Notes under the pieces: generated by a model
Seen by the model: only the letters and a program-made list of their open reading frames with translations
What the model was told of the DNA's origin: nothing
The model's database searches: none
Translations under genes and position numbers: made by a program
NCBI GenBank assembly: GCA_949825025.1
Contig: OX463785.1
Span: forward strand, 6,613,979 to 6,677,978
DNA: 64,000 bases
Direction of reading: 5' to 3'
Source: Siphlonurus alternatus
Taxonomy: Eukaryota; Arthropoda; Insecta; Ephemeroptera; Siphlonuridae
In this document: positions 1 through 64,000 of the stretch, one piece after another
How positions within the stretch are numbered: the first letter of the stretch is position 1
How the letters are laid out: every line of letters begins with the position of its first letter

Positions 1-1263
1 AACGTACATACAGGCGAAACTTTCTAGTCTCACAAGCCTGATAATATGAAACAAGGTGTTTATCCCATGAATAAAATGTTTTCAGCACTATTCTTTGAGG
101 TAAATTATATGACGGAAGTAGTGGAACTCTCACATTTTTGACAAGTAAATAAATTTATTTTTATTTTATTGTTCACTTCAATAATTTTCAAGCTACGTGA
201 ATGTAATGTAATGGTATTGTCATTGAAAGTTGTAAATTTTTTACCTCTTTCGTCACTATTCTTGTGAGATCAAAATAAAAATACACAAAGAAACTACTAA
301 AACTTTCGATCGTGTTTTAAGAAGTAAATGTATCATTATTTTACTATATTATTTAAAAATTTTGTAGCAAGTGTACCCATGTGAACTAATGAAATATAAG
401 TGAACTTACCAACTCATTTTATTAAAAATAATAAATTTTCTGAATCTTAATGATACCTAATATTACAACGTAGAAAACAAAGTGAAATTAAATATTGTAT
501 ATTTGAAATGAAAAATTAACTTTTTCGTCAGTATTCTTGCGAGTCAAATACAAGAGGGAAGTACTGGAACTTTTAAATTTAACACGTTCGCATTATTGGA
601 AGCAATATTTTTAATTTATTCTCTGCATTTCCTATATTTAATTTATGCAAGGTTTTAAGTTTTCGAAAGATATAATGAAGTGTAGCTGACTTTTCTTTCC
701 GTAAAAATAAAGGGTTTGTGTTGTTAATTTTGAAAATATTTTAAACAAAAGAGTAAAATTATAATCCAATGTAATTGAACGTAAATTTATGGAACCACAT
801 ATCTAGTAATAGAATATATAATAAAGTGTATAAGCGAAACGATCTTACAATAATTCAATAATTAAAATTGAGCCCTATATTATTGTGATTTAAATGTGTG
901 ACTGTTACCTTTTCATCAAAATGTTCTCTTTAGAAAAATTATAACAAGAAAAATAATTAACAACGCTGATCTTTAATAAAATAATAATAATATTCACTAT
1001 TTTTTTTTTTTGTAAGAATATGGTTCTTATTTCACGTAAGTCTCTGGTGTATTTATTATTTTGCAACATTCAGTGTTTTTGAAGTATAATGAAATAATGA
1101 TGTGTATTAAATCTTATATATTCATTATATATTCTTATATTCATCCGCATTTTTATATAAATTCAACCATTATTCGGATTCTGATCCACATTCAACCATC
1201 AGATATCACAGAATAAGCTAGCAGGCTAATGCATGTATAATAATTAACCATTTTATTTTTAAG
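1..1263. other. AT-rich non-coding sequence, probable intron
   Basis: Very AT-rich, with no open frame of note and no recognised repeat. It is read as the intron upstream of the exon that starts at 1264. Confidence 0.35.
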
Positions 1264-1530
1264 GATATTATAACGACTGAGTTGCCAATGCACCGGTTTC
1301 CATCTTTCGGCCATGAAATTTTAACGAGAAATGTATTATACGAAGACAAGAAGTCAAGAAGAAGGGCCAGCATTAATGTAGTAAAAATACAGTGTTATCA
1401 GTCACGTGAATACAATGAAGCAATGGCTGCACCGCTAAACTTCCCCCCTTTAGATCCCAGTAAAGATTCAATAGAGGAAGTGTTTGATGAAGCATTGGTG
1501 CAGTTTTATAAAAATAATTCAGACATGTAA
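1264..1530 (+). CDS. 3'-terminal coding exon of an unidentified gene (partial)
   Basis: An AG acceptor after a T-rich tract ends at 1263. The frame is open from 1264 (D-I-I-T-T-E-L-P) to a TAA at 1528-1530, giving 88 residues, and AATAAA follows at 1541. This looks like a last exon read in phase 0 from a gene whose earlier exons lie left of the window. The peptide is hydrophilic, with a basic patch (KKSRRRAS) and an acidic end (PPLDPSKDSIEEVFDEALVQFY). I do not recognise a family. A first exon starting at ATG 1288 is possible but less likely, since the frame runs unbroken into the acceptor. Base composition is richer in GC than the flanks, as in the certain exons elsewhere in the window. Confidence 0.45.
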   Translation, partial: DIITTELPMHRFPSFGHEILTRNVLYEDKKSRRRASINVVKIQCYQSREYNEAMAAPLNFPPLDPSKDSIEEVFDEALVQFYKNNSDM

Positions 1531-2323
1531 ATTTATTTGGAATAAAATTTACGGATATAAGAGAAATTAAGATGTTTTTTATTTTTACACTACTTGCTCC
1601 CAGTATAAAAATTTTATAAATTATTTGTCGTTGTGGAAGTAGGTCCTAAAGGCAAGCAAAAATAAAGTTTAAAATAATTTACGTTTATATATTCATTATC
1701 TTAATTATTTTTAGGTCCTACATGCAAGCACAAATTAAGTATAAAAAATTATATCCTATTTATAAATAATTTTTAAAAATAATTATGTGTATTAGCTATA
1801 TAACTAATAAGTCCCAGTAAAAAAATATGTCTCAGCGACGTTATTTGGACGTATTCACTTAATAACATAACCATCCCGATTTAAGGACCAAAAGACGTCT
1901 AAATGACCTTCTTAATGTCCTGCCAAAAGTGACGACACCTCCTGGAACCAGGTAGTGACCAGTTTGAAACCTCATGCCAGGGTCCAACCTGATCCCTCTA
2001 AGGACTTATGAGTAGTAACCTATTGGTCACTTGCAGGATAGTGTTGAAGAATACAATGTGACCAATATTTATGACATATATTTTTACATGTACCAATATT
2101 CTAATAACTAATTGTTAGTTCAAATTTGCGTGCCTGACAATTTAGCTACTGATAGGGGATGTAGAGGAGAACATTTTAAATTTTTGTCATAATTTTCATG
2201 TGTGGGATTCTTTTAACATTGGGCGTGTTACCTTCTCCTTAAGAGACGAGATGCAAAAGAATTTTTTTTATTAAAAAAAAGACAAAAACATAGAAAGAGC
2301 TATAATATTAAGATAATTAAAAT

Positions 2324-2481
2324 GGGTGCGATTCACGAAGCAGTTAACCAGGTTTCTAACTACGATTAGCTTAACCACGTTTAACTATATCAGTTTAACA
2401 TGTTAAAACACCTTAGTTAAACGTGGTTAATTAGACGTGGTTAGAATAGAAACCTGGCAAACTGCTTCGTGAATCGCGCCC
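2324..2481. mobile_element. Palindromic MITE, GGGTGCGATTCACGAAGC family
   Basis: Near-perfect inverted ends (GGGTGCGATTCACGAAGCAGTT at left, its reverse complement ending GAATCGCGCCC at right) with a short centre. A relative lies at 41273-41394, with ends GGGCGCAATTCACAAAGC and GTGAATCGCACCC. Confidence 0.75.
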
Positions 2482-3868
2482 AATTTGTATAATATTACAA
2501 AACAAATTCAACTGATCATTTTTATAAAAAAAAATTGAGATTCAGGCTTTATTAAATATTTTGTACTACATAATTTAATTTCCCTAAAGCCTAGTTATAC
2601 TTAATTTAAAATTCCGATTTCAACATGACTTGATAAGGATAAGACTTGATATCATTTATTTAGCTTAGTAGTTCTTGCACTGTAATGTATACAATCATTA
2701 CAAAATGTGGTTGAAATTTTCCACTGATTATATATTTCCTTGTATAATTTAAAAAATAAACAGAAGTTAGCAAGATTTACATTACAGTTTATTTTTGAAT
2801 TGCAAATAAAATTATTTCCCATATTGTGCAATATTGCAAAGAAAATCATGTTACAATTATATTTTACGGAGACATATATAATTAAATTAAAAAATATTTT
2901 ATATAATCTAGAATAAAATTCCAATTACCATGATTTCATGTGTAATAATGAGCTATCTACTTTATCAGTATATAGCGTAGAGCTGATTACGCTGAAGTCA
3001 TGTCCCTGTAAGTTATAGGCTGCCCTATGGAGTACCAGAATGCACAGACTAGCATATAAACAAATTATGTATTGATTTTTTTTTCACTTTATTAAACAAA
3101 ACAGGTTTAAAAAATTCTAAAAATACGCCAATAAAGTATAGATAGTATTCAAAAATCCCATAATTATAGAACAATCAATACTATTTTTTCCTATTTATTT
3201 TTATCATTTCTTCTATCTAATGCCATAGTAGTTGGACCTCCACTTTCTCTTTTCTACCCTCCTGACCGTCCGTATACCTGCTATGCTATTTTCCCTCGTA
3301 AACAAAAACAGCAAACAACTCTATAGAGTTCAACAATAGTTTTTTGAATGGAAAATCGTTTAAACATTAAAGCTCATGCATTGTTGCAGATATACCTGAT
3401 ATAGCATCAGATAATTGCACATGTGATCGTGGTAGGTTGGGCTTATCCTCTATCGAAGAGGGTATAATCGTTATAAAATTTTATTGTTAAAAATTGTAAC
3501 AAGCAGAAAAAAATGCCTTTAAAAGCTAGGGTGGGATATTTCAATAAAAAGTTGTTTTGAAGCCAATCGGAAGTCGAAAGGGGGTACGTGATTATATCCT
3601 AATTGAAAAATGGCATCTTCTTTACACGTCTAAACCTAATCTTTTTACCTCTAAATCACACCTTATTTCCTCTTCGCTCAAAGTGGGAATGAAATAAAAA
3701 GAATAAATTTAACATTTTATGCTCAAAAAGAGGATCTCGTCTTTTCTCTTCTCTTTTCCTCTAAAATGGTGCAAAATAAGAGGACGAAAGGAGAGTTTAG
3801 TATCGAAGAAAAGATGATATTTATTTCAACTCAGGCTCACTCTAAGTGAGGATGAAATGGAAACAATA

Positions 3869-4038
3869 GGGGGCATTCACAAAGCACGTTAACCCCAACT
3901 TTAGCCTCGATTTTTATCTCTAGTGCTAAACCAAGAGCTAAACATGTTGTTTAGCTTATGGTTTTATAGCACCATGTGTAGCACCAGGCATAAAAATCAA
4001 GACTAAAGTTGGGGCTAAAAAGCTTTGTGAATGCCCCC
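3869..4038. mobile_element. Palindromic MITE, GGGGGCATTCACAAAGC family
   Basis: Inverted ends GGGGGCATTCACAAAGC and GCTTTGTGAATGCCCCC flank a stem-loop of about 170 bp. CAATA occurs on both sides, a possible target duplication. A second copy is at 42141-42306. Confidence 0.75.
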
Positions 4039-5349
4039 CAATAAATCTAGTGATTTATAGTCAAGAAGACATAATCTCTTCTCTCTCTTTTTTTCTCTCT
4101 AAAATGGTGCAAAATAGGAAATTAGAAGAAAAGAGAATTTAATATAGCAAATAAAAGATGAAATTTATTTCAACTCGGAATAGGCAAAGAAAACATGTCA
4201 CAATTCTATTTTATTAATATAATTATAATTACATTAAACCATATCCATAATCAAAAAAATAAAATACCAACCACGATCTCATGTGCAATAATGATTAAGT
4301 TATATTATATTAAACTGGCTAAATTCGTGATTTGAAATGCATTGTCAAGAATCTTTAAAGGGCCTGGAGGGCCCTCCGCGGGGCCCGCAGAGCCCCGCCG
4401 CGCCCGCAGGGCAAGGGCCCCACCCATCATTTTCAAAATCCAAAAATTCCCAAAAATTCACGGGGGGGATTATGTGTATGCAAGGTCCTACATGCAAGCA
4501 CAAATTAAGTATAAAAAATTATATCCTATTTATAAATCATTTTTAAAAATAATTATGTGTATTTGTTACATCTAATTTTTGGAAGGTTACAATAAAATTG
4601 TTTGAACGACATATTATAAGGAACCTGTCAATTTCTTCAATAAAAATACAAAGTTATTGATGTTTATTTATTGAAAATATTTAAATCAATATTGAGTTGA
4701 TATACCAATATAAAAAGAGTTTCAAATACGAAATAAAAAAAGTGATTTAAGCATGTACAAAATTCCTTTTTCATTACTATTTTTGTAAGACAAATTTTCA
4801 AAGTATATTTACAGAATTCTTGTACTTTAACAAAGGATTATATTCTTCATGTATTTCATTCCTGAAGCATTTTCAAATAATTCAGCTCATAAATCCATAG
4901 AAGTTAGGGTAATTTCTTTTGCCTCGAATCGTTGGTAGTATCTCTAATACAACGTGGGATAGAAGAGCATAAGATTTACCTTCCAATGATAATATATTGC
5001 AAGATTTTTATTTTCGTCTTTGCATTCCTCGTCAGATTTAATGTATTAAAGGTTGTATATAATTTAAAGATATAACAAAACTGTCACAATTTGCATAAAA
5101 AATACAGGCTACTGATATTAATTTCATAAAACATTTTTAATCAACTGGATTTAATTTAAAGTAGCAGTATTTGCTACTACCACCATGCACAGGCGGCTCC
5201 AGGTAAGCTCACGCCCAGACCCTTCAGCGCTCAACGTCGCGACCCTCCTACTATCACCGCGCGGGGCTTCGCAGCGATAATTAATTCATTTAATTAAATG
5301 AATTAAAATTCATTTAATTTGTTCATTCATTATAGATGCTATATATATA

Positions 5350-7498
5350 CAGAGTGAACCACAATTCGCGTGCCAACTTTTTTCGTAAATTTGGTATTGC
5401 AAAAATTTTCGTACAAACTTCAAATTTGGTACACTTGTAGCTGAGGGTTGTAAAAATTAGTTCAGGGTGTCAAAATTTTTATTGGACACCAATTACACTC
5501 CTTTCAGGGGTGGTTTTTAAAAAAATTATTTTCGCCTTATGGAAATTCAATGTTAAATACAACTTTTTTTGAAATCATTGGAATTTTGCGGAAAAAGTTT
5601 CTAGCATAGGGTAATCGACCGTCCTGAACTCAGAAATAATTTTAGATTTTTTCCCCAACGCACCCCTGAGGGTGGAGACCTACCCCTAAATTCCATTTTC
5701 CTTAAAAATTGTGCTAAAATTATGAAATTAATTTTCAAGGAGTAATCGACCCTCCTGAACTCGGAAATAATTTTAGATTTTTTCCCCGACGCACACCTGA
5801 GGGTGGAGAACTACCCCTAAAATCCATTTTCCTTAAAAATTGTGATAAAATTGTAAAATTAATTTTCATGGTGTACTCTACCCTTCTGAACTCGGAAATA
5901 ATTTTAGATTTTTTCCCTAACGCAACCCTGAGGGTCAACGGCTAGCCACCATATCTTTTCTCCTTAATAATCGAGTAGAAATTGTGAATTAAATTTTTTT
6001 TTCGGAATTTATCAAAATCTTTCATAAAAAAAAATCACAGACTCACCTCTTCACTTGCAGCATGACGATGGATGTGTTCACCGTTAATTGCATGGCGTGA
6101 AGGCACATGTTGGTCTGCACAACGAGGCCATGTGTGTCTTTAACAACTGAGATGTAACCAATTCCACATAACGTCTATCACTTTTAGCTCGTCAATGGTC
6201 TCAAATCTCATTCTGAAGAAAAATGTTCACAAGAAGAGATTTGAGACGAATTGACAAACAGAAAGTGGAGATCAGACGTTGCATGGAATTAGTCACACCT
6301 CAGATGTTAGAGGCTATGCACCTACACACATAGCCACGTTGAGCGGACCAACATGTGCCATCACGCCAATTAACGGTGGTCACATTGAGTGAAACCACTG
6401 TCATGCTGCAAGTGAAGGGGTCAGTCTGGGATATTTTTTCTCTGAAAAATTTCGATACATCCTGAAAAAAAATTAATTCGCAATTTCTACTCGATAATTA
6501 AGAAAGAAGGATATGGTGGGTAGCAGCTAGTTTCCCCTCAGAGTTGCATCGGGGAAAAAAATCTAAAATTAATTCCGAGTTCAGGAGGGTCAATTACACC
6601 TAGGAAATTAATTTCACAATTTTTAAGGAAAATGGATTTTAGGGGCAAGTCTCCACCCTCAGGGGTGCGTCAAAGAAAAAATTTAAAATTATTTCCGAGT
6701 TCAGGAGGGTCGATTACTCCTTGAAAATTAATTTCATAATTTTAGCACAATTTTTAAGGAAAATGGATTTTAGGGGTAGGTCTCCACCCTCAGGGGTGCG
6801 TCGGGGAAAAAATCTAAAATTATTTCCGAGTTCAGGAGGGTCGATTACCCCTTGAAAATTAATTTCATAATTTTAGCACAATTTTTAAGGAAAATGGATT
6901 TTAGGGGTAGGTCTCCACCCTCAGGGGTGCGTCGGGGAAAAAATCTAAAATTATTTCTGAGTTCAGGAGGGTCGATTACCCCTTGAAAATTAATTTCATA
7001 ATTTTAGCACAATTTTTAAGGAAAATGGATTTTAGGGGTAGGTCTCCACCCTCGGGGGTGCGTCGGGGAAAAAATCTAAAATTATTTCCGAGTTCAGGAG
7101 GGTCGATTACCCCTTGAAAATTAATTTCATAATTTTAGCACAATTTTTAAGGAAAATGGATTTTAGGGGTAGGTCTCCACCCTCAGGGGTGCGTCGGGGA
7201 AAAAATCTAAAATTATTTCTGAGTTCAGGACGGTCGATTACCCTATGCTAGAAACTTTTTCCGCAAAATTCCAATGATTTCAAAAAAAGTTGTATTTAAC
7301 ATTGAATTCCCATAAGGCGAAAATAATTTTTTTAAAAACCACCCCTGAAAGGGGTGTTATTGGTGTCCAATAAAAATTTTAACACCCTGAACTAATTTTT
7401 ACAACCCTCAGCTACAAGTGTACCAAGTTTGAAGTTTGTGCGAAAATTTTTGCAATACCAAATTAACGAAAAAAGTTGGCACGCGAATTGTGGTTCAC

Positions 7499-7502
<4 letters not shown>
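5350..7502. mobile_element. 2.15-kb foldback element with 131-bp tandem repeats in its arms
   Basis: The whole unit is one large inverted repeat: it opens CAGAGTGAACCACAATTCGC and closes with the reverse complement GCGAATTGTGGTTCACTCTG. The centre near 6230 is a second stem (5' CTTCACTTGCAGCATGAC, 3' GTCATGCTGCAAGTGAAG). The right arm carries about six copies of a unit with a period of 131 bp: the landmark CGATTA occurs at 6711, 6842, 6973, 7104 and 7235. The left arm has only about three copies, so the arms differ in copy number. TA dinucleotide runs lie on both sides. No transposase frame was found inside. Confidence 0.85.

Positions 7503-7582
<80 letters not shown>
7501..7582. repeat. (TA)n microsatellite
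   Basis: About 40 TA units directly abut the right end of the foldback element. Confidence 0.95.
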
Positions 7583-7584
<2 letters not shown>

Positions 7585-7960
7585 TATTGAAAACTAGAGA
7601 CTTAAATTTTTTATTTTCATCAAAGTAAATATTAAAGATTTCCAGAAATTCTCAGTTATTCACTATCTACTAATCCCATTATTTTTCTTACCATTGACGT
7701 CCATATTTGTTTTCCAAAATTCTGTGTTAGATTACCTCTCCCTGTTCTAAGATCAATCAATGTCTTTTCTCAGGTAAACAATTTGTTTACCAACATCTAT
7801 GACGCACGCACATGACAGATTTGTGTCAGTTTACTTTCTTAATGCGGGGTATATTAAATAAGTCAATATTACTACACCTTGGTTAGCTCCTACATGCGTA
7901 TTAAAATTATAATATACTTCTCGAAACTTATCTTTGCTTTGACGTCACGTGACCCTCCGA

Positions 7961-8332
7961 TGGAGACCTCATTTTTTTTTTATTGTAAAAATGGAGTAGG
8001 TGCAAAGTTTTGTTAGTCTGATTTTTTTTTTTTCAGATTTTTTATAGTCTTGGAACTGTTTTTAAAAAATTATTGAAAATACAGAGAAAGTATTATATAA
8101 CGCCTCTCTTAATAAAAGGATATGATGTTTTGATGTATCAAATTCTGACCTGATCAATATTACTATATGTAATCTAAAAGGGGTGTGGGTTCAAACCAAA
8201 CCTCGGCAAAAGTTTTTTATAGCAATACTTCTCGGCCTCTAAAAAATCTGAAAAAAATAAATAAATAAAATAAGAGTGGCATTAACTTTGCACTCTATCC
8301 ATTTTTGCAATACAAAGTTTGAAGTCAATACT
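7961..8332. mobile_element. Palindromic MITE, AATGGAGTATCGACCTCA family (diverged copy)
   Basis: It shares the family landmarks: an outer A(A/T)GGAGxxxxxACCTCA end, then GTGCAAAGTT, then TTTTTCAGATTTTTT, all mirrored on the right. Better copies are at 21123-21454, 38883-39121, 39957-40270 and 62910-63220. Confidence 0.6.
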
Positions 8333-8554
8333 CTTTACTTAAAATATATAAAGAATAGTTTGGGCTCCAGTGTTAAATAATTACCACCCGATTGCGTAGA
8401 TGATAGATGAGGTTTAACTCTAATCCAGGCCTAACTTTACCTCTATGTTAAATAAATTGATGGTAAAAGAGTCCCTTCAAACATCAAGGAGGTAGAAATT
8501 TTCAATTTTGAATTAAATTTAGTTGGATCAATCGGCGAACTTGAGTTGAAATTG

Positions 8555-8630
8555 TGACGTCACTTTTTACTCACCAGGACCGTAGTGTACCCTTCAGGTT
8601 CATTTCAGGGTCGCCATAGGGCGCATGCGC
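8555..8630 (+). promoter_or_regulatory. Putative promoter of first Orai gene (CRE and NRF1-like motifs)
   Basis: A perfect palindromic TGACGTCA (CREB/ATF-type site) lies at 8555-8562 and GCGCATGCGC (NRF1-type core) at 8621-8630, about 75 bp upstream of the donor of the non-coding first exon. The same arrangement recurs at 17001-17074 before the second Orai gene. Motif identity is seen; function is inferred. Confidence 0.5.
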
Positions 8631-8649
8631 GTGATATATATCACACACC

Positions 8650-8704
8650 TGAGCGCCACCTATTACAAGAGACGAGCAGAAAATTGTACGCAGCAAATTG
8701 GAAG
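8650..8704 (+). other. Non-coding first exon of first Orai gene
   Basis: The segment ending GCAAATTGGAAG joins a strong donor GTAAGA at 8705. The exon, donor and the first 80 bp of intron are nearly identical to 17091-17225, which marks it as duplicated with the gene. The transcription start is not known; the left limit is approximate. Confidence 0.6.
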
Positions 8705-8884
8705 GTAAGATAATTGTCATCTCATTTTAATAATATACATGTGAACCGCAAATTATATTATCTCAGTGGTAAATATGTTGTATGTAGTATATATACATAT
8801 AAGAAATGAACAATGCAGATTTAAAATAATAAGTATATAGCATTTTCATGCATCAAATTTTAATGTATTTGAATCATAGATTGA

Positions 8885-9070
8885 TAAAAAGTAGCGGTGT
8901 CCGTTCTGACTGAGGCTATCCACGGTTCCCTCAGTCTCACCTCAGTGAATGCTGGGACGCGTAACAGACCGTGGCCACCATCCTTTTTCTCCCTTAAATC
9001 CTATATGCCTTGAGCTCCAAGCTCATATAAGTCATATATACAGTATATAATATAATTATATATATAGGGG
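8885..9070 (+). mobile_element. Candidate SINE/short retroposon copy (a)
   Basis: It shares a core with five other copies (15755-15922, 18765-18865, 31235-31405, and reversed 22255-22405 and 62707-62870): GTCCGTCCTGACTGAGG, then CACGGTTCCCTCAGTCTCAC, then GGCCGTGGCCACCATCC. Some copies end in poly(A) or, when reversed, start with poly(T). This copy sits in the first intron, just before the coding start of the first Orai gene. Confidence 0.55.
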
Positions 9071-9122
9071 TGTATCCTTACATAAATATATATTGATTAA
9101 ATCATCTTATTACTTATTACAG

Positions 9123-12100
9123 ATGTCAAGTCAATTCAACCTTCTGAACTACCAACAAAGTACGGAGATTCTGAATGTAAAGACACCGGCAGACGAGGCG
9201 TCACTCTCCGGGAGATCTGCCTCGCACACACCCCCGACGTGGCGAAAGACGGGGGCAGCTCACCATCCACCACTGCGCCGTGCCGTGTTGATGATACGAG
9301 CCTCGCGGTCTACAAACTTGTTGAATCGGGGGCTGAGATCTGAGTTTGGGTCATTGACCTCACTACCTAGAAGCCTGGGGTCAAATTCCTCCTTACATAG
9401 AGGTCCAAGTCCATCCTTACACAGGGGTCTGGGTTCAACCTCAACCCTGCACAAAGGGTCAACTACCTCGCTGGGCAACTTAAATAGTCCACTCAGATGT
9501 TGTTGCTGCGGCAAACCTGCGCCGGATGACGTCATCGTACCAAAGACACCCGTAAGTTCCCCCATAGTTCAGTAAGTTATTAAACTTAATTATTAGTAAA
9601 CTTATTAGTACAAAAATGAGCTTACAATTTAATGTGTCCATCTCACGTCACAGGAGCCTCCTGAGGATCTTCACGCGGGACAGAGGAACCCGGACGGCAG
9701 CCTCACCCCTGTGGGCCTCGCGTGGCGAACGCTGCACATCAGCAGGGCGAAGTTGAGGGCCGCCTCCACCACCTCGGAGCTGCTCTTCGGATTTGCCATA
9801 GTGAGTCTGAACGTGCACACCATGCAGTTTTTATGTAGAATGTACAACATGATTATCACATGCAAATTTAATTACATTATACTTAGATGTAAAATATTAA
9901 TAATGTATTTAATTCTGTCATTTATGACATACAATTATATAAGCTATTTAATTGTTTTATAATTACTAATAGAAATATGAAAAAAATAATCAAGCTAACC
10001 AGCTTGAAAATGTTAATTTGAACTATTTTTTTCCCTCATTTTTTAATCAATTTATAAATAAATAGTGCAATTTATAAAAAAAATATGACTTGATAATTTA
10101 TTTGTTCATTAATTCGTTAATCTTTCGTGTTGCAATGGATTTGCTAATTTCGCTGGGTTCGTTTAATGGACAACCTTCTTGAAATTTTTTATTGCACATA
10201 ATTTGATATATATAGAGTATACCTCGAGTTATGAATTATTTATTTTTTTTTTTTTTCAGAATTTTTTGAACCCTCTCTAACACCCTTAAAATCGAGGGAA
10301 AGCCGCTGTGATGTCGTAGTCACGCAGCGTCCTTTCCTTATAACCTTGCGTATTAAATATTTGACGTCACAGTGTTGGATCTTTCCCCTCAATTTTGAGG
10401 GTGTTAAGGCGGATTCACATATATGGTGATTTTTATTATGCGACGCGAATAATGCGCACTTGCTATAAAACCCATTGGCGGCCATATTTGGCGATTAAAA
10501 GAAAAAGATCATCGTAATCAACGCGATTCCCGGCGAATTCGCCACCGCATAGGATTTCACAGCTTTTACGTCAAAATCGCGTCGCATCGCCGCGTTGTCA
10601 CCATCTGAATCCACCTTAATCGCGTCGCATAATAAAAATCGCCATGTGAATTCGCCATAAAAAAAAAAATCTAAAAATTGACAATACATAACTCGAGGTC
10701 CTCTATATTGAAATAAGTAAAAATCTGATGAAGGTTCATTGTACCCAAGCTCATTTTTAATTAACTCGTTATCCATGTTTCAGATCGCACTGGTTGAGCT
10801 TCAGATCAACCAACCCACCAACATTCCCGATGGACTGTTCGTGCTGTTCTCCGCTAGTTCCACCTTGCTGGTAGCGGTGCACATCTTCGCGCTCATGATC
10901 ACCACGTACATCCTGCCCAACATTGAAGTGGTGACACGCATCCACCCCAGCGCCCTCCTCGAGGAATCCCCACACCACAAAATGAAGGTCTTTGTCGAGA
11001 TGGCGTGGGCGTTCTCCACCGTTATCGGAATGTTCTTGTTTCTTTTTGAGGTACGTAACTCAGGGATGGAGGGGGATGGGAGGATTTCAGGGTTTGAATC
11101 CTAGCTGCCCCCGAAGGAAAAATACATGTGAAGTAGATGAGATGATCCTCCTTTAACCACCTGTCTCTCCCCTCCCTTTTTCCCTGCTGGACTCTTTTTC
11201 TCTATATAGTCCAGGAAAATTAAGTATTATGGTGGGCAAAAATAGTAAGAAGCTGAAATTTGGTACACATATGCCTGGATAGTACACGAGTTCCCAAAAA
11301 AAAGTCCCCTAAAATCCCCTTTGAGGAAACAAAATTACGGGACATTTCCCGGAAAAACATAGTATTTATCAAAAATATTTTATTTCTAGGCAACCAACGA
11401 TCATGCATGACTTGATAAAATGTTAAATTAGAACTAATTTAGCACAAAACACTTTCCAAAAAAATTATCCCTCTTCAATGAATAGTTTCCAAAATATCCC
11501 TGAAATTTACAAGGGGAATATTATTAAGGGATTTTGAGTTTCAAATTACTCTGCAAATATGCAAAGTATCAAAAATAATGCCATTATAAAACATAATTTG
11601 AATTAAATATTTTATACAATGCAGTTTATTTGAAAGCGCTAATGCGTTTCGTTTTTGAGTTACGGGATTTTGGAAATCTTTTAACAATCAAAAAGTGGGC
11701 GTGGCCCGGCTCCATGTATGTATTATGCTTTGTATAAATGAGGAAAATATCGTGCCTCTTTATAGTTGACATGGAGTGTGTGACACCACAAACAAATTTG
11801 ACCCTTCCATACCCCTCCCCCCCCCCCAAAAAAAAATACCCCCTACCCTTGTTTAAAAAAATTAATGTTATGGATGAATTTGTGTCTGGAAGATTAAGAT
11901 CGTTGGAATAAAAAATTAAATAATGCTATTTTTATACACCCTCCTATACCTCCCTTTTGCATCCCCCCCCCCCCCACATAAAAATATATTTTAGGAAAAC
12001 GCATTATTAAAAATACATATTACATTTTAATATTTCTTGCATGTATATTTTAAAGTATTAATTAACGTTTTCTATAAAAGTATTCTTTTTGGTAATAATA

Positions 12101-15100
12101 ATCGTAATGACTATAAAATATAAATGACTTTGTTATTATTTATTTATAAATGCTTGGACCAGATCAGAATTATATGGCATTCCGAAGAGTGTACATACAT
12201 CGAAGAAGAAATGTTAAGAATAATCATTTTTGCAATTAACAAAATATAACATTAATTAAAATATAGTCACGGAACACAACCTTTTCAAAAACTGGATACA
12301 TACACTATAATATTATATTATAGCATATAATAATAATAATAATTTTAATAATAATAATAATAATAATTTTATTTCGATACTGGTTGTACAATACAACATT
12401 GATCACGTCACAAATAAACATATGAACCTTAAAATACACAATAAAATTCATTATCAACATAAGAAATGTCTTATATCACTATAAAATACTTGCACATTTT
12501 TTAACCATCTTGAAGACACTGTTCTGAGAGTTTATTTGCAAAAAACATTTTAACTGAATAGAATTCTTTCTTAATAAGTACATCTTTAAGCTTCGTTTTA
12601 AACAGAATATCACTCTCAATATTTCTTATACATGCTGGCAAAAAATCATAAATTTTTGCCGATTGGTAGAGTGGACTTTTTTCTAATAATGCAGATTTAT
12701 GACTTACAATAACAGTTTTCTCCTTATTTCTAGTTTGGTATACATGGTTTTGATGTTCATACAATTCGAAATGTTTTCTTTTAAATAATGCACAGCTTAA
12801 TACATACATACATGGTAATGTGAGCATATTATTATTTTTAAAATGAGTAACACATGAGTCTCTCTTTTTAAACCTTAACATTGTTCTCAGTGCTCGTTTT
12901 TGAGCTATAAATAACCTTGAAATAGATTGCTCATTTGATCCATAAAAAATTAAGCCATATGATAGGTGCGAGTAAACGTACGCATAATAAATCGAAAATA
13001 ATGCTTCTAATGATACATGGTCCCTTATTGAGTATAGAACAAAATTGCCTGAGTTTATTTTTTTTAATTTTTTTTTTTATATGAGATATTATGCTTTTAA
13101 TGTTAATTAATTTTGATTATATAACAGAAACATAAAACTATCTGTTATTTTATCTGTGTAATTATCTGTTATGGCATTTACTAAGAATCATTTAAGATAG
13201 AATTATTACATTTAGATTTTTCAACAGCATTATTATGTTGCATTTAAAAAAAGTTGATTTATATTTTATAAATATATTACCTCCCCATAAATCAGCATGA
13301 TACGAACATAATGTGACGTACCACATATATTTTTATGAAAAACTTTTAACCATAAAAATTATCATACATTCATAATTATTTTATTATATAATTAAATTGA
13401 ATGTATTTTACTCTTTCTAGTATACTTCAAGATATAAACGTTACAATTTTAGTACCTACTGAATTATTAAATCTACTCATATTCCGTATGAAGTTAACAC
13501 TTACTAGACACTCGATTTATGAAATCAATCATTGAAAATTAACTTATGTATATAATTATTATATTGGGCAAGGTTTACAAACATACAGATACTGACCTCT
13601 ATTGATACATAATTTATTTTCGAGTTGGAGCTGACAAATTACGAAGATTTCTAAATTGTTTACAGCTAGTAATTTTATATTACGAATACAATTCAAATGT
13701 TGTGAACAAATATAAAAAGAATATATTACATATTTTATGGTAACAAAAGGAAATGACTTTAATTTTAATTCGATCGTAATCGCGTATCATACGGTGGACA
13801 AATTAATTTATTAGTTATTTAGGAAATATCAGCTTTATGTATATTATATTCGTATAATACGGTATAGCTGAGTCAAGGAATGTGTACCTACCGATTCATT
13901 AAACAAATTAGATTCCACCTTTATAGTTATAAAAGCATGCGATTATTATTAATGCATTCACATATATATATTAATTAATTTGTCTTCTTAAAATTATAAG
14001 AACTAAAATAAAACGTGACGAACGAGAATTGTATGGTGATAATGTTCATTGTTTCATATAATTTATATAAATATGTTGTTTAGGTGCAGCTAGACTATCG
14101 TTGTTATTGGAAGTAGGGGGAGCGGGAAGGGGTCAGTTGAATGGGGTTGGGGAGAGGTAAAGGAGGGTGTATACAAGTAGCATTATTTAATTTTTTATTC
14201 CAACGATCTTAATCTTCCAGACACAAATTCATCCATAACATTAATTTTTTTAAACAAGGGTAGGGGGTGGGGGTGGGGGTATTTTTTTTTGGGGGGGGGA
14301 GGGGTATGGAAGGGTCAAATTTGTTTGTGGTGTCACACACTCAATGTCAACTATAAAGAGGCACGATATTTTCCTCATTTATACAAAGCATAATACATAC
14401 ATGGAGCCGGGCCACGCCCACTTTTTGATTGTTAAAAGATTTCCAAAATCCCGTAACTCAAAAACGAAACGCATTAGCGCTTTCAAATAAACTGCATTGT
14501 ATAAAATATTTAATTCAAATTATGTTTTATAATGACATTATTTTTGATACTTTGCATATTTGCAGAGTAATTTGAAACTCAAAATCCCTTAATAATATTC
14601 CCCTTGTAAATTTCAGGGATATTTTGGAAACTATTCATTGAAGAGGGATAATTTTTTTGGAAAGTGTTTTGTGCTAAATTAGTTCTAATTTAACATTTTA
14701 TCAAGTCATGCATGATCGTTGGTTGCCTAGAAATAAAATATTTTTGATAAATACTATGTTTTTCCGGGAAATGTCCCGTAATTTTGTTTCCTCAAAGGGG
14801 ATTTTAGGGGACTTTTTTTTGGGAACTCGTGTACTATCCAGGCATATGTGTACCAAATTTCAGCTTCTTACTATTTTTGCCGACCTCGCTTATGCATTTC
14901 GTCCTAATATTCCTGGACTAATATACACCGATGGCTACATAAAGCCAATGTTAATCAATTAATTAGTGCGGTGGAAATGCTTATATTGCCTATGTTAAAT
15001 CCAAAATTTCGGGCACCCCCAATACCCCCCCCCCAAATTTTGGATTTAAAATGGGCAATATAGGCATTTTCACCACTCCCAACTTTTTTTTAGCATTGGC

Positions 15101-15455
15101 CCCCTCCCCCCATTGAAATTTTGTTTTGAATTCGCGCCTGCATGACGGTCGGATCCTTTAAAGTACGGTAAAATTAGTTTCGTTAGTTGTACTGAAGTTA
15201 AATTCAGCATCTAATATTTAAATGTGCCCTCAGGTGACGCTGCTGGCCTGGATGAAGTTCTGGGACTACGCTTTGGCAGCCTCCATCTCAGCCACGGTGA
15301 TCGTGGTACCCGCCATCTTGCTCTTCGTCGCTTTCGCGGTCCACTTCTACCACACGTTGGTGGTGCACAAGTGTGACGTCACCAGCAATGACCTTGAACA
15401 GCTAGAGGTCATAAGACGAGAACTTGACACGGTTCAACGAAAAGAGAAAGATTGA
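9123..15455 (+). CDS. Orai: Orai calcium-release-activated Ca2+ channel subunit, copy 1
   Basis: Pore subunit of the store-operated (CRAC) channel in the plasma membrane, opened by STIM on store depletion. Coding exons: 9123-9551, 9654-9800, 10784-11050, 15234-15455; every intron is phase 0; 354 residues. The ATG lies exactly at an acceptor, after a non-coding exon ending at 8704. Residues 1-143 form a Ser/Arg-rich tail with repeated SLHRG-like motifs and a CCCC cluster. The channel core begins at GLAWRTLHISRAKL (the human ORAI1 WRKLYLSRAKL helix). The pore glutamate (human E106) is E197 in IALVE, the TM2 histidine (H134) is H225, the TM3 glutamate (E190) is E281 and the TM4 proline (P245) is P307. 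Human R91 is Thr here. The TM3-TM4 loop is very short, and the tail LEQLEVIRREL resembles the STIM-binding coil. The last intron (4.2 kb) holds a 3.7-kb inverted-repeat element. Confidence 0.92.
10225..10710. mobile_element. Palindromic MITE interrupted by a second element
   Basis: The outer arms CCTCGAGTTATGAATT and ACATAACTCGAGGTCCTC belong to the family of 28385-28625. From about 10404 to 10660 another element lies inside (GGCGGATTCACAT at left, ATGTGAATTCGCC at right, with mirrored TTATTATGCGACGCGA). That inner family recurs as the outermost element at 36126-38311. It lies in the intron before TM1 of Orai copy 1. Confidence 0.65.
11204..14924. mobile_element. 3.7-kb inverted-repeat element in an Orai intron
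   Basis: The left arm (about 11204-11955) and right arm (about 14160-14924) are inverted, nearly identical copies of roughly 730-760 bp; outer ends match at TAGTCCAGGAA. The loop of about 2.2 kb contains a LINE fragment (12330-13060). The matching 60-residue frames at 11220-11408 (-) and 14708-14880 (+) are the same stretch of the arm read twice and look non-genic. No transposase is visible. The element is wholly intronic and could fold into long double-stranded RNA in the Orai pre-mRNA. Confidence 0.8.
12330..13060 (-). pseudogene. LINE (non-LTR retrotransposon) 3' fragment with reverse-transcriptase C-terminus
   Basis: Read on the - strand from about 13055, the peptide runs through YYAYVYSHLSYGLIFYGS, then LFIAQKRALRTMLRF, then TLPCMYVL and HVYQTRN, ending near 12501. 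This order (thumb-like YxHLxYGxxxxG, QKxALR, TLPxxYxxE-type helix, H-x-Y-x-T-R) is typical of the region after the catalytic core in CR1/RTE/jockey-like LINE proteins. The catalytic YADD part is missing, so the copy is 5'-truncated. A (TAA)n-type tail lies at 12330-12370. A second 3' fragment of the same family is split across 36324-36424 and 37980-38279. Confidence 0.7.
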
Positions 15456-16980
15456 CACCGTTCACCGGAAGGAGGAAGAGTAGTTGGCAGAAATTTTTGT
15501 TCTTCATGGGTAGCAAACATAAATGGCGTATAATAGTGAATTCGAATGGGTTGTGATATGGGACAGATATACATGAAATGATGGTGCGTTTCCTTTTTTT
15601 TTTTTCACCTAGATATGTTCTTGCATCTTGCGGTACCCCTCTCAATTAAAAAGAACCTTCTCCTAACCTGAGAATAATGTTCACCCAGTACAGTGATGCA
15701 CTTGTGTGTGGTTCCCCAGGCTTTGGACATCACGTTGGTCCATTGATAAATAGTAGAGGTGTCCGTCCTGACTGAGGTTTCCACGGTTCCCTAAGTATCA
15801 TGTCAGCGAACGCGTAACAGGCCGTGATCACCATCCTTTCCCTCCCTTATCCCTATACCCACCCCGCCTCGAGCTCCAAACTCATAGGGGTGTATCCTTG
15901 TAAAAAAAAAAAAAAAAAAAAATGTATATCATCGTATCTGTTCGTTCCTACATGCGTATTGAAATTAACCTCATCAATATTCTTCTCTCTTTGATGAATT
16001 TAAAACCATAATTTTTACATAACATAACCAAAATTACACAGAATTGTTGGTTGCAATATTAAAAAATTTAATCTTAAATTTAAGTCATTCTGGAAGTTTT
16101 TTATAATATTAACCAATTTATTATAATGTATTCTGGGTATACATTATACTTTATATTGAATAATAAATTCAATTATTGTCATATTCGTGCTCCATTTATT
16201 TTAAATTATAAAATTAATGTGTTTTCTCATTTTGCCAAACGTTAGAATTGATGACATTCTTCGATCGCGAGTTTTACAAAGTATTATCTAATATGTTTAA
16301 TTATTAGTAAATAAATTTTTCGTGCAAAGGGTATTCATATTGAATATTTTTTTTTCACTTTTTGGATTTTTACCTTTGCCGATGTTCGATGTATGTAGTA
16401 TGTTGCGATTTTCCTATATAGTCTCAGATCACCTGAGGAAGAGAGCGGTTGACTCTCGAAACGTATAGTGATATGTGTAATACATGCAAGTGTTAGTGAC
16501 GTGCACGAACACTATTCGCAACATACTACATACAGAAGGATTGCATCGAACACCGGCAAAGGTAAAAGTCCGAAAAGTGAAATAAAAAAAAAAAAAATTA
16601 ATTATGTCTGCTTTTAATAATAAACAAATCAAGGGAAAAAGTCTTTAAATTTCCAGTGATTATTATTTAAATTGTTGACATAACAAATACATATATAAAA
16701 TAATAATCATACAGTTGCATGAAAATAAGTATCAAAAGAAAATGACTAAGATATTCTTCATAACGCAAAACATTATAATGTATTGAAATTATTTTTAACA
16801 ACTTGAAGCAATTAATGTCTTAAAAACATATTCATATATACGCAACTGTATACCGTATACATATAGTAGAACCAATATATAAGGCGTATAATAATTATTT
16901 GCATTGCCAGACCTCTAGCTGTAAAATAAAGTGGTGCAAAAAAAAAAAAAAAGAGTACTCCAAAACACCAAAACATTAAA
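15456..16980. other. Intergenic between Orai copies 1 and 2
   Basis: No gene seen. It holds the 3' untranslated region of copy 1 with a possible polyadenylation signal AATAAA near 16162, SINE copy (b) with a poly(A) tract at 15902-15922, and a roughly 200-bp stem at 16380-16590 in which CGATGTATGTAGTATGTTGCG is mirrored at the right. Confidence 0.5.
15690..15922 (+). mobile_element. Candidate SINE/short retroposon copy (b), with A-tail
   Basis: The longest + strand copy: it starts near CCCAGTACAGTGATGCAC, passes through GGTTCCCCAGGCTTTGGAC and the shared core, and ends in 21 A residues (15902-15922). The 3' A-tail is the best sign that the family moves by retroposition. I see no clear Pol III A and B boxes. 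Confidence 0.55.
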
Positions 16981-17000
16981 TTTGGTTGTAACTTGGGTTG

Positions 17001-17074
17001 TGACGTCAGTGTGTACTCACCAGGACTGTAGTGTATCCTGGCTTATCTCAGGGTTTGTAAAGAACGCATGCGCG
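17001..17074 (+). promoter_or_regulatory. Putative promoter of second Orai gene (CRE and NRF1-like motifs)
   Basis: TGACGTCA at 17001-17008 and ACGCATGCGCG at 17064-17074, with the same spacing to the first-exon donor as in copy 1. Conservation of the motifs inside a duplicated block is visible; regulation by CREB/ATF or NRF1 is inferred. Confidence 0.5.
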
Positions 17075-17090
17075 AAATATCACACACCTG

Positions 17091-17145
17091 AGCACCACCT
17101 ATTACAGGAAACACGAGCAGAAAATTGCAAGCAGCAAATTGGAAG
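17091..17145 (+). other. Non-coding first exon of second Orai gene
   Basis: It matches the first exon of copy 1 and ends GCAAATTGGAAG before the donor GTAAGA at 17146. The left limit is approximate. Confidence 0.6.
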
Positions 17146-17332
17146 GTAAGAGAACTGTCAACTCATTTTAATAATATACATGTGAACCTCAAATTATATT
17201 ATCTCAGTGGTAAATATATTGTAGTATAAGACAGGCGATTTATCATAATAGCATTTTCATGAATTAATTGCAATCTAATTATTATTCCACTCAAGGAGGT
17301 ATATTGATTAAATCATCTTATCACATCTATAG

Positions 17333-20227
17333 ATGTCGAGTCAGATGAACCTTCTGAACCACCAGCAAAGTACGGAGATTCTGAGGGCTCGGTTACCGGC
17401 AGACGAGGCGTCACTTCCCGTTAAATTTGCCACTCAAACACCCCCGACGTGGCGAAGAGCGGGGACCCTGAATGTAGAGAGACCGGCAGACGAGGCGTCA
17501 CTCTCCGGGAGATTTGCCCCGCACACACCCCCAACGTGGCAAAAGACGGGGGCAGCTCACCCCCCACCACTACGCCGTGCCGTGTTGATGATACGAGCCT
17601 CGCGGTCTACAAATTCGCTGAATCAGAGATCTGAGTTTGAGTCATTGACCTCACTACCTAGAAGCCTGGGGTCAATTTCTACCTTAAACAGGGGTGTGGG
17701 ATCCAGTCCGTCCTTACACAGGGGTGTGGGGTCAATGTCAACCCTGCGCAAAGGGTCAACTAACTCGCTGGGTAACTTAAGACAGCCACTCAGATGTTGT
17801 TGTTGCGGCAAATCTGCGCCGGATGACGTCATCATACCGGAGACGCCCGTAAGTTCTCAATGGAAATCCCCCTTAGTTCTGTACTTAAACACACGAGCTT
17901 ATTGCAATTTAATGTGAATGTCCATCTCACGTCACAGGAGTCTCCTGAGGATCTTCACGCGGGACAGAGGAACCCGGACGGCAGCCTCACCCCTGTGGGC
18001 CTCGCGTGGCGAACACTGCACATCAGCAGGGCGAAGTTGAGGGCCGCCTCCACCACCTCCGAGCTGCTCTTCGGATTTGCCATGGTGAGTGGTGATAGTA
18101 GTTTTATATAGAATATACAGTCATCGCCTCGGAAAATTTCCCTTTGCAGCCTTGTTAATCACCATGTCCCATGTTATTCTTACGGGGCATGGTGATTAAC
18201 AAGGCTACAAAGGGAAATTTTCCGAGGCGACGATTGTACAAAACATAGTTATAAATTATAATATACGTATATTTACATGCAAATTTAATTACAGTAAGGT
18301 GTTAGATGCAATGTACTTTGCATGGATATTTTATGCATTTAATTTCGCCATTCTGTCATTTATGGCATATAATTATAATGTTTACGTAATCACATATCGC
18401 ATCGAAGCTTTTTTTCTTCCTCATTTTAAATCAATTTATAAATAAATAGTTAAATTGCTGAATATGACTCTATAATTTAAAATTACAGCACCTTAATTAA
18501 TAATTACTATCTCTATTGAACGAATATTATAGTTTCATTATTAAGATTGAGCGTGACGCATGCAGTGCATTGACCGGTTCTCTTTAGATCACCAAAGTCA
18601 AGCTATAATACGTCAAGCGTGCATGTTTAGTACTGCATGGTGCTAAACTCGTTTCAATTATACGTTGCTCCCTCCCTGGAGTAAATTTGTCTCGCTTTCC
18701 ACCCAGTACAGTGATGCACTTGTGTGTAGTTCCCCAGACTTTGGACAATGCTTTAGTCCATTGAGAAAAAGTAGAAGTGTCCGTTGTTGAGATTTTCCAC
18801 GGTTCCCTCAGTCTCACCTCAGCGAATGCTGGGATGCGTAGGCCATGCACCATCCTTTTCCCCCTGATTTCTACCCATTATTAAATTTGCTGATAGGTTC
18901 ATTAATTACATCGAGCTCTTAGTTTAAATTTTAAATTGATTCTAGTTTTTGTTATTTTCTGCATGTTTCAGATCGCACTGGTAGAGGTGCAGATCAACCA
19001 GCCCACCCACGTTCCCGAAGGACTGTTCGTGCTGTTCTCCGCTAGCTCCGTGCTGTTCGTGACGGTGCACATCTTCGCGCTCATGATCACCACGTACATT
19101 CTGCCAAGCATAGAAGTGGTGACACGCATCCACCCTAGCGCCCTCCTCGAGGAATCCCCGCATCTCAAGTTGAAGTTCTTTGTCGAAACGGCGTGGTTTT
19201 TCTCCACCGTCCTTGGAATGTTCCTGTTTCTTTTTGAGGTAAGTAATTCAAGGAAGGAAGTGGGGAGCCGCAGGCGTGGATCCAGGGGGGGGGGGGAGGA
19301 GGGAGGGCTGGGGGCCAAATTTTGGATTTAACATGGACAATATAGGCATTTCCCCCACTCCAAATTTTTTTTTAACATTGGCCTTATGGAGGCAGCCCCT
19401 CCCGAAATTTGTTTCTGGATCCGCGCCTGGAGAGCCGTAGTTTCAGGGTTTGAACCCCGTCTCAGAGAAAAAATAAATGGGGAGTGGGTGAGTTGATCCT
19501 TATTTAAAAAAGTTATAAATATGGTGCAAGAATGAATGCAATGTACGCAGTATCAAAGTAAAAGTCATGCACCCAAAGGTACTCGTAATTTTTGTGGGGT
19601 AATTCCCAGCATAAGGATTTTCAAGACCTTTTTCCTGAAAAACAGCTCCGTATTTTTTTTTAAATTAAATAAATAATGCATCATCAGATGACATATAGGT
19701 ATGTATATTTTAATTGGTACCATTCTTCACACGAAATTCGAGAAAAAAAGTTGTTTTCTGTACCATGATATGGATGTGAAATTTTTTGGTTTTCATTTCT
19801 CAATAGAAGGATGGTTGAAATATTTTTAGAAAATAAAATCTTCACAAAAAATACAATAGCTCACTCTACTTTAATTTTTTTGCGATATCTTTTAAACCAT
19901 GCAGCACGGAAATATTTTTCAATATATATAATAATATAACATAGCTGTACGTTTAGATTTAAAGTCCATCACTGCCCCTAACCAAAGTCCACTGGATGTC
20001 CACAGGTCACGTTGCTGTCGTGGATAAAGTTCTGGGACTACGCATTTTCGGCCGCACTCTCAGCCACGGTGTTCATGGTACCCGCCATCTTGCTCTTCGT
20101 GGGCTTCGCGGTGCACTTCTACCACACGTTGGTGGTGCACAAGTGTGACGTCACTAGCAATGACCTTGAACAGCTGGAGGTCATGAGACGAGAACTTGAA
20201 ACTGTTAATCGAAAGGAAGGAGAGTAA
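17333..20227 (+). CDS. Orai: Orai calcium-release-activated Ca2+ channel subunit, copy 2
   Basis: Tandem paralogue of the gene just upstream, with the same exon plan: 17333-17848, 17938-18084, 18972-19238, 20006-20227; all introns phase 0; 383 residues. The ATG is again at the acceptor. The N-terminal exon (172 residues) contains a tandem repeat of a 29-residue unit with core PADEASL and TPPTW, present once in copy 1; otherwise it has the same SLHRG-type motifs and CCCC cluster. The channel core keeps the pore glutamate (E226), TM2 histidine (H254), TM3 glutamate (E310) and TM4 proline (P336). Human R91 is Thr, as in copy 1. It ends LEQLEVMRRELETVNRKEGE. A likely polyadenylation signal AATAAA is at 20696. 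Introns are short because the 3.7-kb element of copy 1 is absent, although two small MITEs have inserted. Confidence 0.92.
18116..18238. mobile_element. Short hairpin MITE in Orai copy 2 intron
   Basis: Inverted arms TACAGTCATCGCCTCGGAAA and its mirror, with AGCCTTGTTAATCACCATG in the stem. Relatives: 33442-33553 and 46175-46272. It is absent from the matching intron of copy 1, so the insertion is younger than the duplication or was lost there. Confidence 0.75.
18690..18865 (+). mobile_element. Candidate SINE copy (c)
   Basis: It shares the left part CCCAGTACAGTGATGCAC and the core with copy (b) and is truncated on the right. Located in the intron before TM1 of Orai copy 2. Confidence 0.5.
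19271..19429. mobile_element. hAT-like MITE, CAGGCGxGGATCC ends
   Basis: Ends CAGGCGTGGATCCAGG and CTGGATCCGCGCCTG, flanked by GGGAGCCG (19263-19270) and GAGAGCCG (19430-19437): an 8-bp target duplication with one mismatch, as made by hAT transposases. It sits in the last intron of Orai copy 2; the homologous intron of copy 1 runs on without it. Confidence 0.85.
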
Positions 20228-21122
20228 TTGCATGGTGCTCAGGGATAGCAAACATGTAGCCAGTGGGGGTGGCTGCGGAGGCCCCGCGGTCCGAAATTTT
20301 CAATTTAACGTGGGCAATATAGGCATTTTCTACCCTCCAATTTTATTTATTGGGCTTATGTGGCCATCCCCCCCCTCCGAAATTTTGATCTATATTCTCG
20401 CCCCCACGTGGAGTAACAAAAGTGGTTTTACCGCCTCGAATGGATTATGATATTGGGCAAAAATAAATTCAACTGTTGTTGGTGGTATTGGTATATCTAT
20501 CTGACTTTTTTCACCTAATTTTTCATTTTAATTAAAAAGAACCTCCCCCTGTCAACTTTTTTCTGCTGCTAATTTTATAGCTCTTTTTTTCTGCTGTAAA
20601 TGTGATTTTTTAATTTGACCTAATTGTCTTTATTTATTTATTTTAGCTTCGTCTGGAATTTGTTTATTCAATTAAAAACATTATAAAAATAGTCAAATAA
20701 AGTATAGAAAAAAGTTGTAATTTCTTTACAAAAAACTTTTTTTATCTTCTAGCAAGCACAGTAAAAGTTATTTAAGTTAGTTGGTTTTGGTTCCTGTCAA
20801 AAGTGTAAGTTTTTTGAAGCTTTTGTTATTTTGTTAATTCATTAAGTAAAAGCAAGACAAACTGAATATCTTGCGACATTGAAATTGTATATCTACTTTA
20901 TTTAAATCAAATATAATTATATTTACAATACAAATTATACAAATTTAGAGAATAATTATGAAGCTGAATGGTTATATATAATTGGTGTTTTTAATAACTT
21001 TTTGCTGCATATTTTACTTCATTTTTATATATATAAAGCTCAGTATTGTATGATAATTTATAATAAACTTCCAGATTACAAAAATATAATATATTGCGAG
21101 TATATCTTCAATTTTTAAGAAG

Positions 21123-21454
21123 CAATGGAGTATCGACCTCAAATTTTTTTATTGCAGAAATGGATAGAGGATGCAAAGTTATAATATATATGCTATCCTG
21201 ATTTTTTTCAGATTTTTTGAGACTGGGAACTATTTTTAAAAAATTATTGAAAGTCCTTTTCGTGACGTCACGAGACGCCGCACCTTAAGAAAAAGATAGA
21301 ACTTGCCGCCTCGTGACGTCACAAAAAGGACTTTCAATAATCTTTAAAACATAGTTCCTGGTCTCAAAAAAATCTGAAAAAAATCAGGGTAGCATTACTT
21401 TGCACCCTCTATCCATTTATGCAATAAAAAAAAAATTGAGATCGATACTCCATT
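21123..21454. mobile_element. Palindromic MITE, AATGGAGTATCGACCTCA family
   Basis: Ends AATGGAGTATCGACCTCA and GAGATCGATACTCCATT. Both arms carry GGATAGAGG, TGCAAAGTTA and TTTTTCAGATTTTTT blocks, and near the centre mirrored TGACGTCA palindromes at 21263-21270 and 21314-21321. Confidence 0.85.
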
Positions 21455-22252
21455 GTTGAACAAAATTATTATTCTATAAACAAGAAAAATTGTGTTAAAA
21501 ATTTAAGTGTAAATTCATATTTGTAATAAATGTGGAATATTTTAAAATGGAATTGATACAAGTTATAATATATTTATATTTATTTCAATTTTTTTTTAAT
21601 TAAATGTATATTAATTTTACTATCACTATGTATTTTTTTCAGTTTAATCTATTATATTTATATTATGTAGTCACAATCTATCGCAGCTGGTCTTTAGTGT
21701 GAATAAAAATAAACAATAAAAAAATATCATATAACAAACAAAGATATTATTATTATTATTATTTGAGGTCAAGTTAATCCAAGTACACAATTGTTGTTAA
21801 GTAATCAACAGGTAAACAGATAATATTTACCTAGGATTTGGTTGCTCAATCCGCTGCGGCCTCCACTGACGCACACGGACTGTGATAACTTATCGCTTGG
21901 CCGTGGTGGAGAATTCTAAGTCGTTCGACCAGCCGCTATATATTATACTTCCTCAACACCTGAGTGTGCAAATTATTACGTTATTTAGTTCAAGAACACA
22001 TCAGATTATACAACTTGAATTATTACTTGAAAAATAAAATATTTAAAATTTTGAAATACCTTAAAATATTTTTAATTATATAACAATTAAGTAACCTGCA
22101 TTATATTTTATTTCTGAGCGGTCCATTCACTATATAAAAGTGTTCATTCACCCAATAATAAATATTGCATATTTATTATAAATTTAGGTCTGTCTCTCAT
22201 TAATAGATCACATGATTAATTAATGAATTAATGAATTAAAATATACATCACA

Positions 22253-22405
22253 TTTTTTTTTTTTTTTTTTTTACGAAGATCGAGTTCAAGGCGGGGTAAT
22301 GGGTATAGAGATAAGAGAAGGAAAGTATGGTGGCCACGGTCACGGCATTTGCTGAGGTGAAACTGAGGGAACTGTGGAAAATCTCAGGACGGACACCTCT
22401 ACATA
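22253..22405 (-). mobile_element. Candidate SINE copy (e), reversed
   Basis: A T-run at 22253-22271 (the A-tail on the other strand) is followed by the reverse complement of the SINE core, ending near GGACGGACACCTC. Confidence 0.55.
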
Positions 22406-22743
22406 CTTTTTATCAATATATACCAAGTTGACAGGTACGGACCCAAAAAAATATTTCGAGGGGGGGAGGGAATGAGGGGGCTGCCTCCATAAGGTCAATG
22501 TTAAAAAAATGGGAGTGAAGTAAATTACTATATTGCCCATGCTAAATCCAAAATTTCCAGGGGGGAAGGGGGAGGCTCTATATAGGGCCACCCTTCCTAG
22601 ATCCGCACCTGTAAATTGATTTCCAAAGCTTGCGGAATCGTTTAAGTTATAATGAATTAATTTTTTTAAATTATTTTAGCCATTAAAAATTAACTGTGGT
22701 ATATAATTGCGCGAGAGTTATTAACTCTAAGCAAGGTTGTCTC

Positions 22744-22848
22744 TGCGCATGCGCGTCACCTGACTGTGTGTTAATCAGGTCTAATCAGACTTAGCCCGCA
22801 CGGCGATCGTCTTTGTCCCTTCGTCAGCTCGCTGCTCGTCAAATTCAG
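22744..22848 (+). promoter_or_regulatory. Promoter and non-coding first exon of the fused Orai gene
   Basis: TGCGCATGCGCG at 22744-22755 matches the NRF1 consensus fully and is the third such motif placed just upstream of an Orai gene. The following GC-rich stretch ends CAAATTCAG before a good donor GTGAGT at 22849, read as a 5' untranslated exon that splices to 24528. No TGACGTCA was seen here, unlike at copies 1 and 2. Confidence 0.5.
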
Positions 22849-23162
22849 GTGAGTTTACCTACCCTGACAGAATCAGGATCTCAATGTTTATGTTCACCAA
22901 GTTTGAGAGGAAAGGTGTATTTATTTTGAAAGTTTCAAGGTCATGTGTTTCAAAATATGAATGCGAGGTATAAAAATTGTTTTACTAATAAAAATGTATA
23001 GTCATGCATGAGTACCAAGAAAAAATTATTATTTTGCAATGACGTTTTAAACTAATGTTTGTAATTCATGTATAAATAAAATCAAGCATTTAATTATACT
23101 CAAATTATTTGCAAGTTTTATAAAAATGGTATTAGCATTTTGTGTAACGTTCATCTTAAATA

Positions 23163-23368
23163 TACAGTTCAATAAATGTAAGGTTACCACCGGAAGTGGA
23201 AGAATTTTGGCTAAACTATGATCATAAAAATCTGAAACTTTGAAGATAGGTCAAAATCTCTAATATAAACGTCACTGCAAAGTTTAAGATTTTTCATGAT
23301 CATAATTTAGTCAAAATTCTTTCACTTCCGGCTACTTCCGGTGGTAACCTTACATTTGTTGAACTGTA
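23163..23368. mobile_element. Palindromic MITE, TACAGTTCAA ends
   Basis: Ends TACAGTTCAATAAATG and CATTTGTTGAACTGTA with an inner CCGGAAGT stem. A larger relative is at 51871-52296. It lies in the 5' intron of the fused Orai gene. Confidence 0.8.
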
Positions 23369-24528
23369 GAGTGACATTCATATTTTCCAAGGGTTCCTTT
23401 TTATTAAAATCAGAAAATGCCTAAAATATTTACAACAGAATCCAATAGCTTTTGCTTCAGATTCAGATTCAAAAGGCTTTTATTCAGAAAACATATGTTA
23501 CAATACAAGTTTGGGTTTAAGTACAAGACTTTTTAACCGGATCAGCCATAAAAAAATGTAAAAGAATACATTATTATGCATTGAATAAAAAATACATATG
23601 AGACATAATTTCAGTTTAAATAGGAAATGTTCTGCTTGATTACATTTAATAAGTTTTTATTGTTGTTCTTTCGTATAGATAATATATTGTCGTTATTAAT
23701 TGCACACACTGCAATATATTGCACTGACACTTTTATGATGAGAGCGGCTTTAAATTGCACTTCACTGCCCCTCTTTTTTTAAGATAGCTTTTGTTTTTGG
23801 ACAATCCCCTGTAATTTATGCAACTTGTCTAACGTAGCTGTGCTTTTGGAAGAGGTTGCATAACTTCAGGGCTATTTGTGTTAAAAATTGCGAAATTAAA
23901 ATCCACAAAACAGCTCACAAAAGGCTGTTGATATTTATTCTTATCTAAACGTACTGATGCCGTTGTTACTGTTGATTTTTTTTTTACAAGTAAACAATTA
24001 TCATACGACTATGACTATGTGGAGAGGTTCAACTTGCGTAACAAACCTTCTTTCTCTCTCGGTGTTCAAATAACTCGTTCCATGTTAGTCATCCATCTTA
24101 AGTAATTTCAAGATAGAGAAAATACAGTAATTTTAAGGTTTGTGTTTTGTTGTTTTTTGACAAGGGCTACTTATATATATAATATAATTTGTTGATACAG
24201 TTTCATTTTAAAGAAATTATTATAATGTATAATATTTAGCTTTCAGCAGTATAACAATGGTTTTAAACGCTATTGGATATAGTATTATATATATTTTTAA
24301 AATATATTTATAAAAAATAAATGTGTGTACGTATATATGTATATATTATTTTTTATTTTCACAGCAACAGAATGAAATTAATATTCATTTAATTTTTGTA
24401 TCTACGAATAATTTCAGCACTTGCAAAAGTTATTAAAAACAACAAAATATAAAAAAAACATGTTTATATAAAAATATAAAAAACACGTTATGGTGGTGTT
24501 CAGGTGTTACGATTTTGTTTGCTCCAGG

Positions 24529-27500
24529 ATGAGCGACATCCCTCACGGGGTAGAAGAGTGTGGATCATCCCTGGAGGATTCTACCCCCCAGATACCCCCT
24601 CGTTCCAGAAAGGTTTCTCGCGAGAAGCTAAAGAAAAAAACCGCCTCACGAGCGCCTCCGCCCCCTCCACCAGTCTCAGTAAAAACGGCTCCTGAGGAAG
24701 ACTCCAGCAGAGAAACTAACATACTTGAGAAATCAGTTTCACGCGAGGACATAATAGAACAATCTTTTTTAAATAGTCAAGCTCTTTATTGTGAATTGGA
24801 AACTACTCAATGTCCAGTCTCTATAGTGCTTGCACCTGAGGAAGAGAAAATAGATAATATTGAAATTACTCAATATCCAGTCTCTGTAGTGCTTGCACCT
24901 GAGGAAGAGAGAACAGACGTTGAAATTACTCAACGTCCAGTCTCTTTAGCACCTAAGGAAGAGAAAACAGATGACGTTGAAATTACTCAACGTCCAGTCT
25001 CTGTAGAGTATGGATCACTCCTGGAGAATTCCCTCCCTGCCTCCCCCCAGATACCCCCACGTTCCAGAAAGGCCTCTCGCGAGAAGCAAAAGAAAAAACT
25101 CACCCCACGAGTGCCCCCGCCCCCTCCACCATTCTCGGTAAAAACTGCTCCTGAGGAAGAATCCAGCAGAGAAACTAACATAATCGAGAAATTAGTTTCA
25201 GGCGAGGATGTAATAGAAAAATCTTTTTTAAATAGTCAAGCTTTTATTTCTGAATTGGAAACTACTCAATATCCAGTCTCTTTAGTACTTTCACCTGAGG
25301 AAGAGAAAATAGATGTTGAAACTATTCAATGTCCAGTCTCTGTAGTGCTTGCACCTGAGGAAGAGAAAACAGATGTTGAAACTATTCAATGTCCAGTCTC
25401 TGTAGTGCTTGCACCTGAGGAAGAAAAAACAGATGTTGAAATTATTCAATGTCCAGTCTCTTTAGTACTTGCACCTGAGGAAGATGACGTTGAAATTACT
25501 CAGTGTCCAGTCTCTGTAGCACCTAAAGAAGACGACCTAGAAATTATTTCAACATTATCTGAACTGGAAGGCCCTGAATTTGCTAATTTGGAACCTGTTG
25601 ATACAAGTTCAGGAGAGAGCGAAGGAACAGTTGACAGTAATCTTTACAGTTCTCTAAGATCACCACCTGAAGGTGAGGAAAGTACACCTGAAAATAGCAA
25701 CCTGAGTTCTTCAATTCAATCTTCAAGTTCAAACATAACAGTTGAAGAAGCGTCACCAAAACTAAAGGAGAAAACAGTAAAGGGTGCACCACCAAAAGTC
25801 CCTCCACGGCCGAGACATTTAAGTAAAAAGTATGGAATGTTGGCGTACTTCACTCCTAAAATACCTCCACAAATACTTAAATTATCGGAAAGATTACACA
25901 TACGGACTCATTATAAAAGTAGTAATAAGACAGAATCTCTGCCACGAAGCTTGCGATTGAACGGGGCTACGGGTGACAATTTGACGGAACATAACACATC
26001 TCCTCTTGCTGTGGTTGCACCCCTTCCAAACGTCATTGTTGCCGATAATTCAATACAAACTAACGAATTTGAAACACTGAACAATCGGAGAACTAAAAAT
26101 TTAACTAGTTTAAAGCGACCTTTTTCTTTACAACCACCTCAAGAGGGACATAGAGTTGTTACCAGAAGTAAGTCAGAGCCGATAAGCTGGGGAACTGAGG
26201 AAACTGCAGTCTGGAATGTCGAACCTTCAGAAACATCGATTGTAAAAATAGATTCTGTGGAGGAAGGTATACCTGAAGGTAGCAAATTAAAACAAAATGG
26301 TATATATAAAAATTTGCCTCAAAATGGTGTTTTTAACCCTGGTTTTATAGACGATGATTTGAGAATTATGAAAAATTTCAATATCAAAGGCTCTGATAAT
26401 ATAAACAAATCTAATTTAAATTCAAAAAACGTAGATGACAATATTTTAAGAGAAAATGGAGTTTTTAATGCTGGATTTATAAGTGATGATGCTGTAAACT
26501 CAAACACGTTACATGGCTTGAATTCCAAAAGTTCTCCGAATCCCTTCGCGAAGAAGGGGAAAAAGACACCTTCCCCCCACACTCCCCCCGGATCTCCACG
26601 ACCCCCCAGAAAGAAGAGAAATTTCTCCGGCTTAAAAGGTCACGTGGTTTTGGAGACTGACTCCCCTTCCCTCACCCCCCGGCCTGTTCGCTTCAACCCT
26701 ACCGGAGGTAACGTTCGACTGCGGCGAGCGGCGATGGTCCTGCGTGCCTCCCGCTCAGTAGCATCACTCTCCCCCAGCTTCGCCCAGCGGCACACCTCGG
26801 GGGAGTACTGTTGTCAGGACTGCAAGGTGGCGTTTACCTCCAACTCGAGTCTCGCTTCTCAGGTAAGTCCTGCAGAGTTTTTGGTTATCTGAATACATGT
26901 TGTTTTATGTCAAGAGCGGAACTGGAGAAATAACATCGCGGCTGTTAATTCCTTTGCAGGCGTGAGCTCATATATTTTAAGCTCTAACCTTATAGATTTA
27001 GAAGTATCTTTAGATTAATTTTTAAAAGCAAATGTCACTCGTTATAATATAAAGCATTAAATTGTATTTAATCATTCAATATAGTTTATGTTCATTTTTT
27101 TTTTTTAATTTCCATTTCTCATGAATAAATATGCTGGTAATTTATAATCAATTAAATACGATTCTTAACATGTACTGTACATATACTATTGTGCATAATG
27201 AACAATATAAATGAAATCTCTTATTGCATAAATGGAATTCAATGTTATATTACTCTGATTTTTTTCAGATTTTTTGAGACCGGGATCTATTTTTTAAAAA
27301 AATAAGTGAAAGCACAGTTTTCCATCATGTTAAAAAACTCTCATATGTGTGCATGTATCCGCTTATTAGTTTAACACTATCAGTATAGTAATTAAGTGTA
27401 CTCGCGCGCGGTTATCAATTATTTCAACGTGATTTAAATTCAAAATTGTGTGATAAACAGAAATTAATCATAAAAATTATAAAATTTTCCCGCTTATACG

Positions 27501-30500
27501 CTCAACAATTTTTTTTTTAAATACAACGAAAAAATGGCGAAAATGGATTATGGTCAACAACTTGTCAACAATCGTGAATGTCAACGTTTGAAAAACTGGA
27601 AGAGTGACGGGCCGTGACGGCTGAGAATTCATATATGGGACAGCAGTGGGGCAAGATGAAATATTCTTGTGAGTATACTTTTTAATGTACTTTTAACATT
27701 AATATAACATTTTATAGTAATTATTATTAATAATAATTAATAATAAGTTAAGTATAATAATTGTCATGGTATGTTAATTACCATAGGCTTTTTTCACAAT
27801 CACGCCGCAACGCCGCAACATTTTTGCAAAAAATTCAATCTCCCCTTGATTATCTTGTGGCGGTACATTTGTTGCGGCAGATGTTGCGGCATATATGTTT
27901 TTGCAGCAAAATCGGACTATGTGAAAGGAGCTTTAGGGCTATAAATGAAGCATTATAAGCATTAATTTTATTTTCCTTATTGTAATGTATTGCAATTATT
28001 TTAATTTTACCATTATACTCTTCAAAAACGTCACTATAGAATTTTATTTCTATTTTCTCATGTTTATTATACTGTACTACAGTTTTACATATTTCTCATC
28101 ATTGGAATAAGACTTTTATTATAGTAGAAAATTTATGCTTCAAAATTTTTATCAGAATTAGGTAGAAAACGCTTCTAATTTTATATAAATAAAATTATAT
28201 TGGACAGATCAATTTGACTAAAATCAGAAAACATTATTATTAATTTTTTTAATATGAAAAAAACAAAATACAAGCAAAAATCGCAAGTATGCATATAATC
28301 AAAGTGTATTTTTTAAATTTTGAAATATAATTATTATGTTATTTATTTTTTTTTTTTTTGCTTGTAGAACAATGCAGATTTATATATTTCATATAAAGGA
28401 CTTCGAGTTCAATTTTTTCTGATTTTTAGAACCTTCTAAAACCCTCAAAATCGAGGAGAAAGACGTTGTGACGTCATAATCATGCAACGTCTTCCCTATG
28501 CTTGCGTGTTAAATATTTGTATGACTATGACGTCACAGCGTTTTGTAGCACGATTTTAGAGGGTTGTAAGAATCTGAAAAAAAAATTACAATACATAACT
28601 TGAGGTCCTCTCTATTTAAATATGTAATAAAAATTTACACGAAGGTTCTAAATATTTTACTAACAAATGTTTTCAGTCAACGGCAAGGATATCAACGAAG
28701 ATGCTCCAATGGAGAACGAGGCGCGCCACGTGGATGAGGGCGTTGCCATGGACAACCAGAACTCGAGGAAGGACAAGACGCGTGGACACAAGCCTCACGA
28801 GTCGCTTGCCGAGGTGAAATAATTTGGAGATTGGTGTACTGGACACCACGAACTTTACTCCTGTTTTGTTTGTTGGAGTTACCACGAAGTCTATGATGGA
28901 GGCTTGGTGAAAAAAAAAACAAACTATTTTTATGTAGGTATAGACTTGACTCCAAAAACTACAAATCTTCATCTCTGTCTATTGTAGCTACAACTCTAGC
29001 AAATGTGGCAGAAGTAAAGTTCGTGGTGTCCAGAGACAATGTTAAAAATTCACTTGATTTTTCATAAATAACTACCATATTTTTATAATATTAAATTTTA
29101 TATTACTGCAGATTTGTATTTATTGTTCCATATATATGTTTATAAATAATATTTCGTAGAAAAAAAGGATATATAATAAATTTTTATAATGTGCACTCGT
29201 CACCTCGGAACAGTCCTTGAATTAATCGATGCATACAACTCCTTTTTAAAAAAAAAAAAAACATTAATTTTTCTCTATTTTTCATTCATTTTGCACACCT
29301 GCACACCCCACGTCTTTCTTTTCTCTGGCCCGACATTTCTTACTTTATCTGACCCTCACCAAATGGTCCAAAAATACATTGAAGGTGTTACCGCCCCCAA
29401 CCCGTTGCCCTCGATCCCCACCCTCTCCAAAATTTAACATTACGGGATAGGGCACCGCCCCCCTCAGATTTGCGCTCTGAATCCGCTGCCCCTGACCCTC
29501 ACGTTTGTTCGCAGGACTCCATCGAGTTGACCAACGACAGCCTGTTGCTGCGGACTGAAGATGGACTCGAGTGTATCATTAAGCTGAAATTCTCGGGTCG
29601 CTCTGTGATTGGTGGAGATATTAATCTACGTCACAGCGCCTACTGCAGACATTCGTACGGCATCACTTCAAAAAACGGCTGGCGAATCACCTCGTCCGCT
29701 CCGGGCAAATTTCATGTAGACTCTTATAACACCCACGGACTTAACAAGATCAATCTGTGTTCTAATCTAACTCAAATTAACATCTATATTAATTCTCTTG
29801 CAACCATGGTCGAGATGAATACACCGAATAGCGTCAAGCGTCAGTGTTTCAATGTACAAGAAAACGGACGTTTAGTTCCAGCTACTGGCAACCAACAAGT
29901 TTCGTCAGTTGTAAAAACTACGTTAGATCAACTGACTGTCAAGCGTGGACATGATGTCAAATTTGACGGAGGAGAGTTAGAATCTCATGAAGGGAGATTT
30001 GGCAAGCGCTTGCGAATGACGGCTCAAGATGCTCTGGTTCAGGAAACTTTCGCTAGTGGTAGCACCATCGACCTTGAGGAAGATTCATTAACCGTGAACA
30101 ACCAAAAGGCCATGGAAGATGAGGCCATAAAGACCTTACAAGAAGAGGGCAAAGACACCGTGCAATATGAGGAAATTTTAGAGGCCTTGCAAGAAAAAGA
30201 AACAGAGGCCATCATGGAAAATGAGGCCATAAAGGCCTTGCAAGAGGAGGTTACAGACACCGCGCAAAAGGAGTCTGTAGAGGTCATGCAGGATGAGGCC
30301 CCCCAGACTTGGCAAGATGAGGTCAATTCCTAAGAGTAGGGATTTCTGATCGAGCTCTAGCCCTCTCTCATGAAATTCGACAAGCATATTCTTTACATTC
30401 CATTTGTTTTTATTTTTAATATTTCTAATATCATGCGCATTTTTACAATAACTTTTGGATATAACTTTTGTCGTAGTATGATTTTCATTAAATAAAAATT

Positions 30501-33500
30501 ATATTTAATTAAATATAACATATATTGTGTATTACTTATCACTTAATACAAATTACTTAATTACACGCTGTCTCAATTATTTCTTTTAATTACTTACAGG
30601 AGAATTTACATTATTATCTTCTTTTTATATATACATGTATGCAGGTCATTGTTAAAATAGCATGAGTAAAATAATTAAGCAATCGATTTTGGAAAATTCT
30701 TTTTTTATATAATAATATATAATTATAAGTTCTGTTATATAAGTCTTTCTCAATTTTATGGCAGTAAATATTTTTCAGAAAATATGAAAAAGGAATAATG
30801 AAAATGTATAAATGCTGTAAATTTTATGATAAAATTGCATAATAGAATGGACAACATACATGAAATTTTTTTATTGCAGAAATGAATAGAGGGTACCAAA
30901 TTATGCTAATCTGAATTCTTTCAGATTTTTTTGAGACCCAGAACTATTTTTAAATAATTATTGGAAGTGCGGCCACGCCCCCTGGAGGCGTCAGTAGGCG
31001 TCCAGTCTCTATCCTTTTTATTAAGGCTGCAGGGGTGCCAACTGAAATCACAGGACTTTAAATAATTATTTAAAAATAGTTCCGGGTCTCAAAAAAATCT
31101 GAAAAAATTCAGAGTAGCATAATTTGGTACCCTCTATTCATTTCTGCAATAAATTTTTTTCATGTATGTTGTCCATTCACTTTAATTACTTTTTTTTAAT
31201 GTTCCATTACGAGTGAAACATAAAAACCTTTGATAAAAAGTAGAAGTGTCCGTCCTGACTGAGGTTTTCCATGGTTCCCTCAGTCTCACCTCAGCGAATG
31301 CTGAGACGCGAAACAGGCCGTGGCCACCATCCGTTCCCTACCTTATCCCTACCCATTATACCCCGCCGCGAGTTGTAAGCTCTTAGAGGTGCATCCTTGT
31401 AATATATATAATATATTATAACAAGGATAAGTTTTATAAATTTTTTATGATAACGAAAATTTTAATTTTTCTCTTTCAAATTAATCTGCTTTTGAAATCA
31501 TGGTTATTTTGCTTTAAAGTTTCAAAATTGACGCAATATTTTGTTCATGAAACATGATGCATTGTCTACTTGCACAAAACAATTATACATACATTTTATA
31601 AAATAAATATTCTACGTTTACTTTTCTTTTCAGTTCTTATTTTTATCAACGAAAACAGCAAAAAATATTAGAAACATTAAAAAAAATGAAGCACGTACGA
31701 TTATGATGACATCTGCATTGAAACCGAAAAGAAGTTTTCCTCAATTTTTTAAAGCTATTAATTCCTGATGGGCTTATTAAAGGAAAATGTATAATTTTTT
31801 AGTTAATTAAGTTATATAAAAAGGGGAATTTACAAGGACTTTTAGTCCCGATTTAGAGCTCACTAAATTCTGTCATGAAAAATTGTGCCTGAAATCAGGC
31901 TTTGAGCCTTTGTGAATGCTCCTTATAATGTTTAAAAAAATTGTCATGTGCTTATCTACGTGCCCCACGTCAACAGTCACGTAACGTGTGTCTGACCCAC
32001 AGCCCCACGTGAAGCACGAGGACAGACAGGTAGACACGGATGGTAACCTCACGCCAATTGGTCAACGATGGCACGAACTCCACGTCAGCAAAGCTCGTCT
32101 GAAGACCGTATCAAGCACGTCAGAGCTGTTTGCTGCCTTTGCTATGGTACGTTAATCATGATATGAGGGTGGTTTTTATTGCATGGAGAAAGGAGGAGTA
32201 CAGTTCACTTCATACCAGAATTAGTTTGTTAAAAATCATAACGGAATCTCAGCTCGTAAGTCAGCTGATTTTGCTAAAAAAAAAAAACATGTTTTTTTAG
32301 CATTTATAAATGAATTTTTTTTAAGGAAAATAATTTTTTTATTCATTTTATCAGGAGATCCGGGAGGTAGTAGGTATTTTCAAATCAATATATAGTTTTA
32401 AGGATTCATGAGAGAATTAATCATAAAGTTAACCAGCTTTCTCACTAGCCACGGTTAGAGCCAGCCTAATTCAATTACACTAAACGTGCAGTTATTGTGA
32501 GAAACCTGGATCTTCGTGAATCGTGCACAAATTAATATATAACTCTTGAGAAAAAATAAAATAAAAGATCCTATAACATGGTAGCTTATGGAGAAAAATT
32601 TCTCCACCGGGAAACACTTGAATCCTCAAGCTTGTCGTAAAATTTTTGTTATGACCGCGGTTACAGATCGCGCTAGTGGAGATGCAAATCAACACACCTT
32701 GCACAGTTCCGGACATCGCCTGGATTTTGTTCTCGATCAACACGACAATGATTGTGGGAATCAACATCCTGGCCCTCATGATCAGCACGTACATCCTGCC
32801 TAACATCCACGTGGCCACGAGTCTCCACCCCAGCGCCTTCCTCGATGAATCCCCGCACTACAAGATGAGAAGGTTCGTCACAACCGCGTGGACCTTCTCA
32901 AACTTCCTGGGACTGATGCTCTTCTTTGTGGAGATCGCCCTCATCAGCTGGGTCAAGGTAAGTCTCCCCGTCAGGTTAGGCAACTTGTCAAGCATTAAAC
33001 TATAGCAGGTTGCATAATCAGCTAGGGGTGGATCCAGCGTGCGACTCGGGGGGGGGGGGGGAAGGGGAGGCTATGTTGCAATGTTAAATTTGGAGTGAGA
33101 GGATGGGGTGACGGGTGGGGGGCGGAAATACCTTCAATGAATTTTAGAATCTTTGGGGGGGGGGGGGATCGCCCTATCTTGGATCAAAGCCTGTTAACAG
33201 CAGGGAACCACGGTCCCGCAAACCATGCGTAAAAAATAACTCGATCGATCATTACGAGTATACAATATATATCAGTTTAAAAAAGTTTTAGAAGGTTTTC
33301 TACTTGACTAAATTTTTCAAACTTGCTAAAGCTAGGCTTCAATTATTTTAATCAGTCTTAAAAATAACTTGACTTGAAGCTTCGATATATAATTTAATTA
33401 ATGAATATAACATTGGTCAAAATAATATCGTTTTTATAAAATATACTCGTTGCCTTAAAAAATTTCCAACTTGCATGCAGCCTTGTAAATCACTATGCCC

Positions 33501-35258
33501 TTTGTTATTCTTACGGGGCATGGCAAAGGGAATTTTTTTTAAAGCAACGAGTATTCATTTAACTAAATGAATCCAAGTTTTATTGTTCTCATGTCCTGCA
33601 GTTTTGGGACTTGGCAGTGGAGGGTGCGATCATCTCGACCGCGATTGTAGTTCCCTCTCTGGTCGCTTTCATCGCCGTGGCGCTGCACTTCAACCGCCAC
33701 CTCGAGGTTCCCGAACGAGCCCCTGCTAGACCCGAACTTCGGCAGGAGGTTCTCCCAGGTGACAGGGGACAGGTAAATTCAAGACCTTGTAAAATAACAT
33801 TTTCTGCTTTAAATTTAACAAAAAAATTAAAAGAAATTTGTGTCCGAACTGTCCAGGCTGGATCTGCGGAACAGAACGCGGACGGCAGCCTCACACCACG
33901 GGGTCTTCGGTGGCGCTCTCTGCACATCAGTCTGGCGAAGCTCCAAGCCTCTTGCTCAACCTCTGAGCTGTTGGCTGGATTTGGTCAGGTACAATTAATT
34001 AAAAGCTTTTTATTTCAGCTTACGACTTATAATATGGCGCTCTGATTGCATGAGTTAATTAATTGGCCAACCCCACTTCCTAATTGAGGTATAAATTAGC
34101 GCGACTTACAGGCGCGGATCCAGAAATTAATTTCGGAAGGTGGGGGGGGGGGGGCGCCTCTATCAGGCCAATGGTAAAAAAAATTGGAGTGGGGGAAATG
34201 CCTATATTGCCCATGTTAAATCCAAAATTTCGGGGGGGAGGGGCTGCAGCCTCTCCAGCCCCCCCCCCCCCCCCCCCTTGGATCCACGCCTGGCGACTTA
34301 CAACAGTTAGTAATCCATAAAATGTAATATATGCCTACAATGGACGACCTACATGAAAATTGTTCATATTGCATATTTTGATAGACGATCGACCTTTAGT
34401 TAATGCATTGTCAATTTTGGTCAGATTTTTTTGAACCATTGAACACCCTCAAAATCGAGGGGAAAAAACTGTAAGTAGTAAGTACGTCATAGTAGTCATG
34501 TAATGTACGTCCTTTAATTCTCTATGCTTGGCATATTAAAAAAAATATTTGTATGACTATGACGTCACAGCGTTTTGTAGCATGATTTGAAGGGTGTTAG
34601 AGGGTTTGAAAAAATATGAAAAACGAACTCGAGGTCCTTTATCCTAATATAAAAAAAAAAAAAATCATGAAGGTTGTTCATTAAAATGAATTATAAAAAA
34701 AATAATATAAATATATTGCAGATGGCGATGGTGGAATTGCAGACCAACACGCCCACGTTAATCCCGACCTGGATGTTCACCCTCCTGGCAGTTAACACCA
34801 CAGTACTGGTGCTCGTTCACGTGTTCGCACTTATGGTCAGTACGTATCTTCTGCCCAGTGTAGAGGCGATCGAGAAACATCGTACCAGCAACTTGATCAA
34901 CAATTCACCACATGAGCAGATGCGACATTACATCGAACTCGCCTCTGCTGGCTCCACGGTCTTTGGAATGATCCTTTTCCTCTTTGAGGTCGGCATACTC
35001 TGTTGGATCAAATTCTGGGACTTCACCTTTTATGGATCAGTAGCCTCGTCAGCAGTCATTGGAGTAGCGCTTCTTGTATTCATGGGCTTCGCGGTGCACT
35101 TCTACCATACATTGGTGGTGCACAAGTGTGACGTCACCAGCCATGACCTTGAGCAGCTAGAGGTCATGAGACGAGAACTTGAAGTACAAGAGGATGATGT
35201 CAGCAATATGGTGATAATCAGTTGTGATGTCAGATCAAATGACGAAAAAATTATATAA
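24529..35258 (+). CDS. Orai: Tandem-dimer Orai: long repeat-rich N-terminus fused to two Orai channel cores
   Basis: Coding exons 24529-26862, 32003-32146, 32667-32957, 33602-33772, 33857-33988, 34722-35258; every junction is phase 0; 1202 residues. Start: ATG at 24529, one base after an acceptor. Residues 1-778: SH3-ligand-like proline runs (PPPPPP, KVPPRPR), about nine copies of a CPVSVVLAPEEEKTD-like acidic repeat inside a duplicated block of about 160 residues, an NPF motif, and LRRAAMVLRASRS, which matches copies 1 and 2. Core 1 (residues 779-980): pore glutamate E831; TM2 histidine replaced by N859; TM3 glutamate E915; TM4 proline P941; no typical STIM-binding tail. Core 2 (residues 981-1202): E1029, H1057, E1113; human W176 is S1099, P245 is V1139; tail LEQLEVMRREL present. 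No stop or promoter separates the cores: the join is an 84-nt intron. Alternative: unrecognised alternative ends produce single cores as well. Confidence 0.85.
27230..27310. repeat. Half copy of the AATGGAGTATCGACCTCA MITE family
   Basis: TTACTCTGATTTTTTTCAG and ATTTTTTGAGACCGGGATCT match one arm only; the partner arm is missing. Confidence 0.5.
27635..30333 (+). CDS. Unidentified three-exon gene nested in the fused-Orai intron, possible N-myristoylated protein
   Basis: Exons 27635-27668, 28677-28813 and 29515-30333 splice through donors GTGAGT and GTGAAA and good acceptors with matching phases (1, then 0), giving 329 residues. The protein starts MGQQWGKMKYS; Gly2 with a basic residue after it fits the N-myristoylation pattern and recalls the first residues of ABL1b, but nothing else resembles ABL. 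Residues 13-57 are hydrophilic; residues 58-150 (start DSIELTNDSLLLRTEDG) look like a compact domain I cannot name; the C-terminus (about 260-329) is acidic and helical with repeats of EAIKALQEE type. AATAAA at 30490 would end the transcript. Exon 28677 cannot follow the 778-residue Orai exon, because phase 0 gives an early stop. A downstream ATG in the same frame is at 27656. Confidence 0.6.
28385..28625. mobile_element. Palindromic MITE with internal TGACGTCA sites
   Basis: Mirrored arms: CTTCGAGTTCAATTTTTTCTG with AACCCTCAAAATCGAGG on the left, and AGAGGGTT with ACTTGAGGTCCTC on the right. TGACGTCA occurs at 28469-28476 and 28528-28535. Relatives: 10225-10710 and 34375-34640. Confidence 0.65.
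30845..31178. mobile_element. Palindromic MITE, variant of the AATGGAGTATCGACCTCA family
   Basis: Ends GAATGGACAACATACATGAA and CATGTATGTTGTCCATTC. The inner blocks (GATAGAGGGTACC-like, TTTCAGATTTTTTTGAGACC) match the family while the outermost 20 bp differ. Confidence 0.75.
31235..31405 (+). mobile_element. Candidate SINE copy (d)
   Basis: Shared core from GTGTCCGTCCTGACTGAGG to CCCGCCGCGAG, then AGGTGCATCCTTGTAA. It lies in the long intron of the fused Orai gene. Confidence 0.55.
33442..33553. mobile_element. Short hairpin MITE in fused-Orai intron
   Basis: TATACTCGTTGCCTTAAAAA is mirrored at the right; the inner block GCATGCAGCCTTGTAAATCAC is shared with 18116-18238. Confidence 0.65.
34109..34292. 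mobile_element. hAT-like MITE with perfect 8-bp target duplication
   Basis: Ends CAGGCGCGGATCCAG and TTGGATCCACGCCTG, flanked on both sides by GCGACTTA (34101-34108 and 34293-34300). Same family as 19271-19429. It lies in the intron just before TM1 of the second core of the fused Orai gene. Confidence 0.92.
34375..34640. mobile_element. Palindromic MITE with TGACGTCA
   Basis: Relative of 28385-28625, with AACACCCTCAAAATCGAGG on the left, TGACGTCA at 34560-34567 and ACTCGAGGTCCTTTATCC on the right. Confidence 0.55.
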
Positions 35259-35274
35259 ATTTGTTAGGTTTAAT

Positions 35275-35530
35275 TGTACGCGCCCAGTGTTAAAAAAATC
35301 CCACACATAAAATTATGAAAAAAAATTAAAATGTTCTACATCCCCTATCAGTGGCTAAAATATCAGGTACACAAATTTGAGCTAGTTTTTGAGATATGAA
35401 TTTGTATACCTGATATTTTAGCTACTAATAGGGGATGTAGAGGAGAATATTTTAAATGATTTTCATAATTTTCATGTGTGGGATTATTTTTAACATTTTG
35501 AGCGCGTTACCTTCCCCATCCCCTTAATTA
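35275..35530. mobile_element. TTAA-type palindromic MITE (diverged copy) in Orai 3' flank
   Basis: Shares TCTACATCCCCTATCAGT and AAATATCAGGTA with the clean copies at 57870-58221 and 58374-58724; it ends GCGTTACCTTCC...CCTTAA. The left end is eroded. Confidence 0.65.
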
Positions 35531-36424
35531 ATATGCAGTTTAGAAACTCGAAATTTAACGAGTTTTGTGCCCTACATATGAATATATTAAAATATAATTA
35601 TTATATAGCCAACATATACTGTATATGGCCTTTCATAGTGATCAAAACGCGTAAATACATAATTTTTATAATTATATATGATATAAATTAATATAATTAT
35701 ATTTTGATATATTGTTGCACCTTGATTTCTTTTCATTAACTTATAAACTATATAACATATAGTCATAAAATAATTTTTTAAAGTGGTTTATTTATAATTA
35801 TTGTCATATTATGTAATTCTAATATGATTATTAATTAAGAAATAAAAAAAAAAAAAAGTGAAGCACAAAAATTATTTTGGATTTATTCGTTATAAAATAC
35901 CAATAAATAGATGCATTTATTTTGTCCCTCGATCGATGAGGTAAATTGTGTATATTTTAATTCCGTAATTTGAAGCGACATGTTTACCTGTGTACCAAAT
36001 ATCGCAATGCTGAGCATTGAGAAAAGGAGGTGATATTACATATATAATTTACATTATTTACATCTTTCTTTTTAATTTTTACCGCATAATTATGCAATTT
36101 ATTATAATTAAAAATTTATGCATATAAAGGTGGATTTACACGTCGATTTTTATCATGCGACGCGACTCAAATAATGCGTACTTACTACTCTGTAACATCC
36201 ATTGGCGGCCATATTTGGCGATTAAAGGAAAAAGAGCATCATAATTAACGCGATTCCCGGCGAATTCGCCGCCTCATAGGATTTCACAGCTTTTATGTCA
36301 AAACCGCGTCGCATCGCCGTTGTTTTTTTTTATTTTATTTGTTTATTTGAACATATAGGTTGTACAAGACAACATTGATCACGTCAGAGAATAATACATA
36401 TAACAAAAACATGCAAAACAAATA

Positions 36425-37979
36425 AGGGCTGTAAATAACCGAGGAAAAAGTTTAACCGGTGACCGTCAACTTTTAACCGGTTTTTAATCAAACCGAAGTT
36501 CGATTAAAAACCGCCAAGAATTCTGAAAATGTTTGATCGATTAAAAAAACCGTCTAATCGATATAGGTTAATTTTATTCGATCGGTTAATTATTTGAATT
36601 TATTTGATCGGTTAATTTAACCGAAACGGTTAACTCTGCGCCATCGGTTATTTTTTGGCAATGGGGTACTGACCAAAAAAAAAGTTTCAAATTTTTGTCA
36701 ACATTTCAAAAGGCACGAGAATTTCATGAAGAACAAGCCCTATTACAGTATTCTACGACAATTTCCTGATTTTATATGAATTTTTAAAACCTCTCAAAAA
36801 TGACGTCATAGCATTGAATCTTAAATGGGAAAATAGATCAGTTAACATTGCCAAATCCCATACTTAATATTGAAATGTAACCAAAACTTCATTTGCAAGG
36901 TTTTCAGGTACTAGAATCACGATAATGAAGGTTTCAAATTCCTACATCAATAACTTTTCATTTTAGCAATGTTAACTGATGCATTTCCCCATTTAAGATT
37001 CAATGGTATGACGTCATCAAAAAAACTAGTAAAAATTCATAAAAAATCAGCAAATTGTCGTAGCATGCTCTAATAGGGCTCGTTCTTCATAGAATTCACA
37101 GTACTTTTTACTAGTATTGCTAACTCAAATACCGGTCAGTACCCCATTATCACGTTAAATTAAGATATATTTAATACAAATACCATTAATATTGCATACA
37201 CAAAACTGAATATAGAATATTATTCTTCCTTATATCAACATCATACATTAATTAAAAACATTAAAATCAAAATAACAGCTAATGGATTTTATTATAATTA
37301 TAAAGTATATAGTTAGTATAACATTAAAAATTATAACATAAATATCTTTAATCAATTATTGTTGTTAATATTGATATTGTTTATTTAACATGCATTATTG
37401 AATATGGTTACTTTTCACAGTGTCACGATTGCATTCTATTTTTGTGTGTGTGGGGGGGAATGGGGGGGATGAATTGAGAAATTTAATTCTTTTCTGAACT
37501 GTTCTCTATATATCATATTATAATATTTTTTTTTTGAGAATGACACTCGAATTCCTTTTTTTTCTTTATTATAGTTCATAAAATATGTTTTTTAGTTGAT
37601 TACCTAAAAACGGAAGTTGAACGATAGTTCAACTTACATTGTCAAAATTATAGGTAAATGATATGTATATATAATAAATTGTTATGTTTGAGAGGATGGT
37701 CAAATACCTTTTATATCCTGAATGGAATTCACGTGTCAATTATTTTTTTTTTTTGCATTTTAAAAATTCATAAAAAGAATTAACCGCAGTTACAAGTGCT
37801 TAAAATTATGACACGGCTAGAAACGGTTAAAATTGACTATCGGTTAATTTTCAATTTTAATCAAAGTTAGGTTAAATGGTTAAATTAACCGTAACCTCGA
37901 GTAACAGTGTTTTATGAAAACGATTAACCGTGGGATTTTAACCGGACGGTTAATCTACCGGTTAAAATTTACAGCCCTA
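36425..37979. mobile_element. Foldback element (third layer), AGGGCTGTAAAT ends
   Basis: Inverted ends AGGGCTGTAAATAACCG and GGTTAAAATTTACAGCCCT; the arms are rich in TTAACCGGTTAA-like words. It interrupts the LINE fragment and is itself interrupted at 36660. Confidence 0.75.
36660..37148. mobile_element. Palindromic MITE (innermost layer)
   Basis: Ends AATGGGGTACTGACC and GGTCAGTACCCCATT. Mirrored blocks include ACAAGCCCTATTACAG, TGACGTCAT (36801 and 37009) and CAGTTAACATTGC. Confidence 0.8.
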
Positions 37980-38882
37980 AAAACAATATATAATAAACAT
38001 GGATGTTATAAAAAAACAATACAAAATCACTGACAAAGAGAAAAAACAAACAACAATCAAATATAACAATAAAACAAACAGATGAATTTAAAATTGTAAA
38101 CAATTTTCTGGCAATTTATTTGCAAAAAACATCTTAATAGAATAAAATTCCTTGTTAATTAATATTAATTTCAGTTTTGATTTGAAAAGAGAGTCACTTT
38201 TGATGTTTTTTTACACATGAGGGAAGAAAATCGTAAAAATTTTAGCGCAATGATGGTGGGGATTTCTTTCCGCAAACACTAAAATTTTTTTATCAATCTG
38301 AATCCGCCTTTAGATGCATTTATTCATATATATTTTATATATATATAATTTTATTCTTGCATCATTAACATCATTTGTTATACTCAATCCAACTGTTATT
38401 AGTGTAACTTATTTCGAAAAGTTTTAACGCCTGTCAAGCATTGAATGCAACCCGCATTACTGAACTGCAACAAAAGTTGCATACCCTTGCCCAATTCAGT
38501 GAAAAATATTGAAATGAATTGAAAAATCAATATATTATATTTGTAATTGCAATTGTTATTAATTACTTGTGATGCATACAATTCCGATTCTTAACCATGT
38601 AAAAAATAAGATATTTAATGCATAATTATATTATAATAAATAAGTATGATATAAAAATTAAATAAATGGATGATTTGCTAACATAGCCCTGTCTCTTATA
38701 GCCTGTAATTGTCATGGTAGAATCTTTGAAGTATGTATGAATTGACAATGTTTTAGATAATTATGACTGTAGCTGCATGGTTTAGAATTTATACAGTCTA
38801 TCGTAATTTAGGGGGGGGGAAACTTTCACTGCAAAGTAGCCCCCCTAAACATATATTGAAACAGTGTCCAGAGGGGACCAAT

Positions 38883-39121
38883 AATGGAGTATCGACCTCA
38901 ATTTTTTTTTTATTGCAGAAATGGATAGAGGGTGCAAAGTTATGCTACCCTAATTTTTTTAAGATTTTATTACAGCTCTGGAAGTATTTTTAAAAAATTA
39001 TTGAAAGTCCTTTTTAAAAATACTTCCAGGGCTGTAAAAAACCTGAAAAAAATCAGGGTAGCATAACTTTGCACCCTTTATCCATTTCTACAATAAACAA
39101 AATTGAGGTCGCTACTCCATT
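38883..39121. mobile_element. Palindromic MITE, AATGGAGTATCGACCTCA family
   Basis: Ends AATGGAGTATCGACCTCA and GAGGTCGCTACTCCATT; arms nearly meet in the centre (ATTATTGAAAGTCC), the shortest full copy in the window. Confidence 0.88.
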
Positions 39122-39584
39122 ATCCTGGCCCTTGCATGACTAGGCTGCTGGACCTTTATAATATATGCTCCCTCTTGAAATTAGGCCACTGGGTATGTAG
39201 ACTTTTACGTAAAGGTTGGCCCAGGTGAATGTGTGGTATCTCAGCAGCAGCATTTACTAAGTTTTATGTCTACTAAATTCTGATGCTGGAGCATACCCAA
39301 AACTCTATAAAATTATTTTACTTCAGAAACCCAACTAGCAACAAATTTGCCAAGGGGAAGTAGTGTGGTTAATTAGGTGTAAGAATGGGCTTGCCTAAAC
39401 CTCGCCGCAATAAAGCAAATTTCTATTCTATTAGGCAGCAATATAGAACACGAGATTTCCCTCCATGAAACTTACAGTAATCGCCTTCTTCAAAAAAGCC
39501 AAGACCCTCGGTCTGATGCACTCTGGTGTCATATTCTCTGTATAAGCATTGCTGAGAGTTCTAAATTTAATGGTATGTAAGGAA

Positions 39585-39925
39585 ACACACCCAATGTTAA
39601 ATCCCACACATGAAAATTATGAAAAATGTTCTCCTCTACATCCCCTATCAGTAGCTAAATATCAGACCTGTATACAAATTCGAGCTAGTTTTTGAGTTAT
39701 GAATTTTTAAAGTTGACTATACTTTAACATTGAGAAATGGAACTTCCATGTTAAATTAGTCAACTTTAAAAATTCATAACTCAAAAACTAGATTGTATTT
39801 GTAAGCCTGATATTTTAGATACTGATAGGGGATGAAGAGAACATTTTAATTTTTTTTTTTCATAATTTTCATGGGTGGGATTTTTTTTTTTAAACATTTG
39901 GCGTGTTACCTTACCCTTAATACAG
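39585..39925. mobile_element. TTAA-type palindromic MITE
   Basis: Shares CTACATCCCCTATCAGTAGC, TTTTTGAGTTATGAATTTTT and the end GTTACCTTACCCTTAA with 57870-58221; the left end is eroded (GGAAACACACCCAATG). Confidence 0.7.
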
Positions 39926-39956
39926 TCTGCTATTTAAACTTTTTGAATAAATGTTT

Positions 39957-40270
39957 AATGGAGTATCAACCTCAAAATTTTTAATAGCAGAAATGGATAG
40001 AGGATGAAAAGTTATGCTACTCTGATTTTTTTCACATTTTTTAGGCACCGGAAAGTATTTGCTAAAAAGTTTTGGCGAGGTCGGGTTCGAATACACGTCC
40101 CTTTTGGGTCCTATCTTTTATTAAGAGAGGCGGCACTTTTTCTGCACTTTCAATAACTTTTAAAAAATAGTTGCCGGGCTCTAAAAAATCTAAAAAAAAT
40201 CAGAATAGCATAACTTTGCACGCTCTATCCATTTCTGCAATAAAAAAAAAACTGAGGTCGGTACTCCATT
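39957..40270. mobile_element. Palindromic MITE, AATGGAGTATCGACCTCA family
   Basis: Ends AATGGAGTATCAACCTCA and GAGGTCGGTACTCCATT; centre contains GGGTTCGAATAC, not found in the other arm. Confidence 0.85.
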
Positions 40271-40746
40271 GAAACATTATTTTGACACATAGAAAAAGTT
40301 TTGGATTCAACTAAAAAGGAAACCTCATTTTTACAACTAAAAAAGTAAAAAGGAAACTTCATTTTCAAAACACAAGAGGGAAATTCACAAAACCGTAAGA
40401 TTGCATAAATTAAAGCTTAATTCTTGTATTCACTATTTTAGGTTACAACTTTTCAAGACTTCAAAAGTTGACATACATTCACTAAGTTTACATGACGGTG
40501 TTTAATGCATATTCGTTGACGCCGCCTCATAAGAATAACATTATCTGTCGTCAACGAATACGCATTAAACACCCTCATGTAAACGTAGTGATCGTCATCT
40601 TTCTAAGAATGTTCTCCCCTGTTTTTTTAAATAATTTTTAATATCAAGTTAGGAAGCATCAAATTTATAAAAAAATATACTTTATATTTTTCATACAGTA
40701 TATTGTATAATAATTAGTATAATTACTAATTACTGTGGCTTAAATT

Positions 40747-41162
40747 AAGACTGGAGGGTAAAGTTACGCGAATCAGCTGATTTTTTTAGTCCCATTTGAT
40801 TAACATGTAAACCTTAGGAGATTCACAAAATTCTAAACAAAATTTGAGAGGCAGATTTTAGTTCTCTAAAGCTAATGGAAAAAAAATCAAGACAATTATT
40901 CGAGCCATTTTTTTTTTTTTTAAATTAAGTTTTTAGTTTGGCTCTCCATGGTAAAGCACTATGCTGAGAATTAAAAAAATAATAACAATTAAAAAAAATC
41001 AGCTCTAATAATTATCTTGAAATTTTTTTCTATCTATGGCTTATAGGTACTAAAATCTGTCTCTCAAATTTTTTTCAGAATTCTTGAGAATTTGCTAAGG
41101 TTTACATGTTACTCAAATGGGACTAAAAAATTAGCTGATTTGCGTTACCTTACTTTTAATCT
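40747..41162. mobile_element. Palindromic MITE related to the TTAA outer element at 58222
   Basis: GAGGGTAAAGTTACGCGAAT at left, GCGTTACCTTACTTTTAA at right; shared inner block AGTCCCATTTGATTAACATG with TAAACCTTAG. The same inner block is in 58222-58953. Confidence 0.65.
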
Positions 41163-42140
41163 ATAGCATCAGGTAAATTTTTTATTTCAAAGCTTTGAAA
41201 GAGAAAAGTTTCGCTAATTCTTGTCACAACAATTAGACAAGAAACTTTTGTTAATAACTTGAAAGTTAATGGGCGCAATTCACAAAGCAGTTAGCCAGGT
41301 TTTTAACCACATTTAACTAGGTGGTTCAACACATAAAATAGGTATAGTTCAACGTGGTTAGAAACCTGGCTGACTGCTTCGTGAATCGCACCCAATATTT
41401 TTGTCAATAAAAAATATTTAATTGTAGCAGCCTTAGCATATAAATAGAGAAGGATAATAATCTACAACAAAATATAATACTTTCACAATTTAATTTATTA
41501 ATTTTTTTATTAGTACTGTAATTTCCAAATAATTTTAGTAAATATTTTTAGTCAATTCAGAAAAAAAAAAATATTAAAAAGATGCAAAAACAAAAATTTG
41601 CATGCAGTCAACTATAATATTGTATTAGGAAAAAAAAAAAAAAAAAAAAGTCTTGTGTGATAATAATAAAAATGAAAAAAATAAACAAATATTTTTTCAT
41701 ATAAAGTTTCTTCACTAAAAAAATAAAGCCTGTAAAATAAAAAAATTGGTCCATATACAAGCATTTTTGTTTTTAAAATTTTGATGACTTTTATCCTGTA
41801 AGAAAGAACATTATTATTTCATACCTATACACGATCCTTTTCCTGTCCTTGTGTCCTGAATGTAATGATCCTGCCAATCCTTCTCCTGATCCTTCCCCCT
41901 TCTCGGTGATCCTCCTGATCCAAACTCCTCCCCATACAAAGTCCTTCCTTCCTTGTGTCCTCCTCCTCTCCTCTGTCCTTGTATAGAACAGAAAACACAA
42001 AAATTACACATCAGCAATGGCTGCTACTTTTGTGATGCAGCCGCCTCGTTATATACAATTCATATTAAAACAAAAGATTCATATATGCCGTTTTATGGAA
42101 AATATCAAAATTTTAATCATCATTCATATAAAATATACAT

Positions 42141-42306
42141 CGGGGGGCATTCACAAAGCACTTTAACCCCCACTTTAGTCTCAATTTTTATCCCTGGTGC
42201 TAAACATGGTACTAAATCAGGGGCTAACTTTATTAAGCTCCTAGTTTAGCACCATGGCTGAAAATTGAGGCTAAAGTGGGGGTATGCTTTGTGAATACAC
42301 CTCCCG
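42141..42306. mobile_element. Palindromic MITE, GGGGGCATTCACAAAGC family
   Basis: Second copy of the element at 3869-4038: GGGGGGCATTCACAAAGCAC at left, TATGCTTTGTGAATACACC at right, with mirrored CCCCACTTTAG. Confidence 0.75.
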
Positions 42307-42335
42307 TTTCTGGCTTTTTTTAACAAGTATATCGT

Positions 42336-42532
42336 CCCTCGTCTGGAATAATGCGCTATCTGCTTACCATGATTTCGTTGCAATAATGAACTATTTGCTA
42401 TTTCAGGTGAGCACAATTATGAGCTATAAATCGGTATAAAATAAAGCTCATTGTTGCGCTCACCTGAAAATAGCAGACAGCTCATTATTGCAACAAGATG
42501 GTGGTAGGCAGATAGCTCAATATTGTGGACAA
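42336..42532. mobile_element. Palindromic MITE, ATAATGAGCTATCTG family
   Basis: Mirrored blocks CGTTGCAATAATGA, TATTTCAGGTGAGC and AATTATGAGCT. Other copies: 44594-44790 (in an SRSF intron) and 55444-55572 (in the DYNLL intron). Confidence 0.75.
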
Positions 42533-44249
42533 GGAACAATGTATGGGCATGAAACTCAAAAAGACAATTCTTTGATAAGGTCTGTATTTTTTTCAAAAGA
42601 AATTTAAGGTCCAAAACAAATATAATTTTAAACGAACAATAGAAAAAAATGTAAATTCAAGTATTTATTTTCACGTGCGATATAATTGCTTACTGGTCTT
42701 TAGGATTTGAAAAGCTGTTTGCATAAAGTATGCATTTTGTAATGCTTCATTCAATGGCTACAAATATTTCTAGTAGCTGCAATTGAGAATCTTTTGTTTT
42801 AAGAACTGTAAAAGACAACAGATCCAAAAAATTACCACAAAATTGACAGTGCATTACGTTATCATTAATTTAGTAGTTCAAAATAGTGTGATGTTCAAAT
42901 GAAAAATTTTAAAAAATGCAATTCAATTTTGTGGAATCAAAACCAATTGCAAATTAAAGTCGAAGATTTCCCTAAAAATTAAGGAAAATTTACGAAATTT
43001 CAAAACTGGTTTTTATATTAATCTGTGTCTATTATTATTATTATTTTTTTACATTTAAATTTGATTGATTACGATTGTGAATTAATTACAACTATGAATG
43101 ATAAGATGGCTGAAACACAACGGTAAAGTAAAAAAACATATAATGTAAGATATTCCTATATTTAAGAAGTTTTTCATACAAATTAGCTACTCTTAAAATA
43201 AGAACACAATACAATATTACAAATTTAAAATTACTTAAAAAGAAGACAAATACAAAAATAAATTTTGTTTGTCCCATTAAGTAATTTTGTAATATTGTAT
43301 ATATTTATTTTTAGTGATTGTTTTAAAAAAAACAAACATTAAACTATTCATTTAAATGAATCTAATCTAGAAATGTTAGTGAAAATTGGGGCTTAGCGAT
43401 TATGTTAGTGTTTTTTTTTTATATATATTTACATAGACTAAGCAGACGATAAAAATCCTATAATTAATAAATGAGCAAAAAGTAAATGGAATTACTTTAC
43501 AAAGAAAATTCCATTAAAAAGCAGAAAAAAATAGAACATAAAGAAAACGAAATTAATAAGTACATTATACATAAAGTATTAAATTGCTTAAAATTAAAAA
43601 TAAATTTAAGTTATTAAACTAAAAGCTAGAATTGTTTTAAATCTATCGACGATGCAAGACGTTTAATGGGATAGGGGAGGGAGGATAAATGGGACAAGCA
43701 AACACAATAGCGTACCGGCCTTCCTATTTGATCCCTAAATCCAGTGAGTCCAGATCCAATCCAGTGACCATTGGAGAGAGAGTTTCCTCAAGTTTCCTTA
43801 GTCCTCCGCAGTTGGCAGAACATCAGCCAACATAACAAAACAAACCACTGTTAGACAAGAGTCATATAACATCACGTACTTGGATAATTTTTTACACAGA
43901 GAAAAATATAGATATTTTTATAAGCTATTACATAGCACAATATATTTAGGTTTACAATTTATTCTAGAGCATAATTTTGTTGCTGTTGTCTTAATTATAA
44001 TTTCAACTTATAAAATAATAAAGGAAAAGAGGTGGATTTTATAAAAATTAATTGATAATATTTAACTTCACTACAAAAAAAGATAATGATATTTAAAAAA
44101 AAATAAACTCTTTTTCATTTTTAAAGTAGTTCAAATTAAATTCTATAGTAAATTCACAAACAATGAATCTTTAAGAAAATAAAGAATGATGTTAAAAAAT
44201 ACTATTGCTATTGTGAATATAAAATGAACAGTACGTTGTGGAATGTTGT

Positions 44250-47200
44250 CTAGTTGTAGGAGCGTGCGGATCTCGCAGATCTTGCCGAGCGGGCGGAGCG
44301 AGATCGAGAGCGAGATCGTGAGTAGCTTCGCTTGCGCACCGGCGAGTAGGTGGGCGAGCCGCGTCTTCGAGGGGAGTAGCTGCGGGAGCGGGAGCGCCTC
44401 TCTCGGCTGCGAGACCGCGCCCCTCCCCCTCCCCCACCTCCGCTGCTTCCCCCACCACCACTGTAGTCTTCTTTGACGCGAATGTACGACACTTCACCCT
44501 GCAAGCATCAATTAGGAATTTTAACTTTTATCAGATCAAGTTATAATAATGTTAGAAAACATAGGATAACTGCTAATTTTGTTATATTGTCCCTTGTCCG
44601 CAATAATGAGCTATCTGGTTCCACGATCTCGTTACAATAATGAGCTGTCTGATCTTTCAGGTGAGTGCAATTATGAGCTTTATTTTATTTCGATTTAAAG
44701 CTCATAATTGTGTTCATCTGAAATAGCAGACAGCTCATTATTGCAACGAGATCGTGGAAGCAGATAGCTCGTTATTGCGGACGAGGGATGATATAGTGTT
44801 ATTACACTTTGCATGTTATCCTCACTCAGTTTTAGCCTTCCTGTGTTATAAATGTATTGGGTGAACAAACAAATAAAATTATGTTAGTTCAAAGATAGGG
44901 ACTTAACATCTTACCGGTACTGTACTAGACTTTCATAATGTGTTTATTTTAGACTGCAGCTAGAGTTATATGGTCATTATTATTTATGAAGCAAAAACTG
45001 AAGATTTAACAAACAAATGCAACAGCAAAAAATGACTAAATGTTACCTGAGATAATAGGTCTGTTCGTAAACCCTGCTCTGCACTCAATCGACCTTATGC
45101 ACACGAACATAAGGGAGTAGAAAGTGTACACCGAGCAGAGTTTATGAACAAACCTAGTGACCAAGTTCAATGAATGAGAGATTTACAAACAAGTTGTGTG
45201 CCCTGTGACTGGCCGACATGAAAAACAGGAGGTAGTTTCAATGTTTACTACAATCAAATTGTTCATAAAAATTACTGTAATTGGAGGAGCTGCTTATAAA
45301 CTAAGATTTGCCAACTCTAAATTGATTTTTTTATCAAAGTTTTGGAAGATGATGCACATTTTTGGTGTTTATCATACCCTTTAGCATATTGCATTATTGA
45401 GTTCCTTAAGAAATGTAATTATTAACACAAAATTTATTCCCATATAAAAAACTGAATATTAGTAAAATTCAGGGACCAGATGCACTCGTTTTTTTCGTGC
45501 ATCCGAGATGCGCATCCAGATGCAAATTAATTTTTCGTGCATCCATGGATGCGCATCCGGATGCAAATTTATTTTTCATGCATCTGGGATGCGCATCCGG
45601 ATGCAAATTTATTTTCCATGCATCTGGGATGCGCATCCGGATGCAAATTTATTTTCCATGCATCTGGGATGCGCATCCGGATGCATTAATTTTTTCCCGT
45701 GCATCTGGGATGCACGGATGCGGATGCAAGCCCATTTTTGCGCATCCGTGTGCATCTTGCATCTGCATCCGATCTTTGGTTTTTATAATACACTTTGTTC
45801 CTTGCAATTTTAAACGACAAGTGGCAAATAAATGTTAAAAAAATGCCTCGTGCTAAAGATTTATTTAGAGGCCATTAGCAAAAAACCTGATAAAAAAGGA
45901 GAAAAAAAAGTGTTAAATGGATGCAAATTTATTTTTCGTGCATCCGAGGATGCGCATTCGGATGCAAATTTATTTTTCATGCATCTGGGATGCGCATCCA
46001 GATGCATTCATTTTTTCCCGTGCATCTGGGATTCGCATCCGGATGCATTCATTTTTCCCTGTGCATTTGGGATGCAAGGATGCGGATGCAAGCCCATCTT
46101 TGCGCATCCGTGTGCATCTTGCATCTGCATCCGATCCCTGGTAAAATTCCAAGTGTGAATATTTTATAGTACAGACTTCGCCTCTGGAAAATCTCCCTTT
46201 GAAGCCTTGTCCCCATAAGAATAACACAGGACAGGACTGCAAAAGGGAAACATTCTAAGGCGAAGAGTGTACATTAACAAGAGACTCACCTCGTGGGATC
46301 GGAAGCGGGAGTCATCCAGCTTCTTGACTGCGTACTTCATGTCCTCATAGCGCAGGTACTCCACCACGCCAGAGCCGTCCTTGAAGACGTCTGCGAAGCA
46401 AACATCGCCAGCCTCGCGCATGTGGTCCTTCAGGTCCTGCCAGCTGCCCGACGGGGGCAGGCCTGTCAAGTAAGGAGACAGTTAGCATTTCGAGGGCTGA
46501 GGGAGGGAGGGGGAGGGGAAGGTTGACTTCATTAGGCCAAATTGGCAAATTGGAGCAGGGAAGGAAATGTCAATATTGCCCATCTTAACTCCAAAATTTG
46601 GAGAAGGGCTGCAACCTTCCCCAAATTTGTGGGTGACTGGAAACATTGGTGAATGGGATATCCTATTTTCATGTCACCCATTGTTCATGTCACCCATTGA
46701 ATTGTTGCACAATGTTTTGTACTGATACTCAATAAACAACTATTATTATTAAGCCCACCTAGCCTTTTCCCCCCCTCCCCCCTGAATTCACGCTTGTCCA
46801 ACATGTTTCACAACATTTTTAAATAGCTTGTTATCATTTAATTTACAGGGGGATTAGTACTGTAATAATATCTGAAAAGTTTTAGACTTGAAATGTCAAT
46901 AAAAAAAAGGCTAGTTATGATGGTCACTTTCAAATTGACATGGTGAAATATTTTCCCGGAGAACACATACCTGAGACGAGGACACGGTACTGTGACCTCC
47001 TGGCGGGGGGCCCTCTGCCGCGCCCGCGCCCCCGGAACCCTCCAGGTCCTCCGCCGCGTGGGAACTCCACTCTGAGGCGGTAACCGTCGTAGTCGTAACC
47101 GTCACGTGCGTGCACGGCGTCCTCAGCGTCTCTATGATCACACCACATATCAGTTTCGAACAATATTATTCATTAAAAGAGGACCAAAACATGTAAATCA

Positions 47201-48117
47201 CAGAAGGGGACATAGTAATTAGACACAAATAATGCCTTGCCACTAGGAAAGCATATGCATACATGTAGTGTTGTAGCTTCCACTGTTTTGCCGCTACAAT
47301 TAAGAGAGGTGTGAGACTGGAAAAAAATATGCCCAACCCCACAGCACTTTTCAATTTAGGCAGCAGGCTCGGACTGGGAAGCTAGGGGCCAGTCAGGGCT
47401 ATATAGGCATTACGGGCAGCAGGGGCCACTTTTCAAAGGGTCTGAGGCCACTTTTCCTATGCGTCTATGTTAAAGATCTGAGGGGCCAGTCAGGGATCCC
47501 TGACCCAGCCTTGTGCCAGTCCGAGCCTGTTAGGCAGTCCCTTTTTGAGTATGTATGCATACTTGGGTGCATGGCTCAATATTGCCTATTCTCAAAAACG
47601 AATCAAGAAGAAAAAGGAACTGAAGGAAGTGTCCCTTTTTGTGGTTTGGACAGCAAAATAATAATAGACATTATTTTATTTGCAGTTCGGAAGCTAAATA
47701 TCACCATCGCGAAGTAAAACAAAAAAAAAATGTGTAACAAACGTAGATAATATGTATTATTGTATATACAACACAGTGAAGAAATTTAGATTTCAGATTA
47801 GAAATCTAATCTTTATCATGGGCATATGCATACAGTATGCATACGTGTAGTGACGAGTTACAAACTAGAAGTTAACTTAATTTTAAGCACAAAACATGCA
47901 TTAATAACATTATAATGTTTAGAAGATAAATAATTAGTTAATTTTCTTACCTGGGATCTTCAAACTCTACAAATGCAAAAGGTGGTCCACGTCTATTCTT
48001 CAAATCAACAAATGTGACCTTGCCAAACTTATAAAACAAATCTTGGATGTCTTTAGTCCGAATGTCAGGTGGTAAATTACCCACGTATATTCTGCATTCG
48101 TTTCTGCCATGGGACAT
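44250..48117 (-). CDS. SRSF1: SR splicing factor, SRSF1/SRSF9 (SF2/ASF) family
   Basis: Nuclear SR protein that binds exonic enhancers in pre-mRNA and sets splice sites. Coding exons on the - strand: 48117-47951, 47131-46971, 46462-46290, 44498-44250; 249 residues. RRM1 opens at [19 protein letters not shown], with RNP1 in [13 protein letters not shown] Gly/Arg-rich hinge ([12 protein letters not shown]) follows. RRM2 is the pseudo-RRM with the signature [15 protein letters not shown]. The C-terminus is a Gly stretch followed by an RS domain with [13 protein letters not shown], ending [12 protein letters not shown]. The start is the ATG at 48117 (MSHGRN); nine more codons are open upstream but begin with GTG. 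Human SRSF1 and SRSF9 both fit; position beside DYNLL and COQ5 points to the SRSF9 locus. Introns hold several MITEs and two minisatellites. Confidence 0.96.
44594..44790. mobile_element. Palindromic MITE in SRSF intron
   Basis: CCTTGTCCGCAATAATGAGC at left and GCTCGTTATTGCGGACGAGG at right; centre AATTATGAGCTTTATTTTA. Family of 42336-42532. Confidence 0.85.
45472..46140. repeat. Two minisatellite arrays of GGATGCGCATCCGGATGCA-type units
   Basis: About seven units of roughly 40 bp lie at 45480-45770 and about five at 45910-46135; units share ATGCGCATCCGGATGCAAAT, TTATTTT and CATGCATCTGGG. Both arrays end with the same block (GATGCGGATGCAAGCCCAT to CATCTGCATCCGATC). The outer edges AGGGACCAGATGCA and TGCATCCGATCCCT are inverted, which suggests one larger element split by about 140 bp of unique sequence. 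Open frames across it are by-products of the repeat. Confidence 0.8.
46175..46272. mobile_element. Short hairpin MITE in SRSF intron
   Basis: ACTTCGCCTCTGGAAAATCT at left is mirrored at right by GAAACATTCTAAGGCGAAG; relative of 18116-18238. Confidence 0.7.
47364..47529. mobile_element. hAT-like MITE with perfect 8-bp target duplication
   Basis: Ends CAGGCTCGGACTGG and CCAGTCCGAGCCTG, flanked by TTAGGCAG at 47356-47363 and 47530-47537. It lies in the first intron of the SRSF gene, and is a different family from the CAGGCGxGGATCC elements. Confidence 0.9.
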
Positions 48118-48139
48118 GTCAGAATGGTCCGAACGGCGA

Positions 48140-48320
48140 TCCACTTTGACAGATTTTTATAAACAACTTCAGGGAAAAAATATGGCTATCACCAAGCCGG
48201 CCCTGATAATAAAAATGGCGTCAATTAGAAATGGCGCGCATCATAGATATGCGCGCGCAGCTTTTTATTGCGCCGGTCTGCCGCGAAATATGTAAAAAGT
48301 AAAAATCGATTACCCTCCGG
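48140..48320 (-). promoter_or_regulatory. Probable SRSF promoter and 5' untranslated region
   Basis: A CpG-rich patch in AT-rich surroundings, immediately upstream of the SRSF start, with two AAATGGCG words (plus strand, near 48212 and 48230; YY1-like) and alternating GCGCGC. A transcription start cannot be placed from sequence alone. Confidence 0.4.
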
Positions 48321-48439
48321 CTCCGCATCAAGCATGCAAGTGGAGGCGCATTGACGCTTTTTGTTGGTAAAATAAGGAAGCTTTATAAACGAATAAAAAA
48401 AAAAAAATATCAGTCGTCTAATACAGTATATCTGGGCCA

Positions 48440-49091
48440 AGGTGAATATTTTATCTGCAGTTAAATTCTATTATTAGATAAGTGTATAACGTACATATTA
48501 GGATTTTGTAAATTTTATAGAATTTTTATGGGATATTTTGATATATTAATTTTTACAACAATGAAGTCGACTGATGGTTCAGTGCCCACGTGAAAATCTA
48601 CAGATATATATAACGGTATTATTTTTATTCATTTTTAATTTTTTTAATTTTTCAAATAAATTTTAATGTCATATATTTTTATTTTTAGGACCAACATTCA
48701 CATGAGCACTGTAAAAGCAACATTTTCTGACAACATTAAACTGGAAATAAATTGGTAACACGTTTATAATTTTTAAATATACATAGATATGAATATATTA
48801 GCATGAAAATAATCATTAAATAGCATGTGCCATGTAAATTTTAGTATAAATTAAATTATTAATATGCATGCAACATATTATATATTTTATAACTGGCAGA
48901 AGATATATGCAATTAATGTATACAAAATTATAATGATCGAATGCCAAAAAGTAAAAATTAAGTTACGTGTACTGCCATGTACATATATATATATATAATA
49001 ATATATATGCACACGTATTGCAGTATGTAGTTTTTTGTTACATTTTTTACACATATATTTTATTATAGCTATATATATATATAGTTAGAGT

Positions 49092-49150
<59 letters not shown>

Positions 49151-49640
49151 TATATATATGATTGATTGATTGGTTGATATTTTGGGGCAATTGACACATT
49201 TTGGTCATATATATATTATATTCACTATATATTTTATATTTAATGCATATTTTATAAATGTAATGTCAAAAAGCTAATATAGCTAATTTAAATTTTATTT
49301 ATTTTGTTCCTAACTCAGTTTTTAATTGCTGCTATCCATACGGTATATGACGACGGTATAATATATAATAATTAATATATTATACGCCAAAATATACGCG
49401 TTCGTTCTTATAATTCTCTTCGGCATCGATCGGTTTGCAAGTAAATAATTAACAAATACAGCTTCATCATCAAAAATCAAAGAGTAGGAAACAGATTTAA
49501 CAATACCAATCGATGAGAATTAATGAAAAAATTTAAAAATACATTAGTAGTTTATTAGAAATTCGTGAATTCAATTTTTTTCACAGCACAACGTAGCACA
49601 ATATAAAAATTTGAATATTCATCGATATTCCGCCTTTTTT
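48440..49640. other. AT-rich spacer between divergent SRSF and DYNLL genes
   Basis: No gene seen. It contains a long TA microsatellite (49097-49165) and no recognised MITE. Confidence 0.5.
49097..49165. repeat. (TA)n microsatellite
   Basis: A run of TA units broken once near 49145; shorter TA runs sit at 48985 and 49072. Confidence 0.9.
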
Positions 49641-49644
49641 ATTT

Positions 49645-49900
49645 TTTATTTCCGGTTGTGCTGCGCAGTGCATTGTGGGCTGATAGAAGTCTCTGGTAGA
49701 AGTCTCTGATCATCCGCCAATCAGGAACGCGAAATATTTTCCCTCATATGTAAGAAAGATCTCGTTTGAGCTGTCGACCGTGTTTCTAAATCCTAGAAAT
49801 ATCAACTTTTAGCTTTCATAACTAAATTAATATTCTTCTACTACTATCCTGAAGTAATCAGGAACTTCTTCATTAATATATCTTGAGATCTACGTATTTG
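49645..49900 (+). promoter_or_regulatory. Probable DYNLL promoter and non-coding first exon
   Basis: A GC-richer patch with TTTCCGG (ETS-like), GCATTGTGGG and an NF-Y-type CCAATCA (CCAAT at 49717-49721), followed by sequence that ends TACGTATTTG at a strong donor GTAAGT (49901). It would splice to the acceptor at 54061-54062, 13 nt before the DYNLL ATG. The link is inferred from position and splice signals. Confidence 0.45.
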
Positions 49901-50099
49901 GTAAGTTGATTTTTATTTATTTTAGCGGTGAATCTGTCAAAAGATTTTTACCGGATTCCCTTTTGTCTCAAATGTCTTCCACTGATCAAGTTTCATCTTT
50001 GTGAGCTTTACCCATGACTTTCTTTTATGGACTACTTCTTAATTAAATTGCTAATTAACTTGTTCATGAATATTCTGTATTTTAATGAGTATTTTCAGC

Positions 50100-51860
50100 A
50101 AATTTCGAGCAAAACTTTTCGTAAGTATGACTAATATGTTGCCCCGAAAATTTTTTTTATGAAAAAAACGTGGGCGCTTTGATAAAAATTTATTGTCAAA
50201 TATGTATGATGAGCCCTATCATCCTACTTTGATTACAATTGTACACGGAAAATCGTGGAATATAAGCCTGAAGGAAAAAAATTTAGGTACGACAAGCCCT
50301 TTAAAAAAAAAAAAAAATCTAAGAAAAAGACGTTGTATGGATATAGAGAAAAATAGATTATAAGGTACGGATATCATACCGGTGATGTATGCACCGGTAA
50401 AATCCGTCAATGCAGTTAATTAAATCTGCAAACCTTGAATAAAGTTCTACCTTCTGTAAAAGCATTGCAGTAAACCGGTTTCCATGGAAACGGTCGACAT
50501 TTCATGAGCCGGGGAGTAATATTTTCGGAATGTAGCGACGATATTGCATGCGCGAGTTTGTATAAACCTGCGAAATTAAGTGTTCTGCGTTATCACGGTT
50601 ATCACATCACCCAGCTACTCTGCGAAAAATAACTTAAATTTTTGTTGATGAACGATTTTATAATTTTGGCAATTTATAATTCTTTACAGTATGCCATATA
50701 TCATATATATTATGCATACCGGTACGTATGCATATATCATGCATGATTAACGTACACGATGCAGCACCTAAAGTATATAATAATAATGTATAAACTGCAG
50801 ATTTTGCTGAGGTAATTTTATATACCCTGTACGTAGGCATAATTATACATATTGAGAGCAAAGCAAAAATCGTTAACCATATTATTATGCATATCTTACG
50901 ATGCAAAATGCATACATTTTTCTCTTTTCGATACATTTTTTATTTTTTTTATTTTGCTTCAAATTGATGATGACTTCATTTGTCAGTGAACCATTCAATT
51001 TGTATTTTACACGTTTTTATTAAATGTAATTTGAGATTTCTTAGAGTAAAATAACGCTTTATAATTACATCAATTTTACAAAGATAAATTACCATATAGG
51101 AACAGGGAAAAGATTATGCTACATGATTAGGTATTCCTATCAATCCTGATAGTAATTTGTTGCTTATTTTATAGAGCACGTTTTTTTTTTTTTTTTTTTC
51201 ATTATATTATACTGTACCGGTATACAATATATTTCATTAAAAATGCACAAGTAAAGGCGATATGTACGGAGACAGTACAGACACAGACTGGATCGGATAT
51301 TTCTTTTTAAATGGAGTCTATCTCTGAAATAAATAACACGAAGATTCCTTTCAAATAATAAAAAAAAAATACTCGTTGATCTCCAAGCTTCTTTACCACG
51401 GTACAGGAAGAAAGACGATACTCGATCCTCTCTATAACACGACGTCACTGTAAGAAAGCGAAAGTCTCGGGCGCCTACTGGTTCACACATGTCCTTGGTC
51501 GTGCTTGCTTGGTTCATCCAAACTTTCTGGACACCCGAATCCATGGTAGTTATGTTTAATATAAGATTCTATTCAACAAAATCATTCTAGATAAAATATA
51601 AAATTTTCCTTTTTGAAATCATGGTCGTGATACTTTAGAATAATTTAGTTTTATATGCCATATTCTTTATTAAGACTTTTTATTTTTCTTATAACATTTT
51701 GTAGTTTTAATAACTTATGAGGTATCGATAAATTTGTAATATAGTTTAAAAAAATGAAAGATTTTTAGCATTGTAAGGACGAGGACTAGGTTAGTTTTGA
51801 ACCTGAAACATTGCAGAGATTTAAATTAGGTGTTGTATCTCTGCAAAATCTTTGAATTTT
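50100..51860. other. Probable first intron of DYNLL, nothing recognised
   Basis: AT-rich, no coding signal. Scattered GTATGCATAC-like palindromic words around 50690-50740 but no repeat family that I can place. Confidence 0.35.
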
Positions 51861-51870
51861 CATGTTCATA

Positions 51871-52296
51871 TACAGTCGAATTAATTTGATATTCCTTCCG
51901 GAAGTGGCCGGAAGTAAGATGTTTGCAGCTCTTCTGTTTGTAATTTAGTTTTGAAATTTTACAGAGTGTTTTGAAGTAGAAGTACTGACCTGTGTGTGTG
52001 AAAATGAAATTCTGAAATATGAATAGGAAGATCAGAAACCTTAAATTTCCGGCTACTTTCGGAAGAAATATCACATAAATTTTTTGACTATGGTCAAATT
52101 TATGTGATATTCCTTTCGGAAGTAGCCGGAAGTGTGAAAATTCTGGACATTTTATTCATATTTCAGAGTTACGATTTCACACATAGGTCCGTATTTATAC
52201 TTCAAACCACTCTGTAAAATTTCAAAACTAAATTACAAACAGAAGAGCTGCAAACATCTCACTTCCGATGGTATTTTTTTTATTTGTTGAACTGTA
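51871..52296. mobile_element. Palindromic MITE, TACAGTT/TACAGTC ends
   Basis: The arms mirror GTTTGTAATTTAGTTTTGAA, AGATGTTTGCAGCTCTTCTG and CCGGAAGT; the right end TTGTTGAACTGTA equals that of 23163-23368. Confidence 0.8.
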
Positions 52297-53040
52297 AATG
52301 GGATTTAAATCGAAAGTAAAACTGTTAGGTAATGTGCTTATACTTTTGTCATACGATCGATCGAAACTGAATTTACGTACGATGTTGGTTCGGTGAAACA
52401 AGCACGCACAGTATTGATTAAAAAATATTTTCGCTGGTTTTAATTAAGACACTGCCCTTGATAATAATAAGAATCACCAAAAATAAAATAATTAGATCTG
52501 CTGGTAGCGTAATTATCCGACCTCAGTATCTATGTTAAAAAATTAATATTTATATCACGAAATAAAATACTGTACAGTACATGACATGTATTCTTACTGC
52601 ATAATAAAAATAATAGTAATGTTCTACAACTTATTATTTTTTATTACAAAACACTTTCATTTAGTATTCTAAAAGTGTATCTCGCAATTCCATACGTAAA
52701 TGTATAAAAACAAAGAATAATTTATCATTACAACGTGCTCTCAACCTTAATTTAAAGATAATTATAACAAATTTAATTATAACAATAATTTTTAATTGAT
52801 TTTTTTTATCACCTTTTCAATCGATGCATGAATTTTATCGATAAAATTTTCTTTCTATTTGCATTGGTTAAATATTTTATATTTATTTTAATAATATAAT
52901 CCAAGTTATAATTTTAATAGTAAAATTATTTTACGATATTTTCAATTAAAGTTATTACAAGTTATGATCATTAAATTTAATTTTCGTACATCGTAATTTC
53001 TTAAACATAAGCTAGCAGAAAAATATCTAAACTTCATTTA

Positions 53041-53452
53041 AGGGCATTGGGTGTAGCACCGGTAGTTGGCAACACTAACGTATCTTCACCATGTTAATTT
53101 TTGATCATTGCTCCTCGGAGTAGTTTTTATGCTAGAGCCAAGCTGATTGCCGTAGTATCAAGATAATTAGTAGCCCAAGTGCACAATTTGGCTAAATAAA
53201 GCCTGATTTAAAGAAAAGTATTTTTTAGTAATTTTTTAAATTTACATGCATTTTTCTAAAATATAAAAAAAATACTTTTCTTTAAATCAGGCTTTATTTA
53301 GCCAAATTGTGCACTTGGGCTACTAATTATCTTGATACTACAGCAATCAGCTTAGCTCTAGCATAAAAATTACTCCGAGGAGCAATGACCAAAAATTAAC
53401 ATGGTGAAGATACATCAGTGTTGCCAACTACCGGTGCTACACCCAATGCCCT
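53041..53452. mobile_element. 412-bp near-perfect palindrome, AGGGCATTGGGTGTAGC ends
   Basis: The two arms of about 190 bp mirror almost base for base (GGGTGTAGCACCGGTAGTTG, CTCCTCGGAGTA, AAGCCTGATTTAAAGAAAAG). Single copy in this window. It lies in the probable first intron of DYNLL. Confidence 0.9.
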
Positions 53453-54075
53453 TGGTATGATTTTATTAATTTTATTTTTTTAATCTAGTAATTCAGTGGG
53501 TAGTATATAATTTACAGTTTGTTGTGATTGGTCCATATAGAAAGTGAGGGTGCGTATTCCAGCACACAGTATATAAGCTACAGGTAGTTTAAACGCGTGG
53601 GAGTTTGTTAGGGACGCGCGCGCGCCAACTCTCAACATTATATTTTCTCTGAACATCTTTATAACACCACTCCATTCGTTGCTACCTCCTGTTAACGGTG
53701 ACAATATAGAAGAGAGTGGAAGGGGATTAATAATAATAATAAAATTGTATTTTATATTGTGGTGATATATATTTTTTTGAAATTTGATTCATTTTATTCC
53801 ATAGGGAAATTAAATAAATAATAATAAAAAAAAAGGGAAGATTATGCAAGATCGTGTATCTCGTGGTGCAGAATTATACAGACAACAGTCTTTCGTTTCT
53901 TGGAGACCCCGCGGCAGTAGTTCACCAGGCTACGTACTGTACGCATGTTTTATCTACTTATTGTGTGATGATGATGACAGCAGCTTTTAAACGTCGTCGA
54001 TTCCTCAATGGTGTTAGATCGGCTAGTGAAGAACATCCTCCTTACGTATTAACGTGTTACAGGGCCAGTTCAAGG

Positions 54076-55883
<1,808 letters not shown>

Positions 55884-57865
55884 ACGATGCCGCACCTCCT
55901 CACCTCTCTCTTCCGCACCTCCCCAGAGACTTCTTCTACTCTCTATCTCTCACGAAAAGGCAGCTCCAGTTTTGTTATCTTCTCTATATAACTGCCTTGA
56001 CAGAATCTCGCGCTAGGTATGAATGTTTGACGAAGTTTTAGAAGAAAAAATTTAAATGTAGCTCTGGGATTGAATGCAAGTTTTGATTTAAAACTTATAA
56101 ATGTTTTTAAAAAAAAAAATTATGTAAGGTGTGAGAGGAGTAAATATGAAAATTTAATGTTTTCAATGTTTAAAAAATATTGAGTTTTTTTTTTTTTTTT
56201 CTTTCTCTTCCAATTTAAAAAAAGCTTTTATTTTATGTTAAAAAAAAAGTCTTGCCTTTGTTTTATTACTTTTTCAATAAAATCTTTTATTATTAATAAT
56301 AAAACCTCAAAAAAATAAAAATAAAAAAAGGCAATTTAAATACCCTCAAGGTATAGCATTTTTTTTTTTTTTTTTTTCTCTTTTGCACCAGTTTTATTCC
56401 TAAAATTACAGAAACTTTTGTGCTAAAAATTTCTGTTTAAAAAAAAAATAATAATGTGAAATGTTAAAAAAATATATTAAAAAAAAAATGAATTAAACGC
56501 ATGGTTTGGTGTTTATATAAAAAAAAATAAAAATAGGGGTAGTTTTTATCATTAGAAAATTTTATAACAAACTGCTCCAAGTTTGTTTCTTTGTAATGTT
56601 TTTGTTTGGCTTGAGGACATGGTACAAACTGCCCTTGGTTGGGACACGGTGCCCACAATTTAATGTACAGTGTAAAAGATATGCTTGTGATATAACGACG
56701 ACTGGTAGACCTTTACCAACAAACATTTCTGTTATATTTTTTTTTACAATCAAATCTCCGAGTCACAAAAAAGGCTTCAGACTCGTCAGAATGCAAATCA
56801 CATAACTACAAAGAAATTTGATACAACTCTAAACCTTATCTCACTAGAATATAAGGGTCAAAGTTCCATCACATTTATTTATTTATTTATTTTTTTTTTT
56901 GTTATGAGTTTTTCATTCTAAAGTGACGTGTCTTATTCAGTTTGACTAGAGCCTTTTTTCATGACTCCGAGATACTTCTCAAAATTTAATTCAATTTAAC
57001 TTTTTTTTTTTTTTCCTTAGCTTCACAATTTTTTTTATGATACAGTATTAGCAAAGTTAACAAATAAAGTATTAATTTTTTAACAAAAAAAATATATAAC
57101 AAAAAAAAAAGTTAACATTAGGAAAAATTATTCCTATTAAAATAAAATAAAAAATATTAAATAAAGTTTTTTCTAAACATTGGCATATTTAGGTAAAGGA
57201 AGTGACTACTACTAATTCTGTATTTGGATGTGTTTATTGTGTGTTGTACTGGACAAATACTCTGTCATGTCAAATTTAAATTAATTCGGGGGATGATAAA
57301 ATATTATCAAATTTCTTGGAAAACATACATTGCTGTACAGTGTGACAAAATAAACCGTCAATAAAAATAATTAACGTTTTTTAATTTAAAAAAAAGGCCC
57401 TTTATATTGAAAATAACTAAAGGTTATGTATTTTTTTATATTCCCAAGCTGAATATCTAGATATTACTTCCCGTCTATGATTATTTCATTAGGGTCTCGA
57501 TCGGCATGAGCCTTGGATATATTTAAAGAATTCAGTTCTGATTTTTTGGCTACTTTTACGAGCCATACTGAAGAGCCTTGGAAAATGCAAAACTCGGGTC
57601 TATGGATATAAGAGTGAATACTGCTAGGGAACTGAATATCACTATTTTATACTGTGGCGCCAAGGCGGAACACGAAAGCTGATTTAAAAGATCAACAATC
57701 GACCCCTTGAAAACTCACCTAAGAATTCAGTTCTCTACTTTCCAACATGGTCAGTCAGAAATCTGGTGTAATGAGGGCAACAAAATTTTACCTTAGATTT
57801 CTTTAAAAAAAAAAAAAAAGAAAAAAGTAGCCAAAATCAGCAAGATTCTGAAAAAATAGTAATTG
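55884..57865. other. DYNLL 3' region and intergenic DNA
   Basis: Long T and A homopolymer runs, AATAAA at about 56275, 57063 and 57163; no coding signal and no recognised transposon. Confidence 0.45.
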
Positions 57866-57866
57866 A

Positions 57867-58224
57867 ACTTAAGGGTAAGGTAACGCCACCAATGTTAAAA
57901 AAAATCCCTCTCACAAAAATTCTGAAAAAAATTTAAAATGTTCTCCTCTACACCCCCTATCAGTAGCTAAAATATCAGGTATACAAATACGATCTAGTTT
58001 TTGAGTTATGAATTTTTAAAGTTGACCAATTTAACATGGGATTTTCATTTCTCCATGTTAAAGTAGTCAACTTTAAAAATTTATAACTCAAAAACTAGAT
58101 CGTATTTGTATACCTGATATTTTAGGTACTGATAGGGGGTATAGAGGAGAACATTTTAAATTTTTTTCAGAATTTTTGTGAGAGGGATTTTTTTTAACAT
58201 TGGTGGCGTTACCTTACCCTTAAG
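57867..58224. mobile_element. piggyBac-like MITE, TTAA-flanked, GGGTAAGGTAACGCC ends
   Basis: TTAA followed by GGGTAAGGTAACGCCACC at left, and GGTGGCGTTACCTTACCC then TTAA at right. The arms mirror across AAATATCAGGTATACAAATA, GATCTAGTTTTTGAGTTATG. TTAA duplication is the mark of piggyBac transposition. It abuts the next element directly, sharing the TTAA. Confidence 0.88.
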
Positions 58225-58956
58225 GGTAAGATAACACAAACAATCGATTGTTGTAGTCCCATTTAATTAACATGTAAACCTTAGCAACCTCATAATAATT
58301 CTGATTTTTTTTGAGAGACAGTTCTTGGCATTAAAAAAATATGGAGAAAATTTCAAAACAATCCAATTTTTTTAAGGGTAAGGTAACGCCACCAATGTTA
58401 AAAAAAATCCCTCTCACAAAAATTCTGAAAAAAATTTAAAATGTTCTCCTCTACACCCCCTATCAGTAGCTAAAATATCAGGTATACAAATACGATCTAG
58501 TTTTTGAGTTATGAATTTTTAAAGTTTACCAATTTAACATAGGAGTTTCATTTCTCCATGTTAAAGTAGTCAACTTTAAAAATTTATAACTCAAAAACTA
58601 GATCGTATTTTTATACCTGATATTTTAGGTACTGATAGGGGGTATAGAGGAGAACATTTTAAATTTTTTTCAGAATTTTTGTGAGAGGGATTTTTTTTAA
58701 CATTGGTGGCGTTACCTTACCCTTAAATGAATTTTTTAAATTTTCAGCATAGGGCTTTCCCATGGAGACCGAAACTAAAAAATTAATTTAAAAAAATTGG
58801 ATCGTCTGATTGTTTTGAAATTTTCTCCATATTTTTTTAATGCCAAGAACTGTCTCTAAAGAAAAATTCAGAATCATTATGAGGTTGCTAAGGTTTTACA
58901 TATGTTAATCAAATGGGACTAACAACAATTGATTGTTCGTGTTATCATACCCTTAA
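58221..58956. mobile_element. TTAA-flanked MITE (outer), GGGTAAGATAACAC ends
   Basis: TTAA-GGGTAAGATAACACAAAC at left; GTTCGTGTTATCATACCC-TTAA at right. Inner mirrored blocks AGTCCCATTTAATTAACATG and GAGACAGTTCTTGGCATT. It is split by another TTAA element at 58374-58724. Confidence 0.85.
58374..58724. mobile_element. TTAA-flanked MITE nested in the outer one
   Basis: Almost identical to 57867-58224 (a few base changes over 350 bp), with its own TTAA on both sides, inside the left arm of the 58221-58956 element. Confidence 0.88.
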
Positions 58957-59577
58957 TTTAAAATTAATCAATTTTTTTAAAGAAAATTTCTCCACATCAG
59001 TTTTCTTCTTACAAGGAAAAATGTTAACGGGAAAAGTATCATATCGTGTAATAACAGCTTAATTTTCTCTCAAGTATAGTATAAGTTTTAGCACTTATTT
59101 TTTCAATTTAAAAGCAATTTGAAATGTGCAGTAAAAAGTAATAAAATACAGTAAAAAACCTGCTGCTTTATCTGATAAATTTAAAAGCAATTATAATATA
59201 AAAATGTGGCAAGTAATTTGAGCAGCTTGCATTTCTTGGAGAAAATTACTAAGCAGAGTTTCTAATTTCATTAAAAGGTCAGACTGTTTTGTAATTATTA
59301 AAATACAGTAGAGGAGATAGGATTGAGTTCTTACAATTAAAATAAACCTCAATTATTTCAACAAATCAATGTTAGTTTATTTTTTTGCATAATAAATAAC
59401 AGAAAAACAACTTTTTATAGTTCAGTTCGTGAAAATTTGGATTTACAGTAATTGTCTATACAAATAAATAGACACCTTACATGAAATAATTTTATTGCAT
59501 ATTTGGATATAGGATCTCAAGTTTTTTCTTTTAAAACCCTGTTGAAAAACCCTGCGATATCATAGTCTTTTCAAATA

Positions 59578-60330
59578 TACAGGGTGTCCCAAAGATCTTT
59601 AGATTTTTTAAACCCTAAATAGCAACCGTTTGATATTTTTTAATGTTCACTTTATATACATCAAATTAAAGCTCTGAATTTAACATTTTCAAAAATGTGA
59701 ACAGAAAAAAAAAAAATCTGAAAGGTAACTTTTCTTTTTACCCGTTAGAAGGTAAAATGGGAGCTTTTTTCACTTTTTCATGCATCGTTTTTTGAACGAG
59801 GTGTTTCCAGGCATATGGATCAACCTGGGGCCCCACAACATGGGTCCACAGGTTCCCTGACTTCACTCCTTTAGAATTTTTCCTACGGGGCAATGTGGAA
59901 GACACTGTATTCACAATTCCAGTGTGAGACTCGTTGGGGCTAAAACAGCGCATCACCAACACGATCCAGTCTTCCATGCTGCGCATTGTATGGCGTGAGC
60001 TCTAGGAGGGGCTGGATATTTGCTGAGCCACGAATGGTGCCCATTTAGAGAAGCATTGTTGCATTTGCATTGACAAAAAATAAAGAAGCATAAGAATTGA
60101 TGCAATCAATTTTTAGGTGCAGGTGCAGTCGTGATTTCGAAAAAAAGTGCCCATTTTGCTTTCTAATGGTTAAAAAGGAAAAATCACTTTTAAAACAAAA
60201 AAATCTGTTCACATTTTTGAAAATGTTAAATTCAGAGCTTTAATTTGATGTATATAAAGTGAACATTAAAAAATGTTAAATGGTTGCTACTTGGGTTTGA
60301 AAAATCTAAAGATCTTTGGGACACCCTGTA
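59578..60330 (+). mobile_element. Mariner-like element with long terminal inverted repeats (fossil)
   Basis: The ends TACAGGGTGTCCCAAAGATC and GATCTTTGGGACACCCTGTA begin inverted repeats of about 190 bp, flanked by TA-containing sequence. TACAGGGTGTCCC is a common mariner end. The centre carries transposase remnants (separate entry). At about 750 bp it is internally deleted compared with full mariners of about 1.3 kb. Confidence 0.85.
59770..60065 (+). pseudogene. Mariner transposase remnant
   Basis: The + strand reads WVHRFPDFTPLEFFLRGNVED (19 to 21 residues around 59840-59905), the mariner motif around the third catalytic Asp (codon 59859-59861). A shifted frame follows with LKQRITNTIQSSMLRIVWRE and, past a stop, LDIC and ATNGAHLEKH, the usual C-terminal order of these enzymes. 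Frame shifts and at least three stops make it non-functional. The first two catalytic residues are in the deleted part. Confidence 0.75.
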
Positions 60331-60564
60331 TTTAACAATTAAAAAGCAGAGAAATTCTTGACCTTAATAAATAAAATGAGGGTTGAAAAATATCTGAATA
60401 AAATTGACGATACAAATTATATTTATATATTATGAAATCTAGGTTCTCTTTCAAAATTTGCAAAATAACAAAAATTATGCAGGTTGTCCATTGATAAATT
60501 CCTTTCAGGTTTCAATATGTTAGTCATATTCCAGATTTCAGGTAAAAATTACATATTTTTCTTT

Positions 60565-60850
60565 AGGGTGACACGCCAAATGTTAAAAAAAAAAAAACGC
60601 ACACGTGAAAATTATTTAAAAAAATATATCATTATTATATATACATAAAATGTTCTCCTCTACATCCCCTATCAGTAGCCAAAATATGAACCTGCTGTAT
60701 ACAAATTAATAACTAAAAAACTAGCTCGAATTTGTATATAACTGATATTTTGGCTACTCATAGGGGATGTTGAGAGCTCCCAGGAGAACATTTCATTTTA
60801 TTATTTTTTTTTTCATAATTTCCATGTGTGTGATTTTTTTTTTTACATAA
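60565..60850. mobile_element. TTAA-type palindromic MITE (diverged)
   Basis: Shares TCTCCTCTACATCCCCTATC and its mirror with 57867-58224; the ends are eroded (AGGGTGACACGCCAAATG). Confidence 0.65.
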
Positions 60851-61113
60851 TATAAATATGTACATTGCAGTATTATATAAATTTTATATTTATTACTTTT
60901 TTTTTTCACTTTTGAAATTTTTCATGTTATATTAGAGGTTCTAATAGGTCTAGCTGTTCGTAAACCCATCTCAGTTATATAGACTATAATTTCTGCACTC
61001 GATCGACCATACGTTCAAGTACATAAGAAAATCAAGATCGTGTACAGAAATCCTCTATAGCAGGGTTTACAAACAGACCTCCAGTTTTAAAGTCGAAGAA
61101 AACTGAGGAAGTG

Positions 61114-61587
61114 TCACAGTTTGAATCCCGAGTGGATCGCCACGACACCGCACGTCAGATCTTCGTGTTGCACTTGACGGAAGCCCGTGGACTCGATCAT
61201 TGCTGAGAACTCGCCCTGTAACATGGAGCTTTGCTTGTAGAGACATTCCACCCATTTCGAGTAGACTGGAGGGGGGATTGCATGCACAAGGTTCACGAAT
61301 TAATGATTTATTTATTTTTAAGACTTCGAGCTGGTTTTTGAGTTATGAATTTAAAAAAAAAAAAGACAACTCTAAAAATTCATAACTCAAAAACTAGCTC
61401 GAGTTTATATACCTGATATTTTAGCAACTGATAGGGAGTGTGTAGAGGAGAACATTTTATTTTATTTTTTATAATTTTCGTGTGAGGGATTTTTTTAAAC
61501 ATTGGCGGCGTTATCTTACCCTTAAATTCACTCTCTTATGATCAAGCATGCAGTACCCTCATGCATGCAGTATAGAAGAACAAATTG

Positions 61588-61638
<51 letters not shown>

Positions 61639-63504
61639 TTCTGTTTCTTGACCGGACCAAGTATATTATAGATAGAGCTCATTTTCCCGTATAATTTTTG
61701 TCCTACGTGAAGTTATATTAAGAAGACGGGACAAAGGGCAAGATTCAAAAAGAATCTATTTTTAGGCATGTAGAATAGACTTATCAATTTACCACGCACA
61801 ATGTAAAAAAGTCAATCAATAATAAGTACATATTTATTTTTTAAATAAAATTATAAAAATTAACGTAATAATATAATTTGCCTAACTATATGTATAATCA
61901 TATGCACTAGTGATATCACAAGCAAAATGAAAAGTATTATAGCTGTGGTGACATTTAAAAATTAAATAGATTTATATATTGAAAAAAAAAAAAAAAAAAA
62001 AGGGAAACAAAATTTTATTTAACAAATAATATTCTAAAGTTTATGTAACGTATACGAATATTATTGGTTTTTGTTACGTGTGGTTTATCCTTTTTTTTTA
62101 TTCTATAAATAACTCGTTTGAAAGTTTCTCTGAAATAAAGCTGTGGGGAGTTTAAAGCGTATCAGCATTGACCATATAAGAGGGTTAGGTATAACATAGA
62201 ATGAATGTGCGTCCATCCCAGCTAATCAATATAAACGTGTACCCAGCAGCAAAATGAAGAGCCAAAACTTCTCTTACAGCTACTAGGGTCGCTAGGGACA
62301 AACTGGAGTTATGATTTTCAAGTCTCTATAATATATTATATATCTCTATGATAAATGCTGCTTGATTTGTGTACAAGATTATATGTCAAATTGAATACAT
62401 ATAATATATTCATAATAATTAAATCCATTCGAATTAATTAAAATATTATATAATACCTTCAATTACAGATTCAACTATTTATACAAATAGCCCAAGGGGA
62501 TTAAAGTTACTAGTAGTAATATGATTGTTAAAATTTAATTAACAAAAAGATAATAAATTCCAATTTAACTTCAAGAATTTAAACTAGCATCTCTGGCAGA
62601 AAGTTTCAGTTAACAAAATAAATAAATTAATTTATTTTCTGCTTAATTAAATGAAATGAGCGTGATTTAAGAAGAATTTATATCCAAAATTTTTACTAAC
62701 AGCGCGTTTTTTTTTTTTTTTTTTACCTCTAAATAAGCTCGCGGCGGGGTAATGCATGGTATAGTGATAAGGGAGGGAAAGGATGGTGGCCACAGCATGT
62801 TACGCGTGCCAGCATTCGCTGAGATGAAACGGAGGGAACCGTGGAAAACCTCAGTCAGGACGGACGCCTCTATTTTATAGTGATGTCCAAAGCCTGGAGA
62901 ACCACACACAATGGAGTATTGTCCTCAATTTTTTTTATTGCAGAAATGGATAGAGGGTGAAAAGTTATGCTACCCTGATTTTTTTCAGATTTTTTAGAGC
63001 TCGGGAAATTTTTTTAAAAAATTATTGAAAGTCGTGTTTGTGACGTCACGCGGCGTCAAGTCCTATCTTTTTCTTAAAGAGCGGCGTCTCGTGACGTCAC
63101 AAAAAGAACTTTCAATAATTTTTTAAAAATACTTCCCGGGCTCTAAAAAAAATCAGGGTAGCATAACTTTGCACCCTCTATCCATTTCTGCAATAAAAAA
63201 AATGAGGTCAATACTCCATTGGATCACTGCACTGGATGGAAAACGAGATGAATTTACCCCAGCAACGTAATTTTTACTTTTGAAACGGTCACCCATTCAA
63301 GTACTAACCACGCTCGACGTAGCTTGACTTCGATGATTCAACGAGAACCGGTCAATGCACTGCGCCACACTCAACAGGTGGTATTAACATACCTGCTTTG
63401 GAAACTGCCTGATGCTCTCGACGAGGTATTGGTAGGCCTTCCACTGTCCTGCCACGAGCTGTCCTAACACGGGGATCACCTGGAAGGAGTACTGATCGTA
63501 CATC
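61114..63504 (-). CDS. COQ5: COQ5 ubiquinone-biosynthesis methyltransferase, last two exons (partial)
   Basis: COQ5 is the mitochondrial C-methyltransferase that converts the demethoxy-benzoquinol intermediate in coenzyme Q synthesis, on the matrix side of the inner membrane. Exons on the - strand: 63504-63393 (phase-1 base, then 37 codons starting [19 protein letters not shown]) and 61215-61114 (33 codons and stop, ending [14 protein letters not shown]). Together about 70 residues, closely matching the end of human COQ5 ([34 protein letters not shown]). Splice signals are canonical: GTATGT donor, TTACAG acceptor, phase 0. The catalytic SAM-binding part and the start are beyond position 64000. 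The 2.2-kb intron holds a SINE copy and a MITE. Confidence 0.94.
61310..61527. mobile_element. TTAA-type palindromic MITE (truncated at left) in COQ5 intron
   Basis: Right arm complete: GATAGGGAGTGTGTAGAGG, then GGCGGCGTTATCTTACCCTTAA; the left arm is reduced to CTGGTTTTTGAGTTATGAA. Confidence 0.7.
61592..61634. repeat. (TA)n microsatellite
   Basis: About 21 TA units in the COQ5 intron. Confidence 0.9.
62707..62890 (-). mobile_element. Candidate SINE copy (f), reversed, in COQ5 intron
   Basis: T-run at 62707-62724, then the reverse complement of the core and of the left part (TCCAAAGCCTGGAGAACCAC). With copy (b) it defines the family at about 220-230 bp. Confidence 0.55.
62910..63220. mobile_element. 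Palindromic MITE, AATGGAGTATCGACCTCA family, in COQ5 intron
   Basis: Ends AATGGAGTATTGTCCTCA and TGAGGTCAATACTCCATT; TGACGTCA at 63041-63048 and 63092-63099 near the centre, as in 21123-21454. Confidence 0.87.
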
Positions 63505-63705
63505 CTGAAACACGCAACAAGGTCTACTTTTATATCCTGACAGTTTGCTTTATCAACCTTATGTCCCATGCAGTAAATAATTTTAGTATGTAACGAGTCT
63601 TTTACTATACGTCATAAAATAATGTCACACGAAACTGTAGGCAAAACATTGTCAGTGGCATAATACGTTGGTCTCGAAATTATTTTCAATCTCCGTGCTA
63701 TTCGC

Positions 63706-63770
<65 letters not shown>

Positions 63771-64000
63771 TAGTTTCGATCATATATAAATGGTGACAAA
63801 GAGAACCATTGCTATCGAAAAAAAATATTTAGTGACCAAAACTGTTATTATAAAAAAGATGTTGTGAGTTACGTTAACTCGCACAGCATAGGATTTTAGG
63901 GTTTTCTGCCTATATCCCGAAGATTTTCGGACGGCTTCGGGTATTTCCATGCTACCCAAAACGTAAACATGAAACTACCGTATATACTTGATTCGATTTG
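63505..64000. other. COQ5 intron running off the window
   Basis: No further exon seen. Contains a (TA)n microsatellite at about 63708-63762. Confidence 0.5.

What the first reader, a model, noticed from the sequence alone, without database searches (positions are those of the whole stretch)
32003..35258. Two Orai channel cores fused in one reading frame: a natural tandem-dimer Orai
Seen: exons 32003-33772 encode a full four-span Orai core, and exons 33857-35258 encode a second one. The first core has no stop; its last exon runs in phase 0 into the second core across an 84-nt intron, too short to hold a promoter and another N-terminal exon. Known: Orai channels are hexamers (crystal structure of fly Orai, arranged as three dimers), and concatemers have been built in laboratories to study stoichiometry. 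Inference: three such chains would make one pore with alternating core-1 and core-2 subunits, so pore composition is fixed by the gene. I know of no described natural fusion of this kind.
Basis: partly seen in the sequence, partly recalled or inferred. Interest (0 to 1): 0.92.

Follow-up and report, generated by a model that had tools for sequence, protein, structure and literature searches.

The report
Natural two-in-one Orai calcium channel
This insect (mayfly-like) gene fuses two copies of the Orai calcium-channel subunit into one protein, something researchers had built artificially; a predicted gene in a distant mayfly has the same fusion, so it looks like an old, kept arrangement and not a chance join.

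Summary
Exons 32003-33772 and 33857-35258 encode two complete four-span Orai cores (PF07856, 152.7 and 151.9 bits) in one frame. Core 1 has no stop: even the 84-nt intron after it is open in frame. No ATG lies in 33773-33988. The gene is larger than reported. A long exon (24529-26862) probably starts it, and two single-core Orai genes (A, B) lie upstream.

The main new evidence is a predicted 443-residue chain in the mayfly Ephemera danica with the same two cores in the same order. Core 1 pairs with core 1 and core 2 with core 2 (100/99, 100/98). Pairing within species is rejected (AU p 9e-7, 7e-5; groups not named before the tree), so the tandem most likely predates the split.

The cores diverge asymmetrically at known gating positions. 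Core 1 has H134N, V107M and no STIM-docking tail; core 2 has P245V/L and M101Q/T. My best reading is a natural concatemer, three chains per hexamer, with altered, perhaps STIM-reduced, gating. Gene structure and common ancestry rest on sequence. Expression, stoichiometry and gating are inferred.

The parts
24529..26862 (+). N-terminal coding exon of unit C (778 codons from the ATG of MSDIPHG; proline-rich and repeat-rich), ending in phase 0
   Evidence: Open frame 24472-26892. Its end carries LRRAAMVLRASRS and a CC motif like the N-terminal exons of A and B and of Cloeon and Neocloeon Orai (compared by eye). Its start codon and its junction to 32003 are inferred.
32003..32146 (+). Core 1 exon a: cytosolic N-terminal helix and start of TM1
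   Evidence: AG/GT borders, phase 0, tblastn and Pfam match
32667..32957 (+). Core 1 exon b: rest of TM1 with the selectivity-filter Glu, TM2, TM3
33602..33772 (+). Core 1 exon c: TM4 and linker, no stop codon, STIM-docking positions changed
33773..33856 (+). 84-nt linking intron, itself open in frame (28 codons, GC 26%)
33857..33988 (+). Core 2 exon a: cytosolic N-terminal helix and start of TM1; no ATG
34722..35258 (+). Core 2 exon b: rest of TM1 to C-terminus and stop (TAA)
   Evidence: AlphaFold2 model pLDDT 77.5, the 10 PDB matches with E <= 0.001 all Orai
35079..35183 (+). C-terminal tail of core 2, nearly identical to unit B 20096-20200 (7 base differences in 35 codons): gene-conversion-like tract carrying the STIM-docking coiled coil
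   Evidence: (0 of 20000 permutations)
9123..15455 (+). Unit A: single-core Orai gene, exons 9123-9551, 9654-9800, 10784-11050, 15234-15455
17333..20227 (+). Unit B: single-core Orai gene, exons 17333-17848, 17938-18084, 18972-19238, 20006-20227
   Evidence: the model was one base off at 17848 and was corrected

Best explanation
Unit C is a single gene whose protein (1202 residues if exon 24529-26862 is first) carries two Orai cores joined by about 45 cytosolic residues. Shown at sequence level: the open frame, the absence of any start for core 2, and the Orai family membership of both cores. Supported by tree and shared residues: common origin with the predicted Ephemera danica chain.

Inferred mechanism: the chain works as a natural concatemer. 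Three chains form one hexameric pore in which core-1 and core-2 subunits alternate, with all six filter glutamates present. The two cores carry different gating changes, as judged from human Orai1 work. Core 1 lacks the His134 brake and the C-terminal STIM dock; core 2 lacks the Pro245 TM4 kink and the Met101 gate latch. The channel is therefore likely to be gated differently from an ordinary store-operated Orai, with STIM recruited only through core 2, or not at all. The ordinary store-operated role is left to single-core genes such as A and B.
For: Gene structure. Each core matches Orai alone.

Ortholog with both cores in one annotated chain: P0001, Ephemera danica B566_EDAN004293. I scanned 128 proteins: 125 database hits (the 120 listed of 129, plus 5 new) and 3 from the window. 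Only P0001 and unit C hold two full domains.

Same-position pairing across species: supports 100/99 and 100/98; 100/99 and 99/99 with the converted tail removed. Within-species pairing is rejected, p 8.9e-7 and 6.5e-5. At 121 conserved columns, residues not seen in any of 114 single-core Orai are shared 21 times by the two core 1s and 9 times by the two core 2s; within-species pairs share 4 and 6.

Selection: NG86 dN/dS 0.22-0.33 across all six pairs of A, B, C1 and C2. The filter Glu (dOrai 178) and the TM3 Glu (dOrai 262) are kept in all four tandem cores.

Gating positions: read with passages of PMC7825772 (P245 to any residue is gain of function; smaller side chains at H134 release the brake; V107M listed as gain of function), PMC6497303 (dOrai P288L, the P245 position, constitutively open), PMC7948504 section 11 (in linked dimers more than three gain-of-function subunits are needed for constitutive current) and PMC12893689 (one lost dock of six cuts opening about 90%).
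Against: There is no transcript or protein evidence. No two-core chain other than P0001 appeared in three protein searches, each cut to about 8000 candidates; 9 of the 129 hits were not listed. P0001 is itself a gene prediction, and its N-terminus looks mispredicted.

The AU groups were not named before the tree was seen, so those p values flatter the result. Long branches are in play: Ephemera core 2 4.68, Ephemera core 1 1.9, window core 1 0.91. In one search the core 2 pair's 9 shared novel residues are matched by Ephemera core 1 with unit A (9), so the core 2 pairing leans on the tree.

The tandem cores evolve fast (38 to 58 of 121 conserved columns changed), but so do A and B (31 and 33), against 11 in the Ephemera single. 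The asymmetry is not clean either: Ephemera core 2 also has Asn at H134, Ephemera core 1 has Glu at K87, and unit A, a single-core gene, has Ile at Met101.

dS of pairs with C1 or C2 is above 1.2, and the YN00 method failed for five of six pairs. PMC7679135 reports most M101 changes as loss of function, with M101Q among those exempted from the statement that STIM-fragment co-localisation and FRET were unchanged; this pulls against a leak. I saw no test of H134N. In the window, core 2 keeps a good STIM dock. The chain was not folded as a hexamer, and the model of P0001 is weak (pLDDT 64.5).
Confidence: 0.75

Rival explanations
1. Alternative splicing: the N-terminal exon (phase 0) is usually spliced straight to core 2 at 33857, giving a normal single-core Orai. 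The two-core form is then minor or absent.
For: All exons of unit C have lengths divisible by three and phase 0 borders, so skipping core 1 stays in frame. Core 2 of the window keeps a complete C-terminal tail.
Against: Core 1 has been kept open and Orai-like in two distant lineages, sharing 21 novel residues. It has no terminal exon, so it can only be made joined to core 2.
Confidence: 0.12
2. The two cores are in one chain but do not form an alternating three-chain hexamer. They mix with the single-core A and B subunits, or the two cores of one chain sit in neighbouring channels.
For: Intact A and B genes lie next door. The linker is long: 45 residues here, 60 in Ephemera.
Against: In solved Orai, C-terminal helices pair antiparallel with each other within the hexamer (passage in PMC10758431), so joined neighbours are the simplest arrangement. 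Laboratory linked Orai1 dimers do make channels (PMC7948504 section 11).
Confidence: 0.25
3. Core 1 is a decaying or regulatory core. It no longer contributes a working pore lining and serves as a dominant-negative or tether attached to core 2.
For: It has lost the C-terminal STIM dock (L276, V262, K265 changed in both species) and changed at 48 of 121 conserved columns in the window.
Against: The filter Glu and the TM3 Glu (dOrai 262) are kept. The Pfam score is as high as that of core 2, and NG86 dN/dS is 0.24 to 0.33.
Confidence: 0.12
4. Artefact: two adjacent genes merged by a gene model or by misassembly.
For: Tandem Orai arrays exist here, and gene predictors do merge neighbours (inference); P0001 is also only a prediction.
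Against: No N in the window. The frame runs through the junction even without splicing, and core 2 has no ATG and no first exon. The same order is found in another species' assembly.
Confidence: 0.04

Closest known systems
Single-core insect Orai (Drosophila Orai, PDB 4HKR; Cloeon and Neocloeon Orai)
   Same: Four-span PF07856 core, filter glutamate, cytosolic N-terminal helix; units A and B of this array are of this kind
   Different: One core per chain. Positions H134, P245 and M101 are each invariant in the 114 single-core Orai compared but changed in one or other tandem core; of the two single-core neighbours, unit A also has Ile at M101
Ephemera danica hypothetical protein B566_EDAN004293
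   Same: Two Orai cores in one chain, same order, each core pairing with the matching core here
   Different: Named only as a hypothetical protein; longer linker (60 against 45 residues); both C-terminal STIM docks look lost, whereas the window's core 2 keeps one; its core 2 also has H134N
Laboratory Orai1 concatemers (linked dimers and longer chains)
   Same: Orai subunits joined head to tail so that subunit order is set by the construct
   Different: Engineered from human Orai copies; here evolution produced the join and the two cores have diverged
Natural internal duplications in other channel families (two-pore potassium and two-pore calcium channels; recalled, not searched)
   Same: Subunit duplication fused into one chain, with halves that specialise
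   Different: Different families and folds; none is Orai

Membership tests
Orai family (PF07856) | Orai-1 domain above the curated cut-off | tested here: met
   Core 1 152.7 bits, core 2 151.9 bits, cut-off 25
Orai family (PF07856) | Filter glutamate (hOrai1 E106) in TM1 | tested here: met
   Present in all four tandem cores
Orai family (PF07856) | Four-helix Orai fold | tested here: met
   Sequence match to dOrai over TM1-TM4 for both cores. AlphaFold2 model of core 2 exon b: the 10 matches with E <= 0.001 are all Orai, TM-score 0.50-0.56 by query length. Core 1 of the window was not folded.
Orai family (PF07856) | Basic section of the TM1 pore | tested here: inconclusive
   At dOrai 155/157/159: window core 1 K/R/K, Ephemera core 1 S/R/E, window core 2 L/K/Q, Ephemera core 2 L/K/E
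Store-operated CRAC channel | C-terminal STIM-docking helix (L276 and neighbours) | tested here: inconclusive
   Changed in core 1 of both species, kept in window core 2, changed in Ephemera core 2
Store-operated CRAC channel | Activation by STIM after store depletion | not testable with these tools
   Needs recording
Orai hexamer / concatemer | Three tandem chains per pore | not testable with these tools
   Needs purified protein or photobleaching
Natural tandem Orai (proposed) | Two full cores in one open frame, no internal start | tested here: met
Natural tandem Orai (proposed) | Single origin of the tandem with the Ephemera chain | tested here: met
   with the long-branch and naming caveats given under evidence against

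The most novel reading that the evidence does not exclude
Evolution built an Orai concatemer in which every one of six subunits carries a change at a position whose alteration opens human Orai1: H134N and V107M in core 1, loss of Pro245 in core 2. The core-1 STIM docks are gone. The result is a calcium channel that is open, or easily opened, without store depletion, balanced by a second change (loss of Met101) in core 2. It would be a natural leak or differently gated Orai of mayflies, beside single-core Orai genes.
Probability: 0.3. Interest if true: 0.9.

Novelty: new variant of a known kind. Interest (0 to 1): 0.8.

Why it matters
Orai stoichiometry was disputed and was probed with artificial linked chains. 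Here nature seems to supply one, kept between distant mayflies, with two cores free to diverge in a fixed order. It makes subunit asymmetry in Orai gating directly testable. It also shows substitutions at positions linked to human myopathy (P245, V107) apparently kept in a living lineage.

Tried and rejected
Considered and rejected: two separate genes (no start, stop or first exon between the cores); misassembly; independent fusion in each species (AU test). Not settled: whether the two cores come from one ancestral core. All four as one clade is not rejected (p 0.126), and S97A and C126N are shared by all four. The trees instead put core 1 beside A and B, without a star (86/87; 88/90 and 91/84). 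A, B, C1 and C2 of the window as one clade is rejected (p 7.1e-5).

I considered whether unit C's N-terminal exon belongs instead to the small gene at 28667-30333. That gene has its own ATG and the exon carries an Orai-type N-terminus, so I did not favour this; RNA must decide.

AlphaFold2 on the Ephemera chain was too weak to use (pLDDT 64.5; core 1 mostly 74-87, core 2 poorer). The core 2 exon b model gives rmsd 2.8 to 5.8 to unlatched or open Orai chains and 7.1 to 10.6 to the closed 4HKR and 4HKS chains, but TM-scores differ little (0.52-0.56 against 0.50-0.53). I ran no control on a single-core Orai, so I do not count this as evidence for an open TM4.

In one search the human residue numbers printed for dOrai 231-274 are wrong by my crude shift (dOrai E262 is hOrai1 E190, recalled); I use none of them. 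The conversion of the others is recalled numbering. Four database proteins were skipped because my start motif was not found (P0009, P0019, P0048, P0064). P0001 and P0107 were set apart, leaving 114 of the 120 then held. The tree used 19 of those 120 proteins besides the Ephemera tandem and the four window cores.

No hit bore a name that I know as a dragonfly's or damselfly's, but 20 of the 120 listed have no name. 'Mayfly' rests on clustering with Ephemera, Cloeon and Neocloeon (95/99 with the tail removed; 88/84), so dragonflies are not excluded. Protein one search (lengths about 660-2100) found nothing.

Full report
What is there. Core 1 is 32003-32146, 32667-32957 and 33602-33772. Core 2 is 33857-33988 and 34722-35258, with a TAA stop. 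All junctions within and between the cores are AG/GT and phase 0. Each of the five exons is stop-free in its frame. Both cores score alike against Pfam Orai-1 (152.7 and 151.9 bits, cut-off 25), and each matches Drosophila Orai structures alone.

Why it is one chain. Core 1 has no stop codon. The 84-nt intron after it is a multiple of three and open in frame, so the frame passes into core 2 whether the intron is removed or kept. Such an open intron is not rare by chance (2414 of 20000 shuffles); it matters because it closes the last escape for a separate core 1 product. No ATG lies in any frame of 33773-33988, so core 2 has none before TM1. The exon at 32003 has no in-frame ATG between it and the stop upstream. 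A segment of about 230 bases shared upstream of units A and B (8552-8782 and 16998-17223, 85% identical) has no other match in the window; the region before unit C gave no match, and that before core 1 matched only dispersed repeats.

The wider locus. Three Orai units lie head to tail on the + strand: A (9123-15455) and B (17333-20227), single-core genes, and C. Unit C very probably begins with a 2.3-kb exon at 24529-26862 whose end resembles, by eye, the N-terminal exons of A, B and baetid mayfly Orai. The joined protein would be 1202 residues. The junction 26862 to 32003 crosses a 5.1-kb intron that holds another small gene on the same strand (28667-28813 and 29515-30333, model by eye), so it is inferred, not shown.

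Relatives. The best database hit is Ephemera danica B566_EDAN004293, 443 residues, covering 81% of the two-core query at 46% identity. It holds two cores in the same order. Of 128 proteins scanned with an Orai profile (125 database hits, 3 window), only unit C and the Ephemera chain hold two full domains. Cloeon and Neocloeon returned only single-core Orai. In the tree (25 rows) core 1 pairs with core 1 (100/99) and core 2 with core 2 (100/98). With the converted tail left out the values are 100/99 and 99/99; without Ephemera core 2 the core 1 pair stays at 100/99. Trees that pair the two cores within a species are rejected (p 8.9e-7 for the window, 6.5e-5 for Ephemera), though the groups were not named before the tree and long branches are in play. 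Shared residues point the same way: at 121 conserved columns, states not seen in 114 single-core Orai are shared 21 times by the core 1 pair and 9 times by the core 2 pair, against 4 and 6 within species. The core 1 signal is clear. The core 2 count is no higher than that of Ephemera core 1 with unit A (9). I conclude that the tandem most likely predates the split of the two lineages. Where the two cores came from is open: S97A and C126N (dOrai 169 and 198) are shared by all four tandem cores, while the trees put core 1 beside A and B without a star.

How the cores differ (hOrai1 numbers). In core 1 of both species: H134N, V107M, S97A, and changes at V262, K265 and L276 of the hinge and STIM dock. 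In core 2 of both: P245V (window) or P245L (Ephemera), M101Q or T, A100G, K87Q or E, R83L, S97A. P245, H134 and M101 are each invariant in the 114 singles. Against a clean split: Ephemera core 2 also has H134N, Ephemera core 1 also has K87E, and unit A has M101I. A and B have themselves changed at 31 and 33 of the 121 columns. From passages read: any substitution of P245 gives gain of function, smaller side chains at H134 release a brake, and V107M is listed as gain of function (PMC7825772). Drosophila P288L, the P245 position, is constitutively open with extended TM4 helices (PMC6497303). Most M101 changes abolish gating (PMC7679135). In linked Orai1 dimers one gain-of-function subunit of two is not enough for constitutive current (PMC7948504 section 11). 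One lost STIM dock in six cuts opening by about 90% (PMC12893689). Taken together, a hexamer of three chains would have a changed residue at one such position in each of six subunits and at most three STIM docks. That predicts gating unlike an ordinary store-operated Orai, but the M101 loss pulls the other way. These changes have not been tested in this protein, and I saw no test of H134N in any. I hold the leak reading at 0.3.

A side result. Thirty-five codons of the core 2 TM4 and tail (35079-35183) differ from unit B at 7 bases, while the whole 206-codon comparison has 227 differences; no permutation of 20000 reached this. Third positions are also alike (about 0.85 in the two 20-codon windows at its centre), so this looks like gene conversion between neighbouring units rather than selection on the protein alone. 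It gives the window's core 2 a STIM dock that the predicted Ephemera core 2 lacks.

Limits. There is no RNA. The genome search tool did not answer in eight tries. The protein searches scored about 8000 candidates each. dS between the tandem cores and the others is above 1.2, so NG86 dN/dS values of 0.22-0.33 are only indicative.

Novelty. The listings of six literature searches showed no natural Orai fusion (open-licence PMC full text; only the top 8 to 15 papers of each were seen). In the passages I read, 'tandem Orai' and 'concatenated Orai' mean laboratory constructs. I therefore rate it a new variant of a known kind.

Noticed in passing
35079-35183 and 20096-20200: Gene-conversion-like tract between core 2 of unit C and unit B (7 base differences in 35 codons).
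   Followed up: yes
28667-28813 and 29515-30333: Two-exon gene model (321 residues, own ATG, read by eye) on the same strand inside the first intron of unit C; no Pfam family above its cut-off.
   Followed up: partly
24799-25546: In-frame repeats of about 60 bases, and a 459-base near-duplication at 24584-25465, in the N-terminal exon of unit C; several proline-rich stretches.
   Followed up: no
8552-8782 and 16998-17223: Segment 85% identical upstream of units A and B, perhaps promoter and non-coding first exon; no copy found before unit C.
   Followed up: partly
32957/33602 against 11050/15234: The intron between TM3 and TM4 lies eight codons further on in core 1 than in A and B, and is missing in core 2.
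   Followed up: no
30845-31178: Near-palindromic dispersed element (79% identical to its own reverse complement) with copies near 21.1, 39, 40 and 63 kb.
   Followed up: no
46167-46481 (-) and 53818-54264 (+): Fragments of an RRM protein (PF00076) and a dynein light chain type 1 (PF01221).
   Followed up: partly
5611-5935 and 6615-7243: 131-base tandem repeats in two arrays whose consensus units look like reverse complements of each other.
   Followed up: no
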